In this document: positions 1 through 64,000 of the stretch, piece after piece
How the letters are laid out: every line of letters starts with the position of its first letter
How positions within the stretch are numbered: position 1 is the stretch's first letter
The notes under the pieces: model-generated
Told to the model about the DNA's origin: nothing
The model's database searches: none
The model's input: the letters and a program-made list of their open reading frames with translations, nothing else
Made by a program: the position numbers and the translations under genes
Assembly (NCBI RefSeq): GCF_007970185.1
Contig: NZ_CP042431.1
Coordinates: forward strand, 3,906,001 to 3,970,000
Direction: 5' to 3'
DNA length: 64,000 nt
Origin: Pseudobacter ginsenosidimutans
GTDB taxonomy: Bacteria > Bacteroidota > Bacteroidia > Chitinophagales > Chitinophagaceae

Positions 1-901
1 TGAGTCCAGTCTGATCGCTTGACTGCGTCTGTTGCCCCGGTTTCAGATTCACGGACTGCTGACGATGCTCAACATTTACTGCACCCTCCAAAAGCGTAAC
101 AGCTTTTGAAGTTTCATTTTCATATGCCATGATATTGAATTGAGTGCCGAGAACATTTACCTGCATGTCATTTACTTTAACACGGAATGGTTTCTGTGCA
201 TCTTTCGCTATTTCGAAATAGGCTTCGCCCGTTAACTCAACTATCCTTTCTTTTCCGGGGAATGAAGTGGGGAAATGAAGAGAGGAGCCCGCATTCATCC
301 AAACCCTGCTGCCATCGGCCAGCTGCAGTTGGTATTGTGCGCCCCTCGGTGTTTTCAGGGTATTGTAAACTACAGGGGCACCGGCATTTTTCGATGCATA
401 AATTACCTGGCCATTGATCCCGGTGATCTGCGCATTACCCTGTGCAGGGATATTATTGGTGTTGCTGCCCTCCAGATGAATAGTGCTGCCATCAGCCAGC
501 ACAAGGATCGCTTTGTCGTCTCCCGGCGCAATGCGTACGGGTGTTACAGGCGTTGCGGCAATGATTTTTTCGGGCTTGTCTTTTGAAAGTGCCAGGTACA
601 GTGCAGTAGCGGAGAGAAGAATGGCCAATGATGCAGCAATGCCGAAAGCCATTCGTTTCTTACGCATCCTTTCCCGTATTTGTACCTGTTGATTGCGCGC
701 CTCGACTCCGGCAAGCAAAGCCTCGGTCTTACTTTCTTCAAAAAAAGTTGAAGTGACAGGGACCTTATCCCAAAGCTCATCTATCAATGATACAGCTTCG
801 GAATCGTTGAGCAGTTGTTCAAGTTCAGCCAGTTCTGCGGCACTGGCTGTGCCTTCATTGAAACGTTCCAGTATAAACTTAAGGCGATTCTTTTTATCCA
901 T
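1..901 (-). CDS. FecR-family anti-sigma factor (3' part outside window)
   Basis: Reads from ATG at 901 down through the window edge, so the C-terminus is missing. The product starts MDKKNRLKFILERF, has a cytoplasmic helical N-terminal domain (about residues 1-85), one membrane segment (AFGIAASLAILLSATALYLA, about 88-107), then a periplasmic FecR domain with the typical phrases LADGSTIHLEG, TPRGAQYQLQLADGS and VWMNAGSSLHFP, followed by GEAYFEIAKDAQKPFRV. In this family the N-terminal domain holds an ECF sigma factor and the FecR domain receives a signal from a TonB-dependent transducer. It lies about 110 bases downstream of the ECF sigma gene on the same strand, the usual pairing. The partner receptor would be expected just beyond the left edge. 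Family call is firm; the signal is unknown. Confidence 0.9.
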   Translation of the reverse strand, partial: MDKKNRLKFILERFNEGTASAAELAELEQLLNDSEAVSLIDELWDKVPVTSTFFEESKTEALLAGVEARNQQVQIRERMRKKRMAFGIAASLAILLSATALYLALSKDKPEKIIAATPVTPVRIAPGDDKAILVLADGSTIHLEGSNTNNIPAQGNAQITGINGQVIYASKNAGAPVVYNTLKTPRGAQYQLQLADGSRVWMNAGSSLHFPTSFPGKERIVELTGEAYFEIAKDAQKPFRVKVNDMQVNVLGTQFNIMAYENETSKAVTLLEGAVNVEHRQQSVNLKPGQQTQSSDQTGL

Positions 902-1008
902 ACAAATTCAACGGTGATCGGACCGTTCTGCAGGGAAGACACAGTTTTTTTCGGAAAGGGGGTATTGGAGCAGGAAAATATTTTCAAATTATTTCAGCGG
1001 AGAGTGGT

Positions 1009-1593
1009 TCAGTAGAAAAACCTGCTGAACAAAAAGATAAAAAGCGGGAGGTGGGTATTCACATATTTCCGGATGGAACTTGTAGCGATCTGCAGGTATG
1101 ATTTTACAGTTTCCCGTGATAAATTAAGTTCTTTGGCGATCTCAACATATTTAAGTCGCTGGTAACGGCTGAGGATAAACACTTTTTTCTGCTGGGGCGG
1201 GAGTTGACTGATTGCCTTGTGAATTAATTGTAACCTATCCTCAGTGGTAAGTTCAGCATCCGGTGAAAGGTTCAACTGCTGCTTTTCCCAGTTCAACTGT
1301 TCAGTGCGTTCCCGCACCATTTTCCTGAGAACATTGAGTGCATGATTTTTGGAAACAGTAAAAAGCCAATGCTGGAAATTCTGCACTTCAGGAAGCTGGG
1401 CACGTTTTTCCCATACTTTGCAGAATATATCCTGGATATTCTCTTCGGCGAAAGTTCTTGAGGAAGTGAGCTGATAAAGATAGATACCAAGCCGGTGATG
1501 GTAAGCATGGAACAAGGCGGCGAAAGCTTTCTGGTCGCCTTCAGCTACCCGCAATAACAGGTCGGCTTCATTATGAGAATGTGGTGCAAGCAA
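1009..1593 (-). CDS. ECF RNA polymerase sigma factor (sigma-70 family, Bacteroidota type)
   Basis: About 194 residues. Region 2 is seen in LLLRVAEGDQKAFAALFHAYH and EENIQDIFCKVWEK; region 4 in ISQLPPQQKKVFILSRYQ followed by the HTH YVEIAKELNLSRETVKSYL. It would direct core RNA polymerase to a small regulon and be held by the FecR protein encoded downstream. The reading frame has no ATG ahead of region 2: a TGA stop lies two codons before a TTG at 1593, which is therefore the best start. A nearby ATG (TCTGACCATTGC context) is in another frame. The C-terminus is unusually hydrophobic (LPLFIFLFSRFF), as seen in some FecR-paired sigma factors. Family is certain, start codon less so. Confidence 0.9.
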   Translation of the reverse strand: MLAPHSHNEADLLLRVAEGDQKAFAALFHAYHHRLGIYLYQLTSSRTFAEENIQDIFCKVWEKRAQLPEVQNFQHWLFTVSKNHALNVLRKMVRERTEQLNWEKQQLNLSPDAELTTEDRLQLIHKAISQLPPQQKKVFILSRYQRLKYVEIAKELNLSRETVKSYLQIATSSIRKYVNTHLPLFIFLFSRFFY

Positions 1594-1691
1594 TGGTCAG
1601 ACATAAACAGTTATACGCAATTTAAGGGTTTTGGATGAAAACTGCTCCAAACATCAGCGGGTCCTGAACTAACTTGCTGACTTCCGGAGCA

Positions 1692-1727
1692 GAAAAAAAA
1701 TATCCGGGTACTCCGGATATTTTTTTA
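1692..1727. terminator. Bidirectional rho-independent terminator
   Basis: ATATCCGG (1700-1707), a 5-base loop, then CCGGATAT (1713-1720) form a perfect stem flanked by an A-run on the left and a T-run on the right, so it has a U-tract on either strand. It sits just beyond the dapF stop and probably ends the phosphorylase-dapF transcript before the sigma gene. Confidence 0.85.
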
Positions 1728-1745
1728 CATAATATAAAGATATGA

Positions 1746-2540
1746 TCAGGAAGCGTCCGGCACACTGATGGTGCCTGCGAAAACCCTTTCGGCGGGGCCG
1801 CAGAGCCAGACGTTCTCAAAAGTATCGTCGTCCACCCTGTCGTATTCCACGGTGAGCCTGCCACCTTTGGTGTGAACGGTTACATCGTTGAAGCCGCGTT
1901 CGTTGTGGTAACATACGAGTGCAGCAGCGGTAACGCCCGTGCCACAGGAATAGGTTTCGTCTTCCACACCGCGTTCGTAGGTGCGAACAGTGATCTCGTC
2001 CTCTTTTTTCTGTTCAACGAAATTCACGTTGATGCCTTCTTTGGCGAAATGGTTGCTATAGCGGATGTCCATTCCTTTTTTGTATACATCCATCTCCATT
2101 ACATCGGTGACGATCTTCACGTAGTGAGGAGAGCCGGTATCGAGGATGAAATCACCGTGGTAGTCTTTGATGGCGGAAACATCTTTCATTTTGAGTGCTA
2201 CCGTGCCATCGTCGTCGATCTCAGCTTCATGGTCGCCGTCGGCTGCGATGAATTTATACATGGGACGGCGGATACCCTGGTGCCAGGCGAACTTCACGAG
2301 GCAGCGTCCACCATTGCCACACATGGTGCTGGGGCGTCCATCGGCGTTATAATATTTCATTTCGAAATCGTATCCGGTTTTCGTGTTGAGCATCATCAGG
2401 CCGTCTGCACCGATGCCGAAGCGGCGGTTGCAGATCCAGTTCACCTGTTCATTGGTCAATGCGTCGTACTGTCCATTCCTGTTGTCCAGGATCACAAAGT
2501 CATTGCCTGTGCCCTGGTATTTGAAAAACTGTAAGTCCAT
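1746..2540 (-). CDS. dapF: Diaminopimelate epimerase
   Basis: 264 residues, normal family length. Converts LL- to meso-diaminopimelate in the cytoplasm for peptidoglycan and lysine synthesis, without cofactor. The N-terminus has FFKYQGTGNDFVILDNR. The two catalytic cysteines are in MCGNGGRCL and YSCGTGVTAAAL, and the conserved ERGVEDET precedes the second. ATG at 2540. It follows the nucleoside phosphorylase gene by only 6 bases, so the two are probably co-transcribed although their pathways are unrelated. A strong terminator lies downstream at 1692-1727. Nothing unusual is seen. Confidence 0.97.
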   Translation of the reverse strand: MDLQFFKYQGTGNDFVILDNRNGQYDALTNEQVNWICNRRFGIGADGLMMLNTKTGYDFEMKYYNADGRPSTMCGNGGRCLVKFAWHQGIRRPMYKFIAADGDHEAEIDDDGTVALKMKDVSAIKDYHGDFILDTGSPHYVKIVTDVMEMDVYKKGMDIRYSNHFAKEGINVNFVEQKKEDEITVRTYERGVEDETYSCGTGVTAAALVCYHNERGFNDVTVHTKGGRLTVEYDRVDDDTFENVWLCGPAERVFAGTISVPDAS

Positions 2541-2546
2541 ATAGTA

Positions 2547-3422
2547 TTATAACCCTTTGAGTATATCAATTGTTGTGGTGATGAGTTTGTCCATATTGGC
2601 CGCCGCATTCCCGGAAAAAGTCCTGTCAATCCTGTTGGCCACGATGGAACTGAGTGAAAGGCAATGATGCCCCAGCAGTTTTCCCAGGCCGTAGATAGCG
2701 GCAGTTTCCATCTCAAAGTTAGTGATCCGGTGCTGACCAAACGAAAAATTGGTGAGACGATCTATCAGGTCCGGGTGACTGAGGCCCAGTCTCAATACCC
2801 GCCCCTGCGGGCCGTAGAAACCGGGACAGGTAACCGTAATGCCGTGCTGGAAATTGGTAACGAAATGTTTCAGCAGGCTGGGGGCTGCCGAACTGATATA
2901 AGGTTGAGAGATGCGATGGCTGAGCTGTGTTTGGGTGATGAAGCTCTGCAGCACTTGTCTCTCTTCCTCATTTTCCTCGATCCTGTAAAAATTGAGAAGG
3001 TTATCGATGCCCAGGCCATGTGTGCTGGCCACCCAGCTGTCTACCGGAATGGAGGCCTGGAGGGAGCCGGAGGTCCCTATTCGAACGATATTCAGCACCG
3101 TATGATCATGTTTGATGGTGCGGGTTTTGAAATCGATATTCACCAGGGCGTCAAGCTCATTCAAAACAATATCAATATTATCCGGGCCGATGCCGGTAGA
3201 GACCACCGACAGTCTTTTGTTGCCGGCATACCCTGTATGGGTCACAAATTCCCGGTGCTGTCTTTTGACTTCGATCCGGTCAAACTGGCTACTGACCTTG
3301 CTTACACGGTCCGGATCACCTACGGTGATGATGGTGCTGGCGAGCTCTTCAGGGAGGAGGTCCAGATGGTAAATGGCCCCCCGTTCATTGATTATCAGTT
3401 CAGATTCTTGAATTGTTCCCAT
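2547..3422 (-). CDS. Nucleoside phosphorylase (uridine phosphorylase-like)
   Basis: 291 residues, PNP/UDP superfamily. It would cleave a nucleoside with phosphate to base plus ribose-1-phosphate in the cytoplasm. Visible motifs are TVGDPDRVSKVSSQFD near the N-terminus (phosphate site), STGIGPDNIDIVLNELDAL, RIGTSGSLQ, and NFEMETAAIYGLGKLLGH, where the Met-Glu pair contacts ribose. The family includes uridine, purine and 5'-methylthioadenosine enzymes; the long insertion near residues 150-185 and the overall match favour a uridine phosphorylase-like enzyme, but base preference cannot be read with certainty. First gene of a two-gene unit with dapF. ATG at 3422. Confidence 0.88.
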   Translation of the reverse strand: MGTIQESELIINERGAIYHLDLLPEELASTIITVGDPDRVSKVSSQFDRIEVKRQHREFVTHTGYAGNKRLSVVSTGIGPDNIDIVLNELDALVNIDFKTRTIKHDHTVLNIVRIGTSGSLQASIPVDSWVASTHGLGIDNLLNFYRIEENEEERQVLQSFITQTQLSHRISQPYISSAAPSLLKHFVTNFQHGITVTCPGFYGPQGRVLRLGLSHPDLIDRLTNFSFGQHRITNFEMETAAIYGLGKLLGHHCLSLSSIVANRIDRTFSGNAAANMDKLITTTIDILKGL

Positions 3423-3440
3423 AAAAAGTATCGATAGTTC

Positions 3441-3472
3441 TTGTCAAATATCGAACAATTATCCTACTTTTG
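3441..3472 (+). promoter_or_regulatory. Bacteroidota-type promoter of tRNA-Cys
   Basis: TTG at 3441-3443, a 21-base spacer, then TACTTTTG at 3465-3472, which fits TAnnTTTG exactly. Predicted transcription start is a few bases before the tRNA 5' end at 3485. Confidence 0.65.
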
Positions 3473-3484
3473 CACTCCCTCAAT

Positions 3485-3558
3485 GGTTCCGTGGCCGAGT
3501 GGCTAGGCAGAGGTCTGCAAAACCTCCTACAGCAGTTCGAGTCTGCTCGGGACCTCCA
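3485..3558 (+). tRNA. tRNA-Cys (anticodon GCA)
   Basis: Cloverleaf can be drawn by eye. The acceptor stem pairs GGTTCCG with CGGGACC (one G-U), followed by discriminator T and an encoded CCA at 3556-3558. The D arm is GCC/GGC, the anticodon stem GAGGT/ACCTC encloses loop CTGCAAA with anticodon GCA, and the T arm is AGCAG TTCGAGT CTGCT. It is a single gene between a promoter and a terminator. Confidence 0.96.
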
Positions 3559-3565
3559 GGATAAG

Positions 3566-3592
3566 AAGGATCGCATTATGCGGTCCTTTTTT
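3566..3592 (+). terminator. Rho-independent terminator of tRNA-Cys
   Basis: AGGATCGCA (3567-3575), loop TTA, TGCGGTCCT (3579-3587) with one T-G pair, then a T-run. It lies 8 bases after the tRNA CCA end. The roughly 200 bases from here to the next start at 3794 hold no recognisable element. Confidence 0.85.
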
Positions 3593-3793
3593 CATTGTAC
3601 AACTTTAGTGAAGACAAGGAAAGTATAACAATGAGCTTCAAACGCCGCGATACAACTTTATAAAGCTATAACCTCGTTTATCCACCCATTTCCCCACTGA
3701 AAAATGAGGATCCTATGTCATATGCAATCAAACCTGCTGAAATGAAAGCCTGCATAAAAAATGAATATATTGCGGTGTTCCATTTAAACACTT

Positions 3794-4702
3794 ATGAAAA
3801 AAATATTTGTACCCATGAAAATAACGCTTTTATCTCTCCTCTCACTGGTATTGCTTATTGCCGGCTGCAATAAAAACGACAACAATCCACAAACCTTTAT
3901 TCAGTTACAGAGGATCGGTTCATCCGAAGAGGCGTATGCTTTTCAGTACAATGAAGATCATCTTCCCGCAAAAATAGAACTATACAAAAGTTCTGATGGC
4001 GCACCGGTACTGGACGAATATTTTACCGTTTCTTATGAGAATGGCGCTCCTGTAAAAGCTGAATATTTCAATAAAAGAAACGGTAGTTTCAAGCTGTCCA
4101 CCAGATATACTTTCACAACAGATACACAAAAAAGAATAACAAAAGCTCTTATAAAAAGATTTAGTTCCGATGGAACAGAACTACCCGAAACCATCAAAAG
4201 AGATTATGTTTTCAATAATAATGGAAAACTGGTCAAGATCATTTTTAATGAGGATCAGGATAATACCTGGGTTTTGGAATATGATGCCAATGGTAATTAC
4301 AAGGAATCACCTTACACAAATGACCAGCCAACGTTGAAGCATACCCGCACTGCTGACTATAAATATGATAATAACATCAATCCATTTTCAGTGAATGGTC
4401 TTGGTATTATGATGATGGTTGCTTTTGATGGTGATGTTTTCAATGCTGATATGTTGCTGTCTGAAAATAATATCAGCTCCTCTAAGTTTGTGGATACCAG
4501 GATCGATTACCCGGGAACGCAGTTTCAGGAAACTACCATTGAAACTAAAAGCATCACTTACGCCAATGCTTTCGATGCGAATGGCGGCTTACAAAAAATT
4601 GATTTTAGCCGGAACTATAAAGAAGAACATCAAAACGAGGTTATTCGGGATGATACGTACCAGTTCAGTCTGAACCTTACTTGTATAAAGAAAAACAGAT
4701 AA
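3794..4702 (+). CDS. Lipoprotein with YD-repeat-like beta-strands, function unknown
   Basis: 302 residues. The N-terminus MKKIFVPMKITLLSLLSLVLLIAGCNK is a lipoprotein signal with lipobox IAGC. The mature part is rich in short strand-turn units such as YNEDHLPAKIELYKSSDG, YTFTTDTQKRITKALIKRFSSDG, YVFNNNGKLVKIIF and YDANGNYKE, which recall the YD/RHS-like repeats of Bacteroidota outer-membrane-associated lipoproteins. No catalytic motif is seen. A second in-frame ATG at 3815 would also leave a usable signal. It lies 61 bases ahead of the WD40-caspase gene on the same strand and could be co-transcribed. Role unknown. Confidence 0.8.
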   Translation: MKKIFVPMKITLLSLLSLVLLIAGCNKNDNNPQTFIQLQRIGSSEEAYAFQYNEDHLPAKIELYKSSDGAPVLDEYFTVSYENGAPVKAEYFNKRNGSFKLSTRYTFTTDTQKRITKALIKRFSSDGTELPETIKRDYVFNNNGKLVKIIFNEDQDNTWVLEYDANGNYKESPYTNDQPTLKHTRTADYKYDNNINPFSVNGLGIMMMVAFDGDVFNADMLLSENNISSSKFVDTRIDYPGTQFQETTIETKSITYANAFDANGGLQKIDFSRNYKEEHQNEVIRDDTYQFSLNLTCIKKNR

Positions 4703-4763
4703 TGGATATTCCATTAAAAGCAGGAGGGTGCTTCATTGGCATCCTCTCCCAAAAAATGTTTTC

Positions 4764-7700
4764 ATGAAAGTCGTTTCCCTGCTGCTTTCCATCGTATTCA
4801 TGCTGGGGCAGATCCATGCCCAGGAGCAGGATCTCCGGTTGATGCTTCCTATCGGGCATACAGCACATATCAGCTCCATCCAATTGAGCAATGAACAGGA
4901 ATTCCTGCTGACCGGCGCCAATGATAATACCATCAAGGTCTGGGATGGCAAGACCGGCACCATGCGGCTCAATATCCGGATGAAAGGACAGGTTGGCGCT
5001 GCCAGGCTCAGCCACGACGAGAACTGGATCGTAGGAGCCGCCAGCGAAGACTCGGTAAGGGTCTTCAACAGAAAGACCGGTAAGCTCCGCATTGCCAAAA
5101 AAGTATCCTGGGGCACAGGCGGCGCCATCTTTTCCGGCAACGATTCTTCTATCCTTGCCTTCGGTGTAACTGATGCGCAACTTTTTGATGCGTTCACCGG
5201 CAAAACACTGCTAACCATTCCAGCCCGTAACGGTAACCTCATAACGGCTGTTTTCAGTCCCGATGAAAAACTGATCCTCACCTGTGGTACCCATGGCGGT
5301 GTGGAACTCTGGGATGTGCAAACAAAAAAAATACGCTACCGCCTGCAAAGCGCCATGGAATACGTTCATGCCGCTATCTTCAGCTATGATGGGAGCAAGG
5401 TGGCCGTAGCCTCCGATACTGCTCTCACTATCTGGAACACAACAACAGGGAAAGTTCACCTGAACCTGAAACATGCAGGCGATGCAGTCAGGATGACCGC
5501 GTTCAGTCCCGATGATAAATATATTCTCTCCGGTAACTGGCGTAATGAAACCATCATCTGGGAGGCAGCTACAGGACGCAAGGTCCGTACATTGACGCAT
5601 TCGGCTGATCTGATTGCTATCAGCCCCGATGGAAAAAAGGTAGCATTGGGCGGAGGAGATGATCGTGGTGTGGCCGTATTTGATATGACCACCGGAAAAA
5701 AGATCACCCATGTTTATCCGCGGGAATCTCTTTCCCAGCTACTTTTCAGCAAAACCGGATTGTCTTTCGTAACAGGTACCGTTATGGGACACCTGGATGT
5801 TTTTGATGCTGAAAAGGGCGACTGGCGGCTGACCTTCAACGGTCATGTACATGCGAACTGGACCAGCCGCTTCAGCCCGGATGGGAGTACCCTTCTTACC
5901 TCTCCATACGACGGAAGCCTTAAATTATGGGACAGGAAAAAAGGCGAATTGAAAAAGACAGTCTGGAATATCAGGGGAGGCCCGGAGTTCAGCCCGGATG
6001 GCACAAAACTCATTGCCTCCTGCTGGGATAGCACCGCAAGGATCATCGATGTTGCATCAGGTGAAACCTGGATGACCATGAACGGCCATAAAAGCCTGAT
6101 GATCGATGCCTGTTTCAACAAAGACGGCTCCATGGCCATCACACAGGATTTTGACGGCATCGTTCAATTATGGGATCTGGTCAGCCGGAAATCCACTCTC
6201 CGCATTGAAGCCGGCCCGGAAGTGCGGAAAGTAGCTTTCAACCCGGATGGCACAAAATTCTATCTCTATCACTACCACGATAAATTCATAGCGGTTAGAA
6301 GCACTAAAAACGGTGATGTGTTGTACACGGTGCCGGTGGACAATTGCCAGATAGATCAGTTTGAATTTACACACGATGGTAAATATTATTTTACCTCTAC
6401 CGGATGCAGCACGTTTGTAGGGGATGCTGTTACCGGAAAGATACTGTATACAAAAAGCCAGGGATCAGCGGGAAGGGAAGGCAGGCTCGATCCTTCCGGC
6501 GAACGCCTGCTGCTGCTGAACAGTAAGAATATGGAGCTTTGGGACTGGCAGAACAACCGGCTGATCGTGAAAGAGGAACATACAGGCGAGAAACTGGAGA
6601 AAGCTTTTTACAGCCCGGATGGCAAAACCCTTGTTATAACAACCGACGATGGATATATGCAGATCCGGGAAGCCGGCACCCTGCGCCTCATCACCACACT
6701 CGAAGGTCATGAAGGCGGTGTGAATACCATCGATTTTTTTTCTACGGAAAACCTGATGGTCAGTTGCGGCGCGGATTTTACCGGCAAGCTCTGGGACCTG
6801 AAAACCGGTAGCCTGGTCTATACCTTTTTTGCCCTGGGCAATGAAGATTATTTCACCCTGCTGCCTTCGCATTATTACCGGTCCACACCCATGGCTTCCA
6901 GGATGCTTTACTACACCAGCAAGGATCAGGACTGGATCTCCTTTGAACAGCTCGACCTGAAGTATAACCGGCCCGACCTGGTATTGAAGAGTGCCGGTTC
7001 TGCCAACAAAAAACTGATCTCCACTTTCTATGAGGCTTACCTGCGCCGGCTCAGGCGACAGGGATTTGATTCGCTTACTCTTCAGAGTAAGGTGGCAGCA
7101 CCGCAATTCGATTTTGCGAATGGGAAGGAATTCATTTCAACCAAACAATATCCTTCCAAAGTGTCCATACGCATCAGGGTAGAGGACAGGAACCTGCCGC
7201 TGGATCGTTTCAATGTATGGGTCAATGAAGTGCCGCTCTGGAATAACAGGGGTGTTTCCCTGAAGCACCTGAACTCCGGTACATTCGATACTATCATTAC
7301 GGTATCCCTTTCCGAAGGATACAACCTGGTGGAAGGTACGGCCATGAATGCAGAGGGACTCGAAAGCCTGCGCAAATCCATGGTGATCGGTAAGGTGCCC
7401 GACGAGCAAAAAGCAAAGGCGCGCAAATGTTATTTTGTTGGCGTTGCGATAGAACGGTTTGCAGACACCGGCAACAACCTGCTCTGGAGTGTGAAGGATA
7501 TCCGGGCACTCGCCGGTGCTTTTAAGGAAAAGTACGGCAGTGCGCATATCGTTATCGATACACTGTTCAATGAAAAAGTGTCGCTGGCCGCCATTCTTCA
7601 ATTGAAGAAAAAACTGCTGAAGGCCGATATCAACGATGTGGTGGTGATTGCTTATTCAGGCCATGGCCTGTTAAGCAACGACTTTGATTATTACTTTCCC

Positions 7701-8201
7701 ACCTGGCAAGTTGATTTCAGCAAACCGGAGAAAGGTGGTATCCCTTACGACAGCCTTGAATCACTGGTCAACAATATTCCGCCTCGACAAAAACTGATGA
7801 TCATCGATGCCTGTCATTCAGGTGAGGTAGACAAGGAAGATATGAAGATGGGAGAAGAAGGCGGCATCGCCTACCTGCCTGATTCCTACCAGTCAAAGGG
7901 AGAGGCCATGGCGCCTCAAACAGTGTTCGAACTGATGCAGGAGATCTTTCCCGATGTGGGCAGGAACTCAGGTACCACCATTCTTTCAGCCTCCCGTGGT
8001 ACACAAACAGCCAATGAATGGGATGAGATCAAACACAGCATTTTTACTTATTCCATACTCGAGTTGCTGCAACAACAACCTCATGCTTCGGTATGGCAGT
8101 TGAAGGAGCATACTTATCGCAGGGTGATGGAGCTCACCAATGGTGTGCAAAGGCCAACCACCCGCCAGGAGATGAAGAACTCCGACTGGATGGTCTGGTA
8201 G
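4764..8201 (+). CDS. Secreted WD40 beta-propeller / caspase-like (peptidase C14) protein
   Basis: About 1145 residues from ATG 4764; this start gives a clean signal peptide (MKVVSLLLSIVFMLGQIHAQ), unlike an upstream GTG at 4728. Residues about 30-690 are WD40 repeats of the form GHTAHISSIQLS...LLTGANDNTIKVWDGKTG, enough for about two seven-blade propellers. A linker follows, then a C-terminal caspase-haemoglobinase fold at about 880-1130. The catalytic dyad is visible: His967 in VVIAYSGHGLL and Cys1017 in LMIIDACHSGE. Family members cut after basic or acidic residues, and the propeller usually binds partners. It is unusual that the protein is predicted to be exported, so it would act in the periplasm or outside. 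Ends 9 bases from the convergent flavoenzyme gene. Substrate unknown. Confidence 0.9.
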   Translation: MKVVSLLLSIVFMLGQIHAQEQDLRLMLPIGHTAHISSIQLSNEQEFLLTGANDNTIKVWDGKTGTMRLNIRMKGQVGAARLSHDENWIVGAASEDSVRVFNRKTGKLRIAKKVSWGTGGAIFSGNDSSILAFGVTDAQLFDAFTGKTLLTIPARNGNLITAVFSPDEKLILTCGTHGGVELWDVQTKKIRYRLQSAMEYVHAAIFSYDGSKVAVASDTALTIWNTTTGKVHLNLKHAGDAVRMTAFSPDDKYILSGNWRNETIIWEAATGRKVRTLTHSADLIAISPDGKKVALGGGDDRGVAVFDMTTGKKITHVYPRESLSQLLFSKTGLSFVTGTVMGHLDVFDAEKGDWRLTFNGHVHANWTSRFSPDGSTLLTSPYDGSLKLWDRKKGELKKTVWNIRGGPEFSPDGTKLIASCWDSTARIIDVASGETWMTMNGHKSLMIDACFNKDGSMAITQDFDGIVQLWDLVSRKSTLRIEAGPEVRKVAFNPDGTKFYLYHYHDKFIAVRSTKNGDVLYTVPVDNCQIDQFEFTHDGKYYFTSTGCSTFVGDAVTGKILYTKSQGSAGREGRLDPSGERLLLLNSKNMELWDWQNNRLIVKEEHTGEKLEKAFYSPDGKTLVITTDDGYMQIREAGTLRLITTLEGHEGGVNTIDFFSTENLMVSCGADFTGKLWDLKTGSLVYTFFALGNEDYFTLLPSHYYRSTPMASRMLYYTSKDQDWISFEQLDLKYNRPDLVLKSAGSANKKLISTFYEAYLRRLRRQGFDSLTLQSKVAAPQFDFANGKEFISTKQYPSKVSIRIRVEDRNLPLDRFNVWVNEVPLWNNRGVSLKHLNSGTFDTIITVSLSEGYNLVEGTAMNAEGLESLRKSMVIGKVPDEQKAKARKCYFVGVAIERFADTGNNLLWSVKDIRALAGAFKEKYGSAHIVIDTLFNEKVSLAAILQLKKKLLKADINDVVVIAYSGHGLLSNDFDYYFPTWQVDFSKPEKGGIPYDSLESLVNNIPPRQKLMIIDACHSGEVDKEDMKMGEEGGIAYLPDSYQSKGEAMAPQTVFELMQEIFPDVGRNSGTTILSASRGTQTANEWDEIKHSIFTYSILELLQQQPHASVWQLKEHTYRRVMELTNGVQRPTTRQEMKNSDWMVW

Positions 8202-8209
8202 TTGAAAAA

Positions 8210-9172
8210 TTAGAAACAGGCTTTTGCCAGGAGCCGGAAAATAGTCAGTTTATCTTTTTGATCTGAAGAATGCACCAGCAGCATCAGCTCATCGGCGCTG
8301 TAATTGTCAGCGAACGCCTGCAGTTGCTGGCCGATGGTTTGTGGCGGACCCCAGATAATTTTTTGCCGGTTCTCCATCACCTGAATTTGTTCATCGCCGG
8401 AGAATTCATATTGCTGTGCAGTTCCCGGCAATAGAGGCAGTTGTTTTTTTCTGTCTGATCGCAACAGTCCGAAGTCCAGCTCCCGCAGTAATCGCTTCAA
8501 ATCTTTTTCTTCCTCCGCACAGATCACAAAAACAGCCATACTGATTTTTGGAATCCTGTTTACTTCATTGGGTGAGAAGTGATCACGGTACAGCTGTACG
8601 GTGGCTGGTCCATCGGTGGGATTGATGAAGTGGGCATACGAGAGGGGCAGACCCAGTTCCGCAGCCAGCCTGGCAGTAGGCATGCCCGAACTGAGGAGCC
8701 AGCGTTCCGGTAAGTTTTTCGGTTGTTCCAATCCGTTATCGTGTTGCCCAAGCAACTCCGATAATTCGAGGATATTGTGCTTGTATGTACCGATATCATA
8801 AGTATGTGCGGGGTTCAATAATTGCCGCACCAGCGTCGATTCGCTGCCGCCTCTGCCAATGCCGAGGTCGATGCGGCCCGGATACAGGGTGTGCAGCATT
8901 TTGAAAGTATCCGCTACCTGCTGAACCGGATGATTAGGCAGCAGGAGCCCGCCGGCGCCGATCCTGATGGAACTGGTTTCTGCTGCCAGTCTCGCCATCA
9001 GTATTGCCGGAGAGGCACAGGCAAATTGTGTTGAGTTATGATGCTCTGTAACCCAGAAACGATGATAGCCCCATTGCTCCGCCAGTTTGGCGAGCGTGAT
9101 GCAGTGCTGGATGCTTTCCCTGGGCGTGCTGCCGGGATTCACCAGGGTTTGATCGAGGATGGATAATTGCAT
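8210..9172 (-). CDS. Luciferase-like (LLM class) flavin-dependent oxidoreductase
   Basis: 320 residues, bacterial luciferase-like fold. The N-terminus LSILDQTLVNPGSTPRESIQHCITLAKLAEQWGYHRFWVTEHHN is the standard start of the MsnO8-type subgroup; IRIGAGGLLLPNHPVQQVADTF and RIDLGIGRGG follow. Such enzymes use reduced flavin supplied by a reductase to monooxygenate or desaturate substrates. It starts 9 bases after the PhyH dioxygenase stop, so it is probably in the same transcript and could take part in peptide tailoring; many LLM proteins are generic, so this link is inference. No flavin reductase is seen nearby. The stop is 9 bases from the convergent WD40-caspase stop. Confidence 0.9.
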   Translation of the reverse strand: MQLSILDQTLVNPGSTPRESIQHCITLAKLAEQWGYHRFWVTEHHNSTQFACASPAILMARLAAETSSIRIGAGGLLLPNHPVQQVADTFKMLHTLYPGRIDLGIGRGGSESTLVRQLLNPAHTYDIGTYKHNILELSELLGQHDNGLEQPKNLPERWLLSSGMPTARLAAELGLPLSYAHFINPTDGPATVQLYRDHFSPNEVNRIPKISMAVFVICAEEEKDLKRLLRELDFGLLRSDRKKQLPLLPGTAQQYEFSGDEQIQVMENRQKIIWGPPQTIGQQLQAFADNYSADELMLLVHSSDQKDKLTIFRLLAKACF

Positions 9173-9181
9173 GCCGTCTTC

Positions 9182-9937
9182 CTACATTTTTTGTGCAGCA
9201 CCAGACCCGGGTAAACCAAAATCTTTCATGAACTGCGGCCGGAAATTACCTTCGGCAGCCTTGTTGTAGGTGAACAGGATGGCGCTTCTTCCCATTGCAG
9301 AGAAATTAGGGGCGGACTGATGCGGAGCAAAACCATCGAAAACAATCACATCACCCGGCAACGTTTCCAGCTTTTCGAACGGCAGCGCCTGTGCAGCAGC
9401 TGCTTCGATAGGTTGCATATACTCACTCATGATGCCTTTCTTGTGCTCGCCGGGAGCGATCTCCAGACAACCATTCTCCACCGTCGCATTTTCGCAGGAG
9501 ATAAAAATGGAAATGATATTGGTCATATATTTCTGCCAGATACCGCTCATGTCCTGGTGCGGTAAAAAGCCCCGGCCGCCCGGTTGCTTGAAGTTGATCT
9601 TATCAGTGCATAATATGGCCTCTTCCCCGAAGATGGCAGCTACCACCGATAAAAAGTAAGGGGATTGTGCGGTTCCCATCAAGGCAGGGCTGCACTCCAG
9701 GAAATTGGAGATCTTGTGCATCACTTTCCGGTTGCTGCCATCCACTGCATTTTCAAAAGTGATCAGTTCAGGATGCTGCCTGCACAGGCGTTTGATCTCC
9801 TGTTTCAACAGTTCCATTTCCGCTTCCGTAAAAACATTGCGCAACACATAGTAGCCATGGATGTCATAGGCTTCACGGATGTTCCGGAGCGTTTCGGGAG
9901 AAAGGTTGTTGCTGGCCGGGATATTAATTTTATCCAT
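9182..9937 (-). CDS. PhyH-family Fe(II)/2-oxoglutarate dioxygenase
   Basis: 251 residues from ATG 9937; an upstream ATG at 10057 would run into the divergent gene and is disfavoured. The phytanoyl-CoA dioxygenase-like core is clear: the metal ligands are His127 and Asp129 in FLPHQDMSG and His206 in FAPHQSAPN, with Arg217 (MGRSAILFTYN) positioned to bind 2-oxoglutarate. GDVIVFDGFAPH is the usual strand before the distal His. It would hydroxylate or desaturate an unactivated carbon. It is divergent from the JmjC gene across 43 bases and is followed by the flavoenzyme. Substrate is inferred to be the RiPP core because both flanks are RiPP genes, but a small molecule is possible. Confidence 0.9.
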   Translation of the reverse strand: MDKINIPASNNLSPETLRNIREAYDIHGYYVLRNVFTEAEMELLKQEIKRLCRQHPELITFENAVDGSNRKVMHKISNFLECSPALMGTAQSPYFLSVVAAIFGEEAILCTDKINFKQPGGRGFLPHQDMSGIWQKYMTNIISIFISCENATVENGCLEIAPGEHKKGIMSEYMQPIEAAAAQALPFEKLETLPGDVIVFDGFAPHQSAPNFSAMGRSAILFTYNKAAEGNFRPQFMKDFGLPGSGAAQKM

Positions 9938-9980
9938 AAAAAGTTTCCTGACGATTAGTTGTTTTAATTTGATCCCTGAA

Positions 9981-10916
9981 ATGAAAATATACCATATTCC
10001 TGAACAACCCTTCAAGGGAAAAATAGATCCAGGCAGTTTGCCTGCCGATCCTTCCATTTTTTTTGATGGTCTGCAGGCGCCGGTATCCGCCGGTATTCAT
10101 TTTCTCGATACCGCGGGTGAAAGAAAATATGGCGGCAGGCTCAAAGACCTTGACAAACTCCGGGAATCATTACCTTTTTTGTCTGTCAGGTATCCTCAGC
10201 TCGTTCTGGTGCTGAAAAATCTTTTGTCTTCCAAAACCCTTGCCAATACTTATCTTCCGCTGAAAGATCAGTTTGCTGAAAAAACATTTTTTCCTTTCCT
10301 GCATATGGCGGGCACCGTTTCACAAAAAGGAGGCAGCATCGGTTATCATCTCGATAATTACCATGTGTTCATCCTGCAGGCCGAGGGGCGCAGAACCTGG
10401 AATATTTGGAACAAGAATGTACTGACGGCCGAAGAATCATCCTGCTTTGTCAGAGAAGATCCCGAAGAAACCAGTATTGCCATTCAAAAGCAACGGCCCC
10501 CCGATCATGTATTTACCCTCGAACCCGGCGAATTCATTTTTATTCCCGCGCTCTTTCCGCATGAAGGCATCAGTTCCATGGAAGATGGATTGTCCATCAG
10601 TCTTTCCTACGTTTACACTGCGCTCTCCGGTTTCAAACTGTTGAGGCCGGCATTGCCCCGGTCGGTTACTGCGGTGCTTCGTTATACAGATGAACGCACC
10701 AGGCCCTTGTATGAGATCATTCACGAGCTTCCGTTGCAGGAAGAGGAATACAGGCACTGGTTGCAAATTAACCTCGAACATTTCGGACAATTGCTGCCAG
10801 CGGAGATCCGTTCATTACTGCATAACCAACCGGAACCATTAACCGAATACTGGCTGAATCTTTTTTCCGGTCAGGCCGGCACCAGCGCGGAACGTTTTTC
10901 CAGCAACACATTGTGA
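9981..10916 (+). CDS. JmjC/cupin-like Fe(II)/2-oxoglutarate oxygenase
   Basis: 311 residues from ATG 9981, which gives MKIYHIPEQPF; a longer frame from 9879 would overlap the divergent gene. The jelly-roll oxygenase motif is visible: His123 and Asp125 in GYHLDNYHVFILQAEGRRTWNIW, and distal His194 in LEPGEFIFIPALFPHEGIS, the same arrangement as in ribosomal-oxygenase/JmjC proteins that hydroxylate protein side chains. It is the only plus-strand gene inside the RiPP locus. Its last 46 bases overlap the end of the convergent P450 gene, an unusually tight fit. JmjC-like enzymes acting on RiPP precursors are plausible, since the family works on proteins, but this is inference. Confidence 0.88.
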   Translation: MKIYHIPEQPFKGKIDPGSLPADPSIFFDGLQAPVSAGIHFLDTAGERKYGGRLKDLDKLRESLPFLSVRYPQLVLVLKNLLSSKTLANTYLPLKDQFAEKTFFPFLHMAGTVSQKGGSIGYHLDNYHVFILQAEGRRTWNIWNKNVLTAEESSCFVREDPEETSIAIQKQRPPDHVFTLEPGEFIFIPALFPHEGISSMEDGLSISLSYVYTALSGFKLLRPALPRSVTAVLRYTDERTRPLYEIIHELPLQEEEYRHWLQINLEHFGQLLPAEIRSLLHNQPEPLTEYWLNLFSGQAGTSAERFSSNTL

Positions 10917-12067
10917 AGGGGAAAGGGATTCAGAGAGATGGTATTCCGGAGCACAGGCACAAAGTGGCCGCGGCCGGAAACAATATTTTCCGACAGGATC
11001 TTCTCCACAAATGCCCGGATGATCCTGAAAGAAAGATTGGTGCCGGGGCATTTGGTAAAGCTGCGACCGAATGGAATGAATGCCCAGGGATCTACCTTTC
11101 CACCTGCCATGAAACGCGCAGGTTGATAAGTGTCCGGGAACTCCCAGCATTCAGGGACCCGATGGGTCAGCAGGGGAGAGATATGCAAAAGATCCCCGGC
11201 AATGAAATGATGCCCGCAAAGAGAGAAATTGTTCATGGCAGTGCGGTGGAAAAGCCAGTTGGGCGGGAATAGTCTCAGTGATTCAAGTATTACCGCATAC
11301 AGATAACCGTTAGTTTGACTGTTGGGATCATCGGTCTTTTCGGAAGACTGGCCGTAGTTCCTGCAGAATGCATCTTCAAATGCCGCCAGGTTGGAGATGA
11401 TCCAGCCAATGGCATTACTGATATTCTTGCAGGAGAAATGAATGATGCCGATCAGGCTGTCCACTTCTTCCTTGAACCTGCTGTACAGTTCAGGATCGGT
11501 AAGGCCTGCGGGCAGGTCCCTGCCGATCTGTTTGTACATATCGAGAGCAAACTGTCGCTGGTCTGTTACGGCCTGTGCGAAAAAGATCCGGTCCGGTAAA
11601 CCGGGTGTTCTGTTATCGTTGAGTTCCGACTTGTACCATTCCACCCTGTCGGAGGCTGTCATGAACAGTTCCAGGGATGCAGGAGGAATGGGAGCTCCGT
11701 ATCCTGAGAGCATGAGGGAAAGAACCGCCAGGTTCAGTTTCCGTTCATCGATCGTATGATGGTTTCCATCGCTGCTGTAAATACTGGCAGCGGGGAGACC
11801 GGGATCCAAACTTTGTACATGATCATTTTTCAGCGAGCGAAGCGCCAATGGAAGCCCTTCTTCCCGAATACTTTCCATCAGCTGACGCCAATAGAAAATT
11901 TTGGAAGGCCGGGTAACACGCTGCGCTTCTTCTAACAACACAGCCCTGATGGCATCAGGGCTGCAAAGAATGAATTCCCGCCTGTTGCCTGCAGAGATAT
12001 TGATGATGGGGGATGAAACGGATGCCAGCCGGAGGATGCCGGCTGGTGATAAGATCGGTACGCTCAT
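10871..12067 (-). CDS. Divergent cytochrome P450
   Basis: 398 residues from ATG 12067; an in-frame GTG at 12115 would overlap the precursor gene. The heme-binding loop is FIPFGRSFTKCPGTNL with Cys340 as thiolate ligand, and the K-helix ExxR is Glu262-Arg265 (LESLRLFPP). The I-helix, which normally has (A/G)GxxT for oxygen activation, reads HFSCKNISNAIGW, so the conserved Gly and Thr are replaced. The first 100 residues match no typical P450 N-terminus well. It lies 26 bases after the RiPP precursor stop, a position typical of tailoring P450s that form cross-links in peptides. Redox partner genes are not seen. Activity on the core peptide is inferred from position. Confidence 0.88.
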   Translation of the reverse strand: MSVPILSPAGILRLASVSSPIINISAGNRREFILCSPDAIRAVLLEEAQRVTRPSKIFYWRQLMESIREEGLPLALRSLKNDHVQSLDPGLPAASIYSSDGNHHTIDERKLNLAVLSLMLSGYGAPIPPASLELFMTASDRVEWYKSELNDNRTPGLPDRIFFAQAVTDQRQFALDMYKQIGRDLPAGLTDPELYSRFKEEVDSLIGIIHFSCKNISNAIGWIISNLAAFEDAFCRNYGQSSEKTDDPNSQTNGYLYAVILESLRLFPPNWLFHRTAMNNFSLCGHHFIAGDLLHISPLLTHRVPECWEFPDTYQPARFMAGGKVDPWAFIPFGRSFTKCPGTNLSFRIIRAFVEKILSENIVSGRGHFVPVLRNTISLNPFPLHNVLLEKRSALVPA

Positions 12068-12093
12068 GAGATCCTCACTGAGTGAATAATGAA

Positions 12094-12357
12094 TTAGTCG
12101 CCGCTGTACCAGCACTGCGTGGGTTTGGAACCCATCATGCTCTGACCGCCGGCAATATCGTCGAGGTCATCATCGCTCATGGCATCCAGCCCGAAAGCCT
12201 GCGCCTGTGCACTGATCTCTTCAACGCTGAAATTGAAACCGAGCGAAGCAGCAAATTCGGCGATAGCTTCGGGAGTCTGCAGTTGGGAGAAGCGATCTTT
12301 CAGACTCTGGTCTTTTTCGAGTTCACTCATGAACTCTCTGAATTGTGAATTGCTCAT
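12094..12357 (-). CDS. RiPP precursor peptide with Nif11-type leader and GG cleavage site
   Basis: 87 residues. Residues 1-71 form a Nif11-like leader: an amphipathic start (QFREFMSELEKDQSLKDRF), AIAEFAASLGFNFSVEEI, then an acidic end DDDLDDIAGG. The double glycine at 70-71 is the expected cut site of the C39 peptidase-ABC exporter encoded upstream. The remaining core is QSMMGSKPTQCWYSGD (residues 72-87), with a single Cys, Trp and Tyr in a row plus Lys, Thr and Ser. It lies between the radical SAM gene (31 bases upstream) and the P450 gene. ATG at 12357. The leader type is established for exported peptides; the final product is unknown, and the core composition matches no class I recognise. 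Confidence 0.93.
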   Translation of the reverse strand: MSNSQFREFMSELEKDQSLKDRFSQLQTPEAIAEFAASLGFNFSVEEISAQAQAFGLDAMSDDDLDDIAGGQSMMGSKPTQCWYSGD

Positions 12358-12388
12358 AGTGTTGTATGGGTTTTGGATAAATAATAAA

Positions 12389-13669
12389 TCAGGTGTGATA
12401 AATATCGTTGGTGATCTTTAATCCTCTTTGCTTCAGGTCTATCAGATCGAAATAATGATTACGGATATCGTTGCAGTTGGGGAATTCGGCCTGCAGGGTT
12501 TTGTCAACATCATACAACTCACCATAGTCGCCTTTCTGGAAACAGAAACGGTGAATGACACAGGACTTGCAGGCATTCAAATCGTAATCATATTGTTGCC
12601 GGAATTCTTTCAGCCCTTTGAATGCATCCACCCCGTTCTCCCAGATATTACCTGCACAGAATTCCGGTTTATGGAGATTGTCGTTGTAATATACATTGCC
12701 ATCGAACTTCAATACGTAGTAAGACATGGGTACTGCCGACGGGGTTCGCGTGTACAGCGTATTCAGGATCTTGCCGTACCGGCTTGGACGAAGAAGATAG
12801 GCGAGATAAGGTTTTCGCTCAAGGATCTCCGTTAGGATGCGGCCCAGTTCCCGGTAGCCAAAATAATCGATCTTCTCATCCGTCTTCGGTGTGGAATCCG
12901 GAGGCGGTACATCGGCCAGGGCACCGGTATAACGGATCACATTGTAATTCCAGCCGTAGAGGCCGAGACTGTGACAGAGTTCCAGCATTTCTTCCACATG
13001 GATCACGTTCTCTTCGGTGATCACGGATTTTACAGACACGGGAACGCCGATGGACAACAGGTATTTGATATTCTCGATCACCTTGTGAAAGGTGTTCTTC
13101 TGCCTGTATCTTTCATGGATCTCTGCGCGGGGGCCGTCCAGTGAAATGCGGATATGAGCTGTTTTGTTGTTCTCGAAAATTTCCCGGATGAGCTTATTCT
13201 CGCGGATCTTCTGGTGCACGCCATTGGAGGTGAGCCAGATCCGGAAGCCTTTATCGTGGATGTACTTGAACCAGTGTTCTATACCTTCCTTCACAAAAAC
13301 TTCTCCGCCGGTAAACTGGAATGTTTTCTGATTACGGGATTTCTGGTCGAAATGATCGGCCACCATTTTGAAATCCTCGAAGGAGATCTCCTTGATCTTC
13401 GAAAAATTATAGCCGCGGAAACAGTAGTCGCAAACGATATTGCAGCGGTTGGTTACGCAGATGAGCAGTTGGTCGAATTCCGTGGCGCCGAAATCGTAAC
13501 CAAGTACTTTGGAGCCTTTGGGAGTGATCTGTTGTTTTGCGGGCCTGTCCCTTTTTTGTACATACCATTCCAGGTAATCAGGCAGGAGATAATACCGGTG
13601 GTCATTCCATTCAAGGGTATTCACCCTTACGGCATCTCCGGTTTGGCAGTAATCATCAAATAAACCCAT
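12389..13669 (-). CDS. Radical SAM / SPASM peptide-modifying enzyme
   Basis: 426 residues from ATG 13669, in preference to a TTG at 13675. The N-terminal region (1-65) is a leader before the radical SAM core, whose cluster motif is Cys76, Cys80 and Cys83 in CNIVCDYCFRGYNF. FQFTGGEVFV is the GGE SAM-binding motif, and HIRISLDGP follows. The C-terminal SPASM-type region carries further cysteines for auxiliary clusters (EFCAGNIW, LNACKSCVIHRFCF and FPNC). Such enzymes install thioether, C-C or C-O cross-links, or epimerise residues, in a leader-guided peptide. It sits directly upstream of the precursor. A separate promoter may lie in the 88 bases upstream, but no clean consensus is seen. Confidence 0.95.
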   Translation of the reverse strand: MGLFDDYCQTGDAVRVNTLEWNDHRYYLLPDYLEWYVQKRDRPAKQQITPKGSKVLGYDFGATEFDQLLICVTNRCNIVCDYCFRGYNFSKIKEISFEDFKMVADHFDQKSRNQKTFQFTGGEVFVKEGIEHWFKYIHDKGFRIWLTSNGVHQKIRENKLIREIFENNKTAHIRISLDGPRAEIHERYRQKNTFHKVIENIKYLLSIGVPVSVKSVITEENVIHVEEMLELCHSLGLYGWNYNVIRYTGALADVPPPDSTPKTDEKIDYFGYRELGRILTEILERKPYLAYLLRPSRYGKILNTLYTRTPSAVPMSYYVLKFDGNVYYNDNLHKPEFCAGNIWENGVDAFKGLKEFRQQYDYDLNACKSCVIHRFCFQKGDYGELYDVDKTLQAEFPNCNDIRNHYFDLIDLKQRGLKITNDIYHT

Positions 13670-13757
13670 AAGCAATTAGTATAGTGCGTTAAGTTAATGA
13701 AAATCTGATACCTGAATAGCCGTCTGTACGCATTTATTATTCAGATAACAAACAAGT

Positions 13758-14912
13758 CTATTTGCTGTCCTTGCAATGTTCGGCCAGATATGCATCGATA
13801 TAGTTCTTGTATTGATTGATCTCATTGATGCTGCCTGCAGTTTTGTTCAGTTCTGAATTGTATTTGTCAACGGCTTTGTTGAGTGCCGCCATTTGCTTGT
13901 TCACTTCACCTTTTACTTCCTGGTAATCGCTCCAGTTATTGATATTATCTCTAAAATTCTTGATCGCGCCCAGCAAGCTGCCCAGTTTCCCCAGGTCGGT
14001 AACCGCATGGGTAAGGATGGTATTATGTACATCTTCCGAATATAGCGCCTCCAGTGCTTTATCGCCTTTTTTGATGGCTTCATACACCGCCACTTTGGTC
14101 ACATATTTTACGCCGGCATCTTTAGCTGTTTTCAGGAGATGGCCCTGTGGTGAGGAAATATTGATCAGGTCCTCGATAGTGTTGGCGGCCATTTTCAGGG
14201 TAAGCCTAACGATTTGCCAGTCACTGGTGGCTACTTTCGATGTCTTCAGCAAAGTATCCTTCAAGTTTTTGATATCGGATACCAGTTCTGCTTTTATCTT
14301 GTACTTGTTGCGTTGCCTGTCCCACAGGGCCGGCAGTTTGTTGTCGCGGTATTGGACCAGCTGTTTGCAGTCAATGGCCTTGTTCTTATCCGTGTTCGTA
14401 TTTGCAGTGGCGGCCTCTTTGATGGAAACCAGTTCCAGCTTGATATTGCTCAGGCGGGATCTGAATTTATCGTTGTATTGTTTATCGCTTTTGCATTTGG
14501 TGCTGAAGTCATGTCCGTCGAACCAGGGACTGCCTCCGGCTTTTGCTTTGGGGTTCACCGTGAGTGAAAAGGTATGGGTGGATTTGTTGCCGCAGAAATC
14601 GGAATAGGTGGCAAGGAATTTCACATATAGTTTGGTTTCTGAAAGATTTTGCACCAGTACGGAAGTGCCTTCCGAGCCCATGGACCAGCCCGTTGAGCCG
14701 ATAAATGCCGTGATGCGCTTATCGCCTGCACCGCTCAGATCCCACTTGAGGAATTTACCGGTAAAGTTCTGTGCAGACACGGTAGGAGAGATAAAGAGGA
14801 ACAATAAGGCTGCGGAAAAAAGACGCAGCAGGTTTTCTTGTAACTGGGCAAGCATGGTTGTTGGGATAAATAGTTTAACACTAATAAATATAACCGAAAA
14901 GAACCGGTTCAT
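13758..14912 (-). CDS. Secreted protein of unknown function in the RiPP operon
   Basis: Up to 384 residues. The ATG at 14912 overlaps the stop of the ABC gene (ATGA), which suggests translational coupling; an ATG at 14855 would give a more standard signal peptide (MLAQLQENLLRLFSAALLFLFISPTVSAQ). The mature part begins with a beta-rich section (FLKWDLSGAGDKRITAFIG, residues about 50-120, including paired Cys in SDFCGNKSTH and FSTKCKSDK). A largely helical, probably coiled-coil section runs to the end, with HLLKTAKDAGVKYVTKVAVYEAI and VNKQMAALNKAVDKYNSELN. I recognise no family. In this position it could be an immunity protein, a periplasmic partner of the exporter or a product-binding protein; none of these is shown. 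Confidence 0.75.
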   Translation of the reverse strand: MNRFFSVIFISVKLFIPTTMLAQLQENLLRLFSAALLFLFISPTVSAQNFTGKFLKWDLSGAGDKRITAFIGSTGWSMGSEGTSVLVQNLSETKLYVKFLATYSDFCGNKSTHTFSLTVNPKAKAGGSPWFDGHDFSTKCKSDKQYNDKFRSRLSNIKLELVSIKEAATANTNTDKNKAIDCKQLVQYRDNKLPALWDRQRNKYKIKAELVSDIKNLKDTLLKTSKVATSDWQIVRLTLKMAANTIEDLINISSPQGHLLKTAKDAGVKYVTKVAVYEAIKKGDKALEALYSEDVHNTILTHAVTDLGKLGSLLGAIKNFRDNINNWSDYQEVKGEVNKQMAALNKAVDKYNSELNKTAGSINEINQYKNYIDAYLAEHCKDSK

Positions 14913-17041
14913 TTCAATTGACGCCTTGCGAAATTTTGAAAGGGACCTTCGGTTGTCATCAGTTCTGCAGGACTACCCGCCTGGATGATCTTTCCGTTGC
15001 CGATAAAATACACCCGGTCTGCCGCCATGATGGTTTCCAGCCGGTGGGCGATGATCAGTTTGGTGGCTTTGGTCTCGTGCAGGGTATGGGTAATGATGGC
15101 CTGTGAAATATTATCCAGTGCACTGGTTGCCTCATCGAAAAGGATGATCCGCGGATTCCCGGACAGCGCTCTTGCAATGAGCAGGCGCTGCTGTTGTCCA
15201 CCGGAAAAACTGCCTCCTGCATCCGACACAACAGTATGCAAACCCATCGGTAATGCCTCGATCTCTTTTTTCATTCCCACTTTCGCCAGTGCTTCCCACA
15301 CCGCCGTATAACCGGAGTGGCCGCCGGAAATATTCTCATAGATACTTCCCCCTGTGAGTGTACTGTTTTGCAGCACCACACCCATATTGCGCCGGACAGC
15401 TTTTATGTTCAGTTGTTTCAGGTCCTGCTCATCGAAGTAAATAGAACCTGCTTTGGGTGTTTCAAAACCGAGCAGCAAACGGAATATGGTGGATTTTCCG
15501 GAACCGGACGCGCCTACAAAAGCCACCGTCTCTCCTTCGTTGATCGCGAAAGACATGCCATCTATGATCGGGGGTGTATCCTCTCCATACGAATAGGATA
15601 CCTGGTTGAATTCAATGCGGCCATCGAGGGTGAGTTGTTCCTGTGGACCAGGTTCTTTTTCTCCGGCTGTATTTAATATGGGCTCCAGTTTTTTGAACAG
15701 GGCCACTGCTTTGAGAATGCCGCTGACACTGGATCCCAGGGCAATAACATTGGCGGCCAGTAATCCGAAGGCAGTGATGAATCCCGCAAAATCACCGGGA
15801 CGAATACTGTTGATGACCTGCCCGGAGAATCCATAGATCATCAGCAGGGCGAGGCTGGGGAAAAGATAGTTCAACAGTTGGATCTGTTGCTCTGCCTGCA
15901 GGGTATCCTGGGCAAGTGTTCTTTCTTTGGCATAATGTCCGCTCCATTGCCGAAGTACAAAGAGTTCCTTGCCTGCTGTTTTGATCTTGGCGATCCCTGA
16001 AATGAATTGATAGATGCGGGAATTGAGAGCAGTCTTTGCCTGCAGCTGCCTGCTATTGGCGAGGTTCTCTCTCCGGTAAGAAATGAACAGCAGCACCAGG
16101 TAGATCAAAAGAGCAGCCAGGGCCAGCAGTCCTAACCGGGTGGAATACACGAACATCAGTCCCAGGTTGAACAGCAGCTGCAGGCTGCTGAAAAAAGCCA
16201 ATACTACACCGCTGCTGATCATCACGCGGATCTTACTGAAGCCGAGAGATCGTTCCACCAGTTCACCGGCACTGGTCTTTGCAAAGAAACCGGCAGGCAG
16301 GTTCAAGATCTTATTGAAAAAAGCGACCTGCAGTTTTAGGTCTGCTTTGGTTTCGAAACGTAAAAGCACCAGGTTGCGATAAACAGAGAAACAAAAGATA
16401 AGCAGTCCGATCAGCAATAATAAAATACATAATTGCACCAGCATGCCACTGTTGGCGGAAGGGATCACGTTACCGATCAGTGAGCTGAAAGCCAGGGGCA
16501 GCACCAGGTTCAGGCCGCTGATGACCACGGAGCTGCCGGCAAATGCCAGCAATTCCTTTCTTCGCCCTGAGAGCGCAAACTGTAGTAAGGAGCGGTTGGA
16601 GATGGGTTCTTCGCCGAGCAATGCACAAAATACAAAAGCCGCTTCACTGAGATTTGCCGCCAGCGCCGCATCGATTTTCTGCCGCTGACCTGCCTTCGGA
16701 TCCACCAGGAAATAATTTCCCTTCTCCTGGAGGATTGCGCATACTGCCCCGTCTTTCGTGAATCCCACCATCGATCCCAGATCGGATGTCCACCAGTTAC
16801 CCTGCAGCCTTACCTTTCTTGCCAGCACATTGGATTGCCGCGCGATGGCCTGCAGTTGCCGTGTGATGGTTTGCGAGCCGTTACCCGCAATTGGCTGAAA
16901 ATACAGGCCCTGCCCGGCACCGGCCAGGTTCATGCATTGCAGCAGCAGTCCATGTCCGAGCGCATGTCCATTCCCGTTATCATGGCGGAGAACGGAAAGC
17001 AGGTCTGATTCTATTTGTGCTACAAAAGATGGCCCGGCCAT
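14909..17041 (-). CDS. ABC exporter (NHLM-type second ABC protein, no peptidase)
   Basis: 710 residues. The N-terminal domain (1-150, with GAVCAILQEKGNYFLVDPKAG) replaces a C39 peptidase. A six-helix membrane domain (about 165-450) follows, then an ATPase with Walker A GASGSGKST, signature FSGGQQQR and Walker B RIILFDEATSALD. This architecture, next to a C39-ABC protein and an HlyD protein, is that of the second ABC protein in Nif11/nitrile-hydratase-leader microcin (NHLM) systems described for Nif11-type precursors. It probably forms an inner-membrane exporter with the gene product encoded 9 bases upstream. Its stop overlaps the next start. Confidence 0.92.
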   Translation of the reverse strand: MAGPSFVAQIESDLLSVLRHDNGNGHALGHGLLLQCMNLAGAGQGLYFQPIAGNGSQTITRQLQAIARQSNVLARKVRLQGNWWTSDLGSMVGFTKDGAVCAILQEKGNYFLVDPKAGQRQKIDAALAANLSEAAFVFCALLGEEPISNRSLLQFALSGRRKELLAFAGSSVVISGLNLVLPLAFSSLIGNVIPSANSGMLVQLCILLLLIGLLIFCFSVYRNLVLLRFETKADLKLQVAFFNKILNLPAGFFAKTSAGELVERSLGFSKIRVMISSGVVLAFFSSLQLLFNLGLMFVYSTRLGLLALAALLIYLVLLFISYRRENLANSRQLQAKTALNSRIYQFISGIAKIKTAGKELFVLRQWSGHYAKERTLAQDTLQAEQQIQLLNYLFPSLALLMIYGFSGQVINSIRPGDFAGFITAFGLLAANVIALGSSVSGILKAVALFKKLEPILNTAGEKEPGPQEQLTLDGRIEFNQVSYSYGEDTPPIIDGMSFAINEGETVAFVGASGSGKSTIFRLLLGFETPKAGSIYFDEQDLKQLNIKAVRRNMGVVLQNSTLTGGSIYENISGGHSGYTAVWEALAKVGMKKEIEALPMGLHTVVSDAGGSFSGGQQQRLLIARALSGNPRIILFDEATSALDNISQAIITHTLHETKATKLIIAHRLETIMAADRVYFIGNGKIIQAGSPAELMTTEGPFQNFARRQLK

Positions 17042-17050
17042 AATATGTTG

Positions 17051-19198
17051 TTATTCGGTTTCTTTCAAAAATTGCTGGTACAGGGGACTATCCCTTAGCA
17101 GTACTTCGTGTGTGCCCCGGTGTTCTATCACGCCGCGATTCAATACAATGATCTGGTCGCAGTCCCTGATGGTGCTTAGCCGGTGGGCAATGATCACCAG
17201 GGTGATGCCGAGACCTTTTATATTCTGACAGATCCTGAATTCCGTTTCGGGGTCCAGGGCGCTGGTGGCTTCGTCCAGCACCAGGATGCGGGGCTTCTTG
17301 ATCAGTGCTCTGGCTATTTCCATCCGCTGCCTTTCGCCACCGCTGAAATTCCTGCCACCTTCATGGAGCTGGCTGAAATAGCCGCCCGGTCTTTTAGAGA
17401 TCACATCATGTATCTCTGCCAGCCGGCAGGCATGAATGATATGCTCCATGGCAATGCTCTCGTCCCAGAAGGTCAATACATCTTTGACAGTGCCTGCGAA
17501 AAGTTCTATCTCCTGGTCCACCATGCCGATGGAAGCTGTCCGTAATGCCTTCGGTAACTGTTCAAGATCCTTACCATCAAACTGCACGCTTCCTTTCCAG
17601 GGTTCGTACAGGCCGGTGATCAGTTTGGCCAGGGTGGACTTGCCGGACCCCGACAACCCGATAAAAGCAAAACTTTGCCCACGGGGTATCTGCAGGGAAA
17701 TATCATTGATGATGGGCGGCGCCATCTGATTATAACCGAAGCTGAGTGCCTGCAGGCTGATGGCGCCAGACAATTGCTCTGCTACAACGGATGGGGTAAG
17801 CTGGCGGGTGTTTTCTTTGTCCGGGTAATGAAGGATATCGTACAGGCTTCTGAAATAGGAGCCTAACATGGAAAGCTCGCTGCTGGAGTCTGCCACTCTC
17901 TGTACAGGTACAAAGAACTGTTGGAACAGTACGGTGAAGGTAAGCAGCAGGCCTACGGAAAGATCACCTTTCATCACTTCATAGCCACCGATCAGGAGGA
18001 TCAGGCCCAGATTGACCAGGGAAAGAAGGCCGGGAAGTGCTCGGCTAACGGTAGTGTGTAAGCGCGTTTGCTGGCTGCTGATCAGGTAACGTGCGTGGAA
18101 GCCTGCCCATTTGCGGAAGAATTCGTTCTCACGGGCCGAGGATTTGATGGACTCGATGGCCTGTAGTCCGGTATAGGAAACTCCGGAGAGGCTGCTGCTG
18201 TCTTTAACGAATCGGTTGTAAACGGCATTTCTACGCAGGCCCAGCCAGTAGAAGAGACGCATCGTAACTGCTGCGATCACCAGGCAGATCAGCGCCAGTT
18301 TAACACTGTACACAAACATGACCCCGAGAAAGAATAGGGAAGACAGCAGTGATACAACGGTTGAGAGGAGGCTGCCTGTCAGCGATTCGGCTACGAGGTT
18401 GGCAAACTCCACACGGGAACTGATCTCGGCCTTGCTGCGCTGCTGATAAAACGACATCGGCAGGTGAAAGATCTTTACCAGCAAGCGGTAAGCCAGCAGC
18501 ACACTGAGCTTGGTGTTCAGTCTCCGGATAACGGTCTGCTGGATCATCATGAGTGCTGCATTGATCAGGATGGCGGCGCCAAGACTGACCATGATGGGTA
18601 CCAGCCAGAAAGTATTATTTTGTATGAGAACGAAATCGATGAAGATGCGGGTAATGGAAGGAATTACCAGCGCCGGAGCCAGCGCCAGCAGGCCGGCGAA
18701 CAAAAGAAAATACAATGTTCTTTTCGAACCGCTGAGCAGTTCCCATATCTTTTGGGTAACATTGAAAGGCGCACCTTGTTTTTTGAAACCTTCCGCAGGT
18801 TCCAGTTGCAGCACCACACCGGAATAGGAGCCGGCAAATTCTTCCGGCGTTACCCAGATCTTACCCAGGGCAGGATCGTTGAGGAAGACTTTATTTTCAG
18901 TTGCTCCTTCCACTACCAGAAAGTGATTGCTCTCCCAGAAAACGATAAAGGGAAAGGGTAGTGCCAATGCCTGCTGCGCAGTCTTCTTGAAACCCTGCGC
19001 TTTCATTCCGAGAGTGCGGGCCGCTACCACGATATTTTTGGCGCTGGTCCCATCCCGGCTCACACCACAAATGGTTCTCAATTGTTCCAATGGAAGATAG
19101 GATCCAAAATAGGAACAGATGATCCCCAATGAGGCAGCTCCGCATTCCACTGCTTCCATCTGCAGCAACACCGGGGTATTGACTCTTCTGGCACTCAT
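17051..19198 (-). CDS. Peptidase-containing ABC exporter (C39 domain)
   Basis: 715 residues. The N-terminal C39 papain-like domain has its triad visible: Cys19 in MEAVECGAASLG, His92 in SNHFLVVEG and Asp108 in LNDPALG. It would remove the leader after the GG of the Nif11-type precursor during export. A six-helix membrane domain (about 165-430) and an ATPase with Walker A GLSGSGKST, signature FSGGERQR and Walker B RILVLDEATSALD follow. It overlaps the HlyD stop by 4 bases (ATGA), so the two are translationally coupled. Together with the second ABC protein it completes the NHLM-type export trio. Confidence 0.95.
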   Translation of the reverse strand: MSARRVNTPVLLQMEAVECGAASLGIICSYFGSYLPLEQLRTICGVSRDGTSAKNIVVAARTLGMKAQGFKKTAQQALALPFPFIVFWESNHFLVVEGATENKVFLNDPALGKIWVTPEEFAGSYSGVVLQLEPAEGFKKQGAPFNVTQKIWELLSGSKRTLYFLLFAGLLALAPALVIPSITRIFIDFVLIQNNTFWLVPIMVSLGAAILINAALMMIQQTVIRRLNTKLSVLLAYRLLVKIFHLPMSFYQQRSKAEISSRVEFANLVAESLTGSLLSTVVSLLSSLFFLGVMFVYSVKLALICLVIAAVTMRLFYWLGLRRNAVYNRFVKDSSSLSGVSYTGLQAIESIKSSARENEFFRKWAGFHARYLISSQQTRLHTTVSRALPGLLSLVNLGLILLIGGYEVMKGDLSVGLLLTFTVLFQQFFVPVQRVADSSSELSMLGSYFRSLYDILHYPDKENTRQLTPSVVAEQLSGAISLQALSFGYNQMAPPIINDISLQIPRGQSFAFIGLSGSGKSTLAKLITGLYEPWKGSVQFDGKDLEQLPKALRTASIGMVDQEIELFAGTVKDVLTFWDESIAMEHIIHACRLAEIHDVISKRPGGYFSQLHEGGRNFSGGERQRMEIARALIKKPRILVLDEATSALDPETEFRICQNIKGLGITLVIIAHRLSTIRDCDQIIVLNRGVIEHRGTHEVLLRDSPLYQQFLKETE

Positions 19199-20358
19199 CT
19201 GGAATGCTTCAATGAAGGAAATATGAAAGAGATGGGCGATCGTTCTTCAGCAATGATATTCGCCCGGATCAGTGTGCCACTCATAACATCTGTTTCCGGA
19301 CCGCGGCCGGAAGTCCATTTGTATTTACTGAAGGTGCTGCTATCGGTAGACAGTCTCACTTCCGCCACCATGGGCAGACCATCGCGGGAGAGTTCTTCCA
19401 CCAGTTTGCTGTTGCGTAAAGTACGGTTCATACCCGCTTCCGTGAGGGTGTATTTTGAAATATAGCTGACAGTACCCAACAGGTAACCGTGTTCTTCGGG
19501 AGGAATGGTGGAAGGCGCTATCTGTACTGTCATGCCCGGTTGCAGCTTCTTGCCTTCATTAGCGTTTACATATACCTGTGCGATCAGTTCGTTGCGGTCA
19601 TAATCCTGGTTCTCCATCACCAGGAAAGTGCTGCCTTCATTGAAAATATCTCCATTGTTGAAGGCCATATCGATAACGGTACCGCTATAGGGACTGACGA
19701 TCTGCGACTGGTTGACGAGCTGATTCTTTTTGAATTGCAGTTCGCTTTCATAAGTGCGCAGGTTGTTCCGGAATTCGAAGATCCGGGCGTGGTTGTAATT
19801 GACGAGGTCTGTCATTCGCAGCAGTTCGGTTTGCCGGTCCTTTTCAAGCCCTGCCTTTTCCTGTTCGTAGTTTTCTGCTTCAGAGTTAAGTGACCTGAGC
19901 TGCCTGTCGTAACCGGCAATAGTTGCTTTCAGCTGTTGAATAGACTTGTTACGCACTGCCAGGTCAGTATTATCCAGCAGCCAGTTCAGGCTTTTGCGGA
20001 TGTCTCGGATCTGGGTTTCGAGTTTTTTGATATCGAAGATCAGTTCCAGTTGTTCTACGGTGGCCAGGATCTCGCCCTGCTCTACCTGCTGACCGATCTT
20101 TACGTTGAGCTGACTGATCTTCCCGGGGAAGGGGACTTTTATTTCACTGATGCCGGATTCATTGATGAGAATGCCTTTGCCTTTTACATAGACGGGTACG
20201 CTGGAAACGATGCTCCAGATAATGGTAGCTACGATGATGGCGAAAATAAAACTGATAAACATTTTCTGCCGGGGGCGAACCAGTTGCACAGCCTGGTCCA
20301 CCTTGTCCGGGGATCTGTGAATATCCAGTTCTTCAGCGCTTGCCTGCTGTATGTTCAT
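19195..20358 (-). CDS. HlyD-family secretion (membrane fusion) protein
   Basis: 387 residues. A short cytoplasmic N-terminus is followed by one membrane helix (KMFISFIFAIIVATIIWSIV, about 32-51), then a periplasmic barrel-sandwich and coiled-coil region: GKGILINESGISEIKVPFPGKI, VKIGQQVEQGEILATVE, long helices with QLKATIAGYDRQL, and the return half YSGTVIDMAFNNGDIFNEGSTFLV. It links the inner-membrane exporter to the outer membrane. This is the NHLM-type HlyD protein. It starts 14 bases after the preceding gene and overlaps the C39-ABC gene by 4 bases. Confidence 0.93.
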   Translation of the reverse strand: MNIQQASAEELDIHRSPDKVDQAVQLVRPRQKMFISFIFAIIVATIIWSIVSSVPVYVKGKGILINESGISEIKVPFPGKISQLNVKIGQQVEQGEILATVEQLELIFDIKKLETQIRDIRKSLNWLLDNTDLAVRNKSIQQLKATIAGYDRQLRSLNSEAENYEQEKAGLEKDRQTELLRMTDLVNYNHARIFEFRNNLRTYESELQFKKNQLVNQSQIVSPYSGTVIDMAFNNGDIFNEGSTFLVMENQDYDRNELIAQVYVNANEGKKLQPGMTVQIAPSTIPPEEHGYLLGTVSYISKYTLTEAGMNRTLRNSKLVEELSRDGLPMVAEVRLSTDSSTFSKYKWTSGRGPETDVMSGTLIRANIIAEERSPISFIFPSLKHSR

Positions 20359-20372
20359 AAGGTGGTAGGCTG

Positions 20373-21146
20373 TTAGTTATTGGTGATCACCCAGTGGCCG
20401 GGTTGTGTTGTAATGAAGCAGTGCTTTTTTGCGGAGCGGAACTGATCGAGGCTTTCCACGATCACCTGGTGGCAGCCGGCCACGCCGCGAAGCTGGTATT
20501 CTTTTCCGGCGTATACGATACCCTTGTATTCATCCTCTACATAGAGGTAGAGATTTTTGGAAGAGTTGTTGACCACTTTCAAGATGGGGCCGGAAGGCTT
20601 TGCAGCAGCAGATCCGGGAGCTCCTTTTGCGCGGAAACCCCGGTTGGTTTTCGAAAGCGCAGGAGGCGGCGGCGGTGGTGGCGGAGGAGGAGAAGAAATG
20701 TCTACGGGTTCGTCCTGTTGCATTTCGTCAAGAAGCGCGATGGTCTCCTTGTTAATGGAATAGGCAACAGCCATTCTGTACACATTGCTGATTTCGGGCT
20801 TCATCATCCCGCGCCCCTTTACTTTTACCAACAATCCGGCAGTTGTATCCATCAATGACCTGGCATCGATATACGGCGATTTAAGTCGTTTTGCTTTTTC
20901 AAGGCTGTCGAGGTATTCCACTGTTTTCAGTAAAGCAGCGAAATCCCTGGTCATCAGGGCCGAGTCGATAGCAAATCCAATATTGCCGGAGGGAAGGCCA
21001 AATGCTTCCAGTATGGAGATACCCTGCAAACGTTTGGTGGCAACTTTTGCGAGCATACTCTGGCTTTTTTCTTTGGTGGTTTCTTCCTGGGAATAGCCTG
21101 CCAAACAAGCCATCAGGCCCAGGACGAACAGGGTCGTTTTTTTCAT
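20373..21146 (-). CDS. Secreted proline-rich protein of unknown function, first gene of RiPP operon
   Basis: 257 residues from ATG 21146 (MKKTTLFVLGLMACLAGYSQ, a signal peptide); an in-frame start at 21173 would bury it. The N-terminal half is helical (SQSMLAKVATKRLQGISILEAFG, YLDSLEKAKRL). The middle has a run of ten prolines (SSPPPPPPPPPPAL) that must be an extended linker. The C-terminal about 70 residues form a beta domain (SSKNLYLYVEDEYKGIVYAGKEY, GCHQVIVESLD). No family is recognised. It lies 14 bases before hlyD and appears to open the minus-strand operon. Possible roles include exporter accessory or immunity; none is shown. Confidence 0.7.
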   Translation of the reverse strand: MKKTTLFVLGLMACLAGYSQEETTKEKSQSMLAKVATKRLQGISILEAFGLPSGNIGFAIDSALMTRDFAALLKTVEYLDSLEKAKRLKSPYIDARSLMDTTAGLLVKVKGRGMMKPEISNVYRMAVAYSINKETIALLDEMQQDEPVDISSPPPPPPPPPPALSKTNRGFRAKGAPGSAAAKPSGPILKVVNNSSKNLYLYVEDEYKGIVYAGKEYQLRGVAGCHQVIVESLDQFRSAKKHCFITTQPGHWVITNN

Positions 21147-21569
21147 AAGAAGCGAAAGTGATTGATGCTCCAAATTAATGCCTTTTTCCCCACTTTATCA
21201 TAATTGTGCCTGGGTTCTTCCCGGAAAATCTAACATCACATAATATTAGATCGGACAATGATCCCTATCAAAAGGCAGACACTGTTGCAGAAGTCACCGC
21301 ATCTTCCGATACAAAGCCGTTGCAGCAAAGAAGAGAGATGGACTCTCTGATTTTTGAAATGGGCCATCACATCCGACAAAAATTACAGGGGATTTTTGAA
21401 AGCGACCTTAAAGTGATGAAGCTTAACGACCAGAAATTTACTTTTGGCCATCAGTCATCTTAAAAATTCAATTTAAACACAAATTAATGCGGCAGTCTCC
21501 GGAATATTTTGCAACTTTGTTGCATTAATGAAAAGAGGCATTTTACATACATCGGAGAAAAGCAGCAGG
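21147..21569. other. Intergenic region between RiPP operon and metal island
   Basis: About 420 bases between divergent operons. It holds the operator-like element at 21510-21524. A weak plus-strand frame with a GTG start (21206-21463, 85 codons) shows no family features and is not called as a gene. The minus-strand side should carry the RiPP operon promoter; the best -7 candidate (TTAATTTG near 21170) deviates by one base from the consensus and lacks a convincing -33 TTG. Confidence 0.5.
21510..21524. promoter_or_regulatory. Putative metalloregulator operator TGCAAC-N3-GTTGCA
   Basis: Perfect 6-3-6 inverted repeat TGCAAC TTT GTTGCA immediately upstream of the metal island's first gene. A near copy (TGCAAC AGT GTTTCA) lies at 30993-31007 upstream of the related small gene at the far end. 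The repeat size fits a dimeric Fur/Zur-family regulator, one of which is encoded in the island at 25753. Binding is inferred, not shown. Confidence 0.6.
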
Positions 21570-21872
21570 ATGATTGCCATGCTGTTGCTAATCTGCTTTG
21601 CCTATGCAAGCTTCTTTCCGCTGCTGCATTCGCATGCCTGCATCGGGCACTATGAGCAATCTTCAGAGGAAGACGCCGGCACACTCACTGCGGTTTGTAA
21701 AATTTGCGACCACTTTGTACACCAGCAAGGCAAGGAATTTCAGCTCTCATATCCTCCCACGATCACTCCCATACTACCTGCGCCCATTGAACACGATGGT
21801 CCTGTTTGCGCCGGAATATATGAGATGACCCTCAATGCCTTTACCAATAAAGGTCCTCCCGTATTGGCATAA
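21570..21872 (+). CDS. Small His/Cys-containing membrane-anchored or secreted protein
   Basis: 100 residues from ATG 21570 (MIAMLLLICFAYASFFPLLHSHAC); the frame also has an ATG at 21528, but that lies 4 bases from the operator and gives a poorer signal sequence. One hydrophobic N-terminal segment is followed by a His/Cys-rich mature part with HSHACIGHYE, VCKICDHFVHQQ and a C-terminal TNKGPPVLA. The protein encoded at 30636-30932 has the same plan: MIA start, hydrophobic segment, HTHE, CNIC and a C-terminal GPP. It precedes the TonB receptor gene. A periplasmic metal-binding role is plausible. I do not know the family. Confidence 0.75.
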   Translation: MIAMLLLICFAYASFFPLLHSHACIGHYEQSSEEDAGTLTAVCKICDHFVHQQGKEFQLSYPPTITPILPAPIEHDGPVCAGIYEMTLNAFTNKGPPVLA

Positions 21873-21997
21873 CCGAACTTCTGAAACGGCGCACTGCGCC
21901 TGTACATTTTTTTCTATCAATTTATTGCTGCAGCATTCCCACGGGAAAGCGCTCACCCACGTCTTTACAGGCTTCCGGCCTGTGAAGTATCCATTGT

Positions 21998-24400
21998 ATG
22001 TTCAGGATATACACTATACTATTGGTCTGCCTGTTCTGGCAGGCTGCCGCTCATGGCCAAACACATCATCTTACAGGGCAGGTTAGAAACAGCCATCATG
22101 CACCGCTGAAGGGTGTTGCGCTGAACCTCTTACCCCGTGGATGGAACACTGTAACAGACTCTGCCGGACGATTTTCATTCGGGCCGATTGTCAATGGCGA
22201 TTACATCATTATTGCACAGTTCCCTGGTTATCGCGACCAGAGGTTGCAGGTAAAGATCAGGGGCCGGTCTGCCGATACAACTATTGTGATGCGCCAGCTG
22301 GTGACTGAACTTGAAGAAGTGGTGGTCCGCGATAACCAGGTACAGGTGAGAAAAGCAGAAGAATCATTGAACCTGGAAGTAGTGAAAACAGATTTTATTC
22401 ACCGTCATCTGGGTGGAAGCCTGATGAAAACCCTGGAGCGATTACCTGGCATCAAAACCATTGGTATCGGTTCCGGTCAATCGAAACCGTTGATCAGAGG
22501 ACTTGGATTCAATCGTGTTGTGGTGGTGGAGAATGGCATCAAGCACGAAGGGCAGCAGTGGGGAGCAGACCATGGCCTTGAACTGGACCAGTTTGCAGCC
22601 GGTGAAGTGGAATTGATCAAAGGAGCTGCTTCCTTTGTATATGGATCGGATGCCATCGGAGGCGCCATCGATGTAAAACCTGTCTCGCTGCCTGCAGAGA
22701 AAAGTATCGGTGGCTCGGCAGACCTTGTGGGCAAATCGAATAACCATCTCTATGGAGGTTCTGTAAATCTGTACAGCAGAAGTAAGCAATGGTTTGCCAA
22801 TGCCAGGATCAGCTGGCAGGATTATGCTGATTATCGCGTACCTGCCGATACTGTGTACGTATACAGTTATGCAGTTGGACTGCATAAGAACTATTTGAGG
22901 AATACAGCGGGGCGTGAATCCGGACTGCATTTTTCCGGCGGATATGCAGGAGATCGTTTCAGGTCCGTGTTCTACGTAAGCAAGGTTTTCAGTAAAAGCG
23001 GATTCTTTGCCAATGCACATGGCCTGGAGCCGCGCAGGGTAAATGCAGAACTTCATGATCATTCTTCAAGGGATATCCTGCAACCCAGGCAGGAAGTGAA
23101 TCATTTCAAACTGATCAACCGCAGCAGCCTCGAAGCAGGCAAGCACCTGCTGGAGCTGGATCTTGGATATCAACGGAATTTCAGACAGGAGTTCAATCAA
23201 TATGTGAACCACGGCTATATGCCACCGTTATACCCTGATACATTGGGAGTCCCTTCCAACCTTGAACGGGAATTTGACAAGCATGTGTATTCCTTCAGCT
23301 TCAGGGATAAGATCACATGGGGAAAACATACAATCACTGCGGGTTTGAATAGTGAGTTCCAGGATAACAAGATCAGTGGCTGGAGTTTCCTGGTGCCAGC
23401 ATTCAGGCAGTTCACCGCAGGCGCATTCCTCTATGATAAATATAAATTGAATGACAGGTTTCTGTTACACGGTGCCATCCGGTTCGATCACGGCCAGTTG
23501 AAAACTTTCGGTTATACTGACTGGTTCTCTTCAAGAATAAATATAGAAGGGAGCACAGTTAACCAGCACCTGATCAGGGCAGATGCTTTAAGGAGAAATT
23601 TTCAAAGTTGGGTTTGGTCGCTTGGTATGAATTACAACCTGGGGAGTTTTTCTGCAAAGCTCAACCTGGGCAAGAGTTTCCGGATGCCCATCGCGAAAGA
23701 GCTTTCTGCCAATGGTGTGAACTATCATTATTTCAGTTATGAAAAAGGTGATCCAACATTATCTCCGGAACAATCTTACCAGATTGATCTCAGTCTTGGA
23801 TGGGAAGCCGGTAAATGGTCTGTGTTGCTGAGCCCTTTTTACAACTATTTCCCCAATTATATCTATCTCAATCCTACTGCTTTTCATGATTACGATTATG
23901 GAGCGGGCAATCAGGTTTTTCAATATGCTCAAAGCCGTGTATTTCGCTATGGCGGAGAGTTACAGGCCAGGTTCCGGTTTGTGAAGAACCTTGCAATGGA
24001 ATTCACCGGAGAATATCTTTATGCAGAACAATTATCCGGCAACAAAAAAGGATACACACTCCCTTTTTCCCCGCCGCCTTCAGGCTTGATCAACCTCACA
24101 TGGTCACCCCAATGGAACGGTTCATTCCGGAAAACTTATTTCTCCCTCGATTATCGCATCACAACGGAGCAAAATAAGATAGTGCCGCCCGAAAAGAAAA
24201 CACCAGGATACAATGTGTTCAATTTCCAGGCGGGAAGCAGGTTCGTGGTTGCAAAACAATCATTGCAAATGAGCCTGCAGGTGCAAAATATATTCAACAC
24301 GAAATATATGAACCATACCAGCTTTTACAGGCTGATAGAACTTCCTGAGCAGGGAAGGAATATCGTGCTGTTGCTGAAGGTTCCTTTTGCGATAAAATGA
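21998..24400 (+). CDS. TonB-dependent outer-membrane receptor (probable zinc/metal uptake)
   Basis: 800 residues with signal peptide MFRIYTILLVCLFWQAAAHGQ. A carboxypeptidase-D regulatory-like domain (about 25-105, LTGQVRNSHHAPLKGVALNL to VMRQL) is followed by the plug (LMKTLERLPGIKTIGIGSGQSKPLIRGLGFNRVVVVENGIKHEGQQWGADHG split across about 140-185) and a 22-strand barrel that ends in PFAIK. The WGADHGLELD phrase resembles ZnuD-like receptors. Its neighbours (DUF4625 lipoproteins, Fur-type regulator, MerC-like protein, COG0523 GTPase) support metal rather than glycan import; no SusD follows. It is likely energised by TonB and derepressed under metal starvation. The exact substrate is inferred. 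Confidence 0.9.
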   Translation: MFRIYTILLVCLFWQAAAHGQTHHLTGQVRNSHHAPLKGVALNLLPRGWNTVTDSAGRFSFGPIVNGDYIIIAQFPGYRDQRLQVKIRGRSADTTIVMRQLVTELEEVVVRDNQVQVRKAEESLNLEVVKTDFIHRHLGGSLMKTLERLPGIKTIGIGSGQSKPLIRGLGFNRVVVVENGIKHEGQQWGADHGLELDQFAAGEVELIKGAASFVYGSDAIGGAIDVKPVSLPAEKSIGGSADLVGKSNNHLYGGSVNLYSRSKQWFANARISWQDYADYRVPADTVYVYSYAVGLHKNYLRNTAGRESGLHFSGGYAGDRFRSVFYVSKVFSKSGFFANAHGLEPRRVNAELHDHSSRDILQPRQEVNHFKLINRSSLEAGKHLLELDLGYQRNFRQEFNQYVNHGYMPPLYPDTLGVPSNLEREFDKHVYSFSFRDKITWGKHTITAGLNSEFQDNKISGWSFLVPAFRQFTAGAFLYDKYKLNDRFLLHGAIRFDHGQLKTFGYTDWFSSRINIEGSTVNQHLIRADALRRNFQSWVWSLGMNYNLGSFSAKLNLGKSFRMPIAKELSANGVNYHYFSYEKGDPTLSPEQSYQIDLSLGWEAGKWSVLLSPFYNYFPNYIYLNPTAFHDYDYGAGNQVFQYAQSRVFRYGGELQARFRFVKNLAMEFTGEYLYAEQLSGNKKGYTLPFSPPPSGLINLTWSPQWNGSFRKTYFSLDYRITTEQNKIVPPEKKTPGYNVFNFQAGSRFVVAKQSLQMSLQVQNIFNTKYMNHTSFYRLIELPEQGRNIVLLLKVPFAIK

Positions 24401-24422
24401 AAAAATAAACAAAACCCCTTTT

Positions 24423-24899
24423 ATGAAACTGATAAAATATGCAGGCGCGCTATGCCTGATCTGTGCAACAGTTCTTTCCGGTTGCAGTAAAGATGAGAAA
24501 ACGGTGGATACCGAATATCCGGTGATAGACTTATCCGCAGCCTCTTCTTTCCCAAAACAATGCAGTGAATTGAAACGTGGTGAGACTTTCAATTTTAAAG
24601 CTCTGCTGAAAGACAATGCAAAACTTGGGTCTTTTTCGCTGGATATCCATCACAACTTCGATCACCATTCACACAGTACAGAAGTGAATAGTTGCAACAT
24701 GGATCCGGTTAAAGCGCCGGTCAATCCCATGTTATACATCAGGTCGTTTCCCATTCCCGATGGCCGGAACAGTTTTGAAGCTGATGTGGAAATAGCAGTT
24801 CCTTCTGATATAGATCCCGGTGATTATCATTTCATGATTCTCTTAACTGATGCCGAAGGCTGGCAGACCATAAAAGGATTAAGTATAAAAATCAAATAA
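24423..24899 (+). CDS. His-rich DUF4625-type lipoprotein
   Basis: 158 residues. Lipoprotein signal MKLIKYAGALCLICATVLSGCSK with lipobox LSGC. A single Ig-like beta domain has the DUF4625 phrases YPVIDLS, LDIHHNFDHHSHS and PGDYHFMILLTDAEGW. The cluster HHNFDHHSH offers several potential metal ligands. It begins 22 bases after the TonB receptor stop, so it is probably a surface or periplasmic partner of that receptor. The paralogue downstream carries two such domains. A metal-capture role is inferred from composition and context. Confidence 0.85.
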   Translation: MKLIKYAGALCLICATVLSGCSKDEKTVDTEYPVIDLSAASSFPKQCSELKRGETFNFKALLKDNAKLGSFSLDIHHNFDHHSHSTEVNSCNMDPVKAPVNPMLYIRSFPIPDGRNSFEADVEIAVPSDIDPGDYHFMILLTDAEGWQTIKGLSIKIK

Positions 24900-24946
24900 C
24901 CACACAGCTCACTATCAATATTCATTCAATATTTAAATGCTAATCT

Positions 24947-25660
24947 ATGAGACAAATTTTCAATTGGGCTCTTTCTGTTCTTTTGCTTTCTGTTTTGTTC
25001 ACTGCCTGTTCCAAAGATGATGAAGCTGCAGTGCCGGCTCCCGATATCACCGGTATCGAGATCGGATCAGACAACAGCAAAATTGCTTATGCCGGATCTG
25101 ATATTCATATCGAAGCTAAAATTACTGCTCCGGGAAATATCGGCTCCGTGACTGTTGAGATCCATCCTGAAGCGGGAAGTGGCTGGAAGTTCGATTCGGT
25201 ATATACCACAGGCTTTGCCGGGCTTAAATCAGCAGAGTTCCATAAACATATCGACATCCCTGCTGAGGCACTTACCGGACATTACCATCTTCACTTTGTT
25301 GTTACTGATCAGCGTGGCCAGAAAAAGGAATTCGAGGTCGAAATTGAGATCAAAAATGATCCGACACTGCCATCGATTTCGGAACTGGACCTGGCGCTGG
25401 AGGATGGAGGCGCTGAGTTGCACCTGGAAACAGATATAACCGCCCCGAATAAGATCGCTAAAGTTGAAGTGGAGATCCACGGCAACTGGGAAAAGGAATT
25501 CTCCTTCACGGATGCGGCCATGGTTGGACAAACAAATTTTCATTTCCATAAGCATTTAGATATAAGCGCCGCTCCGAAGGGACACTATCATGTTCACCTG
25601 AAAGTGATAGACCAGGCAGGGAAAGAAAAGGAGTTTGAAGATCATTTTGATAAACCTTAA
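24947..25660 (+). CDS. Two-domain DUF4625-type lipoprotein
   Basis: 237 residues. Lipoprotein signal ending LLSVLFTACSK. Two tandem DUF4625-like domains are visible: the first with VTVEIHPEAG, FHKHIDIPAEALTGHYHLHFVVTDQRGQKKEFE (two pieces of one stretch), the second with VEVEIHGNWEKEFSF, FHFHKHLDISAAPKGHYHVH and VIDQAGKEKEFE. The repeated HYHLH/HYHVH and FHKH motifs suggest duplicated metal sites. Third gene of the plus-strand metal operon. Function inferred as for the neighbour. Confidence 0.85.
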   Translation: MRQIFNWALSVLLLSVLFTACSKDDEAAVPAPDITGIEIGSDNSKIAYAGSDIHIEAKITAPGNIGSVTVEIHPEAGSGWKFDSVYTTGFAGLKSAEFHKHIDIPAEALTGHYHLHFVVTDQRGQKKEFEVEIEIKNDPTLPSISELDLALEDGGAELHLETDITAPNKIAKVEVEIHGNWEKEFSFTDAAMVGQTNFHFHKHLDISAAPKGHYHVHLKVIDQAGKEKEFEDHFDKP

Positions 25661-25674
25661 CCTGACAGAAAATT

Positions 25675-25700
25675 ATGATGGAGCCGCCTGGCTCCATCAT
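25675..25700. repeat. Perfect 11-bp inverted repeat hairpin
   Basis: ATGATGGAGCC, loop GCCT, GGCTCCATCAT. It lies 15 bases after the DUF4625 gene stop and before the Fur-type gene. No U-tract follows, so it may be a weak terminator, an RNA stabiliser or an attenuator between receptor and regulator genes. Confidence 0.6.
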
Positions 25701-25752
25701 ATCAAGATTTGGGTGTTGTATCAAGAATTGCCTGATCCAAAAACATCCGGTT

Positions 25753-26181
25753 ATGAAAGTAACAGAAGTAGCTGTACTCCAGCTGCTGAAACGGTACAAG
25801 ATCAATGTCACGCAGAATCGCATCAGGGTCTTGTATGCGATCCTTTCCATGAAAGGCGTTGTTTCGGCCAGCAGCATACATGCTGAAACGTACATCAATG
25901 CAGACCGGGTGACCATTTACCGGACGCTGAAAGTTTTTGAGAAGAAAGGACTGTTGCAATTGGTGGCTAACACTCTCGGGAAAGTGGAATTCTGCATTAA
26001 ACCGGGAATAGCAGGTATAAAGGAGATTGAGACAGTGTATGCCCGGTCTGTCTGTACTGCCTGTGGTACTCAGGTGTTGTTGGATTTTCCGAAAGCGGCA
26101 AATATAGAAGGCATGTACGGGTTCGATCCTTCCGAGATACTGATCCGCGGTTTGTGCCGGTCCTGTAAGTTTTGTGGCTGA
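25753..26181 (+). CDS. Fur-family transcriptional regulator, atypical metal site
   Basis: 142 residues from ATG 25753; the frame opens earlier inside the hairpin, but MKVTEVAVLQLLKRYKINVTQNRIRVLYAIL is the standard Fur N-terminus. The winged helix includes ADRVTIYRTLKVFEKKGLL. The C-terminal structural zinc cysteines are present (VCTACG and LCRSCKFCG). The usual HxHHFxC segment before the first CxxC reads IETVYARSVCTACG, so the histidines expected for the regulatory metal are missing. It is probably the Zur-like repressor of this island acting on TGCAAC-N3-GTTGCA sites, but the altered site means its co-factor and mode are uncertain. Follows the DUF4625 genes on the same strand. Confidence 0.85.
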   Translation: MKVTEVAVLQLLKRYKINVTQNRIRVLYAILSMKGVVSASSIHAETYINADRVTIYRTLKVFEKKGLLQLVANTLGKVEFCIKPGIAGIKEIETVYARSVCTACGTQVLLDFPKAANIEGMYGFDPSEILIRGLCRSCKFCG

Positions 26182-26212
26182 TCACTATTGTTGAACCTTA
26201 ATAAAATGCATT

Positions 26213-26620
26213 ATGAAAATAAGTTACGATCATCTTGGCATCTTTACTTCCATTGTTTGTGCTATCCATTGCACTGTGCTGCCATTGATCATCAGTAGTC
26301 TGCCGTTCCTGGGTATCGATATCCTTGAAAGCGCTGCAATAGAATGGGGGCTTATTGCGATGGCCTTCCTGTTCGGTTTCCTTTCGTTAAACCATGGCTA
26401 TCGCCGTCATCATCAAAAGAAGCTGCCAGCGTTGTTATTCTGTGCTGGCTTTGCTTTCCTCATTATCAACCAGGTTACAGATGAGCAAATACTTTTCATT
26501 TGCATTCCCCTGGCTGCCCTATTGATCATCGCAGCTCACATTACGAATATTCAACGCTGCAGGCAATCGCGTAAGTCCTCCGCACGTGTAAATGGACAAG
26601 GCAAATTGACCATCACCTGA
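26213..26620 (+). CDS. MerC-domain membrane protein
   Basis: 135 residues with four predicted membrane helices. The N-terminal MerC signature is HLGIFTSIVCAIHCTVLPLII, where the Cys pair (CAIHC) binds metal ions. MerC proteins carry metals across the inner membrane. In Bacteroidota such proteins commonly accompany Zur-type regulators; here it ends the plus-strand operon 31 bases after the Fur-type gene. Its last 8 bases overlap the convergent lipoprotein gene. Metal specificity unknown. Confidence 0.85.
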   Translation: MKISYDHLGIFTSIVCAIHCTVLPLIISSLPFLGIDILESAAIEWGLIAMAFLFGFLSLNHGYRRHHQKKLPALLFCAGFAFLIINQVTDEQILFICIPLAALLIIAAHITNIQRCRQSRKSSARVNGQGKLTIT

Positions 26621-27176
26621 CCTCTTCTGCATTCCGGAAGATGTAAATAAAATCATTGACATCTTTATCATTCAGATCCATGGTTCCTGATACGGTAACA
26701 TATTCATCCAGTTTAAAGCGACGGGGCTTTTTTGTGAATTTCAGGGAGACTACTGATTCCGGACCGCTTTTGCCACAAAAATAGCAGGCTGCATATGTGT
26801 ATCGCGAAACGGCGTACAAGCCTTCTTTGATGTTTAAAGGCACCATGTATCCGGAGATCCTGTGCTTTTGTCCTTTTAGTTTTTTTACATTTTCTCCGAA
26901 CACCGGGTACATAAAATCCAATTGAAACTCTTCGTTCCATTTCGACTTAAACGATACATCTTTCAGCATTTGCCAGCTGATCACTTTCCCCTGCATGGCA
27001 GCAGGCAGGTAGTTTATGCTAATGCTTTGTTGCAGCCTCTCAGGGCTTGACGGGCTATCCCTGTATGTAAAACCAGTTTCATTTGAAAAGTCATGGCGGC
27101 AGAGCGATGCTATATTGGTACAGGCTACCAGCAGTAGCAGGCTGGTATATATTACGAAATGCCTGATCTTATTCAT
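26613..27176 (-). CDS. DUF3299-like lipoprotein
   Basis: 187 residues from ATG 27176, giving a lipoprotein signal MNKIRHFVIYTSLLLLVACTN; the frame extends upstream but that part overlaps the permease gene without a signal. The mature region has WNEEFQLDFMYPVFGENVKKLKGQKHRISGYMVPL and YAACYFCGKSGPESVVSLKF, characteristic of DUF3299-type proteins, with a CYFC pair. It overlaps the permease gene by 8 bases. Proteins of this type occur with MacB-like transporters in metal islands and may hold or hand over a metal. Function is inferred. Confidence 0.8.
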   Translation of the reverse strand: MNKIRHFVIYTSLLLLVACTNIASLCRHDFSNETGFTYRDSPSSPERLQQSISINYLPAAMQGKVISWQMLKDVSFKSKWNEEFQLDFMYPVFGENVKKLKGQKHRISGYMVPLNIKEGLYAVSRYTYAACYFCGKSGPESVVSLKFTKKPRRFKLDEYVTVSGTMDLNDKDVNDFIYIFRNAEEVR

Positions 27177-28401
27177 GCGATAATGTTTTGGAAATATTGA
27201 TAAACCATGCGCTGATGGCAGGAAGCAATGCAGCAGTAAGGGACAGGCCGGTGGTAAGCAGGCATAAGACAAGCTCTCCCGGAATTTGGAATATAAATGG
27301 TGAAATGTCCAGATGATAATCACTTTGGAGTTTATCTGCCATCATCCAGATAATGATCCGGCTGAGCACCAGTCCTGTAACCATTCCTGCAACACAAAGG
27401 GCGCCGGCTTCGAGCAGCATCAGCCAGGATAGCTTGCTCCTGGAAGCTCCCATTGTTCGCATCAGTGCGAGCTCATATTTTCTTTCCTTCAGGGAATTAT
27501 AGAGAGCTACAAATATACTGAGCGCTGAAAGCGACATGATGCCGATACCTACTGCTTTAAGTACATCTATTCCTATTCCGAAGAGGGAGAACAGGCGGTT
27601 GATCTCGATGGCCGGTGCTGCCGCCATCAAACCCGTCTGCTCATTGATGGTGCGCGGCAGCTGAATGGCGGCCACCGGACTACGGAATTTCAAAAGAACA
27701 GCTGTCAGTTCCCTGGAATCTGTGGCTTTTTGGGGGTGCTGATGGCGTAGTGCATCTTTGTTATGGGGCTCATGTTTGTGCTTCTCTCCGTGTTCATGCA
27801 TCTTCCAAACGCTTTCCAGGTTCGTGATCAGCAGATTGTCTGTGACATCTCCGGTTGGTTTCAGTATGCCTGTGACAGTGTATGGATGATCGTTATGTGT
27901 TTCCGCATGTGCATCGTTGCCATGAGCGCTGTAAAACTGATTGCCTGGTTGTAAGCCCAGTTTTTGAGCAATGGCATGGCCGGCCAATATTTCAAAGTCA
28001 GCGCTGTTCAATTTCCCTTTGAGTAGTTCAATCCCTGGTTTTTGAAAAAAGGAATTGGTGGTGCCTACTATACTATATCCTTTATAAGAGTCTCCATAGG
28101 CCAGAGGTACGGCGGTTGAAACATAAGGGTGGCGCATCCATTTCTCTGCCTCAGCATAGCTGATGTTACCAGTGGGCGCATCGAGATGGAAAACGGCAGA
28201 AAGCACCAGTTGAAGGGGACTGCCTTTTGCTCCGATCACCAAATCCACATCACTGATATTGTTGCTGAACTGCTTTTCAAAATGCTGCTGGAAAAGCAGC
28301 AACACTGAAATGATGGCTACACTAACGGTAAGCAGTAACCAGCTTAGTAAAAACGTGAGTGGTTTTTGCCAGATGTTATTCCAGGCGAGTTTTAGTATCA
28401 T
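27169..28401 (-). CDS. MacB/FtsX-type ABC transporter permease
   Basis: 410 residues. One N-terminal helix (TFLLSWLLLTVSVAIISVLLLF), a large periplasmic domain (about 45-270) with a His-rich loop (HGNDAHAETHNDHPY and HEHGEKHKHEPH), then three helices of the FtsX domain beginning GIGIDVLKAVGIGIMSLSALS. These proteins work as mechanotransmission devices across the envelope rather than classical importers. The His-rich periplasmic loop fits a zinc-related function. It is coupled to the ATPase by a 4-base ATGA overlap and followed by the DUF3299 lipoprotein. Confidence 0.9.
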   Translation of the reverse strand: MILKLAWNNIWQKPLTFLLSWLLLTVSVAIISVLLLFQQHFEKQFSNNISDVDLVIGAKGSPLQLVLSAVFHLDAPTGNISYAEAEKWMRHPYVSTAVPLAYGDSYKGYSIVGTTNSFFQKPGIELLKGKLNSADFEILAGHAIAQKLGLQPGNQFYSAHGNDAHAETHNDHPYTVTGILKPTGDVTDNLLITNLESVWKMHEHGEKHKHEPHNKDALRHQHPQKATDSRELTAVLLKFRSPVAAIQLPRTINEQTGLMAAAPAIEINRLFSLFGIGIDVLKAVGIGIMSLSALSIFVALYNSLKERKYELALMRTMGASRSKLSWLMLLEAGALCVAGMVTGLVLSRIIIWMMADKLQSDYHLDISPFIFQIPGELVLCLLTTGLSLTAALLPAISAWFINISKTLSHE

Positions 28402-29027
28402 CTTAATGCGATTGTGTTTCCAAAAATTGATTGTAATCGCTGATCATGGGTTACAATCACAAGTGCGGCATGGCTGATAGCTGCCTGCTCTATCAGTAAT
28501 TCAGCTACAGCATGGCAATGGGTATCGTCAAGGCTGGAGGTGGGCTCGTCCGCGAGGATAAGCGTTTGTTCATTGATGAGCGCCCTTGCAATAGATACAA
28601 GTTGCTGTTGTCCCTGGCTGAGCTCAGCCGGTTTATTGTATATTTTATCTTCCAGCTTAAGGCGTTGCAGCAGACCGACTGCCTTTTCCCTGTTGGCAGA
28701 TTTCCCGGCCAGCTTAGTTGCCAGTAAAATATTATCCAGTACATGGAGGCTTTGCACAAAATGGTTTTGTTGCAATACCAAACCGATCTTTTGCCCGCGG
28801 AACCTGTCCAGCTTTTTTTCAGACAGGGAAGCAATACTGTATTCATCGATATCTATCTCTCCTGATACCGGCCTGAGTATTCCGGCCAGCAGGTGCAGTA
28901 AGGTGGTTTTACCCATCCCTGAATTTCCCGTAATCAATAGTGCCTCACCAGGCCCACAGGATAGATCCGGAAAACGGAATGAATTTCCATTTTTGTAGGA
29001 ATAAGTGAGCGCCTTCGTTTGTAACAT
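28398..29027 (-). CDS. ABC transporter ATP-binding protein (MacB/LolD type)
   Basis: 209 residues from ATG 29027 (MLQTKALTYSYKNGNSFRF). Walker A is GNSGMGKTT, signature LSQGQQQLVSIAR and Walker B TLILADEPTSSLD, with TLLHLLAGIL after Walker A. The frame stays open to 29162 only because it reads in phase into the alkaline phosphatase remnant; a longer protein would carry 45 phosphatase residues, so the short start is chosen. It powers the permease encoded next to it. Confidence 0.9.
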   Translation of the reverse strand: MLQTKALTYSYKNGNSFRFPDLSCGPGEALLITGNSGMGKTTLLHLLAGILRPVSGEIDIDEYSIASLSEKKLDRFRGQKIGLVLQQNHFVQSLHVLDNILLATKLAGKSANREKAVGLLQRLKLEDKIYNKPAELSQGQQQLVSIARALINEQTLILADEPTSSLDDTHCHAVAELLIEQAAISHAALVIVTHDQRLQSIFGNTIALR

Positions 29028-29302
29028 ATCACCATTTTTTAGACTGACTCCTGCAGCGTTCAGCATGAGATAATGCAGGTCAGTATTTTTCACAAAGGGT
29101 TTCAGTAATTCATTTCCGGGACCGTAAGCAGCCAGCTCAACATAGTCTGCGGAATGTTCCATAGAGGCCCATCGTTAACCAGAAAGATGATGTGCGTCTT
29201 CGGGAAGTTGCTCCCGGTTCCATTGTTCAATGCCTGATGGCCTGTTAACGTTGTTCCCAGTAGTGCAAGTGAGCTGTTCCTGAAAAAACCTCTTCTTTGC
29301 AT
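29028..29302 (-). pseudogene. Alkaline phosphatase remnant with internal deletion
   Basis: Two ends of an alkaline phosphatase joined after loss of the middle. The 5' piece (from ATG 29302) reads MQRRGFFRNSSLALLGTTLTG, a twin-arginine signal, then KTHIIFLVNDG, which matches the N-terminal KNVIFLVSDG metal-site strand of the family. The 3' piece, in another frame, reads EHSADYVELAAYGPGNELLKPF and FVKNTDLHYLML, matching the C-terminal H-S-A-D/E-V-x-x-x-A-x-GPG metal-site end. The junction lies near 29160. A full gene would need about 1.2 kb more. The C-terminal piece runs in frame into the ATPase gene. It was probably a zinc enzyme of this island that has been lost. Confidence 0.75.
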
Positions 29303-29320
29303 AGCGTTTATTTTAACCCG

Positions 29321-30523
29321 TTAGAATTTTGGAAAAGGATCGTTGAAGGAAATGAATTGCTGCATTTGTTCAAGTTCATCTGAGTGGCACAAACAGGATT
29401 CTATTTCATTGTAGATCGCACCTTTGTCAAGGTCCTGTCCGATAATGACGATCTCATTGTGCCGGTCGCCAAAACGCTTGTCCCAGTTCCTTTCTATATG
29501 CACCTGGTTCTCTGTAAATGCACTGTAGCGTATCCGTTCACTGAATGGCATACTGCTCCACCAAACGCCCGCTTTGTCAGCACGCAGGCTGCCGCCGGCC
29601 TGGCTCCAGTTAATAGCGTCATTGGGCCGGGATGCGATCCAGAATAATCCTTTGCTGCGAATGATATTGCCATGCCATTGATTGTTGAGGTAATTCCACC
29701 AGCGATCGGGATGAAAGGGGCGACGGCTTTTGAATGCAAAGCTGCCGATCCCATACTCCTCCGTTTCGGGTTTGTGATGGGTTTTGTTCATTTCTGCTAT
29801 CCAGCCAGCACTCCGGGAAGTGCTGTCAAAATCGAAAAGGCCTGTGTGAAGAATGTCTTGTAACGACACTTTACCGAAGGACGATTCTATGATCCGGGCA
29901 TTGGCATTTAATTTTCTCAATACAGATCTGAGTATTCCAATTTGGTCCCTGGTTACCAGATCTGTTTTGTTGAGAATGATCACATTCGCGAATTCTACCT
30001 GTTCGGTGAGCAGGTTTACGATTGTCCGGTTGTCCTCCATTTGCGTAAGCTGGCGTTGCTGTAAAGATTCCAGGCTGCTGAAATCCCTGATGAAATTGTA
30101 TGCATCCACAACAGTAACCATGGTGTCCAGCCTGCTGATAGCGCTCAGATCGATACCATTGGACTCATCCTGGTAGCAAAAGGTTTGTGCAACCGGCAGC
30201 GGTTCGCTGATGCCGGTGGATTCTATAAGAAGGTAATCGAAGCGCCTTTCTTTCGCAAGTTTTTCCACTTCTTTGAGGAGATCGTTGCGGAGTGTGCAGC
30301 AGATGCATCCGTTGCTCATTTCCACCAGCTGTTCTTCAGTTCGGCTTAGAGAGGTCTGCTGTTGAACCAATTGAGCATCTATGTTCACTTCGCTCATATC
30401 GTTGACGATCACGGCTACTTTCAATCCTTCCCGGTTGTTGATGACATGATTAAGAAGTGTGGTCTTCCCTGCGCCCAGGAAGCCGCTTAGTACCGTTACC
30501 GGTAATTTATATGGTTGAGACAT
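29321..30523 (-). CDS. COG0523 (CobW/ZigA-like) metallochaperone GTPase
   Basis: 400 residues from ATG 30523 (MSQPYKLPVTVLSGFLGAGK); a start at 30583 lacks support. Walker A GFLGAGKTT, the hallmark metal motif NGCICCTLRNDLL with Cys73, Cys75 and Cys76, LLIESTGISEP, the nucleotide specificity motif NKTDL, and a C-terminal domain with GNIIRSKGLFWIASRP. Such proteins are induced by zinc starvation and load or free zinc for client proteins. It heads or follows the small His/Cys gene on the minus strand. Strong support for a zinc island. Confidence 0.93.
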   Translation of the reverse strand: MSQPYKLPVTVLSGFLGAGKTTLLNHVINNREGLKVAVIVNDMSEVNIDAQLVQQQTSLSRTEEQLVEMSNGCICCTLRNDLLKEVEKLAKERRFDYLLIESTGISEPLPVAQTFCYQDESNGIDLSAISRLDTMVTVVDAYNFIRDFSSLESLQQRQLTQMEDNRTIVNLLTEQVEFANVIILNKTDLVTRDQIGILRSVLRKLNANARIIESSFGKVSLQDILHTGLFDFDSTSRSAGWIAEMNKTHHKPETEEYGIGSFAFKSRRPFHPDRWWNYLNNQWHGNIIRSKGLFWIASRPNDAINWSQAGGSLRADKAGVWWSSMPFSERIRYSAFTENQVHIERNWDKRFGDRHNEIVIIGQDLDKGAIYNEIESCLCHSDELEQMQQFISFNDPFPKF

Positions 30524-30553
30524 TCTGTGAATGGTTGAAATGATAATTGAATA

Positions 30554-30612
30554 GACTTTCAAGCCTGCATTGCAGGCATACAATTTTGATGATACCTGTA
30601 TGGATTACAGGT
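30554..30612. repeat. Two adjacent inverted repeats
   Basis: GCCTGCA-T-TGCAGGC (about 30563-30577, 7-1-7) and ACCTGTA-TGGAT-TACAGGT (30594-30612, 7-5-7). They lie between the small gene at 30636-30932 and the GTPase gene. No U-tract. Possible partial termination, RNA processing or an operator of another regulator. Confidence 0.5.
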
Positions 30613-30635
30613 AATGATTCTTGTGGATGAAAATA

Positions 30636-30932
30636 TCAGGCAGTGGGAGGTCCGCGTGTGTCACCGGACAAATAACATTCTGCTATATAACTGTTCTGTA
30701 ACTGGCAACAGGAAAGCGTTACAGGAGGGAGGTAGTGTTTGAACCCAATGCCTGTTGTGAAGTCTGCATCCTTTGCAGGTTGGAATTCACAGATATTACA
30801 GGCATGGTGACCATTATCTTCAATGAATGTTATGGCAGAATAGTGATGGTAATGACTGTCTTGTTCATGTGTATGAAAACATTTGATGGCATGCACCCAG
30901 AACATCACTGCAAAAAGCAGCGATGCAATCAT
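30636..30932 (-). CDS. Small His/Cys-rich envelope protein, counterpart of the one at 21570
   Basis: 98 residues from ATG 30932 (MIASLLFAVMFWVHAIKCFHTHE). An ATG at 30962 is possible, but the predicted transcription start falls about there. One hydrophobic segment, then HTHEQDSHYHHYS, HHACNICEF and a C-terminus SGDTRGPPTA. The order hydrophobic segment, HxH, CxxC, terminal GPP is shared with the protein at 21570-21872. Its promoter carries the putative operator at 30993. Probably the first gene of a minus-strand unit with the COG0523 GTPase. Metal binding is inferred. Confidence 0.72.
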   Translation of the reverse strand: MIASLLFAVMFWVHAIKCFHTHEQDSHYHHYSAITFIEDNGHHACNICEFQPAKDADFTTGIGFKHYLPPVTLSCCQLQNSYIAECYLSGDTRGPPTA

Positions 30933-30967
30933 CGTTCTGTTGGAACTGGTTCTGTCATGCATGGGTC

Positions 30968-30997
30968 CAAAGGTAGTTGAAATTTTGTTTTTTGCAA
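30968..30997 (-). promoter_or_regulatory. Bacteroidota-type promoter, metal island minus strand
   Basis: On the minus strand TTG (30997-30995), a 19-base spacer and TACCTTTG (30975-30968) match the consensus exactly. The -33 TTG lies inside the operator-like repeat 30993-31007, so a bound repressor would block polymerase. Confidence 0.7.
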
Positions 30998-31007
30998 CAG
31001 TGTTTCA
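30993..31007. promoter_or_regulatory. Putative metalloregulator operator, second copy
   Basis: TGCAAC AGT GTTTCA, one mismatch from the perfect repeat at 21510-21524, with shared flanking TTTT on the left. It overlaps the -33 box of the minus-strand promoter. Confidence 0.55.
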
Positions 31008-31119
31008 TATTTGTTCTTTGCCATTTAATTCATTGTTGCCTAAAATCACCACTCCTTTTGTCCATTTCACACTCCCTTCACCATTACACCAAGTACTACC
31101 TTTAAGTAAACAAATCAAT

Positions 31120-31566
31120 ATGGCAGAAATAATGCACCGTGTAGGGATCAAAACCAATTCCATCGATCATGTTTACCGCGCATTGACCACCAGGGAAGGT
31201 CTTGCCGGTTGGTGGACTTCCAACACCCAGGGGGAAGGTGACAAGGTCGGAAATATCATACAATTCCGGTTTGGCGCCGGCGGATTCGATATGCGGGTGA
31301 AAAAGCTCGATGCGTCTAAGCTGGTGGAGTGGGAACTGACGGAAGGCCCGGAAGAGTGGATGCCCACTACCATCCAATTTGAGTTGAAACAAGACGGCGA
31401 TTATGTGATCGTACTATTCAGGCATTTCAACTGGAAAGAGCGGGTGGAGTTCATGCATCATTGCAGCACCAAATGGGCTGTATTCCTCATCAGCCTGAAA
31501 TACCTGGTAGAAACAGGAAAGGGTAAGCCGGATCCTGAGGATATCAAGATCGATAACTGGAATTAA
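31120..31566 (+). CDS. SRPBCC-family (AHSA1-like) protein
   Basis: 148 residues from ATG 31120. START/Bet v1-like helix-grip fold: MHRVGIKTNSIDHVYRALTTREGLAGWWT, IIQFRFGAGGFDMRV, LVEWELTEGPEEWMPTTIQFEL, and a long C-terminal helix VEFMHHCSTKWAVFLISLKYLVETG. Members bind small hydrophobic ligands or act as chaperone activators; no ligand can be named. It appears monocistronic, with a terminator 20 bases downstream. Not obviously part of the metal island. Confidence 0.87.
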   Translation: MAEIMHRVGIKTNSIDHVYRALTTREGLAGWWTSNTQGEGDKVGNIIQFRFGAGGFDMRVKKLDASKLVEWELTEGPEEWMPTTIQFELKQDGDYVIVLFRHFNWKERVEFMHHCSTKWAVFLISLKYLVETGKGKPDPEDIKIDNWN

Positions 31567-31585
31567 GGAATTATTCACTTTTGAA

Positions 31586-31620
31586 AAGGATCGCCTCAAA
31601 TGCGAAGCGATCCTTGTTTC
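31586..31620 (+). terminator. Rho-independent-like terminator after SRPBCC gene
   Basis: AAGGATCGC (31586-31594), 12-base loop, GCGATCCTT (31607-31615), then GTTTCATT. The stem is perfect; the U-tract is short. Confidence 0.65.
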
Positions 31621-31702
31621 ATTAAGTATTGTACCAGACATAGCTGCACTTTTCTGTAAATAAATTGGTAAGGAATTTGCATGGTTAACCGAAATGCCCG
31701 CT

Positions 31703-32473
31703 ATGGAAAAAACAACAATTAACCTGCCTGTGAAAGCTTTGTTGACGGCTTCTTTGCTTTGTTTGATCTTGATTCCCAACACTAAGGCTCTTGCACAATA
31801 TTTCCCCTACGAGCCAGCTTATAATCTTGCCATGTTCTCTGTCACCAAAAATGTGGTGGAACGGAATATCAAAAAAGTGTACGGTATTCCGGATAAATCA
31901 AAACCTTCAGCGGGTAATGAAACCACTGCCAAAGCGGCTTCGGCAAAATTGAATTTTACTTCTTCTAAGGAAGTGCATGAGAAAGTACTGGAAACATTGG
32001 GCAGGATCGCCGCAAAAGGAGATGAAACAAAAGTGAAGCATCATGCTGAAGTACTGGGCAAATCCAGTTTGTTGAAGGATTTTGATAGTCTTCTCCGTCA
32101 ATACGGATTCAACAGTTCCAATATGGCCGACGTATTTGCCGCCTATACCATATTATCCTGGCAGGCCATTACGGGAACTGATGCTGCAAAATATAAAACA
32201 GGTATCGAAGCATTCAGGCAGAACATGCATAGCATCATGGACAATAATGAACAATTGCAAAAAGCAACAAATGCTGAAAAGCAACAGCTTTCTGAAACAC
32301 TTTCATATCTCGCCATGATATTTTCTTTCGCCAGCCAGGAACAGCTCAAAACAAAGAATGAGAAAGCGCTGGCAGTAACCCGTGAGTATATCAGGAGAGG
32401 AGTAATAAGGGTATCGGGCATCGATCTTTCCCAATATGAGCTCACCAATTCAGGTCTTCGTCCTAAAAAGTAG
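31703..32473 (+). CDS. Secreted protein of unknown function (DUF6683-like)
   Basis: 256 residues from ATG 31703 (MEKTTINLPVKALLTASLLCLILIPNTKALAQ signal); an ATG at 31694 adds three residues. After a short tyrosine-rich start (YFPYEPAYNLAMFSVTKNVVERNIKKVYG) and a low-complexity linker, the protein is helical: KEVHEKVLETLGRIAAKGDETKVKHH, DVFAAYTILSWQAITG, LSETLSYLAMIFSFASQEQLKT. It resembles a Bacteroidota secreted family listed as DUF6683, but I am only moderately sure. It ends 24 bases from the convergent effector-like gene, with no clear terminator between them. Confidence 0.75.
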   Translation: MEKTTINLPVKALLTASLLCLILIPNTKALAQYFPYEPAYNLAMFSVTKNVVERNIKKVYGIPDKSKPSAGNETTAKAASAKLNFTSSKEVHEKVLETLGRIAAKGDETKVKHHAEVLGKSSLLKDFDSLLRQYGFNSSNMADVFAAYTILSWQAITGTDAAKYKTGIEAFRQNMHSIMDNNEQLQKATNAEKQQLSETLSYLAMIFSFASQEQLKTKNEKALAVTREYIRRGVIRVSGIDLSQYELTNSGLRPKK

Positions 32474-32496
32474 ATTTCCTTTAAACTATCGCCCGT

Positions 32497-33603
32497 CTAA
32501 GGGATCAGGTATATTTTTCCACTCAACTCCACAAACACATAATCCTTGTATCCTGCATCGTTCCTGTAAGTTTCGTTGAACGCAGCCGGCTCCAGCATTT
32601 TGATCGTTCCGGCTTTTCCTGCTTTCGGCAGCGCATTATTACCCATGTCCAGTCTCGATAATACATTCTTCACATACAGTGCACCGTTAGGTAAACTGGT
32701 GAATTCGAAGTCTTTTTTATAGCCGTCGCTGTCTGCGGCCTGGAAGGTTTTGCAGAAGCTTTTGATGATGGTTCCCACATCGCCTTTGGATCCTTTGATG
32801 GCATCCCATTTGAGGTAAGCGGGCAGCCAGTGATAGAGGTGCATGGCCAGCCTGATAGAATCAGTAGGCCAGGAATAGGCTTCGGCAGGCATATACCTGA
32901 TTCGGAACTCTTTCAGGATGCGGACCTGGTTGTTCACGTTGATCTGTTTGATGGCATCCAGCGCAGTGATGATCCTGCTCAATACTTTCTTGTCCCAACG
33001 CAATTTCTGAAGAGCATTGGTGCCTGTTACGATCTTCCGGGTGACGGTGTCTACATACAATGCGTCTCCATCTTTGATCAGCAGTCCCATTTCCAGCATT
33101 GCATTTTTGAAATCAGGAGAGGATTCCATATTGTATTTGATCACGTTCTTACCTGAAGAATTGAGCATACTGAATCCCCATCCGAAAGTAACGATCTGAT
33201 TATCGTAGGTATTTATAGAATTGGCAGCGCCTTCACCAAAAAGTTCCAGCCTGATGGCATTGTATGCCCTCAGTTTTACGGCATCGGTTTCCTTCCAGTC
33301 CGGAAGCGGGTCTGCGGAGGGTTTACCATTGTAGGAGTAGCCTCCCAGGAAGCTTTTCGTTTGCACCAGACCGGTAAAATCGGGAACGGATGTACGTTTA
33401 TCCGCTATCCAGGCGGATGCTGCTGTATCATAGTTTGCATCACCTTTGCCGAATTTATCTGGCCAGTCGTAATAATCCCTGGCTGTATTGGCATCCTTGG
33501 TGAACATGCGGCCATAGTACGACTGCGGCCTTACCAGCGACCCTTTGCTTTTTTTCCTGTCGGCAGGGAAAAGCTCTTCCTGCAATTGAAGGAACCGGTT
33601 CAT
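32497..33603 (-). CDS. Effector-like protein with shared N-terminal tag, function unknown
   Basis: 368 residues, no signal peptide. It begins MNRFLQLQEELF, followed by a basic stretch and VRPQSYYGRMF, closely matching the next gene upstream (MNRFFELQEELF ... VKAQSRYGYPM). The body has LRAYNAIRLELFGEGAAN and INTYDNQIVTFGWGFSMLNSSG, a helix-Glu then beta pattern that could belong to a lysozyme-like fold, but this is weak. The C-terminus is beta-rich (YKDYVFVELSGKIYLIP). Last gene of the ten-gene operon, 18 bases after its neighbour's stop. The tag suggests it is handled by the same machinery as the two preceding proteins. Confidence 0.8.
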   Translation of the reverse strand: MNRFLQLQEELFPADRKKSKGSLVRPQSYYGRMFTKDANTARDYYDWPDKFGKGDANYDTAASAWIADKRTSVPDFTGLVQTKSFLGGYSYNGKPSADPLPDWKETDAVKLRAYNAIRLELFGEGAANSINTYDNQIVTFGWGFSMLNSSGKNVIKYNMESSPDFKNAMLEMGLLIKDGDALYVDTVTRKIVTGTNALQKLRWDKKVLSRIITALDAIKQINVNNQVRILKEFRIRYMPAEAYSWPTDSIRLAMHLYHWLPAYLKWDAIKGSKGDVGTIIKSFCKTFQAADSDGYKKDFEFTSLPNGALYVKNVLSRLDMGNNALPKAGKAGTIKMLEPAAFNETYRNDAGYKDYVFVELSGKIYLIP

Positions 33604-33621
33604 GTAAAACTATTTAATCGG

Positions 33622-35163
33622 TTATACGAAGAGGTTATTCCTGTCTTCCAGCAACCCTTTGATCAGGGCCTTCAGCGATAATTTCACTTCATAGGCTTTT
33701 GTCCAGTCGCCTTTTTTCAGGAAATAATCGCAATCGGAGAACACGATGAACTCTTCCGGCACATTGTTGCGGATGAAGAAGATCTGACCATTGAGCTTAC
33801 CGCTTACATTCTTCGCATTCACGGTATGCGTGTAGTCGATGCCATCCACAAATTTCTTCACGGTGGCTGCATCGGTGAATTTGTACTTCGCATCGGAAGC
33901 CATATTCACCGGATTGGTGGCAGGCTGGAAGTACACAGCGGTTATATTGTTCTTGATCTCAGCCATACTGATGCTATGTGCAGTGGATTCTTTTTTCTTT
34001 TTCTTTTCATCGGAAGGGGTACCAATTGGAGGCTGCGCAGGCTTGCCGGGATATCCCACCTGGTGAACAGAACCTGCTTCTTCTGTGCAATCGCCGTAAA
34101 CCTTGCCGGTAGGGGCTTTCACGGTAACGCCTGTTACATCGGCTACTTCTTTCAATTTATCTGCTCCTTTCTGATTGGCTCCTGTATTGCAGCCTCCCAG
34201 GAAGATCTCGGCCCCGGGTGCGAAATAAGGACGAAGCCTTCTGAGCTCGGCCTGCCAGGCTGTATCACTGTTGATATGTTTGCCTGTCTGCCAGCCCATG
34301 CCATCACCTGTACCTACCACACCGTCGGTACCATGACCGTAGATCACCAGCTTCTGGATCTTCTCATTCGGTTGCAGGCTGGCGATGGCCTGGTCTACCA
34401 TATCTTTCACACTGGTCACCCTGAGACAGCCGGGATTCTTGCCGGCCTTCCCGGCCAGGAATCCATTATCTGGAGGACTGGCAGGCTCTTTCTCCACAAC
34501 TGTGATGGTCTTTACAGCAGCAGCCGTTTTGCTTTGCTCATAATAGTAGTCATCGCCTCCATCGGAAAAACTCCAGGCTGTTTGTTCGAAGCTGGATTCC
34601 CAGAAGGATTTGGCTTGCGCCGGGCTCAGCTCATCTTTGATATTCTGTGGCAGCTCGGCAAAGCCTTCCTCGAACTGTGCGTCCGTGATGGCTTCCTGTC
34701 CGTTTTCCATCTTGGCGATAGCCTGTGAAAGCGCTTTGATAATGTCTTTGGTGGCGGTGAGCTTGGCATCGGCTTTGATGCCTGTGCGCTTCGCTACAAA
34801 ATTAATATACTCCTGTGTATTGTTCTCCGTAACCGGGGCATACTCGGCAAAGATCTTGTTGATGGTATTCCTGTCGGCTTTGATATAATTACGCAGGAGG
34901 ATGATCAGGGCGCGCACACCGTACTTGTAATCGGTGAACTGCTCGAAAGTACCATCGGTATTCTTGTCTTTCGGCACTTTGCCCAGCCAGTCGTTCACCT
35001 TACTGTACACCAGGTTGCCCGGGTTATTGTTCCTGATGCCTCTTGGCGCTTTGTTCATCGGATAGCCATAGCGGCTTTGCGCCTTTACAGGTGGTGGCGT
35101 GCGTTTTGCCTTCTTTTTGTTTTTCAGGAAGAGCTCTTCCTGCAATTCGAAGAACCTGTTCAT
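33622..35163 (-). CDS. Tagged effector-like protein: lysozyme-like domain plus DUF4347-like domain
   Basis: 513 residues, no signal peptide. Tag MNRFFELQEELF, a basic linker, then a domain at about 40-165 starting APRGIRNNNPGNL, the signature of phage-type structural lysozyme/transglycosylase proteins, with YKYGVRALIILLRNYI. After a helical linker, residues about 255-375 form a DUF4347-like domain: LVIYGHGTDGVVGTGDGMGW and FFLGGCNTGAN-like IFLGGCNTG, giving a His and Cys arranged as in caspase-type (clan CD) peptidases. A beta-rich domain ends the protein. Likely acts on peptidoglycan and perhaps proteins. Second-to-last gene of the operon. Confidence 0.82.
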   Translation of the reverse strand: MNRFFELQEELFLKNKKKAKRTPPPVKAQSRYGYPMNKAPRGIRNNNPGNLVYSKVNDWLGKVPKDKNTDGTFEQFTDYKYGVRALIILLRNYIKADRNTINKIFAEYAPVTENNTQEYINFVAKRTGIKADAKLTATKDIIKALSQAIAKMENGQEAITDAQFEEGFAELPQNIKDELSPAQAKSFWESSFEQTAWSFSDGGDDYYYEQSKTAAAVKTITVVEKEPASPPDNGFLAGKAGKNPGCLRVTSVKDMVDQAIASLQPNEKIQKLVIYGHGTDGVVGTGDGMGWQTGKHINSDTAWQAELRRLRPYFAPGAEIFLGGCNTGANQKGADKLKEVADVTGVTVKAPTGKVYGDCTEEAGSVHQVGYPGKPAQPPIGTPSDEKKKKKESTAHSISMAEIKNNITAVYFQPATNPVNMASDAKYKFTDAATVKKFVDGIDYTHTVNAKNVSGKLNGQIFFIRNNVPEEFIVFSDCDYFLKKGDWTKAYEVKLSLKALIKGLLEDRNNLFV

Positions 35164-35214
35164 ATGAAAGAGTTTAAAATGATTGTATTCGATTGTTTGT
35201 GTCCGTTATATATG

Positions 35215-36798
35215 TCAGGGGATGATCTTTACCAGTTCGAAGTGCATACCGTCTATGCTGCTTCCCTTGAAATGACCACCCCAGAAGAATCCATGTTTAT
35301 TGGCTATTTCCACCAGTTCACGCACGCAACCTTTTACGCCTTTGAGTGCAGGTACGGAGCCGCGTGCATTCCATTCCGCATTGATATCGAAAGCCGTGCC
35401 CCAGGAGTGATTGCTGAGACGGCCATCGGAGCGGTTCTCGGGTTTGGTGCCACGGATATAGCGCGGCACATAGCTTCCGTTGAAAGTATGGATGCGGTCC
35501 AGCAGTCCTGCCTTTTCCCATTCGGCCCACAAGGCTTTCAGTTGTTTGGCGCCCTTTGTATGGAACTGCATGCCTGTTTTTGCCACGGGTTTGCCGGAAC
35601 CTGAATTACCTGTGAGCTTTCCTTTCATCTGTGGGATTTCCACCCATTGGATATTGGTGGAAGGCCAGTTGTCTGTGACCCTGATGGCTTCTGCGTTATC
35701 TCCGGTGGGAGCTGCCTGGTAGGCGAACATGCCGAAGAGTTGTTTCTTCTGATCCAATGTAAGTGGCGACAAATTCGCGGGCCTTGTTGGCCAGTTGGGG
35801 TCTTGCGCTACTTTTTCCATAGCTCCTGATTCCACATTGATAAGGTCAAGATCCTTTACAAAATCTTCCGTGGAGAAGGGCAGCACATTTTTGATTGACT
35901 GCAGCGGATCAGGCAGACCTCCTTTGAAAGGATCTGGCAGTACGCCTTTCAGCGGATCCGGTATGTCCGGAAAGCCGGGCAGCGAGGGCGTGGGTAATTG
36001 TCCGGATGGAATGGCATCATCAAAACTGTCGAATCTTTGTTCCATATCAAAATCCCCGAGATCGAAGGAATTGGCAAAGTTCATGTTCTGCGCTATCTGG
36101 TCGAAAATAGCATGGCGGTCTTCGTTCTCTTTATCCTTTTCGTTCTTGTTTTTCGATTGATCATTCCCGCTATTACCGGAGCGCTGATCGTCAGCTTGTT
36201 TCAGTTTCGTCATGAAATCATCGTCCACTTTATTCTTGTCAACCAGTTCTTTCTTTTCAGGGTCGAATACCTGTTTGCCTTCCAGGATGGCGGCAAGGTC
36301 TGCTGCAAATTCATCATCGCTCATTCCTTTCACGGCCTCACCCAATGCTCTGAGTGGATCGGGATGATGCAGGATGGGGGAGGGAGATTGAGAAGGGGTG
36401 GATGGCAGTTCCTCCGGAATGTAGACGGGCAGTTCATCTGGCAGCTCCTGTGCATAAGTAGCAACAGGCTGTGGCTCTTCAGCCAGGAATACCGGCTGCT
36501 GCTGAGGCTGTTCCGTCGTATATACGCCGGGGTTAGTTTCTTCCATCGAGTACTGAACCGTATATTCAGCGTCTTCGGTGACTGGCTGCTCTTCAAAAGA
36601 TTCCACCTGCCAGTCAACCGACATTTCATATTGAAAGCCCCGTGGACCGCTCAGTTGAATGGGCTGCTGATCGTCATAGAATTCTACGGAAGCAGTCCTG
36701 CTTTCAAGAGCCTTTATGACTTTTCTTTTTTTGATGCTGACGGTTTTGTTGTGCACTTTCAATTCCTCGTTCAGCTCAAACAGGTATCCCTTCTTCAT
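35215..36798 (-). CDS. Tagged effector-like M15 (VanY/endolysin type) peptidase
   Basis: 527 residues, no signal peptide. N-terminus MKKGYLFELNEELK, a looser version of the F-x-L-x-E-E-L tag. Residues about 100-330 are low complexity, acidic and Pro/Gln-rich, with repeats of the PDPLKG/PDPFKG type. The C-terminal about 150 residues are a zinc D,D-peptidase of family M15: LSNHSWGTAFDIN (metal His and Asp) and IDGMHFELV (metal His), preceded by LKALWAEWEKAGLLDRI. It would cleave peptidoglycan cross-links. The start overlaps the stop of the upstream gene by 4 bases. With no export signal it needs a dedicated route or lysis to reach its substrate. Confidence 0.88.
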   Translation of the reverse strand: MKKGYLFELNEELKVHNKTVSIKKRKVIKALESRTASVEFYDDQQPIQLSGPRGFQYEMSVDWQVESFEEQPVTEDAEYTVQYSMEETNPGVYTTEQPQQQPVFLAEEPQPVATYAQELPDELPVYIPEELPSTPSQSPSPILHHPDPLRALGEAVKGMSDDEFAADLAAILEGKQVFDPEKKELVDKNKVDDDFMTKLKQADDQRSGNSGNDQSKNKNEKDKENEDRHAIFDQIAQNMNFANSFDLGDFDMEQRFDSFDDAIPSGQLPTPSLPGFPDIPDPLKGVLPDPFKGGLPDPLQSIKNVLPFSTEDFVKDLDLINVESGAMEKVAQDPNWPTRPANLSPLTLDQKKQLFGMFAYQAAPTGDNAEAIRVTDNWPSTNIQWVEIPQMKGKLTGNSGSGKPVAKTGMQFHTKGAKQLKALWAEWEKAGLLDRIHTFNGSYVPRYIRGTKPENRSDGRLSNHSWGTAFDINAEWNARGSVPALKGVKGCVRELVEIANKHGFFWGGHFKGSSIDGMHFELVKIIP

Positions 36799-37556
36799 GT
36801 TGCAATTTTTTTAGCGTGAATATTCATCCTGAAAATGGCGAAGGGGTCCAGGGTAACCACCACTTCGTTCACATCTTTTATCAGTTGTCCGGAAGACATT
36901 TGTATCACCAGTTTATCGGATTTGTGCTGCAGTACTTTCGCCAGCTGATCATTGATCACTACTACCGGCTTGTATTTACGGGCAACGGACAGATTTTTGC
37001 CGCTTAGTTCAAGTACGGGGCCATCGATGCTCTTGCTGACGGAGATCTTGTTGATGGCCGGCGGGATCTTTGCGCGGCGCGCTTTTTCGATCATGGCCGT
37101 CAGGTTCTTGTAATTGGTGTTGGCGGCACCGGTCTTGTCCAGCGCAACATTCTTCTTTTCTATTTTCTCCACATCTTTCACCGAGTTGACGCCGATCTTC
37201 TTCAGGTTCTTCTTCGTGTCGTCATCCAGTCCTTCGATGCTGTCGATGCTCACATCATTTGCAGTGGGGAGACGGCTGGTCTCTCTAACCTGCTGGTCAG
37301 TGATGGAGCCCAGTTGGATAGACACGCGTGAAGCGCCTGCCTGACCGGGCTGCGCCGTGATGAACTTCACTTTGTCCCCATCGAAAGCGGGAAAGAGCTG
37401 AAGGTCGAGCGCTATATCTTTCACGGCATAGGTCAGCGGTTTGTTGATAGCCTTCAAAGCAAGCGTGTCGCGGGCCTTATCGAGCTCCACGATCATGGAA
37501 TCCAGGAAAGTTTCCAGGTTCCAGTAAGTGTTTGATGAATTGCTGACCGCTGGCAT
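36795..37556 (-). CDS. Helix-hairpin-helix plus IPT/TIG-like protein, function unknown
   Basis: 253 residues, no signal peptide. The N-terminal domain (1-95) has YWNLETFLDSMIVELDKARDTL and LTYAVKDIALDLQLFPAFDG. A helix-hairpin-helix-like unit follows (SIEGLDDDTKKNLKKIGVNSVKDVEKIE), then a C-terminal beta domain (INKISVSKSIDGPVLELSGKNL, VVVINDQLAKVLQHKSDKLVIQM) that looks IPT/TIG-like. It starts 6 bases after the upstream gene and overlaps the M15 gene by 4. Perhaps a structural or adaptor part of the operon's machinery. Confidence 0.75.
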   Translation of the reverse strand: MPAVSNSSNTYWNLETFLDSMIVELDKARDTLALKAINKPLTYAVKDIALDLQLFPAFDGDKVKFITAQPGQAGASRVSIQLGSITDQQVRETSRLPTANDVSIDSIEGLDDDTKKNLKKIGVNSVKDVEKIEKKNVALDKTGAANTNYKNLTAMIEKARRAKIPPAINKISVSKSIDGPVLELSGKNLSVARKYKPVVVINDQLAKVLQHKSDKLVIQMSSGQLIKDVNEVVVTLDPFAIFRMNIHAKKIAT

Positions 37557-37562
37557 ATTCCG

Positions 37563-37850
37563 TTATTCTATTTTTTCAAATCTGAAACGAAGCTGGTGCA
37601 TCACCGGTGTAAAGCTGGTCTCGATCTTATACAAAGGAGGTGTGACGCCGATCTGCACTGTGCCATCATTGTCCATCGCCACCATCAGTTGCACAGGCAG
37701 GTCCATTTCGATACCATGGATATGCATGGACACACCTTCGTCCTCATCGATGATCTCTTCCACGGGCTCCGTGAACATCTCTATCATCTCAGAAGGGCTC
37801 ATCATCTGTTCATCGATCAATCCGTTTTTATCTTGCTGAATGGGCTCCAT
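37563..37850 (-). CDS. Small acidic protein of unknown function
   Basis: 95 residues. Acidic helical N-terminus (MSPSEMIEMFTEPVEEIIDEDEG), then a beta segment MHIHGIEMDLPVQLMVAMDNDGTVQIGVTPPLY. No signal peptide or known motif. Its 5' end overlaps the preceding small gene by 23 bases and it ends 6 bases before the next start, so it is part of the compact operon. Real gene by context. Confidence 0.65.
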   Translation of the reverse strand: MEPIQQDKNGLIDEQMMSPSEMIEMFTEPVEEIIDEDEGVSMHIHGIEMDLPVQLMVAMDNDGTVQIGVTPPLYKIETSFTPVMHQLRFRFEKIE

Positions 37851-38019
37851 CTTCTTTTTCTTTTTTTGGTTGTAGGTTCACCGGCATCAATGCTACTTCT
37901 TTGTCGAATATCACTTTGGCGCCATTGATCACCAGTTCGCCTTTATCTGCTTCTGCGGTCTCCCTTTTGGAAGCCCTTGACAGTACCGGGAATTCCTGCA
38001 TGGTTGATAGCATGATCAT
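37828..38019 (-). CDS. Very small protein in the operon, function unknown
   Basis: 63 residues, MIMLSTMQEFPVLSRASK followed by LVINGAKVIFDKEVALMPVNLQPKKEK. The start overlaps the preceding stop in an ATGA, and the stop overlaps the next gene by 23 bases. The dense packing and codon continuity support a real gene, but its function cannot be read; starts at 38013 or 38001 are also possible. Confidence 0.55.
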   Translation of the reverse strand: MIMLSTMQEFPVLSRASKRETAEADKGELVINGAKVIFDKEVALMPVNLQPKKEKEDGAHSAR

Positions 38020-40712
38020 TTGTTTTGAGTTCCGATAAAATGCACGGAGGTGGGGCGGGCAAATACCACTTCCTCATCCACTGTGCTCAATACATTTCCG
38101 TAAGGATTGATCTCGTTGGCCTTCTTCAGGGTTAGTTTGATGAGATCCACTTCAGGATAGACCCAGAGGCTGTTGGTAACACCGTCTTTGTTGCGGAAGC
38201 TGAGCTGGCTCTGCGCCGCCGTGTCTACCAGTTTCTTGAATTCATAGTGGCGTAAAGCTTTTAGCTGCTGTTCATTCAGGGAAGGATAGGAAGAAACCAG
38301 GGGCAGGAGATTATTGAGGGCGATGGCGGAAAGGTCCATGCCTGTTTTCATTTTGATGAAGGTCTGCTGCCTTTCGGAATGTTCTTCCTCTTTCTGATTT
38401 TCCTGTTTTCTCGTTTCTATTTGTGCATTCTGTACAGACCGTGGATTGTAGTGCATATAATATTTACAAACGATATGCACTTCAGACCTGAGGCTACTCA
38501 GCGGGCTTTCCCATATCTTATGCCAGAAGTTCCGGTGTGTATTCACATTGTTGAGAGGAATGCCGGTTTGAACAGGCTCACCGATCCGGCCCAGCGTATA
38601 GCCATCACTGATAAGTATGGCATGTGTTTTTCGTACTACTTTGGTTTGAGATTTTTCTTTCCAGGCAAAAGCGATATGCACCAGGAGATCGTGATTGGCC
38701 GGTAAACCATTCAGCTCCTGCGGTTCGAAGCGAAGCCTGTCGATAATGGCGCCTGGCTGAACATCGCTCAAAGGGAATTTCTTTTCGGACACCAGCTTGT
38801 TGCGATGGTCCCTGATCTGGATCTGCGCCATGGCTTTGTCCAGTGGCGATTTCCCATTGATCTTAATGGCGAACACGATGCCTTTATCGCGGACATAGAT
38901 CACTTTTGGAGTGCCGTTCACATCGGTGGTTTTTGCGCCCACGATCTCGAGGTCATAGTCCCTGCCTGTTTTCACAGACATAATAGCGGGCCTTTCCTTT
39001 TCAGCAGCTTCTATTTGTTGCAGCAATAGCTCTGCTGCCGGATCCGGCGTTGCAGAAGGCGTTGTGGGCTGATCCTGCACACTGAAGGCTGCTGCGTGAG
39101 AACGGCTGTTGCGCTGGCGACGGTATTCCGAAGCGATAGCCACCGGCAATGTCTTCCTGAACAACTGGATACCCTGATCATGACCGTTAGTAAGTATCTT
39201 TTTGGCCTTGTTACCGAAGATCCTGTTGCCTTGCATAACAAACTCCTGCGGATCCTGACTGAGACTGAGACTTTCGATTGGAAGCTCTTCCGTTTTTTTG
39301 ATCTTCACTTCCGGCACCATTTTACTGATCTTCTTTTTGAGATCTTCCTGTAGTTGCAGTAGTTCATTGCTGATCTTTTCAGCCATGTCCGTGGTGCGTT
39401 CAGTGATCTCTTCGATGCTGTTCTGGCTCATTGTTTTTTCCACCAGGGGGATGGTATTACAGAGCGCATTTACGATCACGGATTGTGCAACAGGCTGTGC
39501 GGGCGCTGCCTGTGGCTGCATATGCGTGATCATATTGTAAGCGCTGATGTTCCCGATCATCTGTTTGATCACATCATCCATATTCACACCTTTTGGCATC
39601 ATGGCTTCGATATGACGGTACTGTTCTTTATTGAAATTGAGGAGACCGTTCTGAACGGTTCCCAGTAATTTATTAGGCTGGTCGCCGATGGCATTGATCA
39701 CATTCGGGTCCATGGCTTTCTCCGCCAGCGGCATCAATGCGGGTATGGCTGCGAGGAGGGCAGGAGCGATCTTGGCCTCGGAATACACGGTGGGCGGGTG
39801 TTTCAGCGTAGCTTCCATCGGCCGTAGTTTTGTAAGTTCCTGCTTCACGGCCATCAGTTCCTGATCAGGAAGTTTCACGATGGCATCTGCGAGGGCTGCA
39901 TATAATTTTTCCGGGTTGCCGCCGATAGCAGCGATGGCTTCCTTCGTCATGAGTTTGTTCAGTACAGGAGCGATGGCGGCAGAAGCGCCGAGCAGCGTGG
40001 AAGATACAGTTCCAGAAAGTGATTTGGCAACAGCGGTCTTGTTCTGTTTCATCAGTTCGGCGATCAGGTCCGTAACGGCCTTGATATTTTCAGGTGTCAG
40101 CAATGATTTAAGATCGATGGCTGGAGCCGCTGCAGGCGCTGCTGTACCTGCTCCATTGGAACTGTTGCCGCCTCCCTTGCTGAGTAGTCCTCCCAGCAGA
40201 TTGGTAGCGATGGGCAGCAGGTTGGTGATCAGCGGCATCAATGATGCAAACGACATCGGCCCACTCAATGGCGTTTCTTCAAAATCGAATGGTTGTTGCG
40301 GCTGGATGGTTGGCGCTTCGCTCATAAATGAAAAATTTACTGGTATCCGTATATCGGGCAGATCGTCGGTTTTGTATGGTTTGCGCGACAATAACTTCGG
40401 CATCACTTCAATCACGGCGGAGAATGCTTCTCCCTGTTTGTTCTTCGTCTTGTACGTCAGTAGTTGAATGAATCTTCTCTCGTTGTTGAAGATGGCCGGA
40501 TCAAGTTGTATGGTCTTTCCTGTTTTGATGCTATTGGACTCAGGCCCGCGAAGGGGTAACCTGCTCTGTGCGCCATCGATGAAGTCTGTACCGCCCTGCT
40601 TGGTGACAGCTTCACCGATCACCAGTTCCCACCAGGGCGAACTGCCAGTATCGATGTAGAACTGGATGCGGTTGGGCGACTTGTCCAATAATTTCAGAAT
40701 TGCCAGTGCCAT
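38016..40712 (-). CDS. Large protein of unknown family, possible structural or carrier protein
   Basis: 898 residues, no signal peptide. A beta-rich N-terminal domain (1-125: RIQFYIDTGSSPWWELVIGEAV, FIQLLTYKTKNKQGEAFSAVIEVMP). A long helical Ala/Leu/Met-rich middle (about 145-470) has repeated units built around LLPIATNLLGGLL, AIAPVLNKLMTKEAIAAIGGNPEKLY and LMPLAEKAMDPNVINAIGDQPNKLL, i.e. at least two related copies. A second beta domain (about 570-720, GRDYDLEIVGAKTTDVNG) and a tail with KEEEHSERQQTF follow. I recognise no family. It is the largest protein of the operon and a natural candidate for a scaffold or carrier. Confidence 0.8.
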   Translation of the reverse strand: MALAILKLLDKSPNRIQFYIDTGSSPWWELVIGEAVTKQGGTDFIDGAQSRLPLRGPESNSIKTGKTIQLDPAIFNNERRFIQLLTYKTKNKQGEAFSAVIEVMPKLLSRKPYKTDDLPDIRIPVNFSFMSEAPTIQPQQPFDFEETPLSGPMSFASLMPLITNLLPIATNLLGGLLSKGGGNSSNGAGTAAPAAAPAIDLKSLLTPENIKAVTDLIAELMKQNKTAVAKSLSGTVSSTLLGASAAIAPVLNKLMTKEAIAAIGGNPEKLYAALADAIVKLPDQELMAVKQELTKLRPMEATLKHPPTVYSEAKIAPALLAAIPALMPLAEKAMDPNVINAIGDQPNKLLGTVQNGLLNFNKEQYRHIEAMMPKGVNMDDVIKQMIGNISAYNMITHMQPQAAPAQPVAQSVIVNALCNTIPLVEKTMSQNSIEEITERTTDMAEKISNELLQLQEDLKKKISKMVPEVKIKKTEELPIESLSLSQDPQEFVMQGNRIFGNKAKKILTNGHDQGIQLFRKTLPVAIASEYRRQRNSRSHAAAFSVQDQPTTPSATPDPAAELLLQQIEAAEKERPAIMSVKTGRDYDLEIVGAKTTDVNGTPKVIYVRDKGIVFAIKINGKSPLDKAMAQIQIRDHRNKLVSEKKFPLSDVQPGAIIDRLRFEPQELNGLPANHDLLVHIAFAWKEKSQTKVVRKTHAILISDGYTLGRIGEPVQTGIPLNNVNTHRNFWHKIWESPLSSLRSEVHIVCKYYMHYNPRSVQNAQIETRKQENQKEEEHSERQQTFIKMKTGMDLSAIALNNLLPLVSSYPSLNEQQLKALRHYEFKKLVDTAAQSQLSFRNKDGVTNSLWVYPEVDLIKLTLKKANEINPYGNVLSTVDEEVVFARPTSVHFIGTQNK

Positions 40713-40724
40713 ACGCTGTATTCA

Positions 40725-41708
40725 TTATTTTCCTGGAATCGGGAAGCCACCGCCCTGTTGCGGTTGTTGCTGTGCCTGCTTGCCGGAAGCTCCGTTCGCA
40801 TACATGGTGGCGAAATTGTCGAGCTTGAAATAATCTGTTTTGAAATCGATCTTTACCTTACCCGTGAGGTTCGCTTTCAGTTGGTCTGTGTTCTTGCTGT
40901 TGGCGGAAGACACTGTTACTTTCGATTTGGTTTTATTTCCACCGCCGCCGGCGCTGATGATCCCGAAGAGATTGAAGCCGCCACTACCGCCACTGTTGGA
41001 TTGCTCATTGGTGTTTTCCATATCTGCGCGTGTGGCTTCCCGGTTGCCCTGCACGTCGAAGATCACACCGGCTTCCACTGTACCTTTTTCCACTACCAGG
41101 CGGGTAACGCCCATCAGCAGTACTTCGCGGAGCATAGCCCTGTGTTCCTGCGCCATAGCGATCTTGGCTTCCATGATCTTCGCCTTCACCTCATTGTCTT
41201 CCATGTCCACTTTTCCACCATCAGGCTTGGTGAGGGAGATCTTTCCATTGTCCATGGAGATATTGAACTGGTCTGATTTGTTCTCGGCGAGATAGGCAAA
41301 AGTATCATCGTCCTTCACGCCTTTGATCAGATCTGCCACACTCTTGGTAGCCTGTTTCATCAGGCGGATATATTCTTCCGTTTGCGCGCGCATCACGGAG
41401 ATGTTCGCATCGAACACGGCTTTGAGCAGGTCTTTCACAAATTGAGGGAAGTCCACGCTGTCTATCAGGTCCTCGAAATTATCAACCATGCCGTTGAAGT
41501 TCTTCTCATGCCGTTTGTCGTTGATGGCCATTTCGGTAACCAGCCCATGTTGACGGGAAAGTGTATCGTATTTATCTTTCACCAGGTCCTGGTAGATGGT
41601 CTTCTGATCGTTCAGCGGCATTACTTTATAGGTGGGCGTAGCAGCCAGTACCGAGCGGGCATGGCTGCGGGCCATACTGAGAATATCCTGTTGTGATAAA
41701 TTTGACAT
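40725..41708 (-). CDS. Helical protein of unknown function
   Basis: 327 residues from ATG 41708 (MSNLSQQDILSMARSHARSVLAA); an in-frame TTG at 41735 is ignored. Mostly helical to about residue 200, including FVKDLLKAVFDANISVMRAQTEEYIRLMKQA and IMEAKIAMAQEHRAMLREVLLMGVTRL. A Gly/Ser-rich linker (NSGGSGGFNLFG, SAGGGGNKTKSK) and a Gln/Gly-rich tail (AQQQPQQGGGFPIPG) follow. No signal peptide. Between the 692-residue and 898-residue proteins. No family recognised; composition fits a particle or assembly protein but does not show it. Confidence 0.75.
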   Translation of the reverse strand: MSNLSQQDILSMARSHARSVLAATPTYKVMPLNDQKTIYQDLVKDKYDTLSRQHGLVTEMAINDKRHEKNFNGMVDNFEDLIDSVDFPQFVKDLLKAVFDANISVMRAQTEEYIRLMKQATKSVADLIKGVKDDDTFAYLAENKSDQFNISMDNGKISLTKPDGGKVDMEDNEVKAKIMEAKIAMAQEHRAMLREVLLMGVTRLVVEKGTVEAGVIFDVQGNREATRADMENTNEQSNSGGSGGFNLFGIISAGGGGNKTKSKVTVSSANSKNTDQLKANLTGKVKIDFKTDYFKLDNFATMYANGASGKQAQQQPQQGGGFPIPGK

Positions 41709-41753
41709 AATCGGATTGTTTAAGAATATGATCAATACCTGTCTGTAGTTGCA

Positions 41754-43832
41754 TTAGAATTTCCAATCGTCCTTTTCTTCAGGATCGGTTTCTGTATCCT
41801 CTTCACTGTTTTGAAGCATATCTTCCACATTGCCGTTGGCAGTGATGAACTCAGTGATATTGTCCAGCAGCGCGCGGAATCTTTCTTCCGGAAAACTGGC
41901 TTCATCAAATTGAGCGATATCGGTGAAGATGCTATGTCCTTTCACGGCAATGGTGCGGAGAGCGGCCACGTTCGGTATTACGCCGAATGCTTCTGAGCTG
42001 ACCCTTTCAATCACCCTCCACATATTGCGTTGGTAACCCTGTCCGAGCTGTTGTACTATTTCCGGGCGTTTCAGCAGATCGATAGCGCTTTGGAGCTGCG
42101 CATACATTTCCGGCAGCAGGGCTTTGATCATTCCGCTCATGAACACAGAAAGATTGTATTGCAGGTTCTTGATGGCATGGTATACCCCGATCTTGGAAAC
42201 ATATTCGAAGGCGTTGTCGTTGGCTTCGAACTTCTGGATATATTTCACGGTCTCGTTCATGAGAACGGTCCAGAGCTGCGCAAATTCTGTATTCACCACG
42301 CTGTTCTCCAACACTTCGGCATCGCCGGTATTGAACACGATCTTATAGAACATGGCGCGTTCTTCGGCAGTGCTTCTTTCTTTGCGGAGTTTATAATAAC
42401 GGTAAAGCTTAGTGGCTGTTTCCCCCTGCGGGATGTCCAGTTTGCCCTGTGTCCAGGCCATGAGGATAGCGTCTGCAATGCGGAGGATGCCGAGATCATC
42501 GGACAGTACCTTGGTATAGAAGAGCACACCAGCGCCAAGGATATTCTTTCGGTCGATATATTGTCCTTCCTCATCATCGAAATAATCCACTTTGAAGTCG
42601 AAGCTGTCTACCGAAATATCGGAATACACATTCCTTACGGGATCGCTATCGGAGGCGCCGAGTTTTGCCGCATATGCATATGCGTTAGCAAAGTATTCAT
42701 CATATTGGTCAGGAGGCAATGTGTCGCCGCTGATCTGGAGATCCAGTTTGTAGAGGTATTCCACCATTTTGGTCTTGATCTCGGTAGTGCCTTTGGAAGC
42801 GGGGATCTCGTTCTGCGCGAAATAATCATTCACGTATTTGGGCAGCTTGCCGTATTTCATCATGCTGCTGATGCGTGTCTTCATGAAAGTAGCGGGCCTT
42901 CCGGAAGCAAAGCTGAAGCGGGAATTGCGGATCAGTTCCAGGAATGCAGTTTTGTCTACCTGTTCATCATCCAGGTGCGAGCTTTCGAAATAATCTTCGG
43001 CCACCAGTTCATTCACTTCGTCCTGTGCCTGGTCTGAATAAAGGAGTACGCGGTTGAAGAATCCATCGGAGTCTTTCACTTTATCAACCGTGAATGCTTT
43101 ATAGAGACAGGCCACATAGATGGGCTCATTGCTGAGCAGGAGGCGGAGATTGTTGTCGATGCTGCTTTTGCGGATCCGGGCGGAGGTCTTACCGATCTCG
43201 CCGGTAAGTCCTGCGGCCAGCAATTCCTGTTTCATCCAGTACTGCCGGGGAAGGAAGATGCCGCCGGAGCCGGAGAGTTTACCTGCTTTACGTCTTCTTC
43301 CCTTGCGGTAAGTTTTGGAATGGCTAAGGAGCAGTTGTGCAAATGAACTCCTGCTGATCTTTTCAACAATCACTTCTTCCTGGAATTTTTCCAATTGTGC
43401 TTCGTCTTTTGCGATGATTGCATCAAGCTCTTCTTTGAGCTTGATGAGTTTTTTATATTCCGCACTGGTGGGTTGTAATGTTTTGAGCTGGTTATTCGTA
43501 TCCTCCAGTTTGTTACGATTGTCTTCCAGTCTGCGACGCGCTTCGATGGCTTCGCTCTTTGCATCATTATCGTCCTTCCATTGTCTTTTTTCCTGGAGGT
43601 CGCCACTGTTTTTGTCTGTTACTCCTGCATCATACCAGGGGTCCTGCACAATGATGGCGCAGATCTCATCGATGGCTTTCTGAACCATCTTGTCCGCCTT
43701 TACAGGAGGAGCGGAGATGTCGAAATCCGATCTTAGCCTGGTGGGTTCCAGTATTTCGAGATCCGGCATGGAGTCGCCATTCATGGGTAAGGCGTCCAGA
43801 TCAGATGGGTTGAATGATTTGAATAAAGACAT
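41754..43832 (-). CDS. Large helical protein of unknown function
   Basis: 692 residues, no signal peptide. An N-terminal short motif-like start (MSLFKSFNPSDLDALPMNG) is followed by a coiled coil at about 90-160 (ARRRLEDNRNKLEDTNNQLKTL, KLIKLKEELDAIIAKDEAQLEKF). A basic patch (KTYRKGRRRKAGK) and a long helical region with LAKLGAS-like AYAAKLGAS, MFYKIVFNTGDAEVLENS and KALLPEMYAQLQSAIDLL follow. It ends acidic (EEDTETDPEEKDDW). No catalytic motif. Second gene of the operon, 12 bases after the subtilase stop. Confidence 0.78.
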   Translation of the reverse strand: MSLFKSFNPSDLDALPMNGDSMPDLEILEPTRLRSDFDISAPPVKADKMVQKAIDEICAIIVQDPWYDAGVTDKNSGDLQEKRQWKDDNDAKSEAIEARRRLEDNRNKLEDTNNQLKTLQPTSAEYKKLIKLKEELDAIIAKDEAQLEKFQEEVIVEKISRSSFAQLLLSHSKTYRKGRRRKAGKLSGSGGIFLPRQYWMKQELLAAGLTGEIGKTSARIRKSSIDNNLRLLLSNEPIYVACLYKAFTVDKVKDSDGFFNRVLLYSDQAQDEVNELVAEDYFESSHLDDEQVDKTAFLELIRNSRFSFASGRPATFMKTRISSMMKYGKLPKYVNDYFAQNEIPASKGTTEIKTKMVEYLYKLDLQISGDTLPPDQYDEYFANAYAYAAKLGASDSDPVRNVYSDISVDSFDFKVDYFDDEEGQYIDRKNILGAGVLFYTKVLSDDLGILRIADAILMAWTQGKLDIPQGETATKLYRYYKLRKERSTAEERAMFYKIVFNTGDAEVLENSVVNTEFAQLWTVLMNETVKYIQKFEANDNAFEYVSKIGVYHAIKNLQYNLSVFMSGMIKALLPEMYAQLQSAIDLLKRPEIVQQLGQGYQRNMWRVIERVSSEAFGVIPNVAALRTIAVKGHSIFTDIAQFDEASFPEERFRALLDNITEFITANGNVEDMLQNSEEDTETDPEEKDDWKF

Positions 43833-43844
43833 AATCTTTGGCGT

Positions 43845-45167
43845 TTAATTGTTAAAAAATTTATAGTCCATGAACTTGATGGCGTCCATCAGGTTGATCT
43901 TTCCATATCCGTACCTGATATCCTTGAACCCCGGGAAGTTTCTGTCTGCCGTCATTTTCAGAATATGTTTCAGCTGAGCGTCTGTCAGTTTCCTGGATCT
44001 TTTCAATGCATAGGATTTAAGCAGTGCGATGGCTCCCGCCACGAAGGGCGATGCCTGGGAAGTGCCGGAAGCAAACGAGTATCCATGACCGAGGCCGGCG
44101 CTGTATACCTGGAAACCGGGCGCAACAAGTGAAATATGATTGCCGTAAGTAGAGAAGCCAGTGATCTTATCGTCATAATCCACGGCGCCCACAGCTATCA
44201 CATTGTTGAGTGCGCCGGGATAGTAGCGATCATTGCTGCCATCATTTCCGGACGCAGCCACTACAGTCACTCCTTTCCTGATGGCATACTCGATCACTTC
44301 CTTATGTGGAAGTCCTCCTCCGGTATGTTTTACGCCGAGGCTCATATTGATGATATCCGCGCCCTGGTCAACAGCCCATTTGATACCTGCGCTGATATTA
44401 TCGATCAGGCCGGCGCCTACTTTCTTACCCTGGTTGTTCATGGCTCCGAGTACGCGCACGGGGATCACTTTGCATTCAGGCACAACGCCCATCGGCATTT
44501 TGATCCCTTTGGCGCAGAGGATGCCGGTTACATGCGAGCCATGACCCACTTCATCGTCCGGTTCGGAATCCTCTCCCACGAAGTCCCCGATGAAACGATC
44601 TGCGCCGTCGAGGATATCCACGAAATCCATACCTGGAAGGAGTGAATGCCGGATCTCAGGATGACTAAGGTCTACACCGGTATCGAGTACTGCGATCTTT
44701 ACCGCGGGATGTCCTTTACTGTAGAGTTGTGCTTCTTCAAGGAAGATCTGTTTGGCCGATCTGTCGAGATTGGATGCCTGTGAAAAGGAGAGGGCTGCAT
44801 CGGGCAGTTCAGAAATGCCGATGATCCCCGGTTGTGCTTTTTCCACTACGGGGATCAGCCTGATCTGCTCTACCAGTGCAGGAGGCAGATTTTTGTCTTC
44901 CTGTAATATGATACGGTAAATCCGGTTGAGGCCTGATTCAACTTCTTCTTTGCTCCATCCGTTGGTAACGGGATCAACGGAGCGTTGTTGTTTGGGTTTG
45001 TATTCTTTGGTGACCCAGAACCTGAGTTGGTTGTTCTGCATCAGTTTGTCGATATCCCGCTGGAACCTGTCCACAGCCATCGACCTGTTATCTATAAAAT
45101 CAACCCAGTAAGGCGCATCGATAGCGTCTATTCCTGTTTTCAATTTTATGATAAGATGTGGTTTCAT
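43845..45167 (-). CDS. Subtilisin-like serine peptidase (S8), no signal peptide
   Basis: 440 residues. Catalytic triad is visible: Asp162 (IAVLDTGVDLSHPEI), His209 (EVGHGSHVTGIL) and Ser370 (FASGTSQASPF), with Asn308 (AASGNDG) for the oxyanion hole. Residues 1-150 form an N-terminal prodomain-like region (MKPHLIIKLKTGID). No signal peptide is seen, so the enzyme should be made in the cytoplasm. First gene of the ten-gene operon, behind a consensus promoter. It may mature operon proteins, for example by trimming, or be an effector itself. Confidence 0.92.
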   Translation of the reverse strand: MKPHLIIKLKTGIDAIDAPYWVDFIDNRSMAVDRFQRDIDKLMQNNQLRFWVTKEYKPKQQRSVDPVTNGWSKEEVESGLNRIYRIILQEDKNLPPALVEQIRLIPVVEKAQPGIIGISELPDAALSFSQASNLDRSAKQIFLEEAQLYSKGHPAVKIAVLDTGVDLSHPEIRHSLLPGMDFVDILDGADRFIGDFVGEDSEPDDEVGHGSHVTGILCAKGIKMPMGVVPECKVIPVRVLGAMNNQGKKVGAGLIDNISAGIKWAVDQGADIINMSLGVKHTGGGLPHKEVIEYAIRKGVTVVAASGNDGSNDRYYPGALNNVIAVGAVDYDDKITGFSTYGNHISLVAPGFQVYSAGLGHGYSFASGTSQASPFVAGAIALLKSYALKRSRKLTDAQLKHILKMTADRNFPGFKDIRYGYGKINLMDAIKFMDYKFFNN

Positions 45168-45223
45168 GATAAAATCGGTTACTCATTATCGTTATAAAGT
45201 AAGAGAACCTGTTAATTCAATAT

Positions 45224-45254
45224 CAAAAGTAAGATCATGTGAAAGCGAAGTCAA
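45224..45254 (-). promoter_or_regulatory. Bacteroidota-type promoter of the subtilase operon
   Basis: On the minus strand TTG (45254-45252), a 20-base spacer and TACTTTTG (45231-45224). The subtilase ATG lies about 57 bases downstream. The inverted repeat CCTCA-TTTT-TGAGG (45256-45269) abuts the -33 box on its upstream side. Confidence 0.65.
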
Positions 45255-45255
45255 T

Positions 45256-45320
45256 CCTCATTTTTGAGGAAATATGAAAATTGGAGGAGCTGGTTTTCAA
45301 AGAATACCACTAAGTGGTAT
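45256..45320. promoter_or_regulatory. Palindromes between subtilase operon and LuxR-type gene
   Basis: Three elements: CCTCA-TTTT-TGAGG (45256-45269); ATACCACT-A-AGTGGTAT (45304-45320, 8-1-8, perfect); and a direct repeat ATCCTCATTT(T/C)TGA that occurs at about 45254 and again at about 45319. They fill the 319-base gap between the divergent genes at 45167 and 45487 and are candidate regulator sites. The rest of the gap shows nothing else recognisable. Confidence 0.55.
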
Positions 45321-45486
45321 CCTCATTTCTGATTATTTTCAGAAATATAATCTTAGCTTTATATTCTAGTACTTATCTTAGCAATCCCCACCACAATATA
45401 CCTCCCGACCCGGCAAATAAAAATTGCTGAAAGGCAGCAGGCGCCTGATTTAGCATAACCATTTTGTGCAGGCAAAATCGAAAACC

Positions 45487-45897
45487 ATGATGCTAAAAGA
45501 CAATGTGCTGTTGGAACAGATCCATACGATCATTCGTGATCATTTCTTCAGTACGCACAATTTTATTCACTACCTGTATCAGCATTTTCCTGATTTGTTG
45601 GGTAATGCGGTTCAGGCTAATGTGGTGAAGCAATCATTGCGGGATTATAAGATAGCAGCGCAGCCGGAAATGGAACCGGTTGAAAGGCATGCGCCATTTG
45701 AGCCGGCGCCTGTTCTTACCAGGAGGGAAAAGGAAGTGCTGGGGCTGCTGGCCGAAGGGCTTTGCGCCAAGGAGATAGCGCAGATCCTGTTCATTAGTGA
45801 AACCACGGTGGTTACCCATAAAAAGAACCTCAAGAACAAGTTCAAGGTCAAGAATACCGTAGAACTGGTTTCTAAAGTATATAGTCATATAAAATAA
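45487..45897 (+). CDS. LuxR-type HTH regulator without receiver domain
   Basis: 136 residues from ATG 45487 (MMLKDNVLLEQIHTIIRDHFF); a GTG at 45466 also opens the frame. The C-terminal 65 residues are a LuxR/GerE helix-turn-helix: LTRREKEVLGLLAEGLCAKEIAQILFISETTVVTHKKNLKNKF. The N-terminal 60 residues are helical and show no phospho-acceptor or ligand domain. Divergent from the subtilase operon, with palindromes between, so it is the best candidate for that operon's regulator. Confidence 0.85.
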   Translation: MMLKDNVLLEQIHTIIRDHFFSTHNFIHYLYQHFPDLLGNAVQANVVKQSLRDYKIAAQPEMEPVERHAPFEPAPVLTRREKEVLGLLAEGLCAKEIAQILFISETTVVTHKKNLKNKFKVKNTVELVSKVYSHIK

Positions 45898-45984
45898 TTC
45901 CTGCCTTCAATCCACTGAAGACAGGCAGGGTATGAAGATCTTCAGGAACGAAGGGTTTCTGGAATTGATCGACAGTATCAAATG

Positions 45985-46851
45985 TTACAGCTTCTGATAT
46001 ACCCTCACCCAATCCACTTCAAACCTGCGTGGGAAAGATGTGTTTTCCGGATTGCCTCCATTCTGTCCGCCGATGGCCAGGTTCAGCAACATATAATGTG
46101 GTTGTTTGAAAGGATTGAATCCCGATCCATCCTTATTCAGCAATGAATCCGTTGGCACTTTGTTCAGCAATTGATCATCGATATACAAGGCAATATGTTT
46201 TTCTGTCCAGTCCATTCGCCATACATGAAATTTATTCGCCCAGGCTTTGCCGCCCAGTGAATCAGTGGAAAAAGTATTGCTATGCCATTCCTGACGGCCT
46301 TGCCTGCCTAAACAAACAATATTCGCCAGTAACATTTTTCGATAATACTCCATGATATCGATCTCTCCATTGGCGGGCCAGGGTTTGTCCATCCCCAGTG
46401 TCCACCAGGCAGGCCATAGTCCATCACTGATATCGATCCGGCCACGCATTTCAAAACGGCCGTATTGCCATTGGGCCTTGCCTGAGGTGATGAGGCAGCT
46501 GGATGTATATGCGACGGATGGCCTCTTTCCGCGCCAGTCTTTCGCATCTGCTGAATATCCCGGATTGGGTCTTTCTTCCCTGCGTGCTTCTATCACAAGC
46601 ACCCCCTTTTCACAACGGGCATTCTCCGGCTGGTACCATTGGAATTCTTCGTTACGTACAAAACCCTGTTCATAATTCCATTTGGATGAGTCCGGCCGGC
46701 CTGGGTGATTGAATTCATCCGACCATACCAGACGGTATCCTTCACCGGTATATTGTGTGGCAGCGCTATCGCTGCCCGCGGAAGTCTTTTGTGAATTGCA
46801 GGCCTGCAGGAATAAACCTGCTGATAATATGAAAACAAACCCAATACGCAT
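45985..46851 (-). CDS. GH16 family glycoside hydrolase lipoprotein (beta-glucanase/laminarinase-like)
   Basis: 288 residues. Lipoprotein signal MRIGFVFILSAGLFLQACNS (lipobox LQAC). GH16 jelly roll with LVWSDEFNHPGRPDSSKWNYE at the start, the catalytic EIDIME (Glu163, Asp165, Glu168), FEMRGRIDISDGLWPAWWTL, FHVWRMDWTEKHIALYIDD and a terminal VDWVRVYQ. It would cut beta-1,3 or mixed-linkage glucan at the cell surface. It stands apart from the SusC/D locus and is divergent from the next gene. A perfect inverted repeat reaches its start codon (46851-46881). Confidence 0.93.
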   Translation of the reverse strand: MRIGFVFILSAGLFLQACNSQKTSAGSDSAATQYTGEGYRLVWSDEFNHPGRPDSSKWNYEQGFVRNEEFQWYQPENARCEKGVLVIEARREERPNPGYSADAKDWRGKRPSVAYTSSCLITSGKAQWQYGRFEMRGRIDISDGLWPAWWTLGMDKPWPANGEIDIMEYYRKMLLANIVCLGRQGRQEWHSNTFSTDSLGGKAWANKFHVWRMDWTEKHIALYIDDQLLNKVPTDSLLNKDGSGFNPFKQPHYMLLNLAIGGQNGGNPENTSFPRRFEVDWVRVYQKL

Positions 46852-46881
46852 AGATTTAGTTTTTTCTTGTTACTAAATCTA
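46851..46881 (-). repeat. 10-bp inverted repeat at GH16 start codon
   Basis: TAGATTTAGT (46851-46860), 11-base spacer, ACTAAATCTA (46872-46881). Read on the gene's strand, the last base of the repeat is the A of the ATG, so an RNA hairpin would lie right against the start codon. It could equally be a DNA operator. Confidence 0.6.
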
Positions 46882-47209
46882 CAAATAATTACTGCCGTCC
46901 GATAACTGCATTCAGGAAAGATTTTGGAAAAATGTAACAACCGGGTTGTTCTGTTTTCCGATGGATTGTTCAATATTGGACTAGAATTCCTCCCAATCAA
47001 CACAAAAGAATACGAAGTGAGCATAGATGACTATAGTTAGACAAACGGGCGCCGGGAGTTAACGCGGGTATCAGATCCCTGAAGATTCGTTGAAAAAGAA
47101 AAAAATGATTATTTTGCCTCGCCCTGTTTAGTTCGTGTACTTCCGTCATCCCTATCGTTACTTATTTCATTGCTGGCATTCAACGTCGATTTCTATCAAA
47201 AACAATAAT
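46882..47209. other. Intergenic region, no gene seen
   Basis: About 330 AT-rich bases between the divergent GH16 gene and the gene at 47210. No RNA gene, clear promoter pair or long reading frame is seen; the hydrophobic minus-strand frame near 46593-47024 runs into the GH16 gene and is not credible. Confidence 0.5.
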
Positions 47210-48667
47210 ATGAGATCATTCTCTTTTTATGTAAAGTGGATTTGCATCTGCTGGCTTTTGGTTTGCTCTTGTTGCATTGCAATGGCGCAATCAGATCCCC
47301 GGTTCAACGGCACCTGGGCCGGAACCGTGTCGTGGTTCACTGGCAAATGGTCCGATGCAGGCAAATGCCTGCTGGTGATCAAACCTGGTGATCAGGAAGG
47401 TAAGACTAAGGTATTCCTGTCGTATTTTGAAATGAAGGAAGATGCTTTTAATGAAGCGAGGTTGTATGATGGCGAATTTATTTCGGGTGACAATGGCCCA
47501 CAATTGAAATTCAAATTCGACGGGCGTTTGAAGAAGGCGCCTGCTAATTTAATCGCTGGTGATTTTATTCTGGAGTTCGATAAAAGTGGAAATGGTCTCT
47601 CTGGTTATTTTACCAATTATGCAGTCAAACGATCGGAAGTTCTGCTCGAAAACTGGCGACTGCTCAAAGTGGAAGATAGTTATGGTGCAGAATTGGTGAA
47701 ACTGCTGACACCGTCAACTCCGGTTGCTGTTGCTCCAACCATCACTCCAGTTTCCGGCGATACAGTAAAGGCAAAGGATGCCCTCCCAGCTCAGCAAATA
47801 CCGGCAACAAACCAGGCAGAACCTGCCATCGCCAACAATGATGGGAATGCTACTGCAACAACAACCGAAGCGCAGCCCTCCGGTAAAGGAACCATTTCCG
47901 GGAAATTATTTTATCCCAGTGATCAGATACCCGCAGATTTTGCTGTTTATGCAGTGAGCATGCAAACCGGCCAGGTTCATCAGGCTAAAAAACAGGATGT
48001 TCGTCCAGACAAACGAACCTATAAAATGGAACTGCCTGCAGGCAATTACCAGGTATATGCGATGGTAGGTTTTTTGAAAGGACAAAAAGCCTATCATACT
48101 CCCAATGTGAAGTCTAATTTTACCGATACTTCCCATCAGCGCATAATTATTACCGTGATGCCCGGGTCTTCGCAGTCAGACATTCATATGGCAGACTGGT
48201 GGGATAATTCCATTTCTGCTACTCCTGAGCCAGCCGGACCCACGCTGGTGAAGGGCTATAGTCCGGAGAATGCAGATCCTTCGCGCAAGTTCGTTGGTGG
48301 AAAAACGGGCGATGAACTGGGCAGGGTACTGGTGAATGCCTTAAAAAATAATGACAGCACAACCTGGTTGCGATGTCTCGCGCCTTCCGTTAAGATTACT
48401 TCCGAGGTAAGAGATGATTTCGGGAAATTGCGGAATCGCCTGGCCTCCTTCGGTCTTTCGGACTGGTCCAAAGTGAGTTTTAGCCGCGTGACCTATATCG
48501 AGGATAAGGGGCAGCTCACCGCGTTCAAAATAGAATTCAATTATGGGACAGACTTCATCGGCGCGTTCGGCTATTTTACAGGTGCCGGATTGTATAATGG
48601 CAAATACTTATTGAATTATTCTATCGGACCAGGAACAGGAAATATGATCAGGTATACAAGAAGGTAG
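47210..48667 (+). CDS. Secreted protein of unknown function
   Basis: 485 residues from ATG 47210 (signal MRSFSFYVKWICICWLLVCSCCIAMAQ); a GTG at 47135 would add an implausible extension. Domain 1 (about 30-155) is a lipocalin-like beta unit, FNGTWAGTVSWFTGKWSDAG and LVIKPGDQEGKTKVFLSYF. A Thr/Ala/Pro linker leads to a carboxypeptidase-regulatory-like domain (GTISGKLFYPSDQIPADFAVYAV, MELPAGNYQVYAMVGFLKG). The C-terminal domain (LKNNDSTTWLRCLAPSVKI, FSRVTYIEDKGQLTAFKIEFN) resembles nuclear-transport-factor-like folds only loosely. Ends at a strong terminator. Confidence 0.75.
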   Translation: MRSFSFYVKWICICWLLVCSCCIAMAQSDPRFNGTWAGTVSWFTGKWSDAGKCLLVIKPGDQEGKTKVFLSYFEMKEDAFNEARLYDGEFISGDNGPQLKFKFDGRLKKAPANLIAGDFILEFDKSGNGLSGYFTNYAVKRSEVLLENWRLLKVEDSYGAELVKLLTPSTPVAVAPTITPVSGDTVKAKDALPAQQIPATNQAEPAIANNDGNATATTTEAQPSGKGTISGKLFYPSDQIPADFAVYAVSMQTGQVHQAKKQDVRPDKRTYKMELPAGNYQVYAMVGFLKGQKAYHTPNVKSNFTDTSHQRIIITVMPGSSQSDIHMADWWDNSISATPEPAGPTLVKGYSPENADPSRKFVGGKTGDELGRVLVNALKNNDSTTWLRCLAPSVKITSEVRDDFGKLRNRLASFGLSDWSKVSFSRVTYIEDKGQLTAFKIEFNYGTDFIGAFGYFTGAGLYNGKYLLNYSIGPGTGNMIRYTRR

Positions 48668-48689
48668 ATAATCCATTAGTGTTTTATAT

Positions 48690-48735
48690 AATTAAAAAGA
48701 GGATAACTCAAAGTTGAGTCATCCTCTTTTTAATT
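48690..48735. terminator. Strong bidirectional terminator
   Basis: AATTAAAAAGAGGAT then ACTCAA, loop AG, TTGAGT then ATCCTCTTTTTAATT, with a single A-C mismatch in a 22-bp stem. It ends both the gene at 47210 and the convergent mannan operon. Confidence 0.92.
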
Positions 48736-48745
48736 GGAAGGAGTT

Positions 48746-50986
48746 CTACTTCAGCCAGAACTGCTCCTGCAACACATCCCTTGAATTACCTCCAACAAAC
48801 ACTTCAAATTTTCCCGGCTCCACAACACTATTTCCGGAAGCGTCATAAAAAGACAGGTCACTACTGCCGAGTGTAAACTGAATTGTCTTTGATTCGCCTT
48901 TCTTCAGCATGATCTTCTGATATCCTTTCAGTTCTTTTACAGGCCGGACAATGGAAGCCGCAACATCATTGATGTACAACTGGGCAACTTCCTCTCCATC
49001 ATGATCTCCATCATTGGTGATGGTGACTTTCACCTGTAAAGTGTGGTTGTTATCTAAAATGCTATCACTAAGCGTCAGGTTGCTGTAAGTGAAATGAGAA
49101 TAACTCAGGCCAAAACCAAAGGGATACAATGGATGATTGTCTACATCCCGATAGCGGCTGTACCAGTTCCCTTTTCCGTCGGTAGTGGAAGGACGACCGG
49201 TTTTGAAATGATTATAATAAACAGGGATCTGTCCGGTTGCTTTCGGAAAGCTCATTACTGTTTTTCCGGACGGATTGTATTCACCAGCCAGTACCTGAGC
49301 AATGGCGTTTCCACTTTCAGAGCCTAAGATCCAGGTGTAGAGAATAGCATCGCAGAGATCTGTTATTTCCGTAAGGATCATCGGGCGGCCTGCTGAAACC
49401 ACGGCTATTACAGGTTTACCTGTTTTCTTCAACTCCTTCAGCAGTTCAACCTGGTCTGCCGGGATCGCAATATTGGCGAGGGACCTGTCTTCTCCTGCCA
49501 GGTCTCCGGAAAGCCCGATATTCACCACTGCTATATCTGCAGAGCGGGTTTTGGCAACGGCTTCTGCAATCAACGATTTGTTGGTAGTGGTGGAAAGATC
49601 AACGTATCCGGCGCTGTAGCTGATGGAGGATGTACCAAAAGCCGCAGCCATTCCTTCCTGCAGTGAAACGGCATCATTGGGGTTACCCTGGCCTTTCCAG
49701 AAATCGAATATATGCGACTTGTCACTGGCATACAAACCGATCAGGGCTATCTTTTTTACTTCTTTTTTCAGCGGCAGTACTTTGTTTTCGTTTTTCAATA
49801 AAACTATCGATCGCTTTGCAGCTTCCAGCGACTGCTTTCTGTTCTCATTGCTGAACAAAGTTGCTTTCTCTCTTGCTTCATTGCAATAAGCAAAAGGATT
49901 ATCGAAGAGCCCCAGCTTGAATTTATAATACAATATCCTGCCCACTGCGTCATCGATCTCTTTCATCTGTATTTTTCCCTCCTTCACCAATTCGGGAATA
50001 AACTTAACCATGGCCTGTGTTTCCATATCCATCATACTGCCGGCTGAAATGGCTTTGAAGGCTGCGTCTTTTTTGTCTGCAGCATAACCCCAGTTCACCA
50101 TTTCACCAATGGAGTTCCAGTCGCTCACTACAAAGCCTTTGAAATTCCATTTGTTTTTCAATACATCCGTTACCAGGTATCGGTTGCCCGTAACCGGTAT
50201 ACCTTCAAAAGTGGTGAATCCGTTCATAACTGTAGCGATACCGGCATCGATAGCGGCTTTATAAGGAGGCATGTATTTATTCCACAATGCTACACGCGAA
50301 AGATCTGTATAGGCATATTCTTTTCCGCCTTCTACGGCTCCATAAGCTGCAAAATGTTTTACACAGGCAAGAATATGGTTGGTATCCAGGTTTCCCTGCA
50401 AACCTTTGACGCGTGCGGCAGCCAGTTGTGCTCCATACCAGGGGTCTTCGCCAGCGCCTTCCATTACACGACCCCATCGTGGATCGTCACTGATATCACA
50501 CATCGGACCGAAAGTCCAGTGAACACCTGCGGAGGAAGATTCAGCAGCTGCAACAGCGTGATTGCGTTCCACCTGTTCAAGCTCCCAGCTACAGGCTTCT
50601 GCCAGCGGGATCGGGAAGATGGTCTTATAGCCGTGCATCACATCATATCCAAAGAGCAGTGGAATACCCAGTCTGCCGGCCAGCGCGGCTTCCTGCACCT
50701 GCCGGGTTTTTGCAGCGCCTACTACATTCAGCATAGAGCCTACCTGTCCGTTTTTGATGGCTTCCAGCTTATGCTGCCAGTCTGCATTTCCTGATGCAGG
50801 GCCGGTATTCAGATCGCCGGCCAGTTGATTGAGCTGTCCGGCTTTTTCTTCTACTGTCATTCGCTTCAGCAGATCTGTAACCCGGTCTTCCGTTTTTGCA
50901 TCACTGCGTAAATAAACAGGTTTCTCTGTCGTTTGGCTGCAGGCCATTGTGCATATCAGTAATGCATAGGGTACGAACCTGATCAT
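48746..50986 (-). CDS. bglX: GH3 beta-glucosidase lipoprotein
   Basis: 746 residues from ATG 50986; the upstream GTG frame is ignored because MIRFVPYALLICTMACSQ is a proper lipoprotein signal with Cys16. Full GH3 layout: TIM-barrel domain with FGYDVMHGYKTIFPIPLAEACSWE, GPMCDISDDPRWGRVMEGAGEDP and the nucleophile Asp289 in GFVVSDWNS; alpha/beta domain with NIGLSGDLAGEDRSLANI; and a C-terminal fibronectin-like domain (LYPFGFGLSYSHF). It removes terminal beta-linked glucose (or xylose) from oligosaccharides in the periplasm. Last gene of the locus, 19 bases after GH26. Confidence 0.92.
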   Translation of the reverse strand: MIRFVPYALLICTMACSQTTEKPVYLRSDAKTEDRVTDLLKRMTVEEKAGQLNQLAGDLNTGPASGNADWQHKLEAIKNGQVGSMLNVVGAAKTRQVQEAALAGRLGIPLLFGYDVMHGYKTIFPIPLAEACSWELEQVERNHAVAAAESSSAGVHWTFGPMCDISDDPRWGRVMEGAGEDPWYGAQLAAARVKGLQGNLDTNHILACVKHFAAYGAVEGGKEYAYTDLSRVALWNKYMPPYKAAIDAGIATVMNGFTTFEGIPVTGNRYLVTDVLKNKWNFKGFVVSDWNSIGEMVNWGYAADKKDAAFKAISAGSMMDMETQAMVKFIPELVKEGKIQMKEIDDAVGRILYYKFKLGLFDNPFAYCNEAREKATLFSNENRKQSLEAAKRSIVLLKNENKVLPLKKEVKKIALIGLYASDKSHIFDFWKGQGNPNDAVSLQEGMAAAFGTSSISYSAGYVDLSTTTNKSLIAEAVAKTRSADIAVVNIGLSGDLAGEDRSLANIAIPADQVELLKELKKTGKPVIAVVSAGRPMILTEITDLCDAILYTWILGSESGNAIAQVLAGEYNPSGKTVMSFPKATGQIPVYYNHFKTGRPSTTDGKGNWYSRYRDVDNHPLYPFGFGLSYSHFTYSNLTLSDSILDNNHTLQVKVTITNDGDHDGEEVAQLYINDVAASIVRPVKELKGYQKIMLKKGESKTIQFTLGSSDLSFYDASGNSVVEPGKFEVFVGGNSRDVLQEQFWLK

Positions 50987-51005
50987 AGTTTCCTCATTGT
51001 TTGTG

Positions 51006-52268
51006 TTATTTAATAATCCCTCCCAGGGTTCGGTCACTTATGACGCGGGACCCATTCAGTCCGGCTTTGAAAGCATCGATACTGTTCTGGTCCACAGTGA
51101 AGCGCCAGTCTGTTTCTTTATCGATATTAAACCAGACGATGGAACTGATCTTAGGGAAATTTGTTTCAAGCTGGAGAAACATATCATTGATCCATCCGGC
51201 TTTGTTTCCGCCAGTAGAGGAGCAACCCATTTCAGCAATAAAGATTGGTTTGTTTGGGTGCGTACCGGTTATCCAGTTATAGAGATTTCCAAAAACCTGT
51301 GAAAAGCTTTGCCAGCTTGACCAGTTCTGGGATGTTCCGAAATTATAGCCATCCATTCCGATGATATCTACATACTCATCACCGGGATAGTATGAGTCCA
51401 GTGTCTGCGGATTATTGGCGCCATTTGCATTATTGGGAGACCATGCCCAGCGGGCATTCACGGCTCCTGCTGCTTTCATCTTGTCTTGCACATACCTGAA
51501 CGCCTGCACATAAGTGGATGCTGGCACCAGGGCGCCATTGAAGATGCTCCAGGGATACCAGTCGCCATTGAATTCATGGGCAAAGCGCAGGATGATGGGT
51601 TTGCCGAATGCGGCAATTGCCTGTCCGTATTCCTGAATATCTGCATCATATTTACCAGACATGAGTTCCACCAGTCCCATCTTTGGTTCCAGGGTAATAT
51701 GCGGGAGGTAACCGGCAGCATCTGCATTATTGCAGAATGCAGTGGGGAAGTCCCTGTTGCCAGTCAGGTCCCAGAGATCGAACATCATTACCATGCTTGG
51801 CTTCTTTCCAAACCCGTCATAGAAGGAGAGTGGTGTGCCTGAATCGTCAAAGAATCCCCAGGTCATTTTGCTGGCAGTTTGTTTTTCTGTTACCAGAACA
51901 CTCACATTGGCAGATTGTCCTCCAAAAGAGAGCGTGAAATTTGCATTTCCTGCTGCGGCCGCCGTTCCATTGATCTTGTAAACAAGATGGCCAATTCCTT
52001 TTTCCAATATTCCTTTTTGCAATACTGCATTCAAACCTGTAACACCTGATGAAGTAATGGCATTGCCATCTTCGAAAGCTGCTCCGTTACCACCGGAATA
52101 TGAGATGTACATATTACCGGTAAATTCATCACCGGCAACCGGATCGGCTGACATCACTACCACTGTACCGTTCAGTATTTGTACTTCGGGTGTTGAAGGA
52201 GAGGTGGAGTTCTTGCTGCAATGGGATGCACTCGCCCCGAGAATCAGGCACAGGATTGCTTTAATCAT
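51006..52268 (-). CDS. GH26 endo-beta-mannanase lipoprotein
   Basis: 420 residues from ATG 52268 (MIKAILCLILGASASHCSK; ATGs at 52286 and 52301 are also open). Residues about 30-130 form an Ig-like domain (VQILNGTVVVMSADPVAGDEF). The GH26 barrel follows, with WGFFDDSGTPLSFYDGFGKKP, the acid/base Glu in ILRFAHEFNGDWYPWS and the nucleophile Glu in PIFIAEMGCSS; WAWSPNNANG is also typical. It cuts beta-1,4-mannan chains at the surface. Placed after the glycan-binding protein gene and before GH3. This gene is the main reason to call the locus mannan-directed. Confidence 0.9.
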   Translation of the reverse strand: MIKAILCLILGASASHCSKNSTSPSTPEVQILNGTVVVMSADPVAGDEFTGNMYISYSGGNGAAFEDGNAITSSGVTGLNAVLQKGILEKGIGHLVYKINGTAAAAGNANFTLSFGGQSANVSVLVTEKQTASKMTWGFFDDSGTPLSFYDGFGKKPSMVMMFDLWDLTGNRDFPTAFCNNADAAGYLPHITLEPKMGLVELMSGKYDADIQEYGQAIAAFGKPIILRFAHEFNGDWYPWSIFNGALVPASTYVQAFRYVQDKMKAAGAVNARWAWSPNNANGANNPQTLDSYYPGDEYVDIIGMDGYNFGTSQNWSSWQSFSQVFGNLYNWITGTHPNKPIFIAEMGCSSTGGNKAGWINDMFLQLETNFPKISSIVWFNIDKETDWRFTVDQNSIDAFKAGLNGSRVISDRTLGGIIK

Positions 52269-52312
52269 AATTGTTGCTTCTTTCATTATCAAAACTTTCA
52301 TTACTTACACAA

Positions 52313-53626
52313 CTATTTTACAAACAGGATATCATCGAAATACACCACTTCATTCTGTGGCACGTTCCAGTTGTTCAATCTCCAGCCAAACTTTCTGAAT
52401 GCATTTCCTTTGCTCCACATGGGTTTTCCGGAAGTTGGTCCAATGGGTATTTTGTAATAGGTCCAGGTGGGTGAAACGATAATGCCTACACCGGCGAAAT
52501 CATTTCCATATCCTTCCGGCATTCCATCTCCCATCAAACTCATCTGGATACCTTCATTACCTGTTCCATTGGTAGTACTTCTTGCCCAGAACGTGATATA
52601 GTTGTAGCCATCGTTTACGAAGTTGGAAGCGTTCACAAGTCCGCCCGGAGAGTAATTGTTCCCGTAATAAGTGATGGCCAGTGAGCTGGTACCCCGTTTG
52701 ACAATTGAATTGGATACTGCCTGCTCTGAACCATAATCATCTCCATCATTGTTACGGCCGATATTGGGTCCGTAATTATCGGTAAATACTCTGTAGGCAT
52801 TGTCTGTATTCACCAGTTCAAAACCGGATTGTGTGGTGCCGAATGGAGTAACAAGGTTTACTGTGCTCCTGAAGATTTCATTCATTGCCGGCATCTTTAC
52901 TACTATGCTGGTAGCTGTTTGAGAAACGATAGGGATATTGATAGCTGAAGTGGTGAAATTGAGAGCCGTTACCTTATCCAGGTTTTGCCCCGTGAAGGTA
53001 ACGGTTACACCTTCAGAAACGTTGTATTCAGATGTGCCTGTTGCTGATGGGAACAGGCCGGCAATATTCAGGTCAACAATGGTGGTGGCCCTTGCCTTAT
53101 CGATATTGTATTTACTTGCATTGGTTATTTCAACCGCCAGCAGCAGGTGTTTGCCGAGGTAAGCGGGATCGATGATCAGGCTGTTGTCTACCGACAAATA
53201 AAACGTGGCGGAGCCGCTTGAAGGAACTTCCAGTCTGGCTGGAAGGGTGTAGGCTGTAGCTGGCATGGCTAAATAATCAGGCCCCAGCGTTCCACTGTTC
53301 AACAGCTTCTGGATAGTATCGTTGTTTACTTTGATATCCACGCTATAGGCTCCTGTTGCAGTACCAGATAGTGCAGCACCTAAAATGATGTTTACTTTTC
53401 CACTTTTTTCGTCTACCACATAATTTACGCCGGTAGGGCTGGTGCCATTCGAAGAGCTGGGAACGGGATAATTGGCGTTCAGCCCCAGGGATACATTCAC
53501 GCTCTGTGGCATATAGATGAGAGGGATGCCATAATCCTTTGCCGAATCGTCTTTCTCACAGGAAGTGAACAGATACAATACGGCAAACACAGTCAATATA
53601 GCAGCTGTTATTTTCTTGGCGTTCAT
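52313..53626 (-). CDS. Surface glycan-binding lipoprotein with DUF1735-like and IPT/TIG domains
   Basis: 437 residues. Lipoprotein signal ending LYLFTSCEK. An N-terminal DUF1735-like beta domain (about 30-185: YMPQSVNVSLGLNANYPVP, ATFYLSVDNSLIIDPAYLGKHLLLAV) is followed by an IPT/TIG domain (about 195-275: VSEGVTVTFTGQNLDKVTALNF). A C-terminal carbohydrate-binding-like jelly roll (SSLAITYYGNNYSPGG, YNYITFWARSTTNG, VVYFDDILFV) ends the protein. This is the SusE/SGBP-B position, after SusD and before the mannanase. It would hold polysaccharide at the cell surface. Confidence 0.87.
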   Translation of the reverse strand: MNAKKITAAILTVFAVLYLFTSCEKDDSAKDYGIPLIYMPQSVNVSLGLNANYPVPSSSNGTSPTGVNYVVDEKSGKVNIILGAALSGTATGAYSVDIKVNNDTIQKLLNSGTLGPDYLAMPATAYTLPARLEVPSSGSATFYLSVDNSLIIDPAYLGKHLLLAVEITNASKYNIDKARATTIVDLNIAGLFPSATGTSEYNVSEGVTVTFTGQNLDKVTALNFTTSAINIPIVSQTATSIVVKMPAMNEIFRSTVNLVTPFGTTQSGFELVNTDNAYRVFTDNYGPNIGRNNDGDDYGSEQAVSNSIVKRGTSSLAITYYGNNYSPGGLVNASNFVNDGYNYITFWARSTTNGTGNEGIQMSLMGDGMPEGYGNDFAGVGIIVSPTWTYYKIPIGPTSGKPMWSKGNAFRKFGWRLNNWNVPQNEVVYFDDILFVK

Positions 53627-53645
53627 GATTGAATTTTTTTAGTTG

Positions 53646-55367
53646 TTACCAACCCGGATTCTGTATCAGCGCTCCGTTTGAAATATTGATTTCAGATTGT
53701 GGGAAAGGATAGTAATTCATTTTGGGAGCGATGAATACACGGTTTTGTACAGTTCTGGGCGTGTAAATAAAATCTCCCAGGTTATTTTGAGTTATTTCAA
53801 CTCCGGTGACCGGCTGGTTTTGAATAGTAACGGCATCGCCCCAGCGAACCAGATCCCAATACCTGTAATTCTCGAAAGCCAGCTCGATCCTCCGTTCATG
53901 TTTTACTGCATCCCTGAAAGCTGTTTGTCCGGTAGCGGTGGTGGCTGGCATATTCACTCCGGGTCTGGCGCGTACCATGTTCAGCGCCTGGCGGGCAGTT
54001 AGTCCGGAGCCATTATCATTATCCGGACCATATGCTTCATTCATCGCTTCAGCGTATACCAGTAACAGTTCTCCGTAACGGAATACAGGCCAGTTGTGAG
54101 GAGTAACTGCATTGTTGACCAGATCTACATTGTCGTTCAAGAATTTCCTGAGATAATAACCTGTTTTGCTGGCATTGATCCTTCTTCGGTCGTCAATACC
54201 ACCTGGCGCCTGATTGATCACGCGATTATTCCAGGTGCTTCCATTGGTAACGATGGATGCAGCTAACCTGGGGTCCCTGTTGGCATATGGATTGCCCGGA
54301 ACAGGCGTGCCGGTATATTCATATGCATTTACCAGGTTATGCGTTGGCGTTATACCGCTGTTGCCACCGGCTGTGGCAATGGGATAGTTGGCGCGCTCCA
54401 GGTCATTGCTGGCAGGGTTTCTGATAGCAAGGATCGTTTCATTGCTTAACAAGGTATTGCTGCCAAGGAAGTAATTCCTGTAATTCCCATCTAGACTATT
54501 CCTGCCGCCATCGTTGTCTGTACGTTGGGCAAAAAGGATGGCTTCTTTCGCGGCGTCTGCTGCAGCCAGCCATTTTGCATTATTGTTGGCGGGGTTATGT
54601 AACGGGCTCGCTGCATATAATAGTACGCGGGCTTTTAAGGCCAGTGCTGCACCAACGGTCCACCTTCCATCCTGGTTTGTGAAGGATGAGGTTTTCCAGT
54701 TGGGCTGCAAGTCGTTTTTGTATGTATCGATCTCTGAGATAATATAAGATACCACCTCATCAAATGTGGAAGCTGCAACAGAAGGTTTTTCAGATGCCGG
54801 ATATGTTTTCGTGATCAATGGAACACCTCCATATCTTTTTGACAGCTCAAAATAAAAATATGCACGAAGGATATGTGCTTCAGGAATTGCCCGGGCCATC
54901 AGCGCTACATCATTCAGGTAGTTTTGTTTTGTATCTGCCGTGATGGTATCGCGGTTGGTAGCAAGCAGCGCTTTGTAGTTGCCGCCATTTTTTGCGAGAT
55001 ATTCCAAAAAGAAATTGACAGAATAAATACCGGCGTAATAATGATTGTACCTGTCATCGGGATTAGTGAACTGGTTCCAGTTCCCGTTATTGAAAAGATA
55101 CACAGAGCCAACACTGTTTGTTTGTACTGCTTCATCGGTCACTGCCGCAAAGAGGTTGCCATCCAGGATCGAAAACTGGTTTACCTGCTGGAAATAAGCA
55201 TATGGAGCATTGGCAAACTGTATGAGGCTGGTATAGTTCCCGTCCACATTGTTCTGGCCTGGTTGTGTATCCAGCCTGGTGTCTAAAAAATCCTTGCTAC
55301 AGGCAGTCAGCCCGAGGATTGCCAGGCCTGCGATGACTTTGGTTGTTCTGTTATATAGTAATCTCAT
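53646..55367 (-). CDS. SusD/RagB-family nutrient-binding lipoprotein
   Basis: 573 residues. Lipoprotein signal ending ILGLTACSKDF. SusD fold with N-terminal DTRLDTQPGQNNVDGNYTS, the TPR-like helical core (AIPEAHILRAYFYFELSKRYGGVPLIT), VLLYAASPLHNPANNNAKW, and the C-terminal HERRIELAFENYRYWDLVRWGDA and YYPFPQSEINISNGALIQNPGW. It caps the SusC pore encoded 15 bases upstream and delivers oligosaccharide. Confidence 0.95.
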   Translation of the reverse strand: MRLLYNRTTKVIAGLAILGLTACSKDFLDTRLDTQPGQNNVDGNYTSLIQFANAPYAYFQQVNQFSILDGNLFAAVTDEAVQTNSVGSVYLFNNGNWNQFTNPDDRYNHYYAGIYSVNFFLEYLAKNGGNYKALLATNRDTITADTKQNYLNDVALMARAIPEAHILRAYFYFELSKRYGGVPLITKTYPASEKPSVAASTFDEVVSYIISEIDTYKNDLQPNWKTSSFTNQDGRWTVGAALALKARVLLYAASPLHNPANNNAKWLAAADAAKEAILFAQRTDNDGGRNSLDGNYRNYFLGSNTLLSNETILAIRNPASNDLERANYPIATAGGNSGITPTHNLVNAYEYTGTPVPGNPYANRDPRLAASIVTNGSTWNNRVINQAPGGIDDRRRINASKTGYYLRKFLNDNVDLVNNAVTPHNWPVFRYGELLLVYAEAMNEAYGPDNDNGSGLTARQALNMVRARPGVNMPATTATGQTAFRDAVKHERRIELAFENYRYWDLVRWGDAVTIQNQPVTGVEITQNNLGDFIYTPRTVQNRVFIAPKMNYYPFPQSEINISNGALIQNPGW

Positions 55368-55382
55368 AAACTGCTGTTTTAT

Positions 55383-58289
55383 TTAAAAGGATAATGAAAC
55401 ACCGGCGTTGAAAGATTTGATACCAGGATAACCTGCGGGTGCTTCCGGATCCAGTTTGTATTCTTTATAGAAAGATGACCAGATAACAGGATTGACGGCA
55501 GTAGCAAATACCCTGAGTTTGGTCAGGTGTAAATTCTTTATCAGCGATGCCGGTAAATTGTAACCCAATTGCAGTGAGCGCAATTTCAGGAAACTGGCAT
55601 CCTTCATCCAGAAGGTTGAATTGGTGTAATTGTTTGTGTTGCTCATTGTGGTCAGCCGTGGAAAATTTGCCGTGTTGCGTGTGTCGATCTGCTGATCGGG
55701 ATAATAAGCCCAGGCATTGCCGGCAATAGGGTAGATAGTGGTATTGCCTGCAAAGGGCACCACCTGGTTATAAGCTGATCCAAGCAGGTTTACACTAAGA
55801 CCGGATGCTCCCTGGAACAATGCCGACAGGTCGAAGTTCTTATAAGTAAATGCCAGATTGAAAGAGTAATAAAATGAAGGATACCCCGGATTGCCGATCC
55901 TGGTGATATCTGTGTTATCTATCACTCCGTTCTTATCGAGGTCCTGGTATTTCAGATCGCCTGGTTGTACCGGCCCGAATCCGGGAACAGGAACTCCTGC
56001 CTTCAATGTTCCATCGGCATTGAAATCTTCCAATTGATAAAAGCCGGCGGCCACCAACCCCATTGGGCTGCCAACAGGCCGGCCGGTTGTATTGGAGAAG
56101 TTATTCTTGTTGGGGATCTCTGCCTGGTAATCGATTTTGTTGCTGGCATAAGCCCCCATGAGATCCAGCGCATATTGCAGGTCGCCCACTTTATCTGCAT
56201 AGCTGATAGCCATCTCGATTCCCCTGTTGGTTACCTTGCCGATGTTTTGCAATGGCAGCATATCTGATCCTGTATACCCGAGATAACCCGGTATCAGGTT
56301 GTTCCTTGAAATGATGCCACTACGTTTGTCCAGGAACCAGGTAGCATTGATGTTCAATTTTTTAAGCAGGGCAAGATCGAAGCCGGCTTCATACTTCAGG
56401 CTTTCTTCTGCAGTGATATCAGGTGATGCAAGTCTGCCGAGACTAAGGCCATTATTGTAATTCAGGCTATTGTTACCCGTTATGCTGCCCGGCACATACC
56501 TGTAGTATTGCTGGTAGAGATAGCGGCCCTGATTGGTTTGATCATTGCCGGATTTGCCGGCAGCGGCTCTCAGTTTCAAATGACTGATCCAACTGTTATC
56601 CTGGAGGAAAGATTCATCGGAAACAATCCAGCCAAGTGATACCGCGGGATAAAATTTCCAGCGATTCCCTCCGGCATAATTATCGGAGCCGCTATAGCCC
56701 CAGCCGATCTCGCCAATGTACTTCCCTTTATAAGTGTAGTTGGCCCGTCCTCCTATATTTTGAAAATGGTAGGAGATCCTGGATGGGTCCTGGTTTGCAT
56801 CAGGGATCATATCGCTTGCATAATAATTCACAGCAGCAGTGATCGCATGATCGTTGAAGGTTCGATCATATCCTGCCATCAGGTTGGATTGACGCCAGGT
56901 GAGTTGTCCGTATGGTGTGTTGACGCCAAAATTGATCTGGGTGGTTCTGTCGGCAGTTGCCTGCTGTCCTTCATAAAATCTCGCGTAGGTGGCTGTTTTA
57001 TTCTGGATCACCCTTGACCAGGTATTGAATGAAACAGACTGACTTAAATAAAAGCCCGGCGTAATAAACCCAAGGTCTTCCTTCAGACTGAAATTACCTT
57101 GCAGCGTTCTGTCGTGCGAAGTATAAATACCTGTTGCATTCAGTTGAGCAACGGGATTGTTGGGGTATAAAGTATTCCCTGACCAATTGCCGGTTGCAGG
57201 ATCTTTTACAGGGTAGATATTGTTGGGATATGTTGACAATTGCCTCCAGTAAGCCTGCGCGTTATCGTATGTATTGTTGCTGAAAGGGTATTGATAGTTT
57301 TCAATTCTTCCTCCCAGGTCTACCCTGCCTTCAAATATTTTGAAGAACCTGAGATCGATATTTGAACGAAGGGTGAACCTGCGCAGCCCGGTATTGCTTC
57401 CCAGCTCTCCATCTTTTGGTGCGTTGTACAATCCTGTCTGGCTCATATAATCCACAAACAGGTTGTACCTGGCGGTTTCGCTTATACCTCCCTGTATGTT
57501 CACGTTTGCATCGGTAAAGGCCGCTGATTTTTTCAACGCTTCACTGAACCAGTCAACATTGGTGGCTTTACCATCTTTGTAGTCCTGTAGCTGTGCATCA
57601 CTATATGCAGGCGACCAGATATATTTATTCCCATTCAATGCATAGTTGTCGTTGCTGATGGCCTGATTGTATAACCTGGCATAATTGTAAGCATCGTATG
57701 GTTTGCGGATATTGGTTGCCTGTTGAATGCCTGTTATCAGCTGTGCATCTACCTTGAATTTTCCAGAACCCGCGCGTTTGGTAGTTACCCATAAAATACC
57801 GTTGGCGCCCTTCATGCCGAATGTTGCCAGTGATACCGGATCTTTCAAAAGTGTAATGCTTTCAATTTCTCCGGCGGCCAGGTACTGAAAATAAAAGGAG
57901 ATATCTACCTGGAACCCATCCACGAAACAAACAATGCCGGGCTGATCGTAAGTACCCCTGCCGCGCATAAAGAGCGAAGCCTGATCGTAACCGGGTTGTC
58001 CGTTATTTTGTGTTACCATCAATCCGTTGAGCCTTCCATAAAGGGTATTGGTAAGGTTGGCCACCGGCATCTTTCCCAATACTTCACCGGTGGTATTGGA
58101 ATTGGAAGTGATGGATCTTTCTTTGGAGATGCGTAAAAGCGGGCCGGGTTCATAGACCGTTCCGGCTTCACCGGCAGCTCTCCGGAGTGTATCCTGTAAA
58201 GCAGACTGGGCGCCGGCTGATAATGTGCAACCTGTGAATGCTGCTGCCATCAGGATGCCTGCTGCTTTTGATGTAAAATAATTCTTCAT
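55383..58289 (-). CDS. SusC/RagA-family TonB-dependent transporter, short N-terminus
   Basis: 968 residues from ATG 58289 (MKNYFTSKAAGILMAAAFTG signal); an upstream GTG at 58322 is ignored. The protein lacks the carboxypeptidase-regulatory domain seen in most SusC proteins and goes almost directly to a plug: NTLYGRLNGLMVTQNNGQPGYDQAS, IVCFVDGF, IESITLLKDPVSLATFGMKGANGILWVTTKRAG. A 22-strand barrel follows, with FRRFT-like LRRFTLRSNIDLRF and GDLKYQDLDKNGVID. It pairs with the SusD encoded downstream. Confidence 0.93.
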   Translation of the reverse strand: MKNYFTSKAAGILMAAAFTGCTLSAGAQSALQDTLRRAAGEAGTVYEPGPLLRISKERSITSNSNTTGEVLGKMPVANLTNTLYGRLNGLMVTQNNGQPGYDQASLFMRGRGTYDQPGIVCFVDGFQVDISFYFQYLAAGEIESITLLKDPVSLATFGMKGANGILWVTTKRAGSGKFKVDAQLITGIQQATNIRKPYDAYNYARLYNQAISNDNYALNGNKYIWSPAYSDAQLQDYKDGKATNVDWFSEALKKSAAFTDANVNIQGGISETARYNLFVDYMSQTGLYNAPKDGELGSNTGLRRFTLRSNIDLRFFKIFEGRVDLGGRIENYQYPFSNNTYDNAQAYWRQLSTYPNNIYPVKDPATGNWSGNTLYPNNPVAQLNATGIYTSHDRTLQGNFSLKEDLGFITPGFYLSQSVSFNTWSRVIQNKTATYARFYEGQQATADRTTQINFGVNTPYGQLTWRQSNLMAGYDRTFNDHAITAAVNYYASDMIPDANQDPSRISYHFQNIGGRANYTYKGKYIGEIGWGYSGSDNYAGGNRWKFYPAVSLGWIVSDESFLQDNSWISHLKLRAAAGKSGNDQTNQGRYLYQQYYRYVPGSITGNNSLNYNNGLSLGRLASPDITAEESLKYEAGFDLALLKKLNINATWFLDKRSGIISRNNLIPGYLGYTGSDMLPLQNIGKVTNRGIEMAISYADKVGDLQYALDLMGAYASNKIDYQAEIPNKNNFSNTTGRPVGSPMGLVAAGFYQLEDFNADGTLKAGVPVPGFGPVQPGDLKYQDLDKNGVIDNTDITRIGNPGYPSFYYSFNLAFTYKNFDLSALFQGASGLSVNLLGSAYNQVVPFAGNTTIYPIAGNAWAYYPDQQIDTRNTANFPRLTTMSNTNNYTNSTFWMKDASFLKLRSLQLGYNLPASLIKNLHLTKLRVFATAVNPVIWSSFYKEYKLDPEAPAGYPGIKSFNAGVSLSF

Positions 58290-58323
58290 ATAGCTAAGTC
58301 TTCTATGATTATGAGTTTGCACA

Positions 58324-60111
58324 TTAATAGCCGGGGTTTTGTACCAGGTATCCTTTGTTCACTTCACCCTGCGGGAAAGGATTCAGGAATTGTCTGGGAT
58401 GCCAGAATCCATTATACCGTACTGAGTTGGTATAATTGGTATTGCCGGTAGGCAATGCGTCACCGCCATTATTAAAGGCCAGAAATCTTATCGGTCCACC
58501 GATAATACCATTGTTGATATTGGGGTCTTTCCAGTGCTTCAGGTCGTTGAACCTGTATTTTTCCTGGATGAATTCAATGGCCCATTCGCGTTGTATGATT
58601 TTCCTGAGTTTGGTCTGGTCTGTTTCAGTAACAGGTGGCAGTCCTGCGCGTTCATGCACCACGTTGAGTTTGGCCAGGGCCTCGGTTGGTTTTCCCATTT
58701 CATTGTATGCTTCGGCAGCGCTGAGGTAATATGCTGCCAACCGGAATATGGGGAAGTCCATCCATTCGCGGCTGCCTGCCAGGTACCAGAATTTGGTTGG
58801 TTGTCCTGCTCCAAAGTGATTCACATCTTTATAGTGCGCTGTCATATGCCAGTTAGGATCACCCGGGTTGTTGGCTGCCTGCATTTCCCAGCCGTTGAAG
58901 TCTGCCTGCATCCTTGCTTCCATTTCCAGGAACTTTGATGTGTATTCAGAGAAGGGAGCTGTTTGTCCTACAGCCGGCCAGCTCTGATCGGTACCATCGG
59001 CTTTGTAATAGTTTTCCAGCATGCTGGAAGACAGCACAGCGCCATTGGCCTGGTAGTTGTAGTTGGTTACATTGAAGATATTGTAGGGGCCTGCGCCTCC
59101 TGAAGAGGGGACCTGTTGTTTGAAAGCCAGGATCACTTCCCTGTTGCTGGGAGTTGATGTAGCAGTTCCATAATCGGCCAGTGGGTTGCCTGTATTGATA
59201 ATGGCTAATCCGCCCGGGCCTTCTGCTTCCGTGATCACAGCTTCGCTGGCTGTTTTTGCTCTTTCCCATAAGCCTGCATCAAAACTGCCGAGACAGATCA
59301 TTGAATTATTCGTACCGAAATCCAGGTAAGGCGTAGCAGTGTTGAACAGGGGGCGTGCTGCGTACAGCAGCGCTTTGGCCTTGATGGCTAGTGCAGCGCT
59401 CTTCGTCATTCTGCCCAGGTAATTGCCCGGCCATTGGGAAGGCAGGGCTCCTGCAGCCTCATCACACCAGGATACGATGGTGTCAAGAACATTTTTCACA
59501 GTGCCACGTGGCAGTGCCAGCGAGCCCAGATCATTGAGAGAAGTCAGCGGAAAGCTTCCGGAAACAATGGGAACACCACCGTACATGATGAGCATTTGTG
59601 TATAACGGTAAGCTACCAGCGCTTTCATTTCAGCTCTGATGATGGCTTTGTCCGCATCGCTCATATCGGGTACTTTGTGAATGTTCTCTTTTACCAGGTA
59701 TGCTTTTCTGATACATTGCCAGTTGTCTGTATAACCGTCGTTACCATATCCGCCATTGGAGCCCATGTCCTGGCTATTGGAATTAGGTGTAAAGCCTCCT
59801 CCGAGAATGGAAACAGCTGCAACACTACCGGGGATCTGTACCCAGAAAGCCTGGCTGCCGGCCAGCTGATCATCTGTACTTGGAGAATAATAACCAGTCC
59901 AGTTCAGCCCCTGGCGCAGGTTGGCAAAATAGGCGGCCGCAATGGCATTGTATGCATTGGATGCGCGGTTGAATACTGAATCTATGGTTGGACTACCGCC
60001 GGGGGGTACCTGAAGAAATTCTTTTTCGCAGGAAGCGCTGCCTAATACACACGCAATTCCTATTGTAGCAAGCAATCTTTTATACCAACGCTGCTCTTTA
60101 TTATTAGTCAT
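58324..60111 (-). CDS. SusD/RagB-family nutrient-binding lipoprotein
   Basis: 595 residues from ATG 60111 (MTNNKEQRWYKRLLATIGIACVLGSASCEK); an ATG at 60138 would overlap the upstream gene by 14 bases. SusD features are EFLQVPPGGSPTIDSVFNRASNAYNAIAAAYFANLRQ split over two strands, MKALVAYRYTQMLIMYGGVPIV, ALLYAARPLFNTATPYLDFG, IQREWAIEFIQEKYRFNDLKHWKD and NPFPQGEVNKGYLVQNPGY. Pairs with the SusC encoded 13 bases upstream. Confidence 0.95.
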   Translation of the reverse strand: MTNNKEQRWYKRLLATIGIACVLGSASCEKEFLQVPPGGSPTIDSVFNRASNAYNAIAAAYFANLRQGLNWTGYYSPSTDDQLAGSQAFWVQIPGSVAAVSILGGGFTPNSNSQDMGSNGGYGNDGYTDNWQCIRKAYLVKENIHKVPDMSDADKAIIRAEMKALVAYRYTQMLIMYGGVPIVSGSFPLTSLNDLGSLALPRGTVKNVLDTIVSWCDEAAGALPSQWPGNYLGRMTKSAALAIKAKALLYAARPLFNTATPYLDFGTNNSMICLGSFDAGLWERAKTASEAVITEAEGPGGLAIINTGNPLADYGTATSTPSNREVILAFKQQVPSSGGAGPYNIFNVTNYNYQANGAVLSSSMLENYYKADGTDQSWPAVGQTAPFSEYTSKFLEMEARMQADFNGWEMQAANNPGDPNWHMTAHYKDVNHFGAGQPTKFWYLAGSREWMDFPIFRLAAYYLSAAEAYNEMGKPTEALAKLNVVHERAGLPPVTETDQTKLRKIIQREWAIEFIQEKYRFNDLKHWKDPNINNGIIGGPIRFLAFNNGGDALPTGNTNYTNSVRYNGFWHPRQFLNPFPQGEVNKGYLVQNPGY

Positions 60112-60124
60112 ACATGCAGGTTTA

Positions 60125-63100
60125 TTAAAATGAAACATTAAGCCCGAAATTGAAGGTCTTGATCAAAGGGAAGATGTAGCCATTGCTGTTCTGGCTGGTT
60201 GATTCGGGGTCAATTCCATCTACCAGGTCCGTCCAGGTGATCAGGTTATTGCCATTGGCGAAAACACTGATCCCTTTGATGCCTGCTTTTTGCAGCAAGG
60301 CAATCCGCTGTAAAGTATAGCTGACAGAAATATTCTTAAGACGAACAAAATCTGTGGATCTCAACCAGAATGTGCTGAGTTGTTTTGAAGCCTGTGATAC
60401 GCCGTCGATGGCATTCATGGCGGGATAGCTGATATTGCCTCCTTTCTGGTATTTTTCTTCCGTCCATCTTCCGTCATTCACTGCCTGCACAATCCTGTTC
60501 CCTCCATAGTAAGTGCTGGCGATATTGTAGGAGCCTTTTGCAGTTCCGATGAACAGGGCAGAAACATCAAATCCCTTGTAGGAGAAACCTGCGCGCAGGT
60601 TATAAGCGATCAGCGGGAATGTAGGATATCCTATCGGAACCCTGTCGCTATTGTCTATTTTTCCATCTCCATTGATATCCCTGTATTTGATATCACCCAG
60701 GTCTACCAGGTTGCTGAAAGTGTTATAAGGTCTGTTGGCGAGTTCTTCCTGCGTATTGTAAAATCCTTCGGCGATAAGTCCCTTGGGCTGACCTATCATA
60801 AAGCCTGTCTGGTTCATCCATGAATAGGGGAAGGGAGCTTCGGCCATATAATCGATCTTGTTCCTGGCATAGGAGAAATTCGCTTTGATGAAATAGGCGA
60901 AATCTTTTCCGATCTTATCATCCCATCCCAGTTCAAATTCCCATCCTTTATTGCTGACCATTCCAACATTGGATACAGGAGTGCCGCTAACACCGAAGCT
61001 GGCAGGAATAATGGATGGCTGTACCAGGATGTCTTTTCTTTTCTCACTGAACCAGGTAGCCGAAAATGCCAGTTTATTGTCCAGGAATTTCAGGTCCAGT
61101 TGCAGGTTGGTTTTCTGCGCTCTTTCCCAGGTAACAACAGGGTTGCCGAGTGAAGACTCGATGGCGCCAGGGATGAGGGGATTGGCATTGGAGCCATTGG
61201 TATTTCCAAAGTGATAGCCATTTCCGCCATCGCCCATATTCCAGGAATTGGGCAGATAGAGATAACGTCTCGCTGCGATCTGATCATTACCAACTTCTCC
61301 GTAGGATCCACGGACTTTGGCAAAACTGATCCAGGGGTTTGATTTGAAGAAGGATTCATTGGAAATGATCCAGCCAGCGGAGAAGGCAGGAAAGAAACCA
61401 AAGCGGCTGCCAGGTGCAAACTGCTCTGTTCCGTTATAGGCCATGTTTACCTCTGTGAGGTAACGTTCGTCATAATTATAGGTGCCGCGGCCCACCAGGC
61501 TCATCAGGCCGGAGGGAGTATTCAGTGCGAGCCTGTTGTCCACATACTTTTGTGCATTGCCCAGCAAAAGACCGGAAACATTATGCTTTCCAAAATTCCT
61601 TGCATAATCGAGGCCTGCCTCGTAATAGGTCCTGCGGAAATTGGCATTGAACAGGTAATCCGTCAAACTGTTATCTGCATTCACTGCGCCACCGATGAAC
61701 ACTATTTTGGCAGGATTGGAAGGATCCCTGTAGGCCGCATAGGTAGGCACGCCTGGTGTGATGGTATAACCCTTCGTATAGTTATCATCGTAAGCAACGG
61801 TTAGGTGGGAGGATAACCCGGGCGTGAAATAATCCATCGTATGTTTCAGTACCAATTGCGAGCTCAGGTTGGTGCCCTGTGTAATACCGTAACCTCTTGT
61901 TACAACATTCAGCGGATTGATCACCTGGCTTGGATAACCGCCGTTTCCACCCCTGATGGTTCCGATGGGGTTGGTGGCACTACCGTCTGATCCTACAAAA
62001 TGCAATACGATACGATCATTTACGATACCCGGAGATATGAAGGGCCCGTATCCCAGGCTGAACAGGATAGCCTGGTACCTTGCGGCAAGGTCCGAAGATT
62101 CCACATTGCTGAAATTATCCGATTTGGGATTGGCGGTTTTGTTGCGCAGGAACTGCCCGCTAACGTTTACGCTCAGCTGAAAATTGCTGGTAATATTGAT
62201 ATCGAAATTGTTCCTGAAAGTATACCTGGAGAATTTGGGTTCCACATCCGCGCCAGCTGCTTTGGTATAATTCAAAATACCGGTCTGATCAAAATATCCT
62301 ACTGAACTGGCGTAACGGAATTTTGCATTCCCTCCGGATGCATTCAGGTTGTATTGATTTTGTATACCAGTGCCATTGAATAACTCCTTGTACCAGTCGT
62401 GACTGGTATAATACAGCGCCGGGCTGTTCAACAGGGCTGTTTTCTGATCGGGGGTAAGGTTCATGGCTTCCACTTCTGCGGGTGTATAATCCCGGTTATT
62501 CTGGAATTTCCATAATTCATCTTCAGAAAACAGCATATTGTTGTAGGCGCCATTGCCGGACGATTGTAATTTCCTGATGCTTTCATTTCTCGACTGTGCG
62601 AAGTCGTGAGAATTGGTCAGGGGGATCAATGATGTGGGTTTGGTGTAGCCACGGTTCATGGAGAAGCTGAAGGAAGGGCGTCCGGACCTTCCTCTTTTAG
62701 TGGTGACGATGATCACTCCGTTGGCGCCGCGGATACCATAAACAGCCGTGGAAGACGCGTCTTTCAGGATGCTGATATTATCGATATCATTCGCATCGAT
62801 AGCATTGAGCATGGTGAACGGATTTTCTGCCGGTTGTTGCACGCCGTCGATCACCACCAGTGGATTGGAGCCATTGAGGGTGGCCAGCCCCCTGATCCGG
62901 ATAGTGGTTCCGTTCTGACCAGGTTCACCACTGTTTTGAATACCCGTAATTCCGGGCGCCATCCCCACCAGCATATTGGTAACATTGGCAACCGGTGTCT
63001 GCGCCAGGTCTTTACCGGCCACTACACTCACCGATCCCGTTACTGTGGGAAGTTTTTGTCTGCCGTATCCAACCACCACCACCTGGTCCATCTGGATACT

Positions 63101-63445
63101 TTCAGAAGACAATTGAATGTTCATCGGTTCAAAGGAAGTGACCCTTACTTCTCTTTTCAAATAACCGATGGAAGTAAAAACCAATGTGTCGTTCAGGGAA
63201 ACGGCCAGTGAGTAGATACCGGCTGCATCAGTAAAAGTGGCCGCGCTTTTGTTCTTTACGGTCACGTTAACTCCTGCCAGCGGAAGGTTCTGATTATCGG
63301 TGACCTTCCCGTTGATCCGGTTCTGGGCCATCGCCATCGACACCGGCAAGAGGGAGACCAGCCATAAAAAAAGTACTCTTTTCAAAAAAGGTACAGTAGC
63401 AGTAGCTGAACAGTTGGGGGGACTGTCAATTGGCAAGCAGATCAT
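60125..63445 (-). CDS. SusC/RagA-family TonB-dependent transporter
   Basis: 1106 residues. Signal peptide after a short basic start (FLKRVLFLWLVSLLPVSMAMAQ). Carboxypeptidase-regulatory domain (RINGKVTDNQNLPLAGVNVTVKN...), the SusC TonB-box region MDQVVVVGYGRQK, the plug (NVTNMLVGMAPGITGIQNSGEPG, IRGLATLNGSNPLVVIDG, ISILKDASSTAVYGIRGANGVIIVTTKRG split) and a full barrel ending in FNFGLNVSF. First gene of the locus; it imports glycan fragments through the outer membrane with the SusD encoded next. Confidence 0.96.
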   Translation of the reverse strand: MICLPIDSPPNCSATATVPFLKRVLFLWLVSLLPVSMAMAQNRINGKVTDNQNLPLAGVNVTVKNKSAATFTDAAGIYSLAVSLNDTLVFTSIGYLKREVRVTSFEPMNIQLSSESIQMDQVVVVGYGRQKLPTVTGSVSVVAGKDLAQTPVANVTNMLVGMAPGITGIQNSGEPGQNGTTIRIRGLATLNGSNPLVVIDGVQQPAENPFTMLNAIDANDIDNISILKDASSTAVYGIRGANGVIIVTTKRGRSGRPSFSFSMNRGYTKPTSLIPLTNSHDFAQSRNESIRKLQSSGNGAYNNMLFSEDELWKFQNNRDYTPAEVEAMNLTPDQKTALLNSPALYYTSHDWYKELFNGTGIQNQYNLNASGGNAKFRYASSVGYFDQTGILNYTKAAGADVEPKFSRYTFRNNFDINITSNFQLSVNVSGQFLRNKTANPKSDNFSNVESSDLAARYQAILFSLGYGPFISPGIVNDRIVLHFVGSDGSATNPIGTIRGGNGGYPSQVINPLNVVTRGYGITQGTNLSSQLVLKHTMDYFTPGLSSHLTVAYDDNYTKGYTITPGVPTYAAYRDPSNPAKIVFIGGAVNADNSLTDYLFNANFRRTYYEAGLDYARNFGKHNVSGLLLGNAQKYVDNRLALNTPSGLMSLVGRGTYNYDERYLTEVNMAYNGTEQFAPGSRFGFFPAFSAGWIISNESFFKSNPWISFAKVRGSYGEVGNDQIAARRYLYLPNSWNMGDGGNGYHFGNTNGSNANPLIPGAIESSLGNPVVTWERAQKTNLQLDLKFLDNKLAFSATWFSEKRKDILVQPSIIPASFGVSGTPVSNVGMVSNKGWEFELGWDDKIGKDFAYFIKANFSYARNKIDYMAEAPFPYSWMNQTGFMIGQPKGLIAEGFYNTQEELANRPYNTFSNLVDLGDIKYRDINGDGKIDNSDRVPIGYPTFPLIAYNLRAGFSYKGFDVSALFIGTAKGSYNIASTYYGGNRIVQAVNDGRWTEEKYQKGGNISYPAMNAIDGVSQASKQLSTFWLRSTDFVRLKNISVSYTLQRIALLQKAGIKGISVFANGNNLITWTDLVDGIDPESTSQNSNGYIFPLIKTFNFGLNVSF

Positions 63446-63525
63446 AAATGAATCAGTTAGAATGATAGTTTAAAACAGTTGCAACCCCTGTTATCGGCTG
63501 TTGAAAGCCAGGGGATAGAACTGGT

Positions 63526-63533
63526 CAAAATTA
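63526..63533 (-). promoter_or_regulatory. Possible -7 box of the mannan locus promoter
   Basis: TAATTTTG on the minus strand fits TAnnTTTG exactly. No TTG lies at the expected -33 distance, which is common in promoters that need an activator, here plausibly the AraC-type regulator encoded upstream. The leader to the SusC ATG is about 75 bases and contains an imperfect hairpin (CCCCT..AGGGG). Confidence 0.4.
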
Positions 63534-63627
63534 ATGACGGGTGTTCCGGGGGAGGGCGAAATTCTGCACAAAATAGGGAGAGAAATGTTTCCCGTTTATT
63601 TCTATGTGATTAAAAATCAATAAGAAA

Positions 63628-64000
63628 TCACGAATTCTTATTCTCCTTGCCCTGGGCTTTATGCATTTCCTGGTATGCAGATGGTGTTACCTGAAATTGC
63701 TCTCTGAATACTTTTGTGAAATATTTCGGGTCGTTGAAACCAACCTCGTAGGCGATTTCGGCAATCGTCCATTTTTCTGTTTCGAGCATTTGTTTGGCTC
63801 TTTGCAAACGGATGGAGCGGATAAACTCTATAGGAGTTTGGCCGGTGAGGCTAAAAAGTTTTTTGTAGAGAGTAGGGCGGCCGAGCAGTAATTCCCGGCT
63901 CAGTTCTTCTACGGAGAAATCGGGGTTCGACATATTCTTCTCCACCAGCGCCAGGGCTTTTTGAACAAATTCCGTGTCGGTGGATACAGGGATAATTTCT
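63628..64000 (-). CDS. AraC-type DNA-binding C-terminus, probably a hybrid two-component regulator (partial)
   Basis: The frame is open to the window edge, so the N-terminal part is missing. About 124 residues are visible, from EIIPVSTDTEFVQKALALVEKNM. Both HTH motifs are seen: VEELSRELLLGRPTLYKKLFSLTG and WTIAEIAYEVGFNDPKYFTKVFREQFQVTPSAY. The linker wording (DTEFVQKALALVEKNMSNPDFSVEELSRE) is that of the C-terminal end of Bacteroidota hybrid two-component sensors that control SusC/D loci. It would activate the locus downstream on binding a mannan fragment. The sensor part would lie beyond 64000. Confidence 0.9.
   Translation of the reverse strand, partial: EIIPVSTDTEFVQKALALVEKNMSNPDFSVEELSRELLLGRPTLYKKLFSLTGQTPIEFIRSIRLQRAKQMLETEKWTIAEIAYEVGFNDPKYFTKVFREQFQVTPSAYQEMHKAQGKENKNS

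Follow-up and report, generated by a model that had tools for sequence, protein, structure and literature searches.

The locus described here raises the question of whether a dense group of redox enzyme genes, gathered around the gene for one short Nif11-leader precursor, forms a single pathway, and which of the enzymes would act on the peptide. In the 64,000-nt stretch of Pseudobacter ginsenosidimutans DNA that we analyzed (the window), we found a conserved 12-gene block (homology span 4748–21227, 16.5 kb; Table 1), which appears to produce one small peptide, modify it with as many as five redox enzymes, and export it. A sequence-only reading had described a RiPP-type locus at 8210–21146 that combines a Nif11 leader with a C39-ABC/ABC/HlyD export trio of the NHLM type. 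The profile matches agree with that description, although ABC2 stays below the cut-off of its best family, and the genes named are all open, intact, and correctly placed. The extent needed revision: 8210–21146 is part of the unit, and the true block is larger, adding the gene for a WD40-caspase protein, outermost in the block, and two further open reading frames for putative signal-bearing proteins. None of the 12 genes contains an internal stop in this copy or in that of the sister species described below.

Table 1. Genes of the conserved block in window coordinates, with profile scores in bits (cut-offs in brackets), motifs, identity to the sister copy, and dN/dS between the two copies.
Position	Strand	Product	Evidence	dN/dS
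4728..8201	+	WD40 propeller and caspase-like (C14) protein	PF00656 56.2; WD40 161.7; signal-like N-terminus by eye; 82% identity
8210..9172	-	Luciferase-like (LLM) flavin monooxygenase, MsnO8 family	TIGR03558 301.7 (166.95); Bac_luciferase 110.4 (27.9); 75% identity	0.18
9182..9937	-	PhyH 2-oxoglutarate dioxygenase	PF05721 84.2 (22); HQD...H motif	0.09
9981..10916	+	JmjC_2 (ribosomal-oxygenase type) 2-oxoglutarate oxygenase	PF08007 58.9 (22); HLD...H metal motif	0.24
10871..12067	-	Divergent cytochrome P450, 398 aa	PF00067 60.3 (22.8)	0.13
12094..12357	-	Nif11-leader precursor, 87 aa	PF07862 43.0 (23.8); TIGR03798 53.8 (32.3); 93% identity	about 0.04
12389..13669	-	Radical SAM enzyme (rSAM), degenerate SPASM end, 426 aa (ATG 13669)	PF04055 (Radical_SAM) 76.4 (29.5); 97.7% identity	0.02
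13758..14912	-	Protein of unknown function, 384 aa	Signal-like N-terminus by eye; 84% identity
14909..17041	-	NHLM ABC transporter 2 (ABC2; permease/ATPase)	TIGR03797 673.6 (709.4), best family
17051..19198	-	NHLM ABC transporter 1 (ABC1) with C39 leader peptidase	TIGR03796 861.5 (853.3); PF03412 121.7 (above cut-off)	0.05
19195..20358	-	NHLM HlyD-type adaptor	TIGR03794 274.0 (156.2)	0.08
20373..21173	-	Protein of unknown function	Signal-like N-terminus by eye; 81% identity

The JmjC gene converges on the P450 gene with an overlap of 46 nt, and the PhyH and LLM genes, a pair of their own, run divergently from JmjC. Given this arrangement and the spacing, one shared transcript is possible only for the exporter genes, rSAM, the precursor, and the P450. 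A Bacteroidota-type promoter pattern had no match in the window (1.8 expected), and its second half matched 22 times (41 expected); sigma-70 sites were near chance (17 versus 13.6 expected), and terminator-like sites numbered 28 versus 14.3 expected, counted in total irrespective of gene ends. The G+C content of the block (about 0.45–0.52) is slightly higher than that of the flanks and not clearly foreign. The protein whose gene heads the exporter run gave no match in a Pfam search. The best matches of the 384-aa protein, a Pfam E value of 0.0038 and 16.1 bits against the NCBIfam NheA model (cut-off 500), lie far below cut-off and are taken as chance. AlphaFold2 models built from two-row alignments were unusable for both this protein and rSAM (mean pLDDT 39.6 and 41.2, respectively).

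In Pseudoflavitalea rhizosphaerae (KACC 18655), all 12 genes recur in unchanged order and with near-identical gaps, including the JmjC/P450 overlap, and the two copies form one 16.5-kb alignment at 82.8% identity. Conservation over the full 16.5 kb in another genome shows that the gene grouping is not due to chance. The flanks differ on both sides: the TonB neighbor of the block in the window lies on another contig in P. rhizosphaerae, and the P. rhizosphaerae site is cassette-free in the genome of P. ginsenosidimutans. We dropped the possibility that PhyH, LLM, and JmjC are chance chromosomal neighbors, because both flanks differ in the sister species, yet these genes stay with the precursor; the sequence-only reading had allowed for their occurring apart from it in relatives, and we found instead that all five redox genes travel with it. 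The presence of the same block at a different chromosomal place in the sister species suggests that it is probably one working unit making an undescribed natural product.

The distribution of this unit is narrow. At the set E-limits, orthologs of the precursor and of rSAM were found in 2 of 294 genomes of the family, those of JmjC and of PhyH in 2 of 290, and P450 matches in 5 of 394 (2 orthologs and 3 partial matches, 26–29%, to other P450s); in these samples of 290 to 394 genomes, orthologs of all five proteins were confined to the same two genomes. The WD40-caspase gene and the LLM copy of the block are each present in 2 of the 6 genomes of the genus, and an LLM paralog of 38–40% identity occurs elsewhere in all 6. 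A phylum sample of 395 genomes, from which P. rhizosphaerae, an expected match, was evidently absent, returned only the genome of the window itself for rSAM at E 1e-20. Plasmid searches with rSAM, the precursor, JmjC, and the 384-aa protein yielded no match at the set limits, and the 4 stretches that fitted the pattern in viral contigs searched with rSAM included no relative. As only two genomes of one genus are involved, they amount to at most two independent witnesses.

All 12 genes are under purifying selection (dN/dS 0.02–0.24, at a block dS near 0.8, which is close to saturation), with JmjC and LLM being the least conserved enzymes. Silent divergence is higher in the block (dS 0.56–0.89, 12 genes) than in 10 genes flanking the P. 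rhizosphaerae site (0.23–0.64; gene pairs were retained from 300 aa, 80% identity, and 90% coverage upward), which argues against a simple transfer. Since the right flank in the window is about as diverged as the block (68–82% DNA identity), we rate independent acquisition by the two species as possible and no higher.

The precursor scores exceed the curated cut-offs for Nif11 leaders. Its leader ends in DDIAGG and is followed by the core QSMMGSKPTQCWYSGD, so that cleavage after the GG would release 16 residues, as had been read from the sequence at the outset; the core of the sister species has 17. The last ten residues, KPTQCWYSGD, are identical in both species; 3 of their codons differ silently and none by replacement. 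The core contains one Cys, one Trp, one Tyr, and one Lys, its only basic residue, and the target of each enzyme should therefore be readable by mass spectrometry. On the exporter side, the C39 domain of ABC1 has, by eye, the QMEAVECG, NHF, and DP motifs.

Of the original radical SAM/SPASM assignment, the first half stands, whereas the SPASM region looks degenerate when the sequence is read by eye, in that CxxCx5C...C is retained, but the first pair of Cys residues and the CX3C Cys are absent. Radical_SAM is the sole Pfam match, with no B12-binding domain; no N-terminal PqqD/RRE domain was found on the enzyme in the Pfam search, nor do the Pfam matches listed for any of the 12 block proteins include one, and a divergent RRE is possible. 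None of the best 25 of its 75 NCBIfam matches reaches its cut-off, and the enzyme is 98% conserved between the species despite 44% change at fourfold sites (a difference of 0.44), which suggests that it probably performs specific, so far undescribed chemistry. The P450 keeps the heme Cys motif FGRSFTKCPG and ExxR (ESLR); in an alignment with three P450s of the family, SCKNI replaces the I-helix GHETT/GHDTT in both copies, with Lys-Asn in place of the acid-threonine pair, and the usual oxygen-activating residues are missing. Because these residues are atypical, the P450 is a candidate for peptide crosslinking, and passages on RiPP P450s describe the joining of aromatic residues, including adjacent Trp-Tyr in tryptorubin. 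All 5 of its NCBIfam matches are below cut-off (best ApyO, NF050147, 72.5 bits versus 525). As neither enzyme reaches a characterized NCBIfam family, for rSAM among those best 25, the reactions suggested for both below are guesses.

Among solved chains, the JmjC protein comes closest to a cupin-4 protein and to L16 arginine hydroxylases (4csw and 4ccl included), with HxD and H aligned, and it shares the JmjC_2 fold with HxD...H with the ribosomal oxygenases (YcfD/ROX); a JmjC enzyme in a RiPP pathway hydroxylates a basic residue (Orn) of the core. PhyH matched PHYHD1 and other solved chains, again with HxD and H aligned, and its best NCBIfam match is methylphosphonate hydroxylase (105.6 bits, far below the cut-off of 500). 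The PhyH, LLM, and JmjC genes lie outside the run of the precursor, which counts against action on the peptide.

We consider it rather probable that the block is a mobile 16.5-kb RiPP cassette, in which redox enzymes would modify the Nif11 core and the C39/NHLM machine would export the peptide. The genes of rSAM and the P450 immediately flank that of the precursor, and the leader would guide both enzymes to the invariant KPTQCWYSGD. There, the P450 would most likely join or rebuild the side chains of neighboring Trp and Tyr (or Cys and Trp), and rSAM would make a second carbon-centered change, for example, at Cys. One or more of the remaining enzymes may oxidize the core further, JmjC by hydroxylating Lys and PhyH and LLM by adding one or two more oxidations. 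The C39 domain would cleave after Gly-Gly, ABC1/ABC2/HlyD would export the peptide, and the product would probably act outside the cell as an inhibitor, antibiotic, or metal binder. A bolder version, which we advance only tentatively, would place the peptide in a RiPP class of its own: KPTQCWYSGD would be rebuilt step by step by five redox enzymes that differ in cofactor (a radical SAM iron-sulfur enzyme, the atypical heme P450, two distinct 2-oxoglutarate/iron oxygenases, and a flavin monooxygenase), and a mobile block of 12 genes would encode all of this along with a dedicated exporter and three putatively exported partners.

Since the WD40-caspase gene co-travels too, co-travel alone assigns no step to PhyH, LLM, or JmjC. 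Only rSAM and the P450, perhaps with JmjC, might modify the peptide; PhyH-LLM would then form an independent module for small molecules or detoxification that simply shares the mobile block, much as the WD40-caspase gene does. The separate divergent run of PhyH and LLM would fit this, as would the methylphosphonate hydroxylase (under cut-off) and MsnO8-type matches, neither family being peptide-specific. However, both genes accompany the precursor in each of the two genomes, with conserved tight spacing and purifying selection, and passages on other RiPP clusters report LLM and PhyH genes. We regard such a division as possible but doubtful. A redox-cofactor-like or signaling peptide, with Cys-Trp-Tyr converted to a quinone-like or thioether cofactor for the putatively exported cassette proteins, would have parallels in PQQ, mycofactocin, and CTQ and could explain the invariant CWY beside rSAM, the rSAM matches, by way of the SPASM region, to the models for mycofactocin and anSME (TIGR03962 and TIGR03942, both below cut-off), and the three conserved partner proteins; it is nonetheless improbable, as a C39 exporter with a Gly-Gly leader is typical of exported peptides and no dehydrogenase family is among the cassette matches listed. 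Least credible is a degenerate or orphan cluster, kept by hitch-hiking and giving little or no modified product, which would suit the two-genome distribution, the P450 without its usual pair, and the degenerate SPASM end, but not the uninterrupted genes, the low dN/dS, and the nearly identical core.

The favored reading, an exported and oxidatively modified peptide, can be set against several known systems. Nif11/NHLP-leader RiPPs (such as prochlorosins and spliceotides), which use NHLM-type export, share the Nif11 leader, the Gly-Gly site, and the C39-ABC and HlyD proteins, and the block has a second ABC protein that scores below the cut-off of its best family, NHLM ABC2, whereas the block has P450, JmjC, PhyH, and LLM genes and no lanthionine synthetase was found in it. 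Membership of the spliceotides was rejected because the core carries Trp-Tyr-Ser-Gly and no splicease Xaa-Tyr-Gly motif, and that of the lanthipeptides because no Lan dehydratase or cyclase is among the matches listed for the block proteins. Sactipeptides (AlbA/StsB type) were rejected on maturase scores under cut-off (AlbA 66.9 bits versus 850, StsB 58.3 versus 625) and the Pfam result for PqqD/RRE on rSAM. In P450-crosslinked RiPPs (tryptorubin/atropopeptides, cittilins, and biarylitides), as in the block, a P450 gene adjoins a precursor with neighboring aromatics; their precursors and exporters differ from the Nif11/NHLM type, and the block has rSAM, three more redox enzymes, and a Bacteroidota host.

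Passages on the aminopyruvatides (apy, Burkholderia) describe a P450, MNIO, B12-rSAM, and methyltransferase around one core, and the P450 and rSAM acting on a short core with a C-terminal Asp and nearby aromatic pair recall the block; the core studied here lacks the YLYD motif, and the apy passages mention no Nif11 leader. We rejected membership because no MNIO (DUF692) or methyltransferase is among the matches listed, the ApyO score is low, and the core ends in CWYSGD rather than aromatic-x-aromatic-Asp. Biphenomycins (bip/bpm), described in such passages with MNIO, B12-rSAM, JmjC, HExxH hydroxylase, and arginase around one core, likewise combine a JmjC hydroxylase acting on a basic residue with rSAM and a further oxygenase; their core is FRF, whereas that of the block has Trp-Tyr, and membership was rejected because, JmjC apart, no MNIO, B12-rSAM, arginase, HExxH hydroxylase, or TldD protease is among the matches listed. 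The initial impression that the locus belongs to no recognized class was overstated: several metalloenzymes around one small core have precedent in these two systems, and our literature search found RiPP precedents for each enzyme family and none for this five-enzyme set. Small, intact in two species, and narrowly restricted, the cassette offers a clean test case, and if all five enzymes do act on the core, the peptide would be unusual among small ones for the diversity of its enzymes.

The Nif11 precursor gene of the window, itself contained in the single 7.8-Mb contig of its genome, belongs to a conserved 12-gene block (the cassette) that also encodes a radical SAM protein (rSAM), a P450, JmjC and PhyH proteins, a luciferase-like flavin monooxygenase (LLM), an NHLM-type exporter (ABC1, ABC2, and HlyD), and 3 further proteins. 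With the exception of the NHLM ABC2, all named enzyme and exporter families exceeded their curated cut-offs in profile searches, and the gene calls of the sequence-only reading, which had described a RiPP locus with a Nif11 leader and up to 5 oxidative enzymes, proved correct. Against PADLOC models, the WD40-caspase protein produced weak matches (HEAT-ARM_XIII, 50.9 bits; caspase, 30.1 bits); its candidate roles may include processing, self-protection, or serving as the target.

Genes of the cassette in window coordinates. Starts of the PhyH, JmjC, P450, and rSAM genes are the first fitting ATG, chosen by hand; signal-like N-termini were recognized by eye; "no family" denotes that none was assigned in Pfam and NCBIfam profile searches.
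Gene	Position	Strand	Remarks
266-aa protein	20373-21173	-	first in transcription order of the - strand run; signal-like N-terminus; no family
HlyD	19195-20358	-	second in the run
C39-ABC (ABC1)	17051-19198	-	third in the run
ABC (NHLM ABC2)	14909-17041	-	fourth in the run
384-aa protein	13758-14912	-	fifth in the run; signal-like N-terminus; no family
Radical SAM	12389-13669	-	sixth in the run
Nif11 precursor	12094-12357	-	seventh in the run
P450	10871-12067	-	last in the run
JmjC_2	9981-10916	+	convergent with P450
PhyH	9182-9937	-	next after JmjC_2
LLM	8210-9172	-	next after PhyH
WD40-caspase (C14)	4728-8201	+	outermost gene of the block; signal-like N-terminus

The closest named relative of the window is Pseudoflavitalea rhizosphaerae KACC 18655 (Chitinophagaceae by NCBI lineage; same genus listing), hereafter the sister genome. 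Window positions 4748-21227 matched positions 17314-846 of the fetched sister stretch L002 in a single BLASTN alignment (82.8% over 16,512 columns), and 10 of the 11 gene gaps were within 4 nt of each other, the deviating one separating the 384-aa gene from ABC2 (-4 versus 24 nt in the sister). The tail-to-tail overlap of the JmjC and P450 genes (10871-10916) is exactly 46 nt long in both species, and the WD40-caspase stop codon lies 8 nt from that of the LLM gene. Beyond the alignment, no match to the window was detected (E 1e-5) in the approximately 18.6 and 20 kb flanking the sister cassette, which has a TolC-like gene on one side and a TonB-receptor/MiaB-like run on the other (both named by eye). 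The CobW and TonB genes from the right flank of the window occur in the sister genome without the cassette, the TonB receptor to the right of the cassette having its counterpart on a different contig, and the site of the sister cassette corresponds in the window's genome to contig position 6.684-6.686 Mb, where an unrelated 1.3-kb stretch is found instead. Because the flanks mismatch and each site is cassette-free in the other genome, the 12-gene block sits at different chromosomal sites in the 2 species.

Several features were recorded around these sites. In the window's genome, positions 434-1737 of L038, the stretch matching the sister's cassette site (~6.684-6.686 Mb), resemble by eye a membrane acyltransferase gene unrelated to the cassette, and a tRNA-Cys gene (window 3485-3558) lies ~1.2 kb off the left end of the block. 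Window positions 21470-31012 comprise a TonB receptor/DUF4625 run and a MacB-type ABC/CobW GTPase run, the order of which is reversed in the sister, a rearrangement adjoining the cassette; their contents may relate to metal homeostasis. The run at 31694-45167 includes DUF6683, DUF4347, M15 peptidase, and S8 subtilase proteins, as well as 368-, 253-, 898-, and 692-aa proteins without a Pfam family at E 1e-8.

Among genomes of the family, the precursor family TIGR03798 (E 1e-5) and rSAM (E 1e-30) were each detected in 2 of 294, JmjC (E 1e-10) and PhyH (E 1e-20) each in 2 of 290, and the P450 (E 1e-15) in 5 of 394, and the WD40-caspase (E 1e-50) was present in 2 of the 6 genus genomes; both samples contain the 2 cassette-bearing genomes and overlap mutually, so that these counts are not independent. 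Orthologues account for 2 of the 5 P450 matches (100% and 83%), the other 3 covering part of different P450s at 26% to 29% identity, and weaker PhyH relatives (26% to 30% identity) occur in 3 congeners. LLM relatives are found in all 6 genus genomes, the only close ones being the 2 cassette copies (75% to each other); the remainder show 38% to 40% identity or weaker. A P450-pattern scan of 84,980 species genomes, which detects close relatives only and possibly omits records near the own genome, returned solely P. rhizosphaerae. The expected co-occurrence of PhyH, JmjC, and LLM with the precursor was borne out in the only related genome found.

Between the 2 copies, fourfold sites diverge by 0.31 to 0.46 over the 12 genes, and identity at the protein level is lowest for JmjC (73%) and highest for rSAM (97.7%). 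The dN/dS ratios, computed from pairwise dN and dS, were 0.022 for rSAM, 0.041 for the precursor, 0.048 for ABC1, 0.081 for HlyD, 0.090 for PhyH, 0.104 for ABC2, 0.113 for the WD40-caspase, 0.128 for the P450, 0.144 and 0.178 for the 384-aa and 266-aa proteins, 0.179 for LLM, and 0.240 for JmjC. The first 75 precursor codons carry 18 silent and 5 replacing changes, and the last 10 codons of the core, 3 silent and none replacing. All 12 genes are thus maintained, with the tightest constraint on rSAM and the precursor. The core, QSMMGSKPTQCWYSGD, contains Lys7, Cys11, Trp12, and Tyr13 and differs from that of the sister solely in S versus TN immediately before the Lys; the calculated [M+H]+ values of the unmodified peptides are 1805.729 and 1933.788, respectively. 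LahT150 is a C39 protease employed on such leaders, according to an excerpt of PMC9576775.

The P450 retains the heme-Cys motif and ExxR, and its I-helix reads SCKNI versus GHETT/GHDTT in an alignment with 3 P450s of the family. On general P450 grounds, this missing acid-alcohol pair would fit one-electron coupling, as opposed to ordinary hydroxylation. The top NCBIfam match of the P450 was ApyO (72.5 bits; cut-off, 525). For rSAM, 75 NCBIfam models matched, and the best 25 of these, none near its cut-off, mostly cover the radical SAM core, with the mycofactocin and anSME models extending through the SPASM region. Among solved chains, GDGT synthase and SkfB come nearest, with alignment limited to the radical SAM core. 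By eye, the SPASM region retains CxxCx5C and the last Cys, which we take to represent one auxiliary cluster, and lacks the first Cys pair.

None of the open-licence PMC papers listed for Nif11, NHLM, and JmjC RiPPs with P450 and radical SAM enzymes and for Bacteroidota describes this enzyme set, judged by title, abstract opening, or passages (the latter including PMC13192836, PMC11002830, PMC12257519, and PMC10352776), and a search on the genus names turned up no relevant paper among the entries listed. Judged from its gene content in one genus, the cassette would specify a Nif11/NHLM RiPP with an enzyme set unprecedented in the literature searched. A PhyH gene is named in a figure legend for a thioamidated RiPP cluster (PMC8120280, in excerpt), and RiPP LLM proteins include LanJC, a reducer of dehydrated residues (excerpts of PMC12670281 and PMC7268733), whereas no dehydratase was found among the family matches listed for the cassette. 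JmjC matches the ribosomal-oxygenase type, whose solved members carry names of Arg or His hydroxylases; the cassette's core contains neither Arg nor His and a single Lys. Given that BipG, the JmjC protein of biphenomycin biosynthesis, hydroxylates a core-peptide ornithine (PMC12707348), this Lys would be our first guess for the predicted JmjC target.
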